NCBI GenBank assembly: GCA_945860955.1
Contig: CAMATH010000067.1
Span: 1 to 43,340 of the forward strand
DNA from: Planctomicrobium piriforme
GTDB taxonomy: Bacteria; Planctomycetota; Planctomycetia; Planctomycetales; Planctomycetaceae
Direction of reading: 5' to 3'
DNA length: 43,340 nucleotides
Part shown: piece by piece, positions 1 through 43,340 of the stretch
Layout of the letters: every line of letters starts with the position of its first letter
Numbering within the stretch: the stretch's first letter is position 1
Made by a program: the position numbers and the translations under genes
Notes under the pieces: model-generated
What the model was told of the DNA's origin: nothing
Seen by the model: only the letters and a program-made list of their open reading frames with translations
Database searches by the model: none

Positions 1-165
1 GGAACGTTTAGTGAGAACAAGAGGCGGCGATCCAGTCGTTGTCAGGTTGGTGCGCGACGTAGCGAACCGTACAAAAAATTCGGGTGCAAGGGATGTGGTA
101 GAGGTGATTATTGGTACTGGTCGGATAATCCCTCAGATGATCGGTGCCCCCGGTGTTCACGCTAG
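1..165 (+). CDS. C-terminal end of unidentified zinc-ribbon-like protein (partial)
   Basis: Frame 1 is open from the left edge to a TAG at 163-165 and gives about 54 residues. It is rich in basic residues at the start and ends in a cysteine pattern CKGC ... CPRC (CX2C-X16-CX2C) separated by an aromatic and acidic stretch, which is what a zinc ribbon looks like. The start lies outside the window. GC content is clearly lower than in the rest of the window, as in the next gene. The other two frames are also partly open here, so the coding frame is not certain. No function can be given. An effector or toxin tail paired with the small downstream gene is one possibility, but nothing in the sequence proves it. 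Confidence 0.3.
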   Translation, partial: GTFSENKRRRSSRCQVGARRSEPYKKFGCKGCGRGDYWYWSDNPSDDRCPRCSR

Positions 166-317
166 ACCAACTACCCGACAAAAAAGCAACAGTTCACTCC
201 AAGCCGCTGTTTTGGCAGGTGGATTTGACGAGCAAGAAATTGGAAATAATGGAAACTTGCAAGGTGTGCCGCCCGGATGGGTCAAGCCATTATTTTTTTC
301 GAAGAAGGAGTACCTAG

Positions 318-545
318 GTGAACGACTACGGAATCAAAGTGAGGGTTGACAGCTTCACAACTTGGTACAATCAGTGTTTTGGAACCAACTTTCCGTTTGG
401 TTTGGCGGGAGTTCCAAACAGAGAATGGAACGAAGTGATGGAGATGCTGAACATGACAGGGAGGGCTGACGATGGGTACTACATACTGGTCGCTAGAGAT
501 GGCGGTGCGATGGCACGCCAAATGGGCCTTGACAAGGTTTTTTAG
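318..545 (+). CDS. Small orphan protein, 75 aa
   Basis: The GTG start at 318 is preceded, eight bases upstream, by a strong Shine-Dalgarno sequence (AAGGAG near 304-309), rare in this window. This decides the start. The product is soluble and slightly acidic, with aromatic-rich segments (FTTWYNQCFG near residues 13-22) and no signal peptide or membrane helix. I recognise no family. It follows the zinc-ribbon fragment at the left edge by about 150 bases in an AT-richer segment, so an accessory or transferred origin is plausible. A small immunity-type protein is a possibility from context only. Confidence 0.45.
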   Translation: MNDYGIKVRVDSFTTWYNQCFGTNFPFGLAGVPNREWNEVMEMLNMTGRADDGYYILVARDGGAMARQMGLDKVF

Positions 546-1283
546 CGCCGTCGGTTCGAAATCGCGATGGGCCACGGCTGGAGTGTGTGCGCCCTACCTA
601 TTTGCACAGAATGTGTCTGTTGTAGTTCCAATTTAATGGGCATACGAATGCAGTTTTGTAAAAATCAATAAAGTTGATGAAGAGAATGGATTCCCTGACG
701 ACGTCAAGGGACTCATTCCATTCCATGAGGATCAACTGGGCGAACGCCGCCCGCCATCGCTGTGCCCGGCGGCAATTTGATTGGCATTGAGACCGACCTG
801 CAAACTGATCTCCTCGGTGTTCGACCGCTGAAATTTCGGCATGAGGATCCTGGATTGTCGAACTTCCGAACCTCGCTGGCCCGGGGTTCGACGGTCTCCA
901 GCAGCACATTTTGCTGAAGCTCCATCATGGCGATTCTCGCAGCCAGCCCCGGAATTCTTTTGTATTCACTGGCTGCCGACAGACAATTCTGGTGTTCTGC
1001 GTTGGATGTCAGTTCCGATCAGTTCGAGAAAGCTCAAATCGTTCCGGTGTGTCAATCGCAGGGTAAAACGGTACCACTTGGAAATGATCGTCGAAAATGG
1101 TCCCACCACCCAAGCTTCGCTCCGATCCCCCCTGGCCCTCACGATCCTGCGATCGACAGATCGCAGACTGGCTCTGGCGGCTCTGCGAAAGTGGTACCGT
1201 GGTAGGTTGCTACTGACATTCCGGTGCCCGTAGGCTGAAATTCGAAGGAAAACCACGTCCTCGGGAAATCCGTTTTTTCCCGG
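546..1283. other. 740 bases without a convincing gene
   Basis: Several short open frames occur on both strands but none has a recognisable domain, a good start or a consistent frame. The best is a minus-strand stretch from about 1010 down to 713. Its first half looks protein-like (it contains EYKRIPGLAARIAMMELQQ) but then becomes arginine- and serine-rich. It may be a decayed gene. GC content rises from left to right across the stretch. Confidence 0.35.
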
Positions 1284-1577
1284 CTACTCCCGTTCGGCCG
1301 TCTTTTCTTTCCCCTTAAACTGCGGGTCGGCAACCTTGTAAAACGACACAATCGCCCCCATTTCTTGTTTCAGGTGAGTCCCTTCCATCCCGGGCGGGAT
1401 TCTCACCTTCATCCGCACGAAAAACCCCCCTTTCGACTGGTTCGCGATCGGCATCAGTCGCGAGACATACCCGTCGTACGGATGGTCCTGATACGGCTCC
1501 GACCGAATCACGCATTTTCGCCCGGCGAAGCGTTCTCTCGAACCGTCGTGGTTTGTGACCAGACCAACTTGCCGGGT
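1284..1577 (-). pseudogene. Remnant of HlyD-family secretion/efflux adaptor (C-terminal part only)
   Basis: The open frame bounded by an in-frame TGA at 1578-1580 and the stop at 1284 encodes about 97 residues. These match the last beta-barrel and membrane-proximal part of periplasmic adaptor (HlyD/RND membrane fusion) proteins: YDGYVSRLMPIANQSKGG, then FVRMKVRIPPGMEG, then LKQEMGAIVSFYK. Complete family members have 300-450 residues with a lipoyl/coiled-coil hairpin. All of that is absent here, and the next gene upstream on the same strand ends at 1607, so there is no room for it. A GTG at 1511 could start a short product, but I read this as the 3' remnant of a deleted gene. Confidence 0.6.
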
Positions 1578-1606
1578 TCATTGGCGCGTTTTCCGCCGCT
1601 TTGAGG

Positions 1607-2704
1607 CTACATCAACGTCGGCTTGATCACTCCACAGTTGATCTGACCCAGTGCCTGTTCGAGTTGCTGGAACATCTCTTCGTCGCGATAGACTCCGATG
1701 ATCGCACCACCAGAGCCGCAGTATTTTGCGCTGGCCCCCTGTTCTCGGGCGGTCTCGATCATGCGGACATGCGGGGCGGAGAGCTGGCAGATCTTGCGAC
1801 GGGTGTTGAAATTGCGGTCCATCAACTCCGACAGTTTCTCCTTGTCTCCCGCGAGCAACGCGGTCCGCCCCTCGGCCGCCAGGTCGGCGAAGTCGCGCAT
1901 CGCGCCGATCACCGCCTGATCCCCCTGGTCATACCGGGCGCGTAAAGGATTGTGCAGCACCTCGGTTGGCTCGCTACGGTCACGCGTGTAGGCGATGTAC
2001 AGCGGTGGCAACAAGTCGGCGTCGAGCGGTTCATAGTGACTACAAGGTGTCTGCCGGTCTTGTAGCTGCTGATATTGTGGCAACAAGTCGGCGTCGAGCG
2101 GTTCATAGTGACCGCATTGCAGGCCACACACCTCTTCCATCCGCTCCCGCGAGAAGTCCATGTAGACCACCCCCTCATAGACCTGAATCACGCGATCCTG
2201 CAACCCCGCCGCGATCCCCAGTTCATTGCGTTCGACGCTGAGCGCCAGCGACGGAAGCACCCGCAACGGAATCCGCACACCGTAAAACTCCATGAGCGCC
2301 CGCAGCGTGGCGACGATGATCGCGCTCGAACCGGCCATTCCCACCTGCCGGGGAATGTTCGTGGTGTAGCGGATCGAGAAGGTCTCGTTCCCCAACTCAA
2401 ACCCGGGATCGCCCGCCGCGTGGCGCTGGGCGCAAAACTCGGCGAACCGCTTGATTGTCGCCTTGATCAGTCGCACGCCGCCGTAGTAGCCATGCAACTC
2501 CACGTCGTGCAGCAGTTCGTGAATCGAACTGAATCGGCCATGGTCCTCCTGACTTGGTCGGATCTCGATGAACTCCCAGTCATACAGCGTCACCTCGGCG
2601 AAGAAATTGCGCACGATGACCGAGATGGTCTTGCCGTTGTATCCATCGGAGGGATTGCCCAGCAGTCCGGCCCGGGCGCAGGCGCGTTTTCGAATGATTC
2701 GCAT
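1607..2704 (-). CDS. GHMP-family sugar kinase (glucuronokinase-like)
   Basis: A kinase that probably phosphorylates a sugar at C1 in the cytoplasm. The N-terminal [12 protein letters not shown] (residues about 16-27) and the phosphate-binding loop [11 protein letters not shown] (about 115-126) are GHMP signatures, and the C-terminal [10 protein letters not shown] is the third conserved glycine motif. The ATG at 2704 is chosen because the 58 codons upstream read through galU in a low-complexity frame. From this ATG the protein has 365 residues, slightly long for the family. The start lies one base past the galU stop (2706-2708), so the two are almost certainly co-transcribed, with galU first. 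A kinase plus uridylyltransferase fits conversion of a sugar to a sugar-1-phosphate and then a UDP-sugar. Residues about 198-233 carry an odd in-frame duplication of [11 protein letters not shown] (see the repeat entry). The exact substrate cannot be read from sequence. Confidence 0.85.
2005..2112. repeat. 36-bp direct repeat, period 72 bp, inside the GHMP kinase gene
   Basis: Bases 2005-2040 and 2077-2112 are identical over 36 bases, separated by 36 unrelated bases. In the protein this gives [11 protein letters not shown] twice, 24 residues apart. Removing one 72-base period restores an uninterrupted family-like sequence ([17 protein letters not shown]), so a 72-base in-frame insertion/duplication is the simplest reading. 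Confidence 0.9.
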
Positions 2705-2705
2705 G

Positions 2706-3596
2706 TTAACCCTCGCGGTCGAGAACCTTCCGCGCGTGGGCGCGGAGCGATTCGCCGTACTTCGGGTCCGAGATCGCGAAATCGAAGAACGCGCGGAAGT
2801 AGCTTCCGAAGTTTCCGATGTCGAACCGCTTTTCTCCAGGGAGCAGTCGCATCGCGACCCCTTTGCCCCCCTGCTCAAGCACCCTCTGCATGGCGTCGGT
2901 CAGTTGAATCTCCCCGCCACGCCCCGGCTTCGTGAGGGCGAGTTCATCGAAGATCCGCGGACTGAAGACATACCGGCCGACGATCGCGAGATTGCTGGGT
3001 GCCTCATTGACAGCCGGCTTTTCGACGAGACGCCGGATGTCGATGCGGTTGCCAATCGGACCGGCCGGCTCGATGATTCCGTACTTCTTCACGTCTTGTG
3101 GCGGAACCTCCTCGACCGCCACGATGACGTCGGCCCCCGTGCGGTCGTATTCTTCGAGCATCCGCGACATGATCGTGGACTGGGCGTGCAACCCGATGAT
3201 CGAGTCCCCCAGCGCCACGGCGAACGGCTGATTCCCCACCAGCGGCCGCGCGCACAACACCGCGTGCCCCAACCCCAGTTGCCGACTCTGCCGGGTGTAG
3301 AAATAGTCGACTTTGTTCCGGTCGAATTCGAGTTCCGCGAGTTCCTCTTCGCGCCCCGACTCCCGCAGGTATTCGACCAGACTCTGGTCTTCGTCGAAGT
3401 GGTTTTCTATCGCCGACTTGCGGGCACCCGTCACGAACAGTACCCGCCGAATCTGGGCGGCCGACAACTCCTCGGCGACATACTGCACAACCGGTTTGCG
3501 TCCGACGGGCAGCATCTCTTTCGGCTGACTCTTGGTCGCGGGCAGCAGGCGGGTTCCATGTCCCGCGACCGGGACGACGGCGATATCAATCGACAT
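2706..3596 (-). CDS. galU: UTP--glucose-1-phosphate uridylyltransferase (GalU)
   Basis: Makes UDP-glucose from UTP and glucose-1-phosphate in the cytoplasm. The 296-residue length is normal for bacterial GalU. The nucleotide-binding N-terminus [20 protein letters not shown] (residues about 12-31), the following [10 protein letters not shown], the central ALGDSI and the VEKP segment are all as expected. The ATG at 3596 gives the standard start [12 protein letters not shown]. It is the first gene of a minus-strand pair with the GHMP kinase, which begins one base beyond its stop. Confidence 0.95.
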
Positions 3597-3885
3597 GAAT
3601 CAAGGCTCCAGAAGGGTATGATGAAAAGCCTACCAGTCGATCCACCGCCGGGCAACGACCCGGGTGCGGGAATTTTTCACTGTCGCGAATTGCCCGGAAT
3701 GCGGGAGGGCGACGATGAAGCATAGACTTGCGAACGTGGATCGATTACCGTCCAATTCGCGATTTTCGCGCACAGTCGGGACCGGCGTCCCAGGCGGACT
3801 TGGAGATTGACCCGACAGTACGGGGTTCGAATATGAAGTCGAGACTGAGCTCATTTCGCTGCCGCACAATGGTGGGAAACGAGAA

Positions 3886-4140
3886 ATGACATTTACGGAT
3901 CGGCAAGGTCAGTTCCTCGCGTTCATTCATCTCTACCGAAAACTCCATCGACAAAGTCCGTCCGAAAAGGAACTGGCACAGTACTTCCGCCTGTCGCCTC
4001 CCTCCGTACACAGCATGATTATCAAACTGGATCAGCTTGGGTTGATCGCCAGAGAAGCTGGGGTTGCGCGGTCTGTGTACGTTGTCGTTGCCGAGGACGC
4101 GATACCAGATCTTGAGCAGGTCGAAGGGCCGCCGTGGTAG
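3886..4140 (+). CDS. Small LexA/MarR-like winged-helix DNA-binding protein
   Basis: The 84-residue product is essentially one DNA-binding domain. It has FIHLYRKLHRQSPSEKELAQYFRLSPPSVHSMIIKLDQLGLI spread over residues about 13-55, with the helix-turn-helix in SEKELAQYFRLSPPSVHSMI and a short wing after it. This resembles the N-terminal domain of LexA without the C-terminal protease domain, so it cannot self-cleave. The ATG at 3886 starts exactly at the domain. It stands alone between galU (divergent) and a minus-strand gene. Its target is unknown; it may regulate a neighbour or itself. Confidence 0.75.
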   Translation: MTFTDRQGQFLAFIHLYRKLHRQSPSEKELAQYFRLSPPSVHSMIIKLDQLGLIAREAGVARSVYVVVAEDAIPDLEQVEGPPW

Positions 4141-4194
4141 ATTGTGGCAACCTTTTTGGGGCACTGCCTGGAATTCTCGAATCGCCGTGGTTTA

Positions 4195-4389
4195 CTACAA
4201 CCACGCATTCCACTTGCGTTTGACGAGCCATGCCTCTGCGGTGATGATGCTTTCGCTGGCACTCGGTTTGATCGGGTAGGCTCCCCAGGATCCATCGGTC
4301 TGGGCATACAGACAGGTACCAGCGAACGAACCGGTCAGGCTCAAGGCAAGCCACCATGTGATGGTGCCAAAATCCGTGGAGTCACACAA
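4195..4389 (-). CDS. Possible small exported protein, 64 aa
   Basis: A short frame with third-position GC typical of this genome. It begins with a hydrophobic segment (TITWWLALSLTGSFAGTCLYA, about residues 9-29) that could be a signal peptide, followed by a short polar, tryptophan-rich tail. The only in-frame start is TTG at 4389, with GGAGG lying too close to it, which weakens the call. I recognise no family. It could be a chance frame in the 300-base gap between its neighbours. Confidence 0.25.
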   Translation of the reverse strand: MCDSTDFGTITWWLALSLTGSFAGTCLYAQTDGSWGAYPIKPSASESIITAEAWLVKRKWNAWL

Positions 4390-4435
4390 TCCTCCGCGGT
4401 CCCGACGTCGAGAGACAGCCCGTCACAACCCGAAA

Positions 4436-4960
4436 TCAATTGCCGCGTGCTTTGATCGTCGCCAGCGACGCTTCCGTCTGCACCCGGGCATTGCGGGCTT
4501 CCAGAATCGACTGTCGGAACACGTCCCCCCGAGGAACTCCCGCCAGAACTGCCAGCGTTTCCCCCTTTTTACCGACCAGAATCAGATCCGCCGCCGGGTA
4601 GAAATCCTGTCCCGCCTTCTGGTCCACGACCACGTCGGCGATATCCTGCAGCAGCACCTTCTGGTACAGCTTCGGTCCCAGCGCGCTGCGGAACCGAATC
4701 GACCGGTTGGTCAGCACATACACCTGCCCGCACACCTTCTGCCAGAAAAATACCAGCACCCCCAGCGGCGCGGTCGGCAACGGGAAGATCAGGTGCGAAA
4801 GCTTGATTCCCCCGACCGAAATCGGCAAGCAGCCATACAACGAACCCAGCAACTTGCCAATGGAAGTCGCCGCGATCGAAGGATAAACCGTCTGAATTTC
4901 GGCTTCACTCGAAGCACTGACGCCGGAAATGGCCGGTGGCCGCTTGGTCATGAGGGGCAT
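4436..4960 (-). CDS. PH-domain-like (bPH) membrane-associated protein
   Basis: 174 residues. The middle contains a hydrophobic segment (HLIFPLPTAPLGVLVFFWQK, about 75-94) followed by a beta-rich stretch, YVLTNRSIRFRS ... VLLQDIADVVVDQ ... DLILVG. This is the layout of the bacterial pleckstrin-homology-like domains (YdbT/YdbS type) in which 'VLTNRRI' and 'I.L..I..V' are the conserved strands. It probably sits at the membrane. Starts at 4960 and 4951 are both possible. It is divergent from the oxidoreductase at 5178. Function is unknown. Confidence 0.6.
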   Translation of the reverse strand: MPLMTKRPPAISGVSASSEAEIQTVYPSIAATSIGKLLGSLYGCLPISVGGIKLSHLIFPLPTAPLGVLVFFWQKVCGQVYVLTNRSIRFRSALGPKLYQKVLLQDIADVVVDQKAGQDFYPAADLILVGKKGETLAVLAGVPRGDVFRQSILEARNARVQTEASLATIKARGN

Positions 4961-5177
4961 GGCGGGTGAGACGTTTCGGTTGCGATGGAACTGTCACCAG
5001 TACGCTACCAGACCGGACGGCGGAATACCAGACCTTGCGGTCCTCGACAGCGACGCAACAACAGGCGATGATGCGACCGGGAGCGGGAGTCGAGTCGCGC
5101 GTTCGCAGCGGTTTTCCCGCAGTATTGCGGCTCCCATGTTCCTCAATTCATTCTCCCCAGTCCGCCAGGTGATTTCC

Positions 5178-6494
5178 ATGTTTGAGACAACTGATCGTCG
5201 TGGATTCCTGAAAGAAACCGGTGTCGGTCTCGCCGCGCTGGCGACCGTCGGCGTGGCCATCGCCGACGACGCGCCCCGCAAGGTCATCATCGCGATCATT
5301 GGCACGGGAGGAACGGGGACCGGACACGTCAAGGCGTTGTCCGCCCGCAAGGATGTTGAAATCGCCTGGGTTTGCGATGTCGATCAACAACGCCGCGATG
5401 CCGCCGCCGAAATTGTCTCCCAAGCGACCGGTGCCCGCCCACAGGCTGTCAGTGATCTGCGGCGCGTTCTTGACGACAAACGGGTGGAAGCGGTCTGGAT
5501 CGCGACCCCCGACCATTGGCACGCGCCGGCGGCGATTCTGGCACTTGATGCCGGGAAGCATGTCTACGTCGAGAAGCCGTGCTGTCACAATCTGCGGGAA
5601 GGGGAAATGATGGCGGCGGCCGTCCGCCGATCGGGCAAACGCCTGCAGGTGGGAACCCAGAGCCGAAGCACGGCGGTCGTCCGCGAGGCGATTGACCATC
5701 TAAGATCTGGCGAGATCGGCGAAATCCTGACCTGCAAAGCGTGGAACAGCCAGTTGCGGAGTTCCATCGGCAAGAAGCAGCCAGCCGACCCGCCGGCTCA
5801 TCTCGACTTCGACACCTGGCTCGGCCCGACCCCGGTCGTCCCCTACCGTCCGAATCTGCTGCACGGAGTCTGGCGGTGGTGGTATGACTTTGGCTGCGGA
5901 GACATCGGCAACGACGGTGTGCATGATATCGATGTCGCCGTTTGGGGCCTGGGAGTCGACACGCATCCCTCGCGGATCACCTGCCTGGGAGGGAAGTACT
6001 TCTTCGACGACGACATGCAGTTTCCCGACACCCAGTACGCGATCTACGAATACCCGGTCGCGGGTCGGCCCGGGGTCAACAAGCAGCTCATCTTTGAACA
6101 GCGGATCTGGTCTCCGTATGTTCAGGAAGGGTACGAGAACGGGGCGGCCTTCTATGGGACGAAGGGAATGCTGATTATCGGTCACACCGTCGGCTGGAAA
6201 CTGTACGGTCCTCGCAACAAGCTGCTCGCCGAGGGGTCGGGAAGCGCCGACCTGGTGGCCCATCACACCAATTTTCTCGATTGCGTGCGGGACGAGAAGC
6301 AGACCCTCAACGCCGACATTCAGGCGGGACGAATGTCCGCCGGGCTGGTTCACTTGGCGAACATCGCGGCCCGGGTCGGGCGGGTCTTGCAATTCGATCA
6401 GGCGTCCACCAGCGTCGTCGGGGATGAACAGGCGACGCGGATGCTGGGGCGCGAATATCGCGCGGGCCACTGGGCAGTTCCCAAGCCGGCGTGA
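5178..6494 (+). CDS. Secreted Gfo/Idh/MocA-family oxidoreductase
   Basis: An NAD(P)-dependent sugar or cyclitol dehydrogenase-type protein of 438 residues. After a twin-arginine-type leader (DRRGFLK then a hydrophobic run, residues about 5-30) comes the Rossmann glycine motif GTGGTGTGH and the dehydrogenase signature VYVEKPCCHN, with the substrate-domain motif GNDGVHDIDVAVWG further on. The lysine of EKP is the usual catalytic lysine. The ATG at 5178 is preferred because it places the Tat motif at the N-terminus; upstream in-frame codons read as low-complexity sequence. Export by Tat with bound cofactor is typical of planctomycete members. The substrate is not predictable. Confidence 0.9.
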   Translation: MFETTDRRGFLKETGVGLAALATVGVAIADDAPRKVIIAIIGTGGTGTGHVKALSARKDVEIAWVCDVDQQRRDAAAEIVSQATGARPQAVSDLRRVLDDKRVEAVWIATPDHWHAPAAILALDAGKHVYVEKPCCHNLREGEMMAAAVRRSGKRLQVGTQSRSTAVVREAIDHLRSGEIGEILTCKAWNSQLRSSIGKKQPADPPAHLDFDTWLGPTPVVPYRPNLLHGVWRWWYDFGCGDIGNDGVHDIDVAVWGLGVDTHPSRITCLGGKYFFDDDMQFPDTQYAIYEYPVAGRPGVNKQLIFEQRIWSPYVQEGYENGAAFYGTKGMLIIGHTVGWKLYGPRNKLLAEGSGSADLVAHHTNFLDCVRDEKQTLNADIQAGRMSAGLVHLANIAARVGRVLQFDQASTSVVGDEQATRMLGREYRAGHWAVPKPA

Positions 6495-6562
6495 TAGGAT
6501 GAAGGTCACCCTTCACGGACTCACTTCCGGCCATTCCCGCCAGACCATTCGCAATCACCACC

Positions 6563-8518
6563 ATGTCGACGCCGTTGACCACCCACGCCGTTGGGATCGA
6601 TCTGGGAACCACCTATTCCTGCATCGCGTACCTAAACGAACAGGGGGAGCCGGTTTCGATACCGAATCGCGAAGGTGAGATTTCGACCCCCTCGGTCGTC
6701 ATGTACGACCGGGGGGAGGAAATTGTTGGGACCGAGGCGCTGCGAAACGCGATTCTGCATCCTCTCAACGTGGTGCAGAATTCGAAGCGTTTCATGGGGG
6801 ATCCGAACAAGGTCTGGACGATTGACGGCAAGAGCTACAATCCGATCGACGTCGCCGCCGCTGTCTTGCGCAAACTGATTGGCGACGCCCGTCAACAGAT
6901 CGGGAATATCGATCGTGCGGTCATCACAGTCCCCGCGCAGTTCAGCGAACGCCAGCGGCTGGCGACTGTGGAGGCGGGCAAGCGAGCGGGGCTCAAACAT
7001 GTCGACATCATCAACGAGCCGGTCGCCGCCGCCCTGTGTTACGTCTTGGGAACCGAAGGGCTGTGGTTCAAAGATCTCACCGACGCGCAACGGATTCTGG
7101 TTTATGACCTGGGGGGCGGGACGTTTGACCTGTCGCTCGTGAGCTACGAGCGCGATCAGGTGAAGGTGATCGCCAGCTCGGGAGATTTGCACCTGGGTGG
7201 GATCGACTGGAACCAGCGACTGATGGCCGCTGTCGCCGACCAGTTCAAACGCGAATTCGGCGTCGACCCCCGTTCAACCCCCGAGAGTCTGCAGCATCTC
7301 TCGTGGGAGGTGGAACAGTGCAAGCGCAGTCTGACCGTGCGACCTCGGGCGGCGCTCATCGTGCAACACGGCGGAAAACGCAAGACCTATCAGATCGAAC
7401 GGGAGCAATTCAACGGTCTCACGAACGACCTGCTGCGTCGCACCCAGGAGATCACGCAACGGCTGATTGAGCAGCACCGCAAGGGTTCCTCGCACCTTGA
7501 CGTCACGGTCCTGTCGACCGGCGGAAGTTCGCGGATGCCGATGGTCGACGACATGCTCAAGACCATTCGGGGCACAACGCTCAGCAAGGTACTCTCGCCC
7601 GATCAGTCGATCGCGCATGGCGCGACCTACTACGCGGGCATGCTGCTGACGAACAGTGAATTCGTCCATGCGATCAGGGACAAAAAGGCGGTCGCCCGGC
7701 TGTCGAAGATGCAACAGCAAAGCGTGAACGCCCGGGCTCTGGGAATTCTGATTCGCGACGTCGATACCAACCAGCGGGTGCCGTACTATCTGATTCCGGC
7801 GAACACCACACTCCCGGCGTCGGCGAACAAGGTGTTTGGGACGGTGGTGCCGAATCAGAAACGGGTGACCCTGGCGATTGTCGAAAGCGGTGCCAATCCG
7901 GGAGAGCAGCCTGTGGCGATCGGCAATTGCACAATCGAAGGACTCCCTCCCAAACTTCCGGCCGAGTCGCGAATTGAAGTAACCATCACGTACGACGCCA
8001 GCGCGAAAATCGCCGTCTCGGCCCGCGAAGTGACGAGTGGCAAGCAGGCCCGCGTTGAACTGCGCCGCGACAGCAGCCTGTTGACCCGGGAAATTGTCGA
8101 CGACGAGTCGGCAGAAATCGTCCTCGCAGTGGAATCGACTCCGCCGGCCAGCCCCGCGGTCGCACCCCAACCGTCACCCGTTGCGGCACGGCGGACACCG
8201 GCTCCTCCAGCGGCCGCGGCGGCCCGGCCCAAACCGCTCGCCGAGGCGGCGATCATGCTGTGTTCGAAGTGTGCCGAGCCGCTCAACTTGCGGGGGGAAT
8301 GCCCGGCGTGCGGTCCCCGACAATCGGCTCCGAAAGCGGCCCCCGCCCTACAACCCAAGGGGACACCCATAAAGACTCCACAGGTCAAGCCGGCGGGGGC
8401 CCGCGTCGCCCCGGTTCCCCCTCCGGTCGCCCCCGCGCAGAGAAAGACCCCGAAGCCGGCTCCTCCCCCTCCCCCCGACGGTGGAGAGGAAGAATTCTGG
8501 AAATACGTTGAACAATGA
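6563..8518 (+). CDS. Hsp70-family ATPase with proline-rich tail and C-terminal zinc ribbon
   Basis: 651 residues. The nucleotide-binding domain is complete: GIDLGTTYS (about 10-18), VYDLGGGTFDLS (about 180-191) and the adenosine motif STGGSSRMP. A beta-type substrate domain follows (about residues 395-520, NTTLPAS ... VTITYDASAKIAVSARE). The alpha-helical lid of DnaK is missing. In its place is about 50 residues of Pro/Ala, then a CX2C-X9-CX2C zinc ribbon (Cys567, 570, 580, 583), another Pro/Lys-rich linker and the short tail FWKYVEQ. The end is unlike DnaK EEVD or DDE tails. No DnaJ or GrpE gene is adjacent. Its stop overlaps the start of the MenC-like gene (ATGA at 8515-8518). The architecture suggests a specialised chaperone or scaffold rather than the housekeeping DnaK. 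Confidence 0.9.
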   Translation: MSTPLTTHAVGIDLGTTYSCIAYLNEQGEPVSIPNREGEISTPSVVMYDRGEEIVGTEALRNAILHPLNVVQNSKRFMGDPNKVWTIDGKSYNPIDVAAAVLRKLIGDARQQIGNIDRAVITVPAQFSERQRLATVEAGKRAGLKHVDIINEPVAAALCYVLGTEGLWFKDLTDAQRILVYDLGGGTFDLSLVSYERDQVKVIASSGDLHLGGIDWNQRLMAAVADQFKREFGVDPRSTPESLQHLSWEVEQCKRSLTVRPRAALIVQHGGKRKTYQIEREQFNGLTNDLLRRTQEITQRLIEQHRKGSSHLDVTVLSTGGSSRMPMVDDMLKTIRGTTLSKVLSPDQSIAHGATYYAGMLLTNSEFVHAIRDKKAVARLSKMQQQSVNARALGILIRDVDTNQRVPYYLIPANTTLPASANKVFGTVVPNQKRVTLAIVESGANPGEQPVAIGNCTIEGLPPKLPAESRIEVTITYDASAKIAVSAREVTSGKQARVELRRDSSLLTREIVDDESAEIVLAVESTPPASPAVAPQPSPVAARRTPAPPAAAAARPKPLAEAAIMLCSKCAEPLNLRGECPACGPRQSAPKAAPALQPKGTPIKTPQVKPAGARVAPVPPPVAPAQRKTPKPAPPPPPDGGEEEFWKYVEQ

Positions 8519-9621
8519 GAATCGACCGGATTGAACTTTTCCATGTGGCGATGCCGCTGATCTACCCGTGGAAGACCGCGTACGGCGAAGATGTCGCCTG
8601 CCATAGCGTGCTGTGCCGGCTAACCTCCGGGTCGGTCCACGCCTGGGGCGAAAGCGCCCCGCTGACCGCCCCCTGTTACAGTCCGGAGTGGGGGGGAGGG
8701 ATTTTCCAATGCGCGAAAGAATGGCTGGCCCCCGCGCTTCTGGGTCGCGAGATTCCCTCGGGGTACGCGCTCCAGGAACATCTGGCGGTCTATAAGGGAA
8801 ACCCGTTCGCCAAGGCGCTGCTCGACACCGCGTGGTGGAATCTGCAGAGTCGATTGACCAACACTCCGCTGCATCGACTGCTTGGGGCGACGCGCGGTGA
8901 GGTGACGGTGGGGGCCGACTTTGGCGTGATGGATTCGTTCGACGATCTGCTGACTGCCATTGACGGCGCGGTGGCGGCGCGTTTTCCTCGCGTGAAGCTC
9001 AAGTTCCGGCCGGGGTGGGATATTCCCATGTTGACCGCTGTCCGAAAGCGGTTCCCTGATCCGGTGTTTCACATCGACTGCAACAGCGGATATCGACTGG
9101 ACGATCTCTCGCTGTTCCAGCAGATCGACGAGTTTCGACTTGCGATGATCGAACAGCCGTTGCCCCATGACGACCTGCTCGATCACGCGCAATTGCAGTC
9201 GAAAATCCGCACACCGGTCTGTCTCGACGAAAGTGTCACCCACCCTCGGCACGTGGTGCAGGCGATCGCACAAAAGAGCTGCCAATACGTGAACGTGAAG
9301 CCCGGGCGGGTGGGGGGACTGACCAACGCCGTCAAAATCAAAAACCTCTGTCAGCAGGCGGGAATTCCTAGCTGGGTGGGGGGGATGCTGGAGAGCGCCC
9401 TGGGTGCGGGTCTGTGCGTGTCGCTGGCGATGCTCGACAATTTCACGTACCCGGCGGACATTTTCCCCAGTTCGCGATTCTACCACGAAGATCTGTGCGA
9501 ACGCCCGCTGGAGTTGATCCGGCTGGCCGACGGAACTCCGGGTGTGAAGGCCGAACCGACCCCGGAACCTCATTCGGGACGTTTGGAAAAGCTCTGTGTC
9601 GAACGCGCCAGGCTGGGGTGA
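8515..9621 (+). CDS. Enolase-superfamily enzyme, o-succinylbenzoate synthase/MLE-like
   Basis: 368 residues with the two-domain layout of mandelate racemase/muconate lactonizing enzymes. There is a capping domain, then KLKFRPG (about residue 161, the catalytic lysine region), HIDCN (metal-binding Asp), MIEQPL (metal Glu), CLDES (metal Asp) and NVKPGRVGG (second catalytic lysine). This pattern fits the MenC/N-succinylamino-acid racemase branch, which dehydrates SHCHC to o-succinylbenzoate in menaquinone synthesis or racemises amino-acid derivatives. No other men genes are in the window. The start overlaps the Hsp70 stop by four bases (ATGA), so translation is probably coupled. Confidence 0.88.
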   Translation: MRIDRIELFHVAMPLIYPWKTAYGEDVACHSVLCRLTSGSVHAWGESAPLTAPCYSPEWGGGIFQCAKEWLAPALLGREIPSGYALQEHLAVYKGNPFAKALLDTAWWNLQSRLTNTPLHRLLGATRGEVTVGADFGVMDSFDDLLTAIDGAVAARFPRVKLKFRPGWDIPMLTAVRKRFPDPVFHIDCNSGYRLDDLSLFQQIDEFRLAMIEQPLPHDDLLDHAQLQSKIRTPVCLDESVTHPRHVVQAIAQKSCQYVNVKPGRVGGLTNAVKIKNLCQQAGIPSWVGGMLESALGAGLCVSLAMLDNFTYPADIFPSSRFYHEDLCERPLELIRLADGTPGVKAEPTPEPHSGRLEKLCVERARLG

Positions 9622-9736
9622 GAGCGACCAATGCGGCGACACGGTTGACCTGCCGTTTTCGCCGGTTGACTTGTGGGGGAGTTGAGGGATGAGAGGAACC
9701 ACGAAAGGCACGAAACACACGAAAATTCACGCAATG

Positions 9737-10123
9737 ATGGCAAACTCCAGGAAACCAGGCGAAATTGATGAGTACATCTCGCAGTTCCCAGACGATGTGA
9801 AAGCGGTACTCGAGGAAGTGCGGGGGGCGATCCGTCGGGCGGCTCCGGACGCCACCGAAGTGATTAGCTACCAGATGCCCGCCTTCCGGCAGCACGGGAT
9901 TCTGGTTGACTTCGCCGCCTGGAAGTAACACCTCGGGCTGTATCGGCCGATCTCTGGCGACAAGTCACTCGAGAAAGTGGCGGCACGCTACGCCGGGTCG
10001 AAGGGCAATCTGCAATTTCCGCCGGATGAGCCAATGCCCGTCGATCTGATCGAGCGGCTCGTGAAGTTGCGCGTGAAGCTGGACGCAAGGAAGGCAGCAG
10101 CGAAGGGGAAGAAACAGGGGTAG
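9737..10123 (+). pseudogene. DUF1801 (YdhG/iron-chaperone-like) gene broken by one in-frame stop
   Basis: From ATG 9737 to TAG 10121-10123 a single frame of 128 codons encodes a recognisable DUF1801 protein, interrupted only by TAA at 9926-9928 (codon 64). Before the stop: IDEYISQFPDDVKAVLEEVR and ISYQMPAFRQHGILVDFAAWK. After it: HLGLYRPISG, NLQFPPDEPMPVDLIERLVK and a lysine-rich end. In the family this junction reads FAAFK-N/K-HIGFY, so an AAA lysine codon changed to TAA would explain it. DUF1801 proteins have a frataxin-like fold and are sometimes called iron chaperones. Either a recent nonsense mutation or a sequencing error is likely, since no other damage is visible. Confidence 0.8.
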
Positions 10124-10177
10124 TTCCAGGCAGGACAAACGCGGTCGAGGCAACAAGTCTTTCAGTCGCTGAATCGG

Positions 10178-10669
10178 TCAAAATCCGTCATCGGAATGTG
10201 GGATCGTCGACTTCGGTGCAATCTCGGGTATTCGTGCCCGACGCTTCGACAATTGAGAAAAAAACGCCTCGATATCCGTCCGAATCACCTTGGGAGAGTT
10301 CTGGTCTCGCATCAATGTCCGAAGCGAATCCATCGTTTCTGGCAGCAAGTCATGTTCGAGGTTGCCCAACACATCCCAGGCCACGCCCGCTTCCGCCCGG
10401 CCCATTGGATCACGTCCAAAGTCGGTAATGGCCAGCACGCAGTATTGCTCGACGAATCTCCGCTCGTCGACAGTCTTGCACCGCCTGGCAGCGTCAATCG
10501 CTCGCTCCCCCAAGCAGTCCCCTTTCCAGCGCGATTCTCGGGATGCGACCCAGAATTCCGCGCGGAAGACCAGCTCATTTGAGTGGTACCAGACCCACGC
10601 CACAAGAGCGATTGCCGCCGCGAAAACCGCGGCTTGCACCACTCGCTTTTTCGCGGTCGGGATACTCAT
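10178..10669 (-). CDS. Small single-pass membrane protein, unknown function
   Basis: 163 residues from ATG 10669. A basic N-terminus (IPTAKKR) leads into one hydrophobic helix (VVQAAVFAAAIALVAWVWYH, about 10-29), followed by a soluble alpha-helical domain of about 130 residues with two cysteine-containing helices and LRTLMRDQNSPKVIRTDIEA near the end. Upstream in-frame codons run through repeat DNA and are not coding-like, which decides the start. I recognise no family. It is transcribed opposite to the AAA+ genes. Confidence 0.6.
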   Translation of the reverse strand: MSIPTAKKRVVQAAVFAAAIALVAWVWYHSNELVFRAEFWVASRESRWKGDCLGERAIDAARRCKTVDERRFVEQYCVLAITDFGRDPMGRAEAGVAWDVLGNLEHDLLPETMDSLRTLMRDQNSPKVIRTDIEAFFSQLSKRRARIPEIAPKSTIPHSDDGF

Positions 10670-10758
10670 GCTTGCCAAGCTCACTCCAGAACTGCGGATG
10701 GACCGGTCCCGTTTCGCGTCGTCCAAGATGATCGAGTCCAAACGACAGGTCAAGCTTG

Positions 10759-10815
10759 CCGACCCAACCGCCGGCTGCGCCGTCGGGCGCGACGCCGCAG
10801 GAGCGTCGTCGCGAC
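10759..10815. repeat. 57-bp dispersed repeat, copy 1
   Basis: Identical to 10949-11005. It contains short self-complementary arms (CGACGC ... GCGTCG) and is extremely GC-rich. It lies upstream of the membrane-protein gene on its 5' side and before the first AAA+ gene. Confidence 0.9.
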
Positions 10816-10948
10816 ATGTGGCGGACGGCGTTCCTACGACGCCGCGGTCTGGACAACCTTCGGCAGAGTTGAGTGGAGACAGATTGCAACTTCGCATCGA
10901 AAACGGCTGCTCGCACGACGATGTAGTCATACACCGCGTCACGCGTAC

Positions 10949-11005
10949 CCGACCCAACCGCCGGCTGCGCCGTCGGGCGCGACGCCGCAGGAGCGTCGTC
11001 GCGAC
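10949..11005. repeat. 57-bp dispersed repeat, copy 2
   Basis: Perfect direct repeat of 10759-10815 at a distance of 190 bases. The 130 bases between the copies hold no gene. The pair sits in the leader of the three-gene AAA+ operon, which begins about 90 bases later. Confidence 0.9.
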
Positions 11006-11094
11006 AAAAAGGCGCGAACTTGAGAATTGTTTCATGGTCTATGTAGAACCAGAGAACAGATACGCTCTTCGGGTTCACACTTCTTGGTCGTTCC

Positions 11095-14000
11095 ATGCCC
11101 GAGTTTTCCTTTGAAGTCGCGATTCAGTATCGACTGCTCTCCAATCAGTTGCTGCTGGCCGACCCCTTGCTCTTCCCCGAAATCGCCTGCCTGGACGATT
11201 CTCCGCGCCGGTTACGCCGCATGCTTGTGCGCCGGCTGGCCGACGTCGTGAAGGGGCTGGAGCCCGAGGACATTCATCAACGGTGGCCCACGGTCGCGCC
11301 CACCGCCGGCCGATTTCTGTTGACCATCCCCCCCGTCGCAAACGATACGCTCCGCCGCCGACCGGTTCGGCTGCGAATGCCCTATTCCCAATGGCGGCAC
11401 CACTCGGGAACCTGGGTCGCGTCGGTTCCTGCGCTCGGTATCGATGTTGTCGCGGACGATGAAGCGACTCTGCTGGCACAGCTTGAACCGCAAACCCGTG
11501 CCGCTCTCAGTCGCCGCAAAATTCCCGGTTCGCTGCTCGCACTCGCCCTGCTTGCCGAGGAACGTCGCATGCGCGTCAAGCCGCTCGCGTTGCGGGTCAA
11601 CCGCCCCACTCTGAAAGAGGCGGCGATCAAGCGTCGAGCGGATCGAAAGTCCGACAAATCGGTGCTGGAAGAGGTGTCCGTTGACTTGTCGAAATCCTCC
11701 GGGCACCCCCTCTTTGAACGCGATGCGCTGGTGTCCCAGCTCGCCCGCCGACTGACCGGCCCCGGTCTCCAGAGCGTGCTGCTGGTGGGGCCTTCGGGTG
11801 TCGGAAAGTCGGCGATTGTCCACGAACTCGCCCGGCGTGCCGTCGAGTTTGGTCTCGCGGGGTCGACAATCTGGTCGACACGCGGTTCCAGTCTGGTCGC
11901 CGGCATGACCGGATGCGGCATGTGGCAACAGCGCTGCCAGGATCTGGTGGCCGAAGCACGTCAGACGCGGGCCGTTGTTCATCTGGATAACCTCATCGAA
12001 CTTCGCGAAGTCGGCAAAGGGGGAGGGAGTACCACCGGAGTCGCCGCCATGCTCCGTCCCAGTCTGATGCGCGGCGATCTGCGCGCCATCGCCGAATGCA
12101 CCCCCGAGCAACTCGCCCTCATCGAGCGTGACGAACCCCAGTTGATCGAGTCGTTCACCGTCCTCAACGTCGATCCTCCCACGGAGTCGGCCACACGCGA
12201 GATCTTAAGGCGGTTCGCAAACCATGAGTCGGCCCGCCGGTCCCCCGCAGCCACTCTGTCCGACGCCGCGCTCGACGAACTCGATCGTCTGCATCGTCGC
12301 TACGCCACCTACAGTGCCGCCCCGGGTCGACAGTTGCGATTCTTGTCCAATCTGCTGGAAGATTGCCGCGATCCACGAGAACTGACTCCGGTCGATGTCG
12401 TCACCGCGTTCTCGCACGAAACCGGGCTCCCGTTGTTCATGCTCGACGATCAGACGCCGCTCGACTTGCAGCGGACGCGCGACTGGTTCACCGCCCGGAT
12501 CCTGGGGCAGCCTGAGCCGATTGATCTGGTGGCGGGCCTGCTGGCGGCGGTCAAGTCGGGACTGACCCGGCGCGGAAAGCCCATCGCGGGGTTGCTGTTC
12601 ATCGGACCGACCGGCGTCGGCAAGACCGAGACGGCCCGAGCGCTCGCGGAATTTCTGTACCGCGATCCCGAGCGCATGATTCGCATCGACATGAGCGAGT
12701 ATGCCGACGTCGCCGCGGTCGATCGACTGATTGGCGGAAGCTGTTCAACCCCGGGCCTTCTGACGCAAAAGGTTCGCGATCAGCCGTTCATGGTCGTGCT
12801 GCTCGATGAATTCGAAAAGGGACATCCCCGGCTGTTTGACCTGTTGTTGCAGGTGCTGGGGGAAGGACGCCTGACCGACGCCGGTGGTCGGCTCGCCGAC
12901 TTCACCAACACGGTGGTGATAATGACCTCAAACCTAGGAGCCGAGTCGTTTCGCGGGGGAGGTTTCGGTTTTCAGACGGGAGACGCCAGCGAAAGATCGA
13001 TCGCGGCGGGTCAGCACTTTCAGCGCGAAGTCCAGAGGTTTTTGCGTCCCGAGTTGTTCAACCGCATCGATCAGATTGTGCCGTTCGCACCGTTGTCGCG
13101 CGATTCTATTCGTGAAATCGGCCGGCGCGAGATCACGAAGCTGACGGGGCGGATTGGCTTGAAATCACGGCAGGTCCGTTTCGAAATCACTCCCGAGGCG
13201 CTCGATCGCCTGACCGAAAACGGCTACGACCCGCGTTACGGGGCACGACCATTGAAGCGGGAAATCGAACGACGACTCACCGCGGTACTGGCGGAGCGAT
13301 TGTGTCGCAGCACCGGTAACGATCCGCTCGAATGCCGGGTCGATGTCGTGGCTCGCGAGCTGTCGGTGACGGTCCATGCGGTTTCGACAAAGGGGGGACC
13401 ACCAGGCACCACTGGGGTCGCTGTTCGGGATGAATTGTTGAAGGTGAGTCAACTCCGCCGGCGCGTGCAGCGGGTCGAGACGAGCGGTGCGGTGTTGAGG
13501 CTACGGAACGAAGTGGAGATGGCCCGGCTCGCCAAAGCAGCGCGCGAGCGTCGTGCGAAACGCCGGGGAATCACGTTGAAATACCAGTTCGGAAAAGAGG
13601 AGCAGAAGCTCATCGCCATCGAACGGTTGATTGGCGATGTCGACGCCCTCTCGCGGGACGTTGTCGAAATGGAACAGACATGGCTTGATGCCTGGTACGC
13701 CGGTGAGCGGCTCGACTCCGCAGAACTGTCGGCCTGGCACGCCTTGTGTCACGACCAGATGATTCAGGTCTTACGCCGGGTGTTGCGGGTGCGCGACGAG
13801 CAACCGGGAATTGTCACCCTCTATCTGTTTTCTGCGGACCGTGAATTCCTATCCACCCTGGCGGAAGCGTACCTGGAGATCGCGCGGGACGGCGGGGCAC
13901 GCCCCGGGCTGTTCTGGTTGCAGCGACCCGATCCGCGTCACTCGCCGGCGAAATCTCCTGAACTTCCGGACGACACTCCAGCGACAGTTCCCCGGCCCGC

Positions 14001-14448
14001 GGCGCGGCTCACGGCGGCGCTCGCCACGGGAGAAGCCCCCCCCGCGCGACTCTTGCTGGAGGCGTGGAACAAGACTCCCGAAGAATTCCTGCCGGTCGAG
14101 GAGTCGGCCGTGGGGGCGGCACTCGCCGTTTCCAGCGCCGACGCGATCAGTCTGCTCGGTAACGAAGCGGGCAGACATGTGCTGGTCGACTGCAACAGCC
14201 GGCGGTACGACTGCGTGGTCGAAGTCTCGTCGGGACTGCTCAGCGGGTATCATCCTCCCGACAATGTCGGGCGGGAGGGTTCGTTCGCGCACGTGGAGAA
14301 CCGCCGAAAGTATGATCTGTACGAAGGGGCGTGCCACGACGCGCGACTGACGGCGGAACTTGAGGTGTCGGCCAGCACGTTCATCGAGACGGTCCGCCGG
14401 GCCGCCGAGCTGGCACTCACGGAAAACGCTCTGGGGCTGCTCGACTGA
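11095..14448 (+). CDS. Clp/Hsp100-like double-AAA+ ATPase A (1117 aa)
   Basis: First of three linked paralogues. An N-terminal domain of about 200 residues without Clp-N repeats is followed by AAA-1: Walker A GPSGVGKS at 232-239, Walker B-like VVHLDN with Asn299 in place of the catalytic Glu, and a pore-loop position GMTGCGMW (270-277) with Cys274 where Clp proteins have Tyr. AAA-2 is catalytically complete: Walker A GPTGVGKT (504-511), VVLLDEFEK (Asp571, Glu572), sensor-1 Asn613, LFNRID (Arg657), and sensor-2 GARP (Arg718). The D2 segment between IGG and GLLT (546-557) lacks the canonical GYVG loop. No ClpB middle domain or ClpP-binding loop is seen. About 390 extra residues follow: a basic coiled-coil region (about 785-890) and an alpha/beta tail with NEAGRH (1023-1028). 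The ATG at 11095 opens the set; its stop overlaps the next ATG by one base. Confidence 0.9.
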   Translation: MPEFSFEVAIQYRLLSNQLLLADPLLFPEIACLDDSPRRLRRMLVRRLADVVKGLEPEDIHQRWPTVAPTAGRFLLTIPPVANDTLRRRPVRLRMPYSQWRHHSGTWVASVPALGIDVVADDEATLLAQLEPQTRAALSRRKIPGSLLALALLAEERRMRVKPLALRVNRPTLKEAAIKRRADRKSDKSVLEEVSVDLSKSSGHPLFERDALVSQLARRLTGPGLQSVLLVGPSGVGKSAIVHELARRAVEFGLAGSTIWSTRGSSLVAGMTGCGMWQQRCQDLVAEARQTRAVVHLDNLIELREVGKGGGSTTGVAAMLRPSLMRGDLRAIAECTPEQLALIERDEPQLIESFTVLNVDPPTESATREILRRFANHESARRSPAATLSDAALDELDRLHRRYATYSAAPGRQLRFLSNLLEDCRDPRELTPVDVVTAFSHETGLPLFMLDDQTPLDLQRTRDWFTARILGQPEPIDLVAGLLAAVKSGLTRRGKPIAGLLFIGPTGVGKTETARALAEFLYRDPERMIRIDMSEYADVAAVDRLIGGSCSTPGLLTQKVRDQPFMVVLLDEFEKGHPRLFDLLLQVLGEGRLTDAGGRLADFTNTVVIMTSNLGAESFRGGGFGFQTGDASERSIAAGQHFQREVQRFLRPELFNRIDQIVPFAPLSRDSIREIGRREITKLTGRIGLKSRQVRFEITPEALDRLTENGYDPRYGARPLKREIERRLTAVLAERLCRSTGNDPLECRVDVVARELSVTVHAVSTKGGPPGTTGVAVRDELLKVSQLRRRVQRVETSGAVLRLRNEVEMARLAKAARERRAKRRGITLKYQFGKEEQKLIAIERLIGDVDALSRDVVEMEQTWLDAWYAGERLDSAELSAWHALCHDQMIQVLRRVLRVRDEQPGIVTLYLFSADREFLSTLAEAYLEIARDGGARPGLFWLQRPDPRHSPAKSPELPDDTPATVPRPAARLTAALATGEAPPARLLLEAWNKTPEEFLPVEESAVGAALAVSSADAISLLGNEAGRHVLVDCNSRRYDCVVEVSSGLLSGYHPPDNVGREGSFAHVENRRKYDLYEGACHDARLTAELEVSASTFIETVRRAAELALTENALGLLD

Positions 14449-17400
14449 TGCTGCTCAACCTCCCGGTTTACATTGAAGTCAAGAAAGAGCGTGGCGGCGC
14501 GGTGCATCATTGCCAGCCGCTGTTCGTGTCGAACGTCAACGCCACCGACTCGCATCTGGGGCTGGCGATGAGCAAGCTCTCCAGCCGACTGCATCTATTG
14601 CTCAGCAATCTGGGCGCTTCGGACCGGCACGACCTCCTGTCCCAGTGCAGCTTCTCGCCCGATCTCAAAACGCACGTGTTGTCGCTCGCGCTCGAACTGC
14701 GCACCGACCTGGTTCGTGTGAAGCTGTTGTTCGTCACGTTTCAGGCGGTGGGGCGAATTGTCGCTCTGTGCCCCGCGATTCCCGAACTCTGCTTTGAACT
14801 GCGCACGTTGCAGGAATTGGAGTCGCGGGCGACGCACGTCTTCACCCGGCACTTCCGCAAGCAGGAAAAAGCCGGCTCCCTGGAATCGGTCGCCCCGGTA
14901 TTGCGCCGGCTGTCGCTCTCGGGGCAGGCGTGGGTGACCGCCGTCGAGATCGACGTGAAGACCCGGCATATCCCTCGCGAAAAGATCCAGCGAAAACTCG
15001 CCGCCCTATTCGACGACACCAATGTCGACGGCGCGACCGAATTGCAACGAGTGGGACGCTGTCTCGATTACCTCTACCCGGGTGAACTCCACGAAGCACT
15101 GGGACGCGATTCCGAAGTCGAATTGCTCGACCGGCTGCTGCGCGAGGAAGACAATCGTCCGGTCGTGCTGGTGGGACCACGCCTGGTCGGGAAGAGCGCG
15201 ATCCTACATCAGTGCGTCCGTCGGCGTGTCGAACGACGTGGAAAACCGTACGTGAGCCGCAATTGCGTCTGGCAGGTGTCGCCGCAACGGTTGATCAGCG
15301 GCATGATGTACGTCGGCGCGTGGGAGGGCCGCGTCCAGGCGATTCTCAAAGAAGTCCGCAAACGCAAACATGTCCTGTATATCGACGATCTGCTGGGGTT
15401 GTATCTCGTCGGACAAAGTCGGGATGCGAACCTCTCGATCGCCGACATGGTGAAGCCCTCGGTCTTGCGGCGGGAAGTGCGACTGCTCGCCGAGCTGACC
15501 ACCGAAGCGTGGCAACTCCTTCAGGAAAAGGATCGTGGACTCGCGGACCAGTTCCAGGTGATTCGGATCGCGGCGATGGGAGAATCCGAGACACGCCGGG
15601 TGATGCTGCAAGTGCAACGACGCCTGGAGTCGACCCACCGCTGCGAGTTCTCCCTCGACGCGCTTCCGGTCATTCTGCGATTGCATGAGGCGTATATTCG
15701 CGACGCGGCGTTCCCCGGGAAATCGGCGGCGTTCTCGCGGCAGTTGGCGCACCGTCGCGAGAAGTTGCCGATCTCGCGGGACGATGTGGAAGAGGAATTC
15801 CACCGCAAAACCGGGTTGGCGCGCGACCTGCTCGACGATCGCCGCAAGCTGGAACGGGACGAAGTCATCGCCCGCTTGCGGACCAGTCTGGTCGGGCAGA
15901 CCGAGGCGGTCTCGGCCGCCGCCGATGTTGTCCTGACAACCAAATCGCGGTTGTCGGATCCGCGCCGGCCGATCGCGACACTGCTCTTTCTGGGACCGAC
16001 GGGGGTCGGCAAGACACAGTGCGCCAAGGCGCTGGCGGAGACGTTGTTTACCAATCCCGCGCGGCTGCTGCGATTTGACATGAACGAATTCTCGGCCCCC
16101 TGGTCCGCGGCGCAACTCGCGGGGACCGCGGGGGAGCCGGATGGACTCTTGGCGGGGGCGGTGCGGCGACAACCTTTCTCGGTGGTGCTGCTCGACGAAA
16201 TTGAAAAGGCGCATCCCAATGTCTTCGACCTGCTGCTGCAAGTGACCGGCGAAGGCCGGCTGACCGATGCACTGGGGCGGACCGCCGACTTTACCAACAC
16301 GGTCATTGTGATGACGTCAAACCTGGGGGCCGACTCGGCCGCCGGCCGAATTGGCCTCGCCGAAGGAGACGACTGGCGTCAGCGGGCGTATCACAAGGCG
16401 GCGGAAGCGTACTTTCGTCCCGAGTTCTTCAATCGAATCGACCGCATCGTTCCATTCACTCCGCTATCGCGGCCACAGATGCGGGAGGTCGCCGACCTCG
16501 TGTTGCGGCGGATCTTCGAGCGTGACGGGCTGGTACGCCGACGGGTGGCGCTGTCGGTTGAGCCGCTGGCGATGGAGCGGATTGTCGACGCGGGATATCA
16601 CCCCAAGTTTGGCGCCCGGGCATTGCAGCGGGCGATCGAAAGCCAGCTCGTGCAGCCGGTCGCGGCCCGGCTCGCCGAAGCGCGTCCCGACCTCCCATCG
16701 GTGATCACCGTGTATCCGCAACCGGGCGGAGTGGCGACGCGGGTTGACCCATTGGAAGGGGTTGCCACCGTTCCCTTTCCGTTCGGCTGGACCGCCGACG
16801 ATCCGGAACTTGAGTGGCCCCAGATCGAACAAGTGATTGCCCGGGTTAAAGAACGGTGCGACCAGTCGCGGGTGAGCGGGGTGGTGAGCGGCACGGTGTC
16901 TGTCGAGCAGTTGCACTATTTCGCTGTTCGGGAACAGTTGATGAAGGTACAGGAGCTGCGCGAGCAGGTGCTGGATCAGCGAAAGTCGCGAATGGGAAAG
17001 GGGACCGCGGTTGGCGGAGCGCGTGTACCCGGACCTGTCACCACCAAGGCGGTCATCAATTATTCCAAAGCCAATGCGGTCACGGTGGGCAACTACCGAA
17101 GTTTGAACGCGGCCCGCGACATTCACGACTATCTGAATGAAGTCGCGAACTCCGCCCCGCGACCGGAGGCGGCGGCGCGACTGGCGCAGGAACTCTGTCT
17201 GGAGACCGCCTGGCTCGCGACGTTGCAGAGCGCGAAAGAACTGCCGATTCGCGCGTTGGTGATCGTCCGGAGCCTCGCACACTCGTGGCGTTTTGCGGAG
17301 CTGCTTTCCACCCGGTTGGGAGAACTGTTTGAACTGTTGGGGTTTGACGTGGAACGTCGCCTGGCAGGCCGCCCCGATCGACCCAATGCGCTGCTGATCA

Positions 17401-17750
17401 GCGGTGTTGGCGTGTGGCCCCTGGTCTCGTTGGAACAGGGAGTCCACGTCGTCCTGCGTCCGCAGGAGAATCTGTTTCCCGTCCAGGTGACGGTGCGGGT
17501 CGCTGACGAAACGCCATTCCCGGATCAGGTTGAACTGTTCCTAAAGCGACGATCGGACTGGCTCGCGGGATTGGCGACCGGTCGGGCGACCATCGCGGAA
17601 GATCCCGATCCTCCCGGCCGACTGTTGCGGTTTTACAACGAACTGGGTCCGACGCTCGATCTGCGGACCGGACAATCGACGCCAGGTTTTCCCTCGCGCG
17701 AAGAACATCGCCGACTGCTGCTGTCGGCACTGGAGGTGTCGACTTCATGA
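14448..17750 (+). CDS. Clp/Hsp100-like double-AAA+ ATPase B (1100 aa)
   Basis: Second paralogue, starting in a TGATG overlap with the previous stop. A unique N-domain of about 210 residues starts with a beta-strand (LPVYIEVKKE) as in A. AAA-1: GPRLVGKS at 243-250, VLYIDD with Asp314 replacing the catalytic Glu, and pore loop GMMYVGAW with Tyr288 kept. AAA-2: GPTGVGKT (516-523), VVLLDEIEKAHP (Asp583, Glu584), MTSNLG sensor-1, FFNRID Arg finger, GARALQR sensor-2. The D2 pore segment AGTAGEPDGLLAG (about 558-570) again lacks the GYVG loop. The roughly 350-residue C-terminal extension parallels that of A, including a comparable motif LEQGVHVVLRP near its end. The stop overlaps the next start by four bases (ATGA), so A, B and C should be made together. 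Confidence 0.9.
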   Translation: MLLNLPVYIEVKKERGGAVHHCQPLFVSNVNATDSHLGLAMSKLSSRLHLLLSNLGASDRHDLLSQCSFSPDLKTHVLSLALELRTDLVRVKLLFVTFQAVGRIVALCPAIPELCFELRTLQELESRATHVFTRHFRKQEKAGSLESVAPVLRRLSLSGQAWVTAVEIDVKTRHIPREKIQRKLAALFDDTNVDGATELQRVGRCLDYLYPGELHEALGRDSEVELLDRLLREEDNRPVVLVGPRLVGKSAILHQCVRRRVERRGKPYVSRNCVWQVSPQRLISGMMYVGAWEGRVQAILKEVRKRKHVLYIDDLLGLYLVGQSRDANLSIADMVKPSVLRREVRLLAELTTEAWQLLQEKDRGLADQFQVIRIAAMGESETRRVMLQVQRRLESTHRCEFSLDALPVILRLHEAYIRDAAFPGKSAAFSRQLAHRREKLPISRDDVEEEFHRKTGLARDLLDDRRKLERDEVIARLRTSLVGQTEAVSAAADVVLTTKSRLSDPRRPIATLLFLGPTGVGKTQCAKALAETLFTNPARLLRFDMNEFSAPWSAAQLAGTAGEPDGLLAGAVRRQPFSVVLLDEIEKAHPNVFDLLLQVTGEGRLTDALGRTADFTNTVIVMTSNLGADSAAGRIGLAEGDDWRQRAYHKAAEAYFRPEFFNRIDRIVPFTPLSRPQMREVADLVLRRIFERDGLVRRRVALSVEPLAMERIVDAGYHPKFGARALQRAIESQLVQPVAARLAEARPDLPSVITVYPQPGGVATRVDPLEGVATVPFPFGWTADDPELEWPQIEQVIARVKERCDQSRVSGVVSGTVSVEQLHYFAVREQLMKVQELREQVLDQRKSRMGKGTAVGGARVPGPVTTKAVINYSKANAVTVGNYRSLNAARDIHDYLNEVANSAPRPEAAARLAQELCLETAWLATLQSAKELPIRALVIVRSLAHSWRFAELLSTRLGELFELLGFDVERRLAGRPDRPNALLISGVGVWPLVSLEQGVHVVLRPQENLFPVQVTVRVADETPFPDQVELFLKRRSDWLAGLATGRATIAEDPDPPGRLLRFYNELGPTLDLRTGQSTPGFPSREEHRRLLLSALEVSTS

Positions 17751-20002
17751 CACATCGCATCCCGGTGATTGTGTGGCAGACGCCCACGGGAACGTTCACG
17801 GCCACAACGCTCGATGGTCCCCGCGCGTCGGCCGTCGACGTCACGCCGGTCGACGCGCTGGCGCAACTGAAGGCGTACCTTGTTTGGCTCTTTCGACAGC
17901 ACGAAGGGGAACCCGCCGACCTGCGTGAGCCGGAACTGCGCGACTACAAGATTCGAGTCCGTCCTGAATACCGCACGACCAACGACAGCGTCTTTCCGGT
18001 CGGCGAAACCGTGCAGATCCATGTGACCGCAGTCTTGGGAAAACGCCGCGATGGTTCTGGAGTCTGCATTTTTCCCACTCTGGGACACCGCTTCACCTAT
18101 CAACCAACCGACCCGCTGAATGAACTGATCAACGACGCCGTCGCTCAATCTCTGGGGCGTTGTACACCGCAGGAACTCGTGCTGCGACTGGCACCGCCCC
18201 AAATCAGCCTGTCGGCGATTCACCTGCAAGACCGCCGTTCGCGTTCGAACGACGAGGAATTCGCGCCACCCGTTCTCACACGGGTCGCCGACCGGCTGGG
18301 GCAGCGGAATCGCTGGCTGCGCTCACCACGCGGTATCGGACGCGAACCACTGGTGCGTTCTCTGGCCGACCGGCTGACCACCGGCCGGGCGAGCCTTTTG
18401 ATTCTGGGGGAATCGGGGGTTGGAAAGTCGACCGTCATCACCGAAGCGGCATTGCTGTTGCGGCGGGATCTCAAACGCGATTCCGAGTCGCCACCACCTG
18501 TGTTGTGGCAGACGAGCGCCCGCCGGCTGATCGCGGGAATGATGTACCTGGGACAGTGGCAGGAACGGGTTGAACAGGTGATCGCGGCACTCGGAAACAA
18601 CGCCGCCGTGTTGTGTGTGGAGAATCTGCTTGACCTGGTGCGGACCGGTAACGAGCAGCCCGCGGCCAGCGTCGCCGCGTTTCTGATTCCGTACCTGGAG
18701 CGGGGCGAACTGCGACTGGTCGCCGAGGTGACACCGCGGGAACTCGACGCCTGTCGTCGCCTGCTTCCGGGATTGGCCGACCTTTTTGAAGTCGTTCGCG
18801 TGCCGGATTTTTCCCCCACCGAGGCCCGGACCGTGCTGGAACAGATGCTGATCACAGGTTCTCGGCAATATCATCTGGAGGCCGAAGCGGGACTGGCGGA
18901 ACTGATCCAGCGGCTGTTCCGGCGATTCGTCCCGTACGCGACGTTTCCCGGGAGAGTCGCGCAATTCACCAGGAGGATGCTGCACGAGCGACGATCTGTG
19001 GGGGCCACCCATGTTAACACTGCCGACGTTCTCGCTCAGTTTCGACACGACACCGGGCTCCCCAACGTTCTGTTGCGTGACGACATCCCGTTACCACAGG
19101 GAGAGGTGCTGAATCACTTCCAGTCACAAATCCTTGGGCAGCCGGCCGCTTGCCAGGCCGCCGCGCATGTGGTGACGATGGTCAAGACCGGCCTCAACGA
19201 TCCGCGTCGGCCGCTGGGAGTTCTGTTGTTCTGCGGCCCGACCGGTGTGGGAAAGACCGAAATGGCCAAGGCGCTCGCCCGGTACCTGTTCGGAGATCGC
19301 GACGCCCACGAGCGGCTGGTCCGTCTCGATATGAGCGAATATTCGGGCTTCGGGGCCGCCGAGCGGCTGGTCTCCAGCTCCAACGGCGAAGTGAGCGAAT
19401 TCATCCGCAAGATGCGCAGGCAACCGTTCGCCGTCGTGTTGTTTGATGAAATCGAGAAGGCCGCACCCGAGGTTCACGATGCGCTGCTGGGTCTTTTGGA
19501 CGAAGGTCGACTGACAGATCGATTCGGGCGGACTACGAACTTCCAGAGCGCGGTAGTGATTCTGACGAGCAACGTCGGCAGTGACCGCGCGACCGGCGTG
19601 GGGTTTGACTCGTCGGCCCCCGCGTCGCTGGAGAAGATTGTCCTGTCGGAATTCCGCCCGGAATTCGTCAATCGCCTCGACGCGATTGTGTCGTTCGTCG
19701 CGCTCGACACCGAGACCATCAGTCGACTGGCCGAACGGGAATTGGAATCGGTCGCGAAACGGGAGGGGCTGGCCAAGATGGGATTGAAGCTCACTTGGAC
19801 CGCGGACGTGGTCGCACATCTGGCACGAGTCGGGTGCGATCTGCGGTATGGAGCGCGACCGTTGCAGCGCGCGGTGGAACGGCAGGTCGTTGCGGTCGTG
19901 GCCGAGTGGCGGCTGGAACATCCGCAGGTCGCCGACTCACAAATCGTCCTGGAACTGCGAAACGGCGCGGTCGTCGTGCGGCCAGTCTTTCGAAGAATGT
20001 AG
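17747..20002 (+). CDS. Clp/Hsp100-like double-AAA+ ATPase C (751 aa)
   Basis: Third and shortest paralogue. A different N-domain of about 190 residues begins with IPVIVWQTPTGTFTATTL, a strand-rich start that recalls small HicB-like folds. AAA-1: GESGVGKS at 221-228, VLCVEN (Glu292-Asn293) instead of DE, so both Walker B acids are changed, and pore loop GMMYLGQW with Tyr267. AAA-2: GPTGVGKT (497-504), VVLFDEIEK (Asp567, Glu568), LTSNVG sensor-1, FVNRLD Arg finger, GARPLQR sensor-2. In place of the D2 pore loop is VSSSNGEVSEF. The protein ends soon after sensor-2 and has no C-terminal extension, unlike A and B. A mixed ring of A, B and C is an attractive but untested idea. Confidence 0.9.
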   Translation: MTHRIPVIVWQTPTGTFTATTLDGPRASAVDVTPVDALAQLKAYLVWLFRQHEGEPADLREPELRDYKIRVRPEYRTTNDSVFPVGETVQIHVTAVLGKRRDGSGVCIFPTLGHRFTYQPTDPLNELINDAVAQSLGRCTPQELVLRLAPPQISLSAIHLQDRRSRSNDEEFAPPVLTRVADRLGQRNRWLRSPRGIGREPLVRSLADRLTTGRASLLILGESGVGKSTVITEAALLLRRDLKRDSESPPPVLWQTSARRLIAGMMYLGQWQERVEQVIAALGNNAAVLCVENLLDLVRTGNEQPAASVAAFLIPYLERGELRLVAEVTPRELDACRRLLPGLADLFEVVRVPDFSPTEARTVLEQMLITGSRQYHLEAEAGLAELIQRLFRRFVPYATFPGRVAQFTRRMLHERRSVGATHVNTADVLAQFRHDTGLPNVLLRDDIPLPQGEVLNHFQSQILGQPAACQAAAHVVTMVKTGLNDPRRPLGVLLFCGPTGVGKTEMAKALARYLFGDRDAHERLVRLDMSEYSGFGAAERLVSSSNGEVSEFIRKMRRQPFAVVLFDEIEKAAPEVHDALLGLLDEGRLTDRFGRTTNFQSAVVILTSNVGSDRATGVGFDSSAPASLEKIVLSEFRPEFVNRLDAIVSFVALDTETISRLAERELESVAKREGLAKMGLKLTWTADVVAHLARVGCDLRYGARPLQRAVERQVVAVVAEWRLEHPQVADSQIVLELRNGAVVVRPVFRRM

Positions 20003-20415
20003 CCCGCATTCTCTGAGTGCGCGGCCCCATGTGCAATCTCCGTCGCTCGACGCACTCTGGGCTGGCGCAACCCCCCAATCGAACCGTCCGTCGCGAAATG
20101 AATTGGACGCCGTAGGGGCTTCGCCTCTTCGCCGGGACGCGCGCCATTCCGCGACGCCCCTCGTCGTGTTGTTTTTTTTACAGGATCTAAATTCGTTGTG
20201 AGTTCTGGGGCAGCCCACAGTGCGCTGTCTTGCTGGCGGAGGCACAGCGGGCCAGTCTTTCAGAGAAAGACGGCTACGATGCCCACCCTCTACTCGACAC
20301 CCCACCCATCAATGATTACCATTGCAATGTTGTTCTCTACGTTGCGTACCGTGTCCCGAACCGATTTCGTGGCAGACGTGACTTCTGTGTGTGTCTTCAA
20401 CAGGCCTCCGCCAAG
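20003..20415. other. Intergenic region with a fragment of a dispersed hairpin repeat
   Basis: No gene is seen. Bases about 20000-20036 (GTAGCCCGCATTCTCTGAGT followed by GCGCGGCCCCATGTGC) are related to a segment of the tandem repeat at 36619 and 36874, which has CACTCTCTGAGTGCC. A T-rich run (TTGTTTTTTTTA, near 20169-20180) follows, but without a clear hairpin immediately before it. Confidence 0.5.
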
Positions 20416-23040
20416 ATGAAGCATCTGACGAACGCTCTTCTGTGCGCGAGCGCGTGGCTGCTGGCCGCGACCTGCTCTGCGGCGGATGCGCCGCGCGTCG
20501 ATCGCGCGGAACCCGATACGGCGGCGGTTATCGGACAACCGATCGCACTGGCGGTACAACCCGAAGCGATTCGTCTGGTCGGGCCGCGATCCATGCGGCA
20601 ACTCCTCGTCACGGGTCGTTATGCCGACGGCAGTGAACGCGATCTGACGCGACTCTGCGATTTGCGCGTTGAGAATCCGGCTCTGGCGGCGGTAAGTCGC
20701 GGTGGATTGATCACACCAGTGCCGCGCTCAGAGGAAGTGCGGACCCAGCCCGCGCCCAAGTCCGGCGAAACAGTTCTGGTCATTGAAGCGGGGGGCGCGT
20801 CGTTGCGAGTCCCCGTGTCGGTGAGCGATCTCGACAAGCCGCAACCGGCCAGTTTTCGGCACGAATTCATCGCGGCGTTCAACGTCGCGGGATGCAACGC
20901 GGGGGCCTGCCATGGAATTCCCAGCGGGCGGGGGGGATTTAAGTTGAGCCTGCGCGGATACGATCCCGGTGCCGACTATCTCGAGTTGACCCACTCGGCA
21001 CTCGGCCGGCGCACCAATCGCTTTGACGTCGATGCGAGCCTGATCCTCAAAAAGGGACTCGCGCAGGTTCCGCACGAAGGGGGAAAACGATTTACCTCGG
21101 TGAATCAAGTGCCGGAACAGATTGTGCGTGCCTGGCTGGCCGAAGGGGCCCGCGATGACTCCGCCGGCCTGCCCGCGCTCACCAAAATTGAGGTGTTGCC
21201 ACGCGATCGCGTGCAGCTCGCTCCCGCCCGCTGGCAGCAATTGGTGGTCCTGGCACATTTCTCGGATGGCAGCGTGCGCGACGTCACCCGGCTGACCGCG
21301 TTCAGCAGTAGCGACGAGGGAATCGCCAGTGTCGATTCGACCGGACTGGTCGAGATGAAGCAGACGGGTGAGGCGGCGATCTTGTGCCGATATCTCGACA
21401 TCATCGAATGCGCCCGACTCACCTACCTCAAGCCCCGTCCGGGATTCGCCTGGGTTGACCCGCCGGAGAACAACGCGGTTGACCGCCATGTATTCGCCAA
21501 ACTCAAACTGCTGAACATCGCGCCGGCCGGATTGTGTACCGACGACGAGTTCATTCGGCGGGTGCATCTCGACATCGCGGGCATTCTGCCGACGCCGCAT
21601 GCGTGCCGCGAGTTTTCGCAAGACTCCTCGTCCGACAAGCGGGAGCGGTTGGTCGACCAATTGCTCGAACGTTCGGAATTCGCCGACTTTTGGACGTACA
21701 AGTGGCTCGACGTTCTCCGTTCCAATCGGCTCAAGATTCAAATCAAAGGAAGCCACGCCTATCGGCAATGGCTGCGAAGTCACGTCGAACGGAATACCCC
21801 TTGGAACGAAGTCGTCAAGGAATTGTTGACGGCGACCGGCAGCACGTTCGCGAGTCCGGCGGCGAACTATTACCGCGGTCCGTACGACAACGGGGCGGCG
21901 GTGGTCAATGACCCGCAAAGCCTCGCCGAGAGTACCGCGCAGCTCTTTTTTGGCATCCGCCTGCAATGCGCGAAGTGTCACAACCATCCATTCGAGCGAT
22001 GGACCCAAAACGACTACTACCACATGGCGGCGTGGTTCTCGCAGCTCAAGGCGAAGCCCGATGCCGACTTCCCCGGGAGTCCGCCGCAGCCTTATCCCTG
22101 GCAGTTGCGTGAAAACTCGCTTGTGATTTTCTCGGCAGGAACGGGTGAAGTCGCACACCCGCAATTGGGGCGTCCCCTCCCGCCGAAAGTGCTGGGAATG
22201 CCGGCTCCCGCCATCGCGGCTGGAGCCGACCGCCGGGTCGCTTTGGCGGAGCAGGTCACCTCGCCCGACAACCCGCATTTCGCGCGGGCGACGGTCAACC
22301 GCATTTGGTTCCATCTGCTGGGACGCGGGATCGTCGATCCTCCCGATGATTTCCGCGATTCGAATCCGTCGGCCAACGACGCGCTGCTCGACATGCTGGC
22401 CCGCGATTTAGTGTCGGGGAGTTTCGATGTCAAACGAACCATCCGAACCATCGCGAATTCGCGAACCTATCAACTCAGTTCACATGCTCCTCCCAGTGAC
22501 ACCGACGGCGAAAAATACTTCGCGCACGCGAGCGTCAAACGGAAGCGACTGTCGGCGGAACTGTTGATGGACGCGGTCTGCGCGGCGACCGGCGCGGCGG
22601 AAGATTTCACAGAGATCCCCGCCGGCACACGGGCCGTTCAGCTTCCCGATGGCCAGGTGATCTACACGGGGGGACGCTACGCCTCGTGGGATCGCCACCC
22701 GTTCCTGAAAGCGTTCGGCCAGCCCGCCCGCGAGGCGGCCTGCGAATGTGAACGGGAGGGGGATATCAATCTTGCGCGGGCGCTGGAGCTGCGCAACGGC
22801 GAATACATCCTGGGAAAACTGCGTGTCCCCGAGAATCGCATCGGGCGACTGCTGGCTGCGAAAACCCCGGATGCCGAACTGATTGACGAATTGTTCCTGG
22901 CGACACTGTCGCGATTGCCGCTTTCCGACGAACGCCGCGCGGCGCTCGATCATGTCGCGAACGCGGCCGACAAACGCGGGGCCTGGGAAGACGTGCAGTG
23001 GGCACTGCTCAACACCAACGAATTTCTGTTTCGACACTGA
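20416..23040 (+). CDS. DUF1549/DUF1553 secreted cytochrome-like protein with Ig-like repeats
   Basis: 874 residues from ATG 20416, chosen because it gives a clean signal peptide (KHLTNALLCASAWLLAATCS, cleaved near SAA). Two BIG2-type Ig-like stretches (about 45-140 and 255-345, LLVTGRYADGSERDLT and VVLAHFSDGSVRDVT) flank a segment with GCNAGACHG. DUF1549 follows (IRRVHLDIAGILPTP ... LERSEFADFW) with LQCAKCHNHPFERW, a CxxCH heme-binding motif. DUF1553 completes the protein (TVNRIWFHLLGRGIVDPPDDF). These planctomycete proteins are exported and nearly always precede a DUF1501 gene, as here (28 bases downstream). Their role is not established; a link to extracellular redox or polysaccharide metabolism is usually assumed. 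Confidence 0.92.
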   Translation: MKHLTNALLCASAWLLAATCSAADAPRVDRAEPDTAAVIGQPIALAVQPEAIRLVGPRSMRQLLVTGRYADGSERDLTRLCDLRVENPALAAVSRGGLITPVPRSEEVRTQPAPKSGETVLVIEAGGASLRVPVSVSDLDKPQPASFRHEFIAAFNVAGCNAGACHGIPSGRGGFKLSLRGYDPGADYLELTHSALGRRTNRFDVDASLILKKGLAQVPHEGGKRFTSVNQVPEQIVRAWLAEGARDDSAGLPALTKIEVLPRDRVQLAPARWQQLVVLAHFSDGSVRDVTRLTAFSSSDEGIASVDSTGLVEMKQTGEAAILCRYLDIIECARLTYLKPRPGFAWVDPPENNAVDRHVFAKLKLLNIAPAGLCTDDEFIRRVHLDIAGILPTPHACREFSQDSSSDKRERLVDQLLERSEFADFWTYKWLDVLRSNRLKIQIKGSHAYRQWLRSHVERNTPWNEVVKELLTATGSTFASPAANYYRGPYDNGAAVVNDPQSLAESTAQLFFGIRLQCAKCHNHPFERWTQNDYYHMAAWFSQLKAKPDADFPGSPPQPYPWQLRENSLVIFSAGTGEVAHPQLGRPLPPKVLGMPAPAIAAGADRRVALAEQVTSPDNPHFARATVNRIWFHLLGRGIVDPPDDFRDSNPSANDALLDMLARDLVSGSFDVKRTIRTIANSRTYQLSSHAPPSDTDGEKYFAHASVKRKRLSAELLMDAVCAATGAAEDFTEIPAGTRAVQLPDGQVIYTGGRYASWDRHPFLKAFGQPAREAACECEREGDINLARALELRNGEYILGKLRVPENRIGRLLAAKTPDAELIDELFLATLSRLPLSDERRAALDHVANAADKRGAWEDVQWALLNTNEFLFRH

Positions 23041-23068
23041 GTTGTCTTGAAGGCTGGGAGAACCGACC

Positions 23069-24478
23069 ATGCTCACCCTGTTGGGAAGTGAACGCCGAAT
23101 GTGCGACGGGTTGACGCGTCGCGAGACGTTGAAAGCGGGCGCGCTCTCTCTGTTGGGGGGAGCGTTCAATCTCCCGTCGCTGATGGCGCTGGAACAGAGC
23201 AACCTGGTCCGTCCGGGGAAGGCGAAGAGTGTCATCCTGTTGTACTTGTTGGGTGGAGCCCCGACGCAGGACATGTATGACCTGAAGCCCGCCGCTCCGG
23301 AAAAGATCCGTGGGGAGTTCCAGCCGATCGATACGAACGTGCCGGGGATTCAGATTGGCGAGCTGTTGCCCCGGTCGGCACAGTGGATGCACAAGACGGC
23401 GATTGTGCGGTCGGTGAATCACAAGGCGGGGTGCCATAATCCGCTGCCGAGCTACACCGGTTACGAAATCACGCTCGCGGATATCACCAGCACCAAAGAC
23501 ACGTATCCCCCCAGCATGGGATCGGTGTGTGAGTCGCTTCGTCCGCCGACCAAAGATCTTCCCGACTATGTCTACCTGCCAAACTACGCTGGCGCGGGGA
23601 ACGCGGGGGGCACGGTGCGCTACCCCGGTCCGTACGCCGGCTTCCTCGGAAAACGGTACGATCCGCTCTTCTCGGAGTTCGACAAACTCAAGCACCGCAC
23701 GCTGGGGAAGATGAAGGTGCTGGACGGCGAGCCGTACCTGTCGCGCAACACCCGTCTCGCTGACGGCATCACGCTCGATTCGCTGGAAAAGCGCGAGAGC
23801 CTGTTACGGCAGTTCAACCAGAACCAGCGGCGTCTGGAGGGGAGCGGAGCGCTCGACGATGTCGATCGTATCCAGCAGCGGGCGTTGAGTCTGCTGACCT
23901 CCACCAAGCTGAAAAGTGCCTTTGACCTCAGTACGGCCGACGCCAAACTGCGAGACCGGTACGACCGCACGTTATTCGGGGCGAGCGCGTTGATTGGCAA
24001 ACGGCTGGTCGAAGCGGGCGTGCGGTTTGTGAACGTCACCTGGGACTTTCCCGGGGACAATTCGTGGGACACGCACGCCGACAATTTCAACTGGCTGCGC
24101 GGCGCGCTCCCGTCGTTGGATCTCACCTACAGCGCGTTGCTCGAAGACCTGGAAGTCTCGGGGCTGCTGGACGAAACCCTGGTGGTGGTGATGAGTGACA
24201 TGGGCCGCACGCCGCAGGTCAATGCGAGCGCCGGTCGCGACCATTGGAGTTTCGCGTACAGCGTCCTCTTCGCGGGGGCGGGTGTGCGGGGAGGAACGGT
24301 GCATGGAGTGACCGATGGACACGCCGCCTATGTGAAGGATCGACCGGTCAGCACCAGCGACATCTGCGCCACAATCTACCACCTGCTGGGGATCGACCCG
24401 GATATGAAAGTCTACGACAATGACCGCCCGGTCGCGATCGCGCACGGGGGGAAGGTGATCAGCGAGATTCTGGGATAG
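23069..24478 (+). CDS. DUF1501 family exported protein
   Basis: 469 residues. A GGGAG sequence about ten bases before ATG 23069 supports this start, although ATG 23099 would also leave the Tat-type leader intact (LTRRETLKAGALSLLGGAF). The body belongs to the DUF1501 branch of the alkaline-phosphatase/sulfatase fold: LYLLGGAPTQDMYDLKP near the start, GVRFVNVTWDFPGDNSWDTH and VVVMSDMGRTPQV in the second half, and GRDHWSFAYSVLFAG. It forms a pair with the DUF1549/1553 gene. Its last 20 bases overlap the end of the convergent PVC cytochrome-like gene. Confidence 0.92.
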   Translation: MLTLLGSERRMCDGLTRRETLKAGALSLLGGAFNLPSLMALEQSNLVRPGKAKSVILLYLLGGAPTQDMYDLKPAAPEKIRGEFQPIDTNVPGIQIGELLPRSAQWMHKTAIVRSVNHKAGCHNPLPSYTGYEITLADITSTKDTYPPSMGSVCESLRPPTKDLPDYVYLPNYAGAGNAGGTVRYPGPYAGFLGKRYDPLFSEFDKLKHRTLGKMKVLDGEPYLSRNTRLADGITLDSLEKRESLLRQFNQNQRRLEGSGALDDVDRIQQRALSLLTSTKLKSAFDLSTADAKLRDRYDRTLFGASALIGKRLVEAGVRFVNVTWDFPGDNSWDTHADNFNWLRGALPSLDLTYSALLEDLEVSGLLDETLVVVMSDMGRTPQVNASAGRDHWSFAYSVLFAGAGVRGGTVHGVTDGHAAYVKDRPVSTSDICATIYHLLGIDPDMKVYDNDRPVAIAHGGKVISEILG

Positions 24479-27400
24479 GTTGGCTTCGCAGAAAACCAAA
24501 CAGATCCCGGATCTGCTCCTTCGTCAGTTGATCCAACTGTCCCTCCGGCATGATCGAGGTGGCCGACTCTTGAATTGATTCCACATCCCCGGCGGCAATG
24601 ACCACCTGTTTCGCATCCGTCTGCAACACAATTCGAATCGCCGACTTTTCCAGCACGATTCCCGTCAGCACCAGGCCATTCCGGGTTTCGACCAACGACA
24701 TCCGATAGTCCTGTGACACCTCGGCACTCGGGTCAACGAGATTCGACAACAGGTATTCCAGATCCGAACGGTTCGTGCCAGTCAGATCAGGACCGATCGC
24801 CCCCCCTTCGCCACGCAGTTTGTGGCAGTTGCCGCACAGTTTGCCAAACACCCTGCCACCGTTTTCGACGTCGGCTCCCGAGAGAAACGTCGTGGTGAGG
24901 AGTTTCGTATACCGTGCGACCGTTTCTTTCTTTGCCGGGTCGGCACCGCGCACAGTTCCCCAGACTTTTCCCAGGCGTTCGGTGAGCCGTTTGTCGCTCA
25001 GCGCGACAATCTGCCGCGCCGTGTAGGCCGAGACGTCGCTCCGCGGTATCGACTGATTCTCGAGCGAGTCGAGCAGATGCCGCGCGAAGTCGGGACGCGA
25101 CGCCAGCGTGGCAATCACCTCCTGTCGCTCTTCCCGGTTCAGCTCCGTGTAAAGCGCCAAGAGCTTACCTGGCGTTCGTGCGTCGGGAACGGTGGCCAGC
25201 CCCCGGATCGCGGCTCGCCGCACGTCGGGATCGGTCAACAATTCCTGCAAGGTCGCGGCCAAGTTGGGGATCTGCGCATCGACCAGCGATTCCACCGCCT
25301 CGATCCGCTCGGAGTTTGGAATCGCCTGATCTCCCGCGGCGCGCACCAGATCGCGCACTGCTTGGGCGTCGCCAAAACTCAACGCGAGTTCAACAACCCG
25401 CCGACGCGTCGCGCGATCCTCATCCTGGGCCAGCTTCGTATACACAGCCGACCACGCCTCAGGCAGCCGCAGCCCACGTTGTCCCCGAATGGAATCCCGC
25501 ATCCCCTTAAGCAGGTCGCGGGCCGCTTCCTCAGACGCGTTTCGCAGAGCGACGACGAGTGGCTCAAAATCACCGGCTCCCTTCCTGGAAAGCACGTGAT
25601 CCGCCGCCCGGCGCGCGATGAACTCGCGAACCAAGGGGACTTGCGCAGAGGACGCCAGCTCCAGCGCGCGGACCAGATCGGCCGGCACGAGCGGTTCGAT
25701 CCCGTACCAAAACATCAAGGGAAGATTGGCGTCGCTGGCGTCTTCAGGATGGCTCACCAGATTCCTGGCGATGTCCCAGCGCGACTCGAGTGGAATCCGC
25801 TGCAACGCAGCCGCGAGGGACAGCCTCACAACGGGGGACTTTTCATCGCGTGCCAGCTCTCGCATTCGGGCCAGCGCCTCGGGAGACGGTCGGCTTCCCT
25901 CGCATATCAACCGGACCGTCCAGCTTCTCAACTGTTCTTCGGGATCTCCCAGAAGACGGAGCAGGCGATCGTTCGTCAGCCCCAGCGTGACACGCAGCGT
26001 CCACAACGCCCGCAAGCGTTTTGACACCGGCTCACGCGGGGAATCCAGTACCGCCAGCAGCGCCGTGTGAACTGCCCCGTGATCCCCATCGGACTTCGAA
26101 GCCCGCTCGTGCAGCAGCCGCCGCGCGTGCGCGACGTACCATTCATTCCGATGCCACTGCAATTCCACAAGTTGTTCGTCAGAGAGCGCGGACAAATTCA
26201 CAGGCGGGGACGGTTCGTTCCCATAGCAGATCTTGTAGATGCGACCAGTGGCGGTCTCGGGCTTGTAAGTATGGCATTCACCGGTATCTGACCAGTCGGA
26301 AACAAACACATTCCCATCGGGTCCGGTCCGCAGCGTCACTCCCATGAACCAAGGGTCCGCTGAGATCATGAAATCGCGGTTGTGGCTGGCGGTGTATCCC
26401 GAACCGTGCCGGCGTAACTGGTCGTGGTTGATTCTCCGTCCATGGACATTGCACATCAACACGCCGTTCCGAAACGACTCGGGAAATCGATCTCCCAAAT
26501 AGACCAGAGTCCCGCAATGCGCGTGCCCCCCACCGAGCGCAAGGACTTCCGCTGTTTCACCGCGCATTTCGTTCGGCTTGCCGGTGGGGTAGTGCAAATG
26601 GTCGGCGATGGTCGGCAGGCGGTCGTAGGCGTACTGGCTCGAAGGGCGATTCCTCCAAGGTTCGTAATGCGCCCCCGGAATCACATGAAACAGGTGCGGA
26701 TTGACGCAATTCGAAACAAAGCACTCGCCGAACTCATCGAAGTCGACCCCCCAGGGATTCGTCGTTCCATCCGCGAAATTCTCAAACACACGCCGGGTCG
26801 GGTGAATGCGAAACACGCCCCCATCGCAGTGAATCCGCTGCTCTTGGGGAGTGCCGGGCGGACCGACGTCCGAGGGACTGGTCCTGCCGTGACCACCGTA
26901 AAGCCAGCCATCGGGTCCCCAGGTGAACCCGTTGACCAGGTTGTGTCGACTCTCTTTGTAGCCAAACCCGTCGAATACGATTTGCGGTTCGCCATCCGGT
27001 TTCAGATCGCCATCGCGATCGGGCACGAAATAGAGGTTGGGGGGCGAGACAACCCACACTCCGCCGAACCCGACCTCGACTCCTGTGATGTAGTTGAAGC
27101 CTTCATAGAAAATGGTCCGCGCGTCAGCTTTCCCGTCACCGTCAATGTCGGACAGAACCACTATCCGGTCGTTGCCGGTCGGTTTCCACTCGCCGTAATT
27201 GAGCGCCTCGGCGACAAACAACCGGCCCCGGTCATCGATACAAAACGAAACCGGCTGAACGACCTGTGGTTCCGCCGCGAAGACCGTCATCCGAAACCCG
27301 GCAGGCAAAATCGCCTGTCGGGCGGCTTCCGCGGGATCGAGCGGAGCGGGGGTCCGGTCGGCGGAGTGCGCACTGCGCCCCGGTATGAAATCGAGTCCCG

Positions 27401-27497
27401 CGGCCAGCCCTAGGATTCCGATTGCCGTTCGCACTCTTCGGAATAGGACCGGCCAGGTGAAACAGGTTGCGCTCACGGGTCGACTTTCGCAGATCAT
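24459..27497 (-). CDS. PVC-type heme-binding CxxCH protein with beta-propeller and HEAT-like repeats
   Basis: 1012 residues from ATG 27497. This start puts a hydrophobic leader (VRTAIGILGLAAGLDFIPG) close to the N-terminus, but an upstream ATG at 27668 is also in frame. The first half is a membrane-bound-dehydrogenase/beta-propeller domain (GFRMTVFAAEP, IVVLSDIDGDGKADART, FGGVWVVSPPNLYFVPDRDG, GHAHCGTLVYLGD). Then come helical repeats (about 480-870), and a cytochrome c-like end with CGNCHKLRGEGGAIGPDLTG. The heme would be bound by Cys-Gly-Asn-Cys-His. It is probably exported. Its stop lies within the end of the DUF1501 gene on the other strand (20-base convergent overlap). Confidence 0.9.
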   Translation of the reverse strand: MICESRPVSATCFTWPVLFRRVRTAIGILGLAAGLDFIPGRSAHSADRTPAPLDPAEAARQAILPAGFRMTVFAAEPQVVQPVSFCIDDRGRLFVAEALNYGEWKPTGNDRIVVLSDIDGDGKADARTIFYEGFNYITGVEVGFGGVWVVSPPNLYFVPDRDGDLKPDGEPQIVFDGFGYKESRHNLVNGFTWGPDGWLYGGHGRTSPSDVGPPGTPQEQRIHCDGGVFRIHPTRRVFENFADGTTNPWGVDFDEFGECFVSNCVNPHLFHVIPGAHYEPWRNRPSSQYAYDRLPTIADHLHYPTGKPNEMRGETAEVLALGGGHAHCGTLVYLGDRFPESFRNGVLMCNVHGRRINHDQLRRHGSGYTASHNRDFMISADPWFMGVTLRTGPDGNVFVSDWSDTGECHTYKPETATGRIYKICYGNEPSPPVNLSALSDEQLVELQWHRNEWYVAHARRLLHERASKSDGDHGAVHTALLAVLDSPREPVSKRLRALWTLRVTLGLTNDRLLRLLGDPEEQLRSWTVRLICEGSRPSPEALARMRELARDEKSPVVRLSLAAALQRIPLESRWDIARNLVSHPEDASDANLPLMFWYGIEPLVPADLVRALELASSAQVPLVREFIARRAADHVLSRKGAGDFEPLVVALRNASEEAARDLLKGMRDSIRGQRGLRLPEAWSAVYTKLAQDEDRATRRRVVELALSFGDAQAVRDLVRAAGDQAIPNSERIEAVESLVDAQIPNLAATLQELLTDPDVRRAAIRGLATVPDARTPGKLLALYTELNREERQEVIATLASRPDFARHLLDSLENQSIPRSDVSAYTARQIVALSDKRLTERLGKVWGTVRGADPAKKETVARYTKLLTTTFLSGADVENGGRVFGKLCGNCHKLRGEGGAIGPDLTGTNRSDLEYLLSNLVDPSAEVSQDYRMSLVETRNGLVLTGIVLEKSAIRIVLQTDAKQVVIAAGDVESIQESATSIMPEGQLDQLTKEQIRDLFGFLRSQPIPESR

Positions 27498-27978
27498 GCT
27501 GGGGGAGTGGTTCGGCGGAACTGTGCATCCTCCGGTCCGATTGGCTGGAAAGCCAGACGACAGATCCGTGTTCACACTCGAAAAACGTTCGATGGCAATT
27601 TCAGGCAGAATACGATTGAAATGCAACGGACAATTCCCAATGGAATTGATCGTCGTAGTCTGCCCCAAACTGGCGGCATCCGCTTACTGCGGTTCTTGAA
27701 ACCGAACCAGCCCGGCCGGCCGCCACGCAGAGACAGTGTACCTGTGTTCATTTTTTGTTGGCTCCCAAGATTTTGAATATCGCAGTTTGCTGTGTGTCTC
27801 TGCTCCACGTGAAATTGGACGAACCTGCGTCGCTTTGGAATGTCCCGCTGTGGTTTCGCCGACTGCCGTGATGTAGAATCGCCACTGTCGACCGGGTTGA
27901 TCGTCGCCTGCGACATGTCGCCGACGATTTGCCCTCCTGCGATCGCCACGAGGCGGTAGAGACGGGACGACACCCCTT
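27498..27978. other. Intergenic region upstream of tRNA-Arg
   Basis: No gene can be supported. An AT-rich segment spans roughly 27740-27800. Bases 27802-27815 (GCTCCACGTGAAAT) match the ParB site found at 32632 at 12 of 14 positions and may be a decayed parS. Confidence 0.4.
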
Positions 27979-28052
27979 GCTCCCGTAGCTCAGTTGGATA
28001 GAGCGGCGGTTTCCTAAACCGCAGGTCGTGAGTTCGAATCTCGCCGGGGGTA
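27979..28052 (+). tRNA. tRNA-Arg (anticodon CCU)
   Basis: A full cloverleaf is visible. The acceptor stem GCTCCCG pairs with CGGGGGT (with two G-U pairs), discriminator A. The D-arm contains GCTCAGTTGGATAGAGC, the anticodon arm is GCGGT-TTCCTAA-ACCGC with CCT as anticodon, and the T-arm is GTGAG-TTCGAAT-CTCGC. CCA is not encoded. It reads AGG codons. Confidence 0.95.
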
Positions 28053-28372
28053 CTTCCGTATAGTTTCTGCAGGGCGTGCCCTGTTGTCGGTTGGAAACTT
28101 GAGTGGACCGATGCTTCTTTGAACCTGTCGAAAATCGAAACCGTTTTTGTTGCTTGTTTCGCGGACGGCCGGCACGGCGAGTGTCGAATTGCGTCGTGGG
28201 GGCCAGCCACGGGTGAAGCTAGGTTTTCAAGGAATGGCCAATGCGTTCCATGAGTTCAGGGCCGTCCTCCGCAAATCGAGTGAGGATTCAGGAACGGCCG
28301 GCACAAGCTCCCGCATTCCAAATGCGCCTGCTTGCGATCACGAGCTGTGGGAGCCGCGTATTCAGGTCGCGT
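28053..28372. other. 320 bases between tRNA-Arg and the GH32 gene; nothing recognised
   Basis: Short frames on both strands have no domain and no good start. I see no repeat or clear terminator. Confidence 0.4.
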
Positions 28373-30547
28373 CTATTTCTCACCATTTGGCATCGCCGTT
28401 TCGAAATCAGCAGTCGTGGTTTTGATCGTCAGGTCTTTGACCATCACCCCGGCTCCCGCAACCTGAAGTCCCAGTCGGCCACTGGTCCGTTCATAGGCCC
28501 GGCAACTCAGAGCGTGCGCGTCGTTCACGAAACACTCGATCGTCGTTCCCAATACGAATGCACGAATCGTGATCGAGTGGTCCGTCGGTAACGTGACAGC
28601 GCGACGGTAGCGGAATTTGTCGCCGCGCAGTTCCACCTCTCCTTGGGCCGGACGGAGGATCAACCGATACCCCGACTCCAACCCGGGTCCGTCGCGGAAG
28701 ACCAGCGCGCACTCCGTTTCGGGTTTCAGCCGAAGGGTCGCGTCGAGCAGGTAATTGTCGGGTGCGGGCCAACTGACGCGTGAACCGGTCAAGGCTCCGT
28801 TCAACTTCAATTCCCCCGACGGGAGGACCGTCACTTTCGAATCGGACACCGTCTTCTCCGAATCCTGCGATCGAAATACCGTTTTGTCGAACACCGCGAC
28901 CACCTCGGGAACGGGACGGGTCAACAACTCACCATCAATCCCGGCATAGACTTCTCGCGGGATCGATTGCGTTCCTCCCCAGCGAAACGCGCCGTCTTCG
29001 TGATCCCCTTCCAGATCGCGCAACCAGCCGGTTAATACGTGCCGGCGACCATCGAACATTCGTTTGGCCGCGTAGAGAATGGGGGTGTCGAGCGCCTGAT
29101 ACGGTTCCTCTGACCAGGGGCCGGCGGGCGAATCCGCTGTGCGGTACACCGTGACATTTTCGCTGGGGGAAACGATGAGATACCAGAGATTCCCGATCGG
29201 AAACATGTCGGGGCATTCGGGGGTCAGCCGATAGCCGCCTGCAAGCGGGGGACGCTGTCGCCACGACATCAAATCCTTCGACGTCGCCAGCCCGGTGACG
29301 GGAGACTGGTCGCCTGCCCGACGGGCGCAGAGCAGCATCCAGAATGTCTGGTCGGCGTCGTTCCAAAAGACGAACGGGTCGCGAAAGTCCGGTCCCTGTT
29401 CGAGCGAATAATTCACGCCGTCCGCCGTGAAGGAATCGCTGAGAACCTTCGTCCACGCAATCAAATCGCGACTGGTCGCATGCATCACCTGTTCGCGAAT
29501 CTTCAGCCGGGGATTCCAGCCCGTGTAGAAAATGTGGAATACTCCCTCTCGCTCGATCACGCTTCCGGTGAACACGTTTTCGCCGTCCGGCTCCGTCCGC
29601 TTTCCCAGCGGAAGCGCGTCGGGAAGTTCCTTCCAGTGCACCAGATCGCGGGAGACGACGTGTCCCCAGGGAGTTCCCCCTTCGCCCGCCCGCAGGTAGA
29701 AAATGTGATAGTCCCCCTTCCAATAGAAAGGGATGGTATCCGCGAGAGTCAGTCCTTCGGGCCGATAATGCACCGGCGACCGATAAACCGGTTTCTGTTC
29801 CGGGCGTTCGATGGATTCGCGACGCACCAGGTGCGCGAGGTCGGCGTCGTTTAACGCGCGATTCCACAAGGCGATTTCTTCGATTTCACCGGTGTGCCGA
29901 AAGTGGGTTTGCCCGGCGTCGGTCCATGCCCCAATCAGCAGCGGTTCCGCATTTTCGTGCAGTGTGCCGCGATGCCGGCTGGTGGCCATCCAGCGACCAT
30001 CACAAAACAGTTCAATCCGCTGACCATCGTAACGCGCGACCAGATCGTGCCACGCGGTCCGGTCAATCGACTCAACGAGGAAACTCGCGCGACCAAAGCC
30101 AGCGTCGGTCCGCAGCTCAAACGCCACTTCCGGACACGGTTTCCCTGGATACTGGCTGGCGAAGAAGTTGACGTTCATCTCTTCAACGGAGCCACGTTTG
30201 GCGACAAACGCCTGCCGCCAACTTCCTTGCGGATCACGCAGTCGAACGAAAATCGTACAGGCGTTTCCTGTGAGATTGAGTTTCGGACCGGCGTCGAAAT
30301 AGGCCGCATTCAGTGAGGCGACCCGGGCGTCCGAGCGGGCTCCCGTTCCGCGCGCGGGAAGATTCGAATCGATTTTCCCTATCGGGGTGAGTGGCAATTG
30401 ACCAGGAGGGGAGACACCCGGCAGCCAGTGGGCGGTGGCGCTCTTCAGAAGATCCGTCCGCTCGTCACCCTCGGCGACAATTGCGTGACAGGCGATGAGT
30501 ATCACGGCAAATGGAAGGAACCGCGTGGCAAAACTACGAACAATCAT
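28373..30547 (-). CDS. Secreted LamG-GH32 glycoside hydrolase (fructan/levan-type)
   Basis: 724 residues from ATG 30547, which gives a signal peptide (FLPFAVILIACHAIVA). A LamG/concanavalin-like domain (about 60-225; YFDAGPKLNLTG ... IEEIALWNRAL) precedes a five-bladed GH32-type catalytic domain. It contains GLTLADTIPFYWKGDYHIFY, with the probable nucleophile Asp near residue 270, then DFRDPFVF (RDP motif, near 388) and TPECPDMF (acid/base Glu, near 442). A beta-sandwich C-terminal domain follows (LRLKPETECALVFRDG ... SGRLGLQVAG). GH32 enzymes cleave beta-fructosides such as levan, inulin or sucrose. The WMNDPNG motif is modified, as in many planctomycete members, so the substrate may differ. 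Confidence 0.88.
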   Translation of the reverse strand: MIVRSFATRFLPFAVILIACHAIVAEGDERTDLLKSATAHWLPGVSPPGQLPLTPIGKIDSNLPARGTGARSDARVASLNAAYFDAGPKLNLTGNACTIFVRLRDPQGSWRQAFVAKRGSVEEMNVNFFASQYPGKPCPEVAFELRTDAGFGRASFLVESIDRTAWHDLVARYDGQRIELFCDGRWMATSRHRGTLHENAEPLLIGAWTDAGQTHFRHTGEIEEIALWNRALNDADLAHLVRRESIERPEQKPVYRSPVHYRPEGLTLADTIPFYWKGDYHIFYLRAGEGGTPWGHVVSRDLVHWKELPDALPLGKRTEPDGENVFTGSVIEREGVFHIFYTGWNPRLKIREQVMHATSRDLIAWTKVLSDSFTADGVNYSLEQGPDFRDPFVFWNDADQTFWMLLCARRAGDQSPVTGLATSKDLMSWRQRPPLAGGYRLTPECPDMFPIGNLWYLIVSPSENVTVYRTADSPAGPWSEEPYQALDTPILYAAKRMFDGRRHVLTGWLRDLEGDHEDGAFRWGGTQSIPREVYAGIDGELLTRPVPEVVAVFDKTVFRSQDSEKTVSDSKVTVLPSGELKLNGALTGSRVSWPAPDNYLLDATLRLKPETECALVFRDGPGLESGYRLILRPAQGEVELRGDKFRYRRAVTLPTDHSITIRAFVLGTTIECFVNDAHALSCRAYERTSGRLGLQVAGAGVMVKDLTIKTTTADFETAMPNGEK

Positions 30548-30557
30548 GGCGATTTCA

Positions 30558-33296
30558 TCACGGGTGTGAATCGGGAGTTCGACGGTCTCCCAAACGAAGA
30601 ATCTCGAACCGATAGGGATGCTGACTGCTCGACGCGGACGAGATTGGGCGGTCCCAGGGCTCATCGAGCCAAACCAGGGGGGGCAGTCGGGCGATCACAT
30701 CGTGTACCGATCGCAATCGGTCGGCGACTTCCCGCTGCTCGGCGAAGTGTGGTTCACGCGTCGTTCGTTCGCCAATGATCACATACGTGGGCGCGGGAAT
30801 CGGTCCTCTTCCACTCGCGAAGCCCAGGTCTTGAATCGGGTGACACGAGACACCCGCCAGTCGCAGTTGAAACAGGAGCGCGGGTTCGCCGTAGATATAG
30901 ACAACGGCCTGGTCGAGGTTCCCGCCGGCCGGCAACTCCAGATCGCCCCGAATCACCTCCGCGACCTCGCGGGCTGCGTCCCGCATTCCAACCGAGGGGA
31001 TTTTACCGTCGATTGGCGTTTGAACCCGTGCAGAAAGAAACAGGCCTCCCAGGAGGATCGCGAGTCCTCCGAGAATGAATCGCTGTGATCGCAGGGATCG
31101 ACCGCCGACCTGCACGATCGGCTTTTGAGCGACAAACGCTCCCGCCGCCAGCCATGAGACAACCAGCCACGGGAGAGTGAGCCGGGGGTACGGTGTATAG
31201 AACGGTGTCGTCAGTGACAGGCCGGCCAGCCAGGCCGCGGTCATCCAACTGGCCAGCGGGAGACGGCCCGCAAAATTCGAAGGGACGAGCAAAGTCGCAC
31301 CCCAGGCCGTTGCCAGGAGCCCCACAACGAAGACAGAACTGGTTCCGATCGAAGTAGCCGCCAGTCCCATGAGAATTCCCAGTTGCCCAATTCCGATACG
31401 GTCCCCCGTCAGTCGGCTAGACAACAGTACGAAGAGCGTCGCGATGGCAACCGAGAACCGACCGCCAGATCCCTCCAGGTAGGTCAGCGCTTCGAACTGA
31501 GTGCGGGCGGTGGGAATGACGTTTTCGGGCGGTCCCACGTAGCGACGATGATTGTCGGCCACGGCACGGTACCCCCCGACCGACTGGAGTCCCAACAAGC
31601 AGGGAGACCAAGCGGCGGCGGCGATCGCAACATACATGACCAGACGCCACATCACCTGAAGCCACGTCGGGGGGCCAGACCCAACCAACCCCCCACGGGA
31701 GGGCGAAGCGCCTGCCGAGCCGCCACTGTGCCCCCGCAAATCACCCCCCGCACTCTGGGTCGCCACCGACTCTCGTCCGTCACTCGACCCGTCCGACTCA
31801 GGCGGCCCCGATCCCGTTTCACGTGAAACGCCACCCCCCACCGGGTGGTCGTCCGACGTCCCCGATGGCACAACGAACCCCCCACGGGAGGGCGAGGCTC
31901 CTGCCGAGGCGCCATTGTGCGACCGCAAATCCCCTACCGTCCTCTGGGCGGCCACCGACCCCCGCTCATCTCTCGCCCCGTCCGACTCCGGCGTCACCGA
32001 ACCCGTTTCACGTGAAACGGCAACACCCTCCGGTTGGTCGACCGCCGGCCCCAATGGCACAACCAACCCCCCACGGGAGGGCGAGGCTCCTGCCGAGCCG
32101 CCATTGCGCATCCGCAAATCACTCCCCGTCCTCTGGGCCGCCCCCGACGCCCGTCCGTCACTCGACACCTCCGACTCCGGCGTCAACGAACCCGTTTCAC
32201 GTGAAACGGCACCACCCTCCGGTTGGTCGACCGCCGGCCCCAATGGCAAAACCAACCCCCCACGGGAGGGCGAGGCTCCTGCCGAGCCGCCACTGTGCGT
32301 CCGCAAATCACTCCCCGTCCTCTGGGCGGCCACCGACCTCCGCCTATCACTCGCCACCTCCGACTCCGGCGTCAACGAACCCGTTTCACGTGAAACGGCA
32401 CCCCCCAACGGGTGGTAGTCCGATGGCCCCGAACCCGTTTCACGTGAAACGCCCACCACATCGGTCGGCAGGCCCGGCCTAATTGACACTCCTTCTCCAG
32501 CCGGATGGGGCGACCCTGCGCCCAATGCCTGCTGAGAGCTATCTATCGAGGATGCCGAGGGGTTCCCATCCCCCGGATTCCTACTCCCCAAAAAACCGAC
32601 CGCCTCCCCGCGATCGGTAGTCTCAGACGCTGTTCCACGTGAAACGGCGTGGTTCCCCTCCTCCCAGGGAACGGTACGCCGACGAAACCACAACCACGGT
32701 GGAACGGCGGCGAGCGCAATGGCCAAAGGCAGCCATCCGTTGTACTTGGTCCACCACGCAAAGGCGGCACAGCCAGCCGCTCCCAGCAGGTTCAGCACTC
32801 CTCCCCGCTGAATCACCCGCCACGACAGGTAGACCGCCAACGTCAGGAACAGACACAACACGGGATCTGTGAGGGCGGTTCGACTGAAATAGACGTGCGG
32901 CCCGTTCCACGCCGCCAGACAGCAGGCGAATAGCCCCGCTTGGGGACCGAACCATTCCCGTCCCACCCACCAGACCAACGGCACCAGCAGGCAGCCACTG
33001 ATCAGTCCCGGAAGCAACGCCTGCCAGTCACCTGGGCCAAACAGGGTGAACGACAGTTCGATTAACGCCGGCAATAACGGAGGCGCATACAAGTGCCGGG
33101 CCGGGTAACCGAAGTTCGTCGCCGGCCCGAACCAGATATTCGACGCATAGACCCCTTCGTCAAAATGCGACAGGGCGACCTGACCCACACCCTGAAGCCT
33201 GAGATACGTGCCCCAGCCAGTCACCAGCAGCATCAGACCGAGTTCCAGCAACCAGGAACGACGGTGGTCAAATGACGCTTCGGGAGGCGCGGGCAT
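30558..33296 (-). CDS. GT-C (PMT/ArnT-like) membrane glycosyltransferase with a parS-bearing repeat insertion
   Basis: 912 residues. The N-terminal part is a typical lipid-linked-sugar glycosyltransferase: first helix LELGLMLLVTGWGTYLRL, then LSHFDEGVYASN with the conserved loop acids, and HVYFSRTALTDPVLCLFLTL. Further helices follow until residue about 205. The C-terminal half resumes with MYVAIAAAAWSPCLLGL near 545, several more helices and a periplasmic alpha/beta tail. Between them lie about 330 hydrophilic, low-complexity residues: four 63-residue repeats containing GGSAGASPSRGG and VSRETG. This loop follows a basic stop-transfer segment (WFRRR), so it is probably cytoplasmic. The DNA of the loop contains six ParB-type sites. 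The start ATG at 33296 fits the first helix. The acceptor is unknown. Confidence 0.85.
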   Translation of the reverse strand: MPAPPEASFDHRRSWLLELGLMLLVTGWGTYLRLQGVGQVALSHFDEGVYASNIWFGPATNFGYPARHLYAPPLLPALIELSFTLFGPGDWQALLPGLISGCLLVPLVWWVGREWFGPQAGLFACCLAAWNGPHVYFSRTALTDPVLCLFLTLAVYLSWRVIQRGGVLNLLGAAGCAAFAWWTKYNGWLPLAIALAAVPPWLWFRRRTVPWEEGNHAVSRGTASETTDRGEAVGFLGSRNPGDGNPSASSIDSSQQALGAGSPHPAGEGVSIRPGLPTDVVGVSRETGSGPSDYHPLGGAVSRETGSLTPESEVASDRRRSVAAQRTGSDLRTHSGGSAGASPSRGGLVLPLGPAVDQPEGGAVSRETGSLTPESEVSSDGRASGAAQRTGSDLRMRNGGSAGASPSRGGLVVPLGPAVDQPEGVAVSRETGSVTPESDGARDERGSVAAQRTVGDLRSHNGASAGASPSRGGFVVPSGTSDDHPVGGGVSRETGSGPPESDGSSDGRESVATQSAGGDLRGHSGGSAGASPSRGGLVGSGPPTWLQVMWRLVMYVAIAAAAWSPCLLGLQSVGGYRAVADNHRRYVGPPENVIPTARTQFEALTYLEGSGGRFSVAIATLFVLLSSRLTGDRIGIGQLGILMGLAATSIGTSSVFVVGLLATAWGATLLVPSNFAGRLPLASWMTAAWLAGLSLTTPFYTPYPRLTLPWLVVSWLAAGAFVAQKPIVQVGGRSLRSQRFILGGLAILLGGLFLSARVQTPIDGKIPSVGMRDAAREVAEVIRGDLELPAGGNLDQAVVYIYGEPALLFQLRLAGVSCHPIQDLGFASGRGPIPAPTYVIIGERTTREPHFAEQREVADRLRSVHDVIARLPPLVWLDEPWDRPISSASSSQHPYRFEILRLGDRRTPDSHP
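31816..31829. promoter_or_regulatory. parS-like ParB site 1
   Basis: Perfect palindrome GTTTCACGTGAAAC, the 14-base core of bacterial chromosomal parS. It lies in repeat unit 1 and encodes VSRET on the minus strand. Confidence 0.85.
32005..32018. promoter_or_regulatory. parS-like ParB site 2
   Basis: Perfect GTTTCACGTGAAAC, 189 bases after site 1, in repeat unit 2. Confidence 0.85.
32194..32207. promoter_or_regulatory. parS-like ParB site 3
   Basis: Perfect GTTTCACGTGAAAC, 189 bases after site 2, in repeat unit 3. Confidence 0.85.
32383..32396. promoter_or_regulatory. parS-like ParB site 4
   Basis: Perfect GTTTCACGTGAAAC, 189 bases after site 3, in repeat unit 4. Confidence 0.85.
32437..32450. 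promoter_or_regulatory. parS-like ParB site 5
   Basis: Perfect GTTTCACGTGAAAC only 54 bases after site 4, at the end of the regular array. Confidence 0.85.
32632..32645. promoter_or_regulatory. parS-like ParB site 6
   Basis: GTTCCACGTGAAAC, preceded by T, so TGTTCCACGTGAAAC matches the Bacillus-type parS at 15 of 16 positions. It lies outside the 189-base repeats, near the N-terminal end of the insertion, and encodes VSRGT. Confidence 0.85.
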
Positions 33297-33461
33297 CGGG
33301 AACTGGCGAATTCAGCGGGCGGACATGTGTTCGCCCATAGCATACCAGATGAACTGCGCCGTCGACTTGGGACCAGCGAACTTGCACTGAGAAACGAGAA
33401 ACGGCGAAGAGGCAAGCTCGACGCGTTGGTCAGCGCGCTGAGACTGCGGGGTACTCGCGAT

Positions 33462-34433
33462 TTACCTTAACACAGGGACGTCGTTCAACGTCCAGCGGTC
33501 ACTTTCTTCAACTACGGGGCGGTCATCGTCGGTGGGAATCGCCGCCGGTGCCTCGTCTTCGAGATCCCCCTCCACCTCATCTTGCCCAGTTGTCTCATCC
33601 GGTGATGTCGATTCGAATTCGAGTTCGTCGTTATTCGCCTCGGGAGGAACCGGCGGCAGCTTGGGCTTCGTAATGGGGGTGTCTTCAGGCATCGCTTCTT
33701 TCACGACGCGCGGGAGTCGGCGGGGGGCCGAAATCGGTTCCGCCTTGATCCGGTATTTGGAGGGAGGGATGTCAACCGTCCGCTCAGCGACCATTGAAGA
33801 CTCCGCTGGCGGACTCACTGTGAGTTGCGTCGTCGCGTCAAACTTCCGACCGTCGGCATTTTTCAATCGCGCGACCAGTGTCAGCTTGTCGTTCGTGGGC
33901 ACCTTCTGCCAAGGGAGTCGCAACAGAAAACCGGAACCGATGACTCCCTTATGCCACGAGTCGGCGAGCTGGTCGGCGGAGAATCGCCATAACCCAAGTC
34001 GCTGATCATCCCCCGTGTGCGACAGGTCGAGCAGTTCGATCTCGGTGTCGCCGGGTAGTTTGACCAGGTCGCCATGTTCGTCGAGTGGTGTCAGCACGAC
34101 CGACACCCCTTCGTCACCGGGCGCGGGGTCGCGATCCCAACCCCCCGTCATGAGGTTTTGAAACTTCAATTCCGTAACGCGAAAGACGGCGTTCGCATGT
34201 TCGACCGGCGGGGGTTTGTCTCCCGCTTTGGCCAGTCGGGTTCGCAACGAGTCGGCGTCGGAGCGGGCGACCCGCAAGTCGGTCTCCAGTCGGCCGACCT
34301 TGTTTTCAAGTTCGATTCGCGCCTCTTCATGTTGGCGCAACTCGGATTCTAGCACGTCGACGTTGCCGCGCGTCGCGCAGCCCGCCGCGAACACCAGACA
34401 GACCGACATCCATTTTCGGCCGAGGGAAGACAT
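33462..34433 (-). CDS. Coiled-coil lipoprotein, unknown function
   Basis: 323 residues from ATG 34433. The short leader ends in a lipobox-like VFAAGC with Cys19 as the probable lipidated residue, so the protein should be anchored to a membrane. Residues about 25-70 form a heptad-rich coiled coil (ESELRQHEEARIELENKVGR, then LETDLRVARSDADSLRTRL). A beta-rich domain follows (about 80-225; ELLDLSHTG, VARLKNADGRKFDATT). The last 80 residues are a proline- and acid-rich tail without predicted structure. Upstream in-frame codons run through a neighbouring gene and look non-coding. I recognise no named family. Confidence 0.75.
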   Translation of the reverse strand: MSSLGRKWMSVCLVFAAGCATRGNVDVLESELRQHEEARIELENKVGRLETDLRVARSDADSLRTRLAKAGDKPPPVEHANAVFRVTELKFQNLMTGGWDRDPAPGDEGVSVVLTPLDEHGDLVKLPGDTEIELLDLSHTGDDQRLGLWRFSADQLADSWHKGVIGSGFLLRLPWQKVPTNDKLTLVARLKNADGRKFDATTQLTVSPPAESSMVAERTVDIPPSKYRIKAEPISAPRRLPRVVKEAMPEDTPITKPKLPPVPPEANNDELEFESTSPDETTGQDEVEGDLEDEAPAAIPTDDDRPVVEESDRWTLNDVPVLR

Positions 34434-34539
34434 GTGTGGAAGCGATGGGGAGTGTGGGGTGAGAGCGCCAGGGTGCGGGAAACTATCAGAACGGTCGCAC
34501 CAAGTCACTAGGACTTTCGATCGGACATTTGAGGTCACT

Positions 34540-36330
34540 CTACTCGAACACCAGCGTCCCGAACTTCTCGATATTGTGGAAGCTGCCCCCCACGGGCCGC
34601 CATGACCATGATGTCGCGCGTCCCCCGTCGTAATCGACGCGGTAGAAATTCGCCCGCCACTTTGTCCCCCGACTTGGAACGCTGTTCCCCAAAGGCTCGA
34701 GCAACGCGTACGGCATATAGATCTCCGCCGACCAGCCGGCCGCCTTCGCTCCCGACTCTTTCTTCCCACCGGTCACCGCCGTCTTCTTTTGAATTCCCCG
34801 CGGCACATCGTCGACCGCCGACCACGGCTGCCAGCGAAACATCTTGCCGTTTCGTTGCGAAACCAGAATCGGCAACTCAAACCCGAGGGGGGAAATCTCG
34901 TATTCGAAATACGCGGGCTGCGATTCGTCGGGCCAGACGAAGAACTCGAATACGTCCTCTTCCCAGAGCTTGGTGAAGTCGGCGTTCAAAGTCGCCGACA
35001 GTTGCGCGTCGGTTCCATCGTACAGTACGTAGAGTCCGTTGGCGGAGTACAGCAGTTTGACGCGGGCGGTGTAGTCGTGCCCCGAGTTCGAACGTCGGGG
35101 GAGCGATCGCCATTCCGTCCGGTTCCACGCTGCGTTCGAACCGTCGCCGGTCACTTCAAAGTCCGGAGTCAATTTGACTGTCAGCGTTTCGTCGGCCGGG
35201 GTTTTTGTCGCGGGGGTCAGACCCAGCAGTCGCTCGGCGTTTTTGTAGTAGATTTTTTCCAAGACCTCGTCCGGCAACTTGATGCCGTAGATCATCCAGA
35301 ACCCTTGCAGGTGGTGGCTCGCCGAGCAGTCGAAGTACTCGTCGTCGGTCTCGAGAAAGCGATAGTAAATTCGAAACGCCTCGCGGCGGGGAGTGGTGTC
35401 GGTCCCAAACAGAATCCGGTCCTGGTACTTCAGAAAGAACCGGCGGGCGGTAAATGGCTGTCGTCCGAGTTCCGAAATGCGGGCGTCGAAATCGATCATC
35501 ATGTTTGGGAACTCGTCGAGCTTTTTGGCGACGGCGGCCAGATCCTCGGCGTTGTTGCCAAAGTGGGTGCTGACGAACGTCGTCTCGGGATGCCGGGCGA
35601 TGACGCGATGCAACTGGTCGAGAATGTCCTGCCGTTTCGGATACTGGTCTCCAAAGAACAGCCAGTCGGGATGCTGGTTGAGTTCGTGCCAGCGCTCGTT
35701 GAAGCGATCGAGCGGCGTGAAGAACGCTGCGGGGTCCGAGACGTGAATCACGATCGGTTTCCCGAGCTTGCCACACAGCGACCAGATCGGATCGAGTTTG
35801 GGATCGTCGACGGGAACCAGCTTGCCGCTCTTGTAGCGAAATCGCAGCCCGAGCGATTTGTGGAATTTGAGACCCTTCGCCCCGAGTCGAAAACTCTCTG
35901 TGAGGCGTTCGACTTCGCGTTCGGTCCAGTCGTCGTCATCAATCCCGTTGAAGTCCACGAGGGCGAAGGTGAGAAACCGACCGGGGTGCGCCTCATCCAG
36001 GGCGGCGAGCGTTTCTTTCAAACGATCGCCCGAACCACCATCCAGATTCACGACGGTCCGCACACCGGCGGAGTCCATTTCGCCAAGGTACTTCGCGATC
36101 CGGTCGAGTGTGAGATACTCGGCACCTCCCCCCAGGTGGTTGTGAATGTCGATCACCGGATACCGCGGCGTCTCAACCGCAGTCTGCTTCGTCACCAGCA
36201 TTGATTTTGGTTGCCAGTCGCGGAGCTTGAGTTCGCGAATGTCGTCCTGAGAAAAACAACTCGTGGCGCATTCCAGAGTGAGCAAAAGAATCGAAACGGA
36301 AATGAAGCTGGCAGGAGGGAGACGGCGCAT
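34540..36330 (-). CDS. Exported amidohydrolase with C-terminal CBM9-like domain
   Basis: 596 residues from ATG 36330 (an upstream ATG at 36387 is possible). A signal peptide (FISVSILLLTLECATSCFS) is followed by an amidohydrolase-2 TIM barrel. Metal-binding His63 and His65 are in VIDIHNHLGG, a further His is in IVIHVSD, another in STHFGN, and the catalytic Asp is in ILFGTDTTPRREA. From about residue 400 a second domain resembles carbohydrate-binding/DOMON-like sandwiches (LLYSANGLYVLYDGTDAQL ... WEEDVFEFFVWPDES ... AEIYMPYALLEPLG), common in planctomycete exported proteins. The reaction is a hydrolysis or decarboxylation; the substrate cannot be inferred. Confidence 0.85.
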   Translation of the reverse strand: MRRLPPASFISVSILLLTLECATSCFSQDDIRELKLRDWQPKSMLVTKQTAVETPRYPVIDIHNHLGGGAEYLTLDRIAKYLGEMDSAGVRTVVNLDGGSGDRLKETLAALDEAHPGRFLTFALVDFNGIDDDDWTEREVERLTESFRLGAKGLKFHKSLGLRFRYKSGKLVPVDDPKLDPIWSLCGKLGKPIVIHVSDPAAFFTPLDRFNERWHELNQHPDWLFFGDQYPKRQDILDQLHRVIARHPETTFVSTHFGNNAEDLAAVAKKLDEFPNMMIDFDARISELGRQPFTARRFFLKYQDRILFGTDTTPRREAFRIYYRFLETDDEYFDCSASHHLQGFWMIYGIKLPDEVLEKIYYKNAERLLGLTPATKTPADETLTVKLTPDFEVTGDGSNAAWNRTEWRSLPRRSNSGHDYTARVKLLYSANGLYVLYDGTDAQLSATLNADFTKLWEEDVFEFFVWPDESQPAYFEYEISPLGFELPILVSQRNGKMFRWQPWSAVDDVPRGIQKKTAVTGGKKESGAKAAGWSAEIYMPYALLEPLGNSVPSRGTKWRANFYRVDYDGGRATSWSWRPVGGSFHNIEKFGTLVFE

Positions 36331-36477
36331 GGGATCGGTCCCGTTTTGGATGTGCGGGCGAGACAGGGTGACGCGATCGGGGAGCATATCACTCGGGTGG
36401 GGCGAGGCGAAGCCGCTTCCAGTTATACCTCGTACGGCCGGAATCGAGACAATTTTCGGGGAGCCGCGCGGAGTGTA

Positions 36478-36983
36478 ACGTCGGCCACTCGCGGAACAGT
36501 TCGGTCAACGTCGTAAGCCGCCCCCAGTACGTCTCTCGACCGTCGCACGCACAGCGGGCCGCGCATTTAGAAAATGCGGGCTACGTTGCGAGTATCGCCC
36601 GTCGTACAGCGACCGAAACAACGTAGGCGGCACTCTCTGAGTGCCTGCCCCGATGTGCGCCCGATGCGAAAAAACGCGCCCCGGGGCCATGCGAACGGCC
36701 CCAGTCGCTGCCTCTTCGGCGGCACGTGAAACGTCGGCCAATCGCCGAACAATTCGGTCAACGTCGTGGACCGCCCCCAGTACGTCTCTCGACCGTCGCA
36801 CGCACAGCGGGCCGCGCATTTTGAAAATGCGGGCTACGTTGTGGGAATCGCCTGTCGTGTAGGGACCGAAATAACGTAGGCGGCACTCTCTGAGTGCCTG
36901 CCCCGATGTGCGCCCGATGCGAAAAAACGCGCCCCGGGGCCATGCGAACCGCCCCAGGCGCTGCCGCTTCGGCAACACGTTTC
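36478..36983. repeat. Tandem pair of a 253-bp hairpin-rich repeat
   Basis: Copy 1 starts at 36478 (ACGTCGGCCA...) and copy 2 at 36731, with about 90 percent identity by eye. Each copy holds a hairpin GCATTTTGAAAATGC-like (GGGCCGCGCATTT ... AAATGCGGGC), a second hairpin GGCACTC-TCT-GAGTGCC, and the block CGCCCCGGGGCC. The wider region 36331-37366 has no gene that I can support. At the junction, 36718-36731 reads GCGGCACGTGAAAC, a poor match to the ParB site. Related pieces occur near 20000. Confidence 0.9.
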
Positions 36984-37087
36984 TACCCCAGCACGCGTTT
37001 GGAACACGCCGATTCCAGCGGCGGCTTCCTAAAGACCGTGGGTCGAGTGCTGCCCGGAGAACGTCGTTTTGCTATCGAAAGCACAGC

Positions 37088-37118
37088 GGCGGCTCGGCAG
37101 GAGCCTCGCCCTCCCGTG
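37088..37118. repeat. Dispersed element GGCGGCTCGGCAGGAGCC-type
   Basis: This 31-base element matches, in reverse complement, a block present once in every 189-base unit of the glycosyltransferase array. Its translation in one frame is GGSAGASPSR. Here it lies in non-coding DNA, so it is a mobile or dispersed repeat rather than a protein-specific sequence. Confidence 0.85.
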
Positions 37119-37366
37119 ACCTGGTTCCTTGACGCCACACGTCGCGGCCGGCGACTCCGTTTGCTCAGGCGGACGTTTGCTCTCCGGTCGCATCGGATTT
37201 TGTCCCGTCACCTGGTTTGCCCCTCGGCAAAAACCGGTCCCAAGGGCGATTTCGGGAATTCTATCTTCACATCAACTTTTCATTCAAAAACCCAGACCTC
37301 GGAGCGTCTTTAATAAGACAGGAGTCAATTCATTACCTCTTGACGACGCGACAGGAAATCGAACCC

Positions 37367-38749
37367 ATGAACTCCACACGCACGCGTGGCACCGCAAGCA
37401 CCGAAGAAGATTCCATCCAGTTGGGCTGGACCCAGGGATCGGCACCCGGGGTCGGATTCAACCTTCCTTCGCGGGACGCGTTTTCGCCCGAGCCGGTCTG
37501 GTTCGACGGTCCCCACCTGCTGACCGTCGCCCCCAGCGGGGCGGGCAAAGCGGTCAGCGCCGCGATCCCGACGCTGTTGACCTACCCGGGGCAGGTTGTC
37601 GCGCTCGATGTGAAGGGGGAACTCTACCACGTGACTGCCCGGCGTCGTCGCGAAATGGGACATCGCGTCATTCGACTCGATGCCTTTCGCGTCATCGCCG
37701 ACGGGACCGATTCGCTTAACCCGGTGGACATTCTCAAGCTCCCCAACGCGGACCTGGAAACCGACTGCCAGAGCATCGCCAAGCTGCTCTCGGTGGGCAA
37801 GTCGACGTCGAAGGATCCTTTCTGGGAACTCTCGGCGAATGCTCTGAATTCGGGGTTGCTGGCGTACATCGCCGGCTGTGAACCGGGAGAAAAGCAAAAC
37901 CTGCCCCGACTCGTCGATCTGATCCACGGCGACGACGTGTCGTACAACCTGGCGGTGCTGCTCGACACCAAGGGGAAGCAGATGCCCAAACTGGCGTATC
38001 AGGAGCTGGCGGCATTTTTGAATTTGCCCGAGCGGGAGACCCGGCCCTCCACACTCGCCACAGCTCAGTCGTTCGTTAAGACGTTGAACAGCGCGCGGGT
38101 CGCCGAGGCACTGGAGAACTCGACGGTGACACTCACAGACCTGCGCGACGGGGCACCGCTGAGTATCTATGTGGTGATTCCCCCCGACAGGCTGAACAGT
38201 CACTCGGCGATTGTTTCGCTCTGGGTGGGAACTATGCTGCAGACGATTTTCAGCCGGCGCACCGCGCCGGCGCTGCGAACCCTGATGCTGCTGGATGAAG
38301 CCGCCGCTCTGGGCTCGTTTGCCATGCTCGAAACGGCTATCACGCTCTGTCGTTCGTACGGCGTGCGAGTCTGGACGTTCTGGCAGGACTTGCAGCAGAT
38401 TCAATCGTGCTACCCGTCGAGCTGGCGGACGATGCTCAACAACTGCAGCGTGCAGGTCTTCGGACTGACGTCGCGGTTGATGGCGCAGGAACTCGCCAGC
38501 GTACTCGATTGCAGCGTGGGAGATCTGCTGTCGCTAGGACTGACAGAACAGCTTCTGCAACTGGTGGGACACCGACCCATGCGAACCGAGCGGCTCAACT
38601 ACCTGCACGATCCGGAGTATCTCGGAATGTTCGACGCCAACCCATTTCACGCCGCCCGCCGCACACCGCCCAGGCGGTTGACGGGACCGGCCAACCCCCC
38701 GGATCGACACGTGCGCGACGAAAACGGCCAACCACGCTGCGCGGGGTGA
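37367..38749 (+). CDS. VirD4/TraG-like type IV coupling ATPase without membrane segment
   Basis: 460 residues from ATG 37367, supported by AGGAA nine bases upstream. The P-loop is APSGAGKAV (Gly58-Lys61), with the small residue after GK typical of TraG/VirD4 proteins instead of Ser/Thr. Then follow VVALDVKGELYHVTARRR and DSLNPVDIL, both TraG/VirD4 hallmarks. Walker B is LMLLDEAAALG (Asp310, Glu311) and WTFWQDLQQI is the conserved sensor region. VirD4 proteins pump DNA or proteins into type IV secretion channels, but they normally carry N-terminal membrane helices, which are absent here, and no relaxase or VirB gene is near. It may act as a cytoplasmic DNA motor. The C-terminal 40 residues are proline- and arginine-rich. 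Confidence 0.88.
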   Translation: MNSTRTRGTASTEEDSIQLGWTQGSAPGVGFNLPSRDAFSPEPVWFDGPHLLTVAPSGAGKAVSAAIPTLLTYPGQVVALDVKGELYHVTARRRREMGHRVIRLDAFRVIADGTDSLNPVDILKLPNADLETDCQSIAKLLSVGKSTSKDPFWELSANALNSGLLAYIAGCEPGEKQNLPRLVDLIHGDDVSYNLAVLLDTKGKQMPKLAYQELAAFLNLPERETRPSTLATAQSFVKTLNSARVAEALENSTVTLTDLRDGAPLSIYVVIPPDRLNSHSAIVSLWVGTMLQTIFSRRTAPALRTLMLLDEAAALGSFAMLETAITLCRSYGVRVWTFWQDLQQIQSCYPSSWRTMLNNCSVQVFGLTSRLMAQELASVLDCSVGDLLSLGLTEQLLQLVGHRPMRTERLNYLHDPEYLGMFDANPFHAARRTPPRRLTGPANPPDRHVRDENGQPRCAG

Positions 38750-38754
38750 GAAAT

Positions 38755-38817
38755 GACCAGTGGGCTGACGCCCACCGTTCGCCGAGCGCGGCGAACGGCC
38801 GGCGTAAGCCGGCTGGT
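38755..38817. repeat. REP-like triple-hairpin repeat, copy A
   Basis: Three successive hairpins: GTGGGC-TGAC-GCCCAC, CGTTCGCCG-AGCG-CGGCGAACG and GCCGGC-GTAA-GCCGGC. It lies directly after the VirD4-like gene and is followed by a 70-base spacer that is also conserved after copy C. Confidence 0.92.
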
Positions 38818-38889
38818 CGAATTGGTCTGGGCGGCGGGATGTGTGTCGGCGGGCTGTAAACGGTCCGAGTGTTACTGGCGGCGTCGAGT

Positions 38890-38952
38890 GACCAGTGGGC
38901 TGACGCCCACCGTTCGCTGAGCGCGGCGAACGGCCGGCGTCAGCCGGCTGGT
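38890..38952. repeat. REP-like triple-hairpin repeat, copy B
   Basis: Same element with two base changes (CGTTCGCTGAGCG; GGCGTCAGCC), 28 bases before the RAYT start. Confidence 0.92.
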
Positions 38953-38979
38953 AACGCATGCGCCCCACGGTAGAATTCC

Positions 38980-39588
38980 ATGTCAGCCCATTTCCCGAAT
39001 CAGTCGCGACATCGCCCAGGATTCGCCATGGATCGATACTGGTTGTTGACGTCGAATACCTATGGCACGTGGCTGCCGGGTGATCGCAAGGGGTTCGTCG
39101 GCTTCGTCCGTGACGCAAACGATCGGCAAGTGATTCGAAATTCTCCAGGAACTCCTGTCGAATCAGCCAATCCACCGCTGCAGCGCTACGCCCGCAGACT
39201 ACTGAAGTCGCCACCGGTACGATTTACTCTGGATCAGGCCGAGTTGCTGTTGAAACAGTTTCAAGAGACGGCACAGTTTCGCAAATGGCAGTTGCTGTCC
39301 GTCGCGATCATGGCAAACCATGTGCATTGGGTGATCGGCGTCCCGGGTGATCCGGATCCCGAGTCGCTGCTGCGTGATTTCAAGGCGTACGGCAGCCGGA
39401 AGCTTAACCGTGTTTCAAAGTTGGCGCAGCCGGCCGACTGGTGGGCAGAGTCGGGATCGAAAAAGAAGCTCCCGACGCTCGAAAGCGTCTTGGCCGCGGT
39501 GAATTATGTGATCCAACAAGAGTACCCCTTGGTGATCTGGACCGCCCCCGTACCGGAACTCAACATCGCCGGAGGCCGCCTCGTCTAG
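38980..39588 (+). CDS. REP-associated tyrosine transposase (RAYT, IS200/IS605-like Y1)
   Basis: 202 residues. The N-terminal YWLLTSNTYGTWLPGD is typical of RAYT proteins. The HUH motif is NHVHWV (His114 and His116) and the catalytic tyrosine is probably Tyr137 in DFKAYGSRKLN. RAYTs are single-domain, single-copy relatives of IS200 transposases that nick single-stranded REP hairpins and are thought to spread them. The gene is flanked on both sides by REP-like hairpins (copies A/B and C/D) that fit its expected substrate. ATG 38980 and 39028 are both possible starts. No second ORF or terminal inverted repeats of a standard IS are seen. Confidence 0.92.
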   Translation: MSAHFPNQSRHRPGFAMDRYWLLTSNTYGTWLPGDRKGFVGFVRDANDRQVIRNSPGTPVESANPPLQRYARRLLKSPPVRFTLDQAELLLKQFQETAQFRKWQLLSVAIMANHVHWVIGVPGDPDPESLLRDFKAYGSRKLNRVSKLAQPADWWAESGSKKKLPTLESVLAAVNYVIQQEYPLVIWTAPVPELNIAGGRLV

Positions 39589-39592
39589 CCCT

Positions 39593-39620
39593 GGCGAACG
39601 GCCGGCGTAAGCCGGCTGGT
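39593..39620. repeat. REP-like repeat, partial copy C
   Basis: Only the second half of the element remains (GGCGAACGGCCGGCGTAAGC, then CGGCTGGT), starting five bases after the RAYT stop. The conserved spacer seen after copy A follows. Confidence 0.88.
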
Positions 39621-39693
39621 TGAATTGGTTTGGGCGGCGGGATGTGTGTCGGCGGGCTGTCAACGCGCCCGAGTGTTGCTGGCGGCGTCGAAT

Positions 39694-39756
39694 GACCAGT
39701 GGGCTGACGCCCACCGTTCGCCGAGCGCGGCGAACGGCCGGCGTAAGCCGGCTGGT
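39694..39756. repeat. REP-like triple-hairpin repeat, copy D
   Basis: Full-length copy identical in layout to copy A and in the same orientation. It closes the RAYT-REP unit. Confidence 0.92.
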
Positions 39757-39884
39757 TGAGTCGTCGCATTCTCCGCCCACCGGAGTATAGAATCGGCGGG
39801 CGCGTCGAGCGATCAAGAAGTCCCACATCGTAATCGTTCGACCTCCCTCCGACACCGCCTCTTCACTACCCCACCCGGTGACCC

Positions 39885-41735
39885 ATGAACGGCCTTTTCC
39901 GACGCGCGATCCCGTCGCTGTATGCGTGTGGTTTTCTGGTCACTTGGCTGGGAATCTGTCTGACGGAAGTTTATTCGGCACCCCCCGAGATCCGGATCGA
40001 AACCCCCGTCACTCCACCGGTCTGGGCACTGCTGGAACGGGAGTTGTTGAAGACGAACGCGACGGCGTGCGAGGAGTTCTTCGCGAAGTACTTTGATGAA
40101 CGCGGGTTTCTGCTGTGTGTCGAACGCTGGGGCGGCGACGATGGTCCCGACGACGCAATGGAGAATTGCAACGACTGGCCGTTGATCCATGCGCTGGGAG
40201 GATCCGATCGTGTCCTCGCGATGTACAAGCACGCCTGGGAAGGGCACCTGCGGCAGTACACCTTGGCGAAGACGACGGAAGTCCCGTTCGCGCGGGACGG
40301 GATGTACTACAAAGAATTCCCCGTCACGATGGATTGGCTGCACAATGGTGAAGGGCTGACCGTCTTCAATTTGCAGGGGCTGTCCGACCCGGATGACCCG
40401 GCATTTCAGAAGCGGGTCCGGCGGTTCGCGGGATTTTACCTCAACGAGGATCCGGGAGCGCTCAATTACGATCCGCAGCACAAGATCATTCGCAGCATGT
40501 TCAATGGAAGCCGGGGGCCGCTGTTAAGGAAAGCGACCGGTGTCGACTGGGCGGGGGATCCGATCGAAGTGAAGGGACGGTTCCGTCTGGGACATGGCGA
40601 GGACAGTTATGAGGCGATGCTGCTGCATTTCAAAGATTACAACGACATCATCGGAGACCATCCGCAGAATTTGCTGGCGACCTCGCTCCCCCTGAACGCG
40701 TATCTGCTGACCCACGAAGACAAGTACCGCCAGTGGCTGCTCGATTACCTAGACGCGTGGTGTGAACGGGCGGCGGCGAACCAGGGGGTTCTTCCCAGCA
40801 ACATCGGGCTGGACGGAACCATCGGCGGGGCGACCGATGGCAAGTGGTATGGCGGGGTGTATGGATGGGGCTTCACGGTGTTCGATCCGGGGTCCGGGAA
40901 GCCGGCGAATCGCAACACCGTCAACCTGGGGATCGTCGGATTTCTCAACGCCTACCTTTTGACGGGCGACCTGAAGTATCTTGACGTCTGGCGACGGCAG
41001 ATCGACACGATCAATTCCCACGCCCGGGTGATCGACGGAAAGAAGCAGTATCCCCGGATGTTCGGCGACCAGGGATGGTACGATTTTCAGCCCGCTCCCT
41101 ATGATCAGGGAATCGCCGAGATCGCGTACCTTTCGCAACGGCCCGAAGACCTCGAGCGGGTCGCCGGCGCTCCCTGGTTTTCGTACCTCGCCGGCAAGAA
41201 CCCGGGTTACCCAGAAGCGGCGCTCCGGCGTGATCTGGAAGGCGTTCGGTCCCGCGTTCGCGCGATGCGGGAGGATCTGACCACTCCCGACACTCGACTG
41301 TCGGACGACCCAATGCAGTACAACCCCGCGAGTGTGGAATCGCTGGTGCAACTGATGTTGGGAGGAATTCACCCCGGGCACCGGGGGTCGGTGCTGCACA
41401 GTCGGTTGCGATATTTCGACCCGGTCGCCCGCCGCGCGGGTTTGCCCGAGGGAGTCGCGGCACTGGTCGATTCGCTCGGTGCGAACACCGCCGCCGTCAC
41501 GCTGGTCAACACCAACCAGCTCGAATCGCGAACCGTCGCCGTTCAGGCGGGGGCCTATGCCGAACACCGATTTGAATCGGTCAGCGTCGCGGGGACGGCA
41601 GTGCCTCTGGGAGACAGCACCTTTCAAGTCACACTGGCCCCAGGCTGCGGTGCCCGGCTGGAATGTGCGATGCGGCGCTACGCTCAACCGCCCACCATGA
41701 GCTTTCCCTGGAATCGCAATTCGCTTTCGCGATAG
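39885..41735 (+). CDS. Large exported protein, possibly alpha-barrel (six-hairpin-like), unknown function
   Basis: 616 residues. A signal peptide (SLYACGFLVTWLGICL, cleavage near YSA) is followed by a long helical region with repeated tryptophan-aromatic motifs (CNDWPLIHALGG, YYKEFPVTMDWLHNGEG, GGVYGWGFTVFDPGSG, NLGIVGFLNAYLLTGDLKY). Helix pairs spaced like this are characteristic of alpha/alpha-toroid enzymes such as glycosidases and lyases. The last 100 residues are beta-rich (AVTLVNTNQLESRTVAVQAG), like an appended sandwich domain. I cannot assign a family with certainty, and the toroid fold is inference. The gene stands alone between the REP region and the DNA glycosylase gene. Confidence 0.75.
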   Translation: MNGLFRRAIPSLYACGFLVTWLGICLTEVYSAPPEIRIETPVTPPVWALLERELLKTNATACEEFFAKYFDERGFLLCVERWGGDDGPDDAMENCNDWPLIHALGGSDRVLAMYKHAWEGHLRQYTLAKTTEVPFARDGMYYKEFPVTMDWLHNGEGLTVFNLQGLSDPDDPAFQKRVRRFAGFYLNEDPGALNYDPQHKIIRSMFNGSRGPLLRKATGVDWAGDPIEVKGRFRLGHGEDSYEAMLLHFKDYNDIIGDHPQNLLATSLPLNAYLLTHEDKYRQWLLDYLDAWCERAAANQGVLPSNIGLDGTIGGATDGKWYGGVYGWGFTVFDPGSGKPANRNTVNLGIVGFLNAYLLTGDLKYLDVWRRQIDTINSHARVIDGKKQYPRMFGDQGWYDFQPAPYDQGIAEIAYLSQRPEDLERVAGAPWFSYLAGKNPGYPEAALRRDLEGVRSRVRAMREDLTTPDTRLSDDPMQYNPASVESLVQLMLGGIHPGHRGSVLHSRLRYFDPVARRAGLPEGVAALVDSLGANTAAVTLVNTNQLESRTVAVQAGAYAEHRFESVSVAGTAVPLGDSTFQVTLAPGCGARLECAMRRYAQPPTMSFPWNRNSLSR

Positions 41736-41826
41736 TCGCGCGGTTGCCCCGAAACCGGCGCGCGACCTCTCGGCTCAAATTGCGAACAGTGCCGCAGCCC
41801 CGGGATCGATTCGACTTTCGACCGAC

Positions 41827-42450
41827 CTATTTGCGATTCAAATCCAAACTCCGCCAGCAGTACCAACTGGCGATGGTCGCATAAGGCCGCCAGGGAGCTG
41901 CCAGGGTTTGAGATTTTTCCCGGTTTGGCAGATCACTCAGTCCGTAGAGATTTTTGAGTGCCGAGCGAATTCCAAAATCATCGTGCGGGAAGACATCGGG
42001 CCGGCCCAGGCTGAACATCAGAAACATCTGCGCGGTCCAGACCCCAATCCCCTTCACCTGAACCAGCTCGGTGATGACCTGCCCATCCGACATGGTGCCC
42101 ACGCGAGACAGTTTCACCGTACCGTCCGCGACCTTGGCGGCCAGGTCGTGAATGTACTTCGCCTTTTGCGGGGAAACTCCGGCCGAGCGAAGTTCGTCAA
42201 CTGACAGTGCCGCCAGTCGGTCGGCTGTGACCCGATTGGGGGCGATCAACTCCAGCAATCGTTTCCGGATCGATCGGGCCGCCTTTCCCGAAATCTGCTG
42301 AGAAAGGATGGACCAGACCAGCATCTGAAACCGGTTGCGATCGAGTTTCAGTTGAAACGGTCCCACCGCGTCGATGACCCCCGCGAGAATCTCGTCGCGT
42401 TCTTTGATGTGGACAATCGCGGTGGTGACAAGTTCCGGATCCCAGGGCAT
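41827..42450 (-). CDS. AlkA-like DNA-3-methyladenine glycosylase (HhH-GPD)
   Basis: About 207 residues from ATG 42450; an in-frame TTG at 42462 is less likely. It removes alkylated bases such as 3-methyladenine from DNA as the first step of base excision repair. The helix-hairpin-helix is LVQVKGIGVWTAQMFL, followed by the catalytic aspartate segment FPHDDFGIR. The N-terminal LVWSILSQQISGKAA is the conserved helix of the HhH-GPD fold. There is no iron-sulfur cluster loop, as expected for the AlkA branch. It lacks the N-terminal TBP-like domain of E. coli AlkA, like most short bacterial members. It lies directly downstream of parB (79 bases) on the same strand. Confidence 0.9.
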   Translation of the reverse strand: MPWDPELVTTAIVHIKERDEILAGVIDAVGPFQLKLDRNRFQMLVWSILSQQISGKAARSIRKRLLELIAPNRVTADRLAALSVDELRSAGVSPQKAKYIHDLAAKVADGTVKLSRVGTMSDGQVITELVQVKGIGVWTAQMFLMFSLGRPDVFPHDDFGIRSALKNLYGLSDLPNREKSQTLAAPWRPYATIASWYCWRSLDLNRK

Positions 42451-42528
42451 GGGCAGTTCCAACCTTCAACGTTTCCGTTTCGTCGACCACAGGACGCCGA
42501 CACTGGCGGACGGTCGCGCGACGCCCCT

Positions 42529-43340
42529 TCAGCTCGCCTTCTTGAGGAACCCGCAGATTCGCTCGAAGTCTTCGTTCGATCCAAAATGAACGACCAGTTT
42601 TCCCGCCTGTTTTGACTTGAGGCTGATTTCGACTTTCACGCCCAGAGCGTCGCGCAACTGACGTTCGAGATCGCGCACATGCGCCCCTCCGATCGAACCT
42701 TTGCCACTCCGGCCCTTCCCTTTGCCGGTCGCGGTGAAGGGAATCGTATCGCCGCCTGCCAGGAGTTTCTCCCGGACCGCCTCTTCCGTCTGGCGGACGC
42801 TGTACCCCTGCACCTGGATCTGCTCGCACAATTCGACTTGGTGGATCTCATCGTCGAGGGGCAGAAGCGCTCGGGCATGGCCGGCGGTGATCTTTCCCTC
42901 ACCGAGCGCCAGCTTCACTTCTTTGGGAAGTTCGAGCAGCCGCAGGCAATTGCTGATCGTCGAACGGTCTTTGCCCATTTTGCGGGCGAGTTCTTCGATC
43001 GTCCCCCCAAACCGGTCGAGGTATTGCTGAAAGGCGGTGGCCTTTTCCAGGTCGTTGAGGTCGGCTCGCTGGACGTTCTCTACGATCGCGACTTCGCAGA
43101 CCGATTTGTCGTCCATCTCGACGACCCGGCAGGGAACTTCGGCGAGCCCGACCTTGCGCGCCGCCAGCAGTCGCCGCTCCCCCGCGATCAACTGGTACGC
43201 CCCGTCACACATCCGCACCAGGATTGGCTGCAAAATCCCGTGCTGGGCGATGCTCTGCACCAGCTCGGCGAGCGCCTCGCTTTCGAATTCCTGCCGGGGC
43301 TGGTACGGATTGCGGCTGATTGCCTCGGTCGAAATCAGCA
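42529..43340 (-). CDS. parB: Chromosome-partitioning protein ParB (N-terminus outside window)
   Basis: The frame is open to the right edge, giving at least 270 residues, with STEAISRNPYQPR at the visible beginning. The CTP-binding motif GERRLLAA (C-box) and the following VAIVENVQRADLN are intact. The DNA-binding helix-turn-helix is ARKMGKDRSTISNCLRLLEL. Then come the linker and the C-terminal dimerisation domain (HVRDLERQLRDALG). ParB loads at parS, slides as a CTP-dependent clamp and, with ParA, segregates the origin region. parA is not in the window; it should lie to the right, upstream on the same strand. The parS-like array at 31816-32645 is about 10 kb away. Confidence 0.97.
   Translation of the reverse strand, partial: LISTEAISRNPYQPRQEFESEALAELVQSIAQHGILQPILVRMCDGAYQLIAGERRLLAARKVGLAEVPCRVVEMDDKSVCEVAIVENVQRADLNDLEKATAFQQYLDRFGGTIEELARKMGKDRSTISNCLRLLELPKEVKLALGEGKITAGHARALLPLDDEIHQVELCEQIQVQGYSVRQTEEAVREKLLAGGDTIPFTATGKGKGRSGKGSIGGAHVRDLERQLRDALGVKVEISLKSKQAGKLVVHFGSNEDFERICGFLKKAS

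Follow-up and report, generated by a model that had tools for sequence, protein, structure and literature searches.

Do three overlapping genes for Clp-like ATPases encode separate rings or the subunits of a single one, and on what would such a machine act? The question is raised by a locus in the window, i.e. the whole stretch of 43,340 nucleotides that was analyzed, in which three such genes, termed A, B and C, follow each other. Rings of the Clp/Hsp100 type are taught as homohexamers.

Gene organization and domain structure

All features described here are located on the + strand. Gene A (11095..14448) encodes 1117 amino acids, gene B (14448..17750) 1100 and gene C (17747..20002) 751. A and B overlap by one base, B and C by four; the three overlapping reading frames reported in an earlier note on this DNA were thus confirmed from the ORF coordinates. 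As judged from the ORFs, Pfam matches and orthologues, A is composed of an N-domain, a degenerate D1, a D2 of the active type and a release-factor-derived C-terminal arm. B has the same layout, while C comprises the N-domain, D1 and D2 without an arm and, in the alignment rows having GARP, ends 43-63 residues past the sensor-2 GAR motif. The two Clp-type AAA+ modules already proposed for each protein were recovered with Pfam as AAA_2 and ClpB_D2-small together with a weaker first AAA module. AlphaFold models of A and B gave pLDDT values of 86.9 and 89.5 and pTM values of 0.58 and 0.78, respectively.

The N-domains cover about residues 1-195 of A (11095..11679), 1-208 of B (14448..15071) and 1-190 of C (17747..18316), delimited by profile-profile comparison and, for A and B, also by secondary structure. 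They are mutually related (profile-profile comparison: A-C 98.0%, A-B 96.7%, B-C 85.3%) and, by these comparisons, constitute a new domain common to the three proteins. Clp_N was found neither among all 19 Pfam families listed for B nor among the best 25 of 41 matches for A and the best 25 of 44 for C, in line with the former description of a non-Clp N-domain lacking Clp-N repeats. A likeness to HicB, suspected from the sequence, reached at most 1.5% against a HicB comparison set consisting largely of wrong frames.

None of the three proteins is a clear orthologue of ClpA, ClpB or ClpV, a possibility that the earlier note had considered. The NCBIfam ClpB model yielded 328.6, 351.9 and 271.4 bits (cut-off 1232.1), the ClpA model 288.5, 322.6 and 235.6 bits (cut-off 993.15) and the ClpV model 240, 257 and 207 bits (cut-off 884.95), all far under the equivalog cut-offs. 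In a tree, A, B, C and a group of single-gene relatives formed a clade apart from the canonical Clps (support 0.99). Fold searches matched Clp chains (ClpC, ClpA, Hsp104) over residues of about 190-765, with a best Z of 36.0 for A (rmsd 7.5) and 30.1 for B (rmsd 8.4), each over 560 aligned residues and with several rows tied.

Orthology, linkage and co-occurrence

A, B and C represent three separate orthologous groups, each of them monophyletic (support 1.0, 1.0 and 0.65), and their orthologues recur in the same gene order across many genomes. A distribution across Planctomycetota had been envisaged; the triple does recur there but is not confined to this phylum, since several phyla carry it; B was detected, among others, in the cultured species Zavarzinella formosa, Sulfidibacter corallicola and Acanthopleuribacter pedis. 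Linkage was counted after exclusion of six of the 78 loci: a near-copy of the window locus (L059), an identical second copy (L128), two fragments (L133, L136) and two divergent loci (L134, L135). In 54 of 64 testable loci A precedes B by no more than 3 kb, and in 47 of 61 C follows B by no more than 3 kb. The genes are thus mostly not apart, whereas usual separation would have spoken against the earlier note's proposal. A four-base overlap connects A and B in 36 of the 54 linked loci, and B and C in 19 of the 47.

Where a partner was missing from the locus it was recovered elsewhere. This applied to A in 12/12 genomes checked (ten unlinked, two with too little upstream DNA), although one dispersed A was split into two pieces, each ending at a contig end. 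It also applied to C in 13/13 genomes (11 of the 14 unlinked and two untestable; L088, L090 and L121 were left out). The first scan had been seeded with B patterns and was therefore unable to reveal genomes having A or C alone. In a class-wide scan of 397 genomes, with the two best candidates scored per genome, 37 had a match. The triple is patchy: a C-type match occurred in 28 of the 397, and all 28 also had a second match, of A/B type or long. Among the nine genomes showing no C-type match, one (G052) is a single-gene case and six have one match each of 454-481 bits, probably single-gene forms. In the remaining two (G218, G285) both of the candidates scored were of A/B type and neither was a C, which counts against an obligate set.

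Since the genes are mostly linked and otherwise have the partner elsewhere in the genome, these data suggest that A, B and C form an obligate three-subunit complex. Co-presence persists with dispersed genes, and the set must therefore be maintained by something other than common transcription. The view that the three paralogues make up one system is thus strengthened, and their heteromerization is supported by genomics. As to the form of this system, the earlier note had left the choice between a hetero-oligomeric ring and a relay; the ring is the best reading, its support coming from genomics, and nothing in the analysis pointed to a relay.

Motifs of the two AAA+ modules

Matched defects across the paralogues had been proposed before. 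They are real and extend to the D1 Walker B motif, the double arginine and the D2 pore loop. The D1 Walker B glutamate was kept in 0/145 proteins (D-E pair 0/145), and the D1 arginine-finger columns hold R or K in six of 46 A, one of 58 B and none of 41 C proteins. By contrast, both the Walker B DE and the double arginine finger are present in D1 of 17/17 canonical Clps. The D1 Walker A motif is retained despite the lost catalytic residues. In D2, Walker A, Walker B, sensor 1, arginine finger and sensor 2 are intact in all 145 proteins. By motif, D1 is dead and D2 active.

As to the pore loops, an aromatic loop is retained in D1 and the D2 loop is lost. The D2 site is shortened in A (12724..12768, residues 544-558) and in B (16113..16157, residues 556-570, aligned to ClpB chains). 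It lies at 19364..19408 in C (residues 540-554, aligned to ClpC), and GYVG is absent from all three. Among the orthologues GYVG is missing in 45/46 A, 58/58 B and 41/41 C proteins; a G[YF][VIL]G string within the searched segment occurred in one of 145, an A row. All 17 canonical Clps, on the other hand, have PPGYVG at this position. That this loop is lost had escaped the earlier note.

A ClpP docking loop had been described as not visible, which proved to be wrong. A ClpP-type tripeptide follows the D2 sensor 1: FGF in A (12964..12972, residues 624-626), IGL in B (16350..16358, residues 635-637) and VGF in C (19598..19606, residues 618-620), the latter aligning with the VGF of ClpC. Counted as G plus a large hydrophobic residue at this position, it is conserved in 43/46 A, 54/58 B and 41/41 C proteins (138/145 in total), the remaining residues of the loop being variable. 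In the AlphaFold model, residues 623-627 of A have a pLDDT below 50, as for a flexible loop. The canonical Clp set contains the tripeptide in only two of 17 proteins, both ClpC-type. The window's genome harbors two ClpP genes adjoining each other. The missing D2 pore loop argues, however, against ordinary threading into ClpP, and the tripeptide itself is possibly no more than an inheritance from a ClpC-like ancestor.

C-terminal arms and single-gene relatives

The C-terminal regions of about 340 residues in A (13408..14445, residues 772-1117) and B (16779..17747, residues 778-1100) derive, as judged by profile-profile comparison, from a class-I release factor of the RF2 type. The A arm matched RF1/RF2 with 94.3% (E 9.6e-8) and the arms of the single-gene relatives with 97.4% (E 1.4e-11), reversed controls giving 0.1% and 5.3%. 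For the B arm the values were 84.0% (E 7.7e-6; 82 columns, PCRF core only) and 97.3% (E 2.1e-11), with reversed controls of 0.1% and 0.4%. The link is clearest in the single-gene relatives, eight of which were found. Their arm matched RF1/RF2 with 99.9% (E 8.4e-34), PCRF exceeded the Pfam cut-off in 7/7 scanned (E 9.8e-7 to 3.8e-18), and the elements are ordered as FW-type helix region, PCRF, RF-1-like region and Y..D.RTG tail. PCRF was matched by Pfam neither in the window's A and B nor in any of 63 B arms, and in one of 50 A arms (E 0.0089). The assignment of the A and B arms thus rests on profile-profile comparison and is weaker for B. When the complete models of A and B were used for fold searches, Clp chains filled the 50 rows listed, so that the arms and the N-domain hardly came into play, and no release-factor chain was among these rows. 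The earlier note had overlooked the release-factor origin of these regions.

The arms appear to be dead as release factors. GGQ strings occurred in one of eight single-gene, four of 46 A and four of 58 B C-terminal regions, none of them in the matching context, and the codon-reading motif (SPF or PxT) was absent from the single-gene relatives, in which it was sought. The GGQ region is deleted in the A and B arms, judging by the shortened spacing between GxH and R[TS]Y: 123-127 residues in release factors (15 of 20 measurable) versus medians of 39 in A (17/46) and 60 in B (13/58).

No long PCRF frame was present in ten triple-bearing genomes searched or in the window's genome, and no match to the B N-domain in the eight genomes carrying the single-gene form. 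The two forms were thus not seen together in these samples, which are small and related. Around the eight single-gene relatives, read by eye, no neighbour was constant.

Interpretation

The reading that we put first, tentatively and at somewhat short of an even chance, is that A, B and C form a heteromeric, ClpP-compatible Clp machine that inactive release-factor arms direct to ribosomes. Heteromerization is supported by the genomics; the actions on ribosomes and with ClpP are what we infer beyond it. The sequences show common descent of the three proteins. A single ancestor, a fusion of a ClpC/ClpA-like ATPase with a complete release factor of the RF2 type, would have given rise to three obligate subunits of one Clp-type double-ring AAA+ machine, probably a mixed hexamer. 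D1 would bind ATP and hold the ring together, and D2 would hydrolyze ATP and thereby act on the ring more like a lever than like a motor for threading. Through their arms, A and B may bring the machine to ribosomes with an open A site (stalled, idle or damaged), where the peptide would not be released. The tripeptides may dock on ClpP, and a nascent chain or ribosome-bound protein would be pulled off and then degraded or handed over. Ribosome binding is a guess, since SPF/PxT and GGQ, the known ribosome-binding parts of release factors, are gone.

It is conceivable, if unlikely, that the ring is indeed mixed and obligate but that its arms have turned into a general assembly or substrate-binding part, the machine remodelling another protein complex instead of ribosomes. 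The loss of the codon-reading and GGQ motifs in the single-gene relatives and the shortened GGQ region in A and B would fit this. So would the missing arm of C and the mean column identity of the arms among orthologues, only 22% (A) and 17% (B) and below that of the whole proteins. On the other hand, A and B orthologues from several phyla have retained the arm, as have the single-gene relatives, and its release-factor elements still follow each other in the original order.

A patchy defence or stress system that senses when translation is attacked and responds by acting on ribosomes or by killing the cell is improbable. Its occurrence in few genomes of the class, scattered over phyla, and its build as a large stand-alone multi-gene system speak for it. 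However, PADLOC matched A, B and C in their AAA parts only, with no more than 96 bits. When 130 of 148 neighbouring proteins selected from 51 loci were scanned with Pfam and PADLOC, no family, defence or other, occurred in more than five, ATPase models being the commonest. The neighbours are mostly ordinary metabolic genes; 14 representatives inspected by eye are presumably ABC transporters, short-chain dehydrogenases, response regulators and the like. Clustering of the ORFs around the 78 loci produced loose families only, and no translation or protease gene was regularly found beside the triple in the neighbour survey. Relatives covering 80% of the B N-domain and D1 were absent from phage and plasmid records, and none were found in the viral contigs scanned. 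The defence reading is thus without support from the PADLOC, phage, plasmid and viral-contig searches.

Even less probable is a relay of three separate homohexamers acting in sequence and tied by shared regulation only: the frequent translational coupling would suit it, but the set is co-present even when its genes are dispersed, and the defects are identical among the three and not complementary. Sequence drift of otherwise ordinary ClpA/ClpB/ClpC paralogues is a very improbable account of A, B and C, because the shared D1-D2 fold is outweighed by the low NCBIfam scores, the separate clade and the lesions and arms in common.

If the ribosome-guided mixed ring is correct, a set of three kept despite scattered genes would provide a natural case of labour division in a mixed double ring, with the single-gene form for comparison. 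A dead release factor fused to a Clp ATPase would tie the unfolding and degradation machinery to the ribosome and predicts ribosome association. Neither such a Clp-ribosome link nor a description of a release-factor/Clp fusion was found in the literature searched. The triple hints at an undescribed machine working at the ribosome.

Comparison with known systems

ClpC and ClpA share with the triple the D1-D2 architecture and fold, the intact D2 ATPase motifs and the ClpP-type tripeptide at the same site. What separates the triple from them is the lack of a listed Clp_N match, of the D1 Walker B glutamate, of the double arginine and of the D2 GYVG, and its organization as three obligate paralogues, two with C-terminal release-factor arms. 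RF2 has the element order seen in the arms of the single-gene relatives. Unlike RF2, however, the arms are joined to a Clp ATPase, lack GGQ at the matching place as well as SPF, and are strongly degenerate in A and B. The ClpB-like defence proteins DolB and PDC-M37B of PADLOC resemble the triple in the D2 AAA part (58-96 bits), but the match covers about one AAA domain and their partner genes are absent; neither family was among the matches listed for the 130 neighbours.

According to PMC10518020, Pex1/Pex6 is a mixed double ring with a dead D1 and an active D2. A dead D1 and an active D2 are, by motif, common to the triple, and the comparison is operational only, as Pex1/Pex6 belongs to another AAA+ clade and consists of two subunits instead of three. 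Moreover, the Pex D2 keeps its substrate-gripping pore loops, whereas the triple has lost the D2 loop and keeps the aromatic loop of D1. According to PMC6514570, Cdc48 with Vms1/ANKZF1 pairs an AAA+ ATPase with a protein resembling release factors in eukaryotic ribosome quality control. The machine proposed here may be a bacterial counterpart of this pairing. In its full form the proposal is of a three-subunit mixed Clp ring that catalytically dead RF2 arms steer to ribosomes. Such a ring would correspond in bacteria to Cdc48-Vms1 in ribosome-associated quality control and would be a heterohexamer of double-ring type unrelated to the Pex1/Pex6 lineage, other bacteria having a homomeric single-gene form; in this form the proposal is possible but rather doubtful. 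The bacterial and the eukaryotic solution would differ in their making: Vms1 is a hydrolase that is active, stands as a protein of its own and belongs to the archaeo-eukaryotic release-factor family, whereas the arm of the triple belongs to the bacterial family, is fused to the ATPase and lacks GGQ.

Results

Genes A (11095-14448), B (14448-17750) and C (17747-20002), in this order on the forward strand of the window, represent a new family of Clp ATPases that is split into an obligate trio and whose C-terminal arms (A, residues 772-1117; B, 778-1100) have a release-factor (RF) ancestry. The three-gene Clp system described in an earlier note is thus real, but richer than described there. Its ORFs of 1117, 1100 and 751 aa with successive overlaps of 1 and 4 bases were re-found. 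All three proteins belong to the Clp AAA+ group. The Pfam profiles proposed for checking were present in each: AAA_2 and ClpB_D2-small were found, and the first module (D1) matched AAA less strongly. They are not clear orthologues of ClpA, ClpB or ClpV, as their scores were far under the cut-offs of the NCBIfam Clp models (ClpB model: 328.6, 351.9 and 271.4 bits for A, B and C versus a cut-off of 1232.1). Since further Clp proteins of this genome have much higher AAA_2 scores, A, B and C are, judged by sequence, additions to its usual Clp set. An HSP70-family protein (651 aa; Pfam HSP70, E 3.8e-97) is encoded 2.6 kb upstream of A at 6563-8518 (+), with an enolase-superfamily gene in between; it was not found as a conserved neighbour in relatives.

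Linked triples, reached through B-like matches, occurred in several of 99 related genomes; in another (G035), A, B and C lay on three separate contigs. A profile built from the B N-domain and D1, run against 84,980 species genomes, yielded 78 loci, mostly of Planctomycetota going by record titles, many of which belong to metagenome bins and may be wrong. The distribution across Planctomycetota, raised in the note, was recovered for most loci but not as a confinement, because other titles named Acidobacteria and relatives (L060, L062, L073, L080, L098, L106, L127, L128, L131), Verrucomicrobia (L094, L097, L103, L111, L115, L122, L136), Eremiobacterota (L124-L126), Riflebacteria, Sericytochromatia, Saprospiraceae or Lewinella, Actinomycetota, a proteobacterium and Polyangiaceae. 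For linkage, 72 B loci were taken, six of the 78 being omitted. A was situated at most 3 kb upstream of B at 54 of 64 testable loci and C at most 3 kb downstream at 47 of 61; the genes are mostly linked, and it was their usual separation that the note had named as speaking against its reading. Overlaps of 4 bases were seen at 36/54 A/B and 19/47 B/C junctions, 1-base overlaps at 1/54 and 2/47. In the genomes checked for a missing partner, A (12/12) and C (13/13; 780-1120 bits) were always traced, eleven A genes being full-length (862-1400 bits) and the twelfth consisting of two pieces that both reach contig ends. As paralogue cross-matches did not exceed 617 bits in the A search and 567 bits in the C search, these identifications are clear. 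Two candidates per genome were scored in 397 genomes of the class. C-type matches were obtained in 28 of them (740 bits or more in 27; truncated by a contig end in the other), and each of these 28 genomes matched a long paralogue as well; nine further genomes gave matches, none C-type among the two candidates scored.

Some loci deviated. At L080 the gene order is altered (reported coordinates 2460-4838 and 9734-13297), C being located 4.9 kb upstream of B, with A at another site of this contig. L127 and L128 (Acanthopleuribacter pedis) are apparently one A-B-C locus on two scaffolds, with equal coordinates and scores. In the nearest relative (L051/L059, 225-3440), A is found in interrupted frames (225-1604, 1354-1866, 1836-3440) next to B and C, which are intact; in this draft assembly, error and decay are both possible.

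The PCRF-like appearance of the A and B C-termini prompted a Pfam PCRF search of 21 genomes. In addition to release factors, long frames were matched, which proved to be Clp-like relatives encoded by one gene. AAA, AAA_2, D2-small and PCRF occurred together in seven of these proteins (PCRF E-values: L169, 1.3e-10; L172, 9.8e-7; L168, 3.8e-18; L171, 1.9e-7; L170, 1.9e-10; L055, 7.1e-16; L056, 4.7e-16). L173, a shorter frame outside the Pfam domain scan, gave a partial PCRF match in the 21-genome search. Aligned with RF1 and RF2, the relatives revealed RF2-like FWD-type residues, a PCRF core, an RF-1-like region lacking both GGQ and SPF, and a tail of the R-Y ... D-RTG type. Pfam detected no PCRF in A and B of the window. 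Profile-profile comparisons, with D2-small removed beforehand, matched release factors to the single-gene relatives (99.9%, E 8.4e-34), the A arm (94.3%, E 9.6e-8, nearly the whole RF length) and the B arm (84.0%, E 7.7e-6, 82 columns); the arms matched the relatives (A 97.4%, B 97.3%) and each other (93.0%), reversed controls giving 0.1, 0.1, 5.3 and 0.4%. GGQ strings found in the arms are chance occurrences. In the predicted model, the A arm comprises helices, a strand-helix-strand, later a strand-helix-strand-strand unit and a final helix, which may correspond to a release factor lacking domain 3. Eight genomes with the single-gene form had no match to the B N-domain, and no long PCRF frame was found in the ten triple-bearing genomes searched or in the window genome. 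HEAT repeats are found at the N-terminus of L169, L171 and L172, the position taken in the triple by its own N-domain.

Motifs were counted in 46 A, 58 B and 41 C proteins. In D1, the Walker A lysine is kept (144/145) while the Walker B D-E pair is missing throughout (0/145): the first place is G in 45/46 A, B has D-D or similar, and C has E/D, with N, S, R or D in the second place. The D1 finger columns lack R or K in 40/46 A, 57/58 B and 41/41 C. The Walker A lysine, Walker B D and E, sensor-1 N, arginine finger and sensor-2 R of the second module (D2) are invariant (145/145). Its GYVG loop is absent, a G[YF][VIL]G string occurring only in 1/46 A, 0/58 B and 0/41 C, and the stretch up to Walker B comprises a median of 24 residues versus 29 in 17/17 canonical Clps. 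The matched defects postulated in the note are hence borne out. The aromatic D1 pore-loop residue is retained in common forms (GFG, YVG, YLG); A of the window has GCG instead. A ClpP docking loop had been considered not visible, but a ClpP-type tripeptide is present in 43/46 A, 54/58 B and 41/41 C. Single-gene relatives likewise lack D-E (7/7 with a D1) and GYVG (8/8) and possess the tripeptide (8/8); a basic residue near the D1 finger is retained in 7/7 with a D1.

A FastTree analysis of 68 D1-D2 sequences (555 columns) recovered A, B and C as monophyletic (support 1.0, 1.0 and 0.65), grouping with the divergent triple-like loci L134 and L135 (0.90) and joining eight single-gene relatives (0.99) apart from 17 canonical Clps. 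L134 (1613-8322; titled proteobacterium) and L135 (5778-15308; Polyangiaceae) branch beside A and C. Just outside the family are the Clp-like L057 and L058 (785 and 772 aa) with canonical D1 motifs, each adjoining a large gene; L057, from another branch, had no PCRF in the Pfam scan, and L058 also has an HSP70-like neighbour.

Discussion

In this small sample, the single-gene form and the triple fit one function in homomeric and heteromeric versions. D1 would act as an ATP-bound clamp and D2 as the sole motor. Having no D2 pore loop, the machine probably serves as a lever or remodeller and threads only weakly. Tripeptide loops of Clp ATPases are established to bind to pockets of ClpP (PMC8745299); in A, B and C they may permit ClpP docking. 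Two clpP genes lie side by side in the window genome (L190 and L191, G000:C253:552-1799, minus strand). Arms without GGQ and SPF could take the release factor's place on the ribosome with synthesis not being ended, and A-B-C may be a new kind of ribosome-linked machine. Cdc48 with Vms1 illustrates that an AAA+ ATPase can pair with a release-factor-like protein, as stated in the accessible portion of PMC6514570, which mentions neither Clp nor PCRF. A precedent for a mixed double ring that works with a dead D1 is Pex1/Pex6, as described in PMC10518020.
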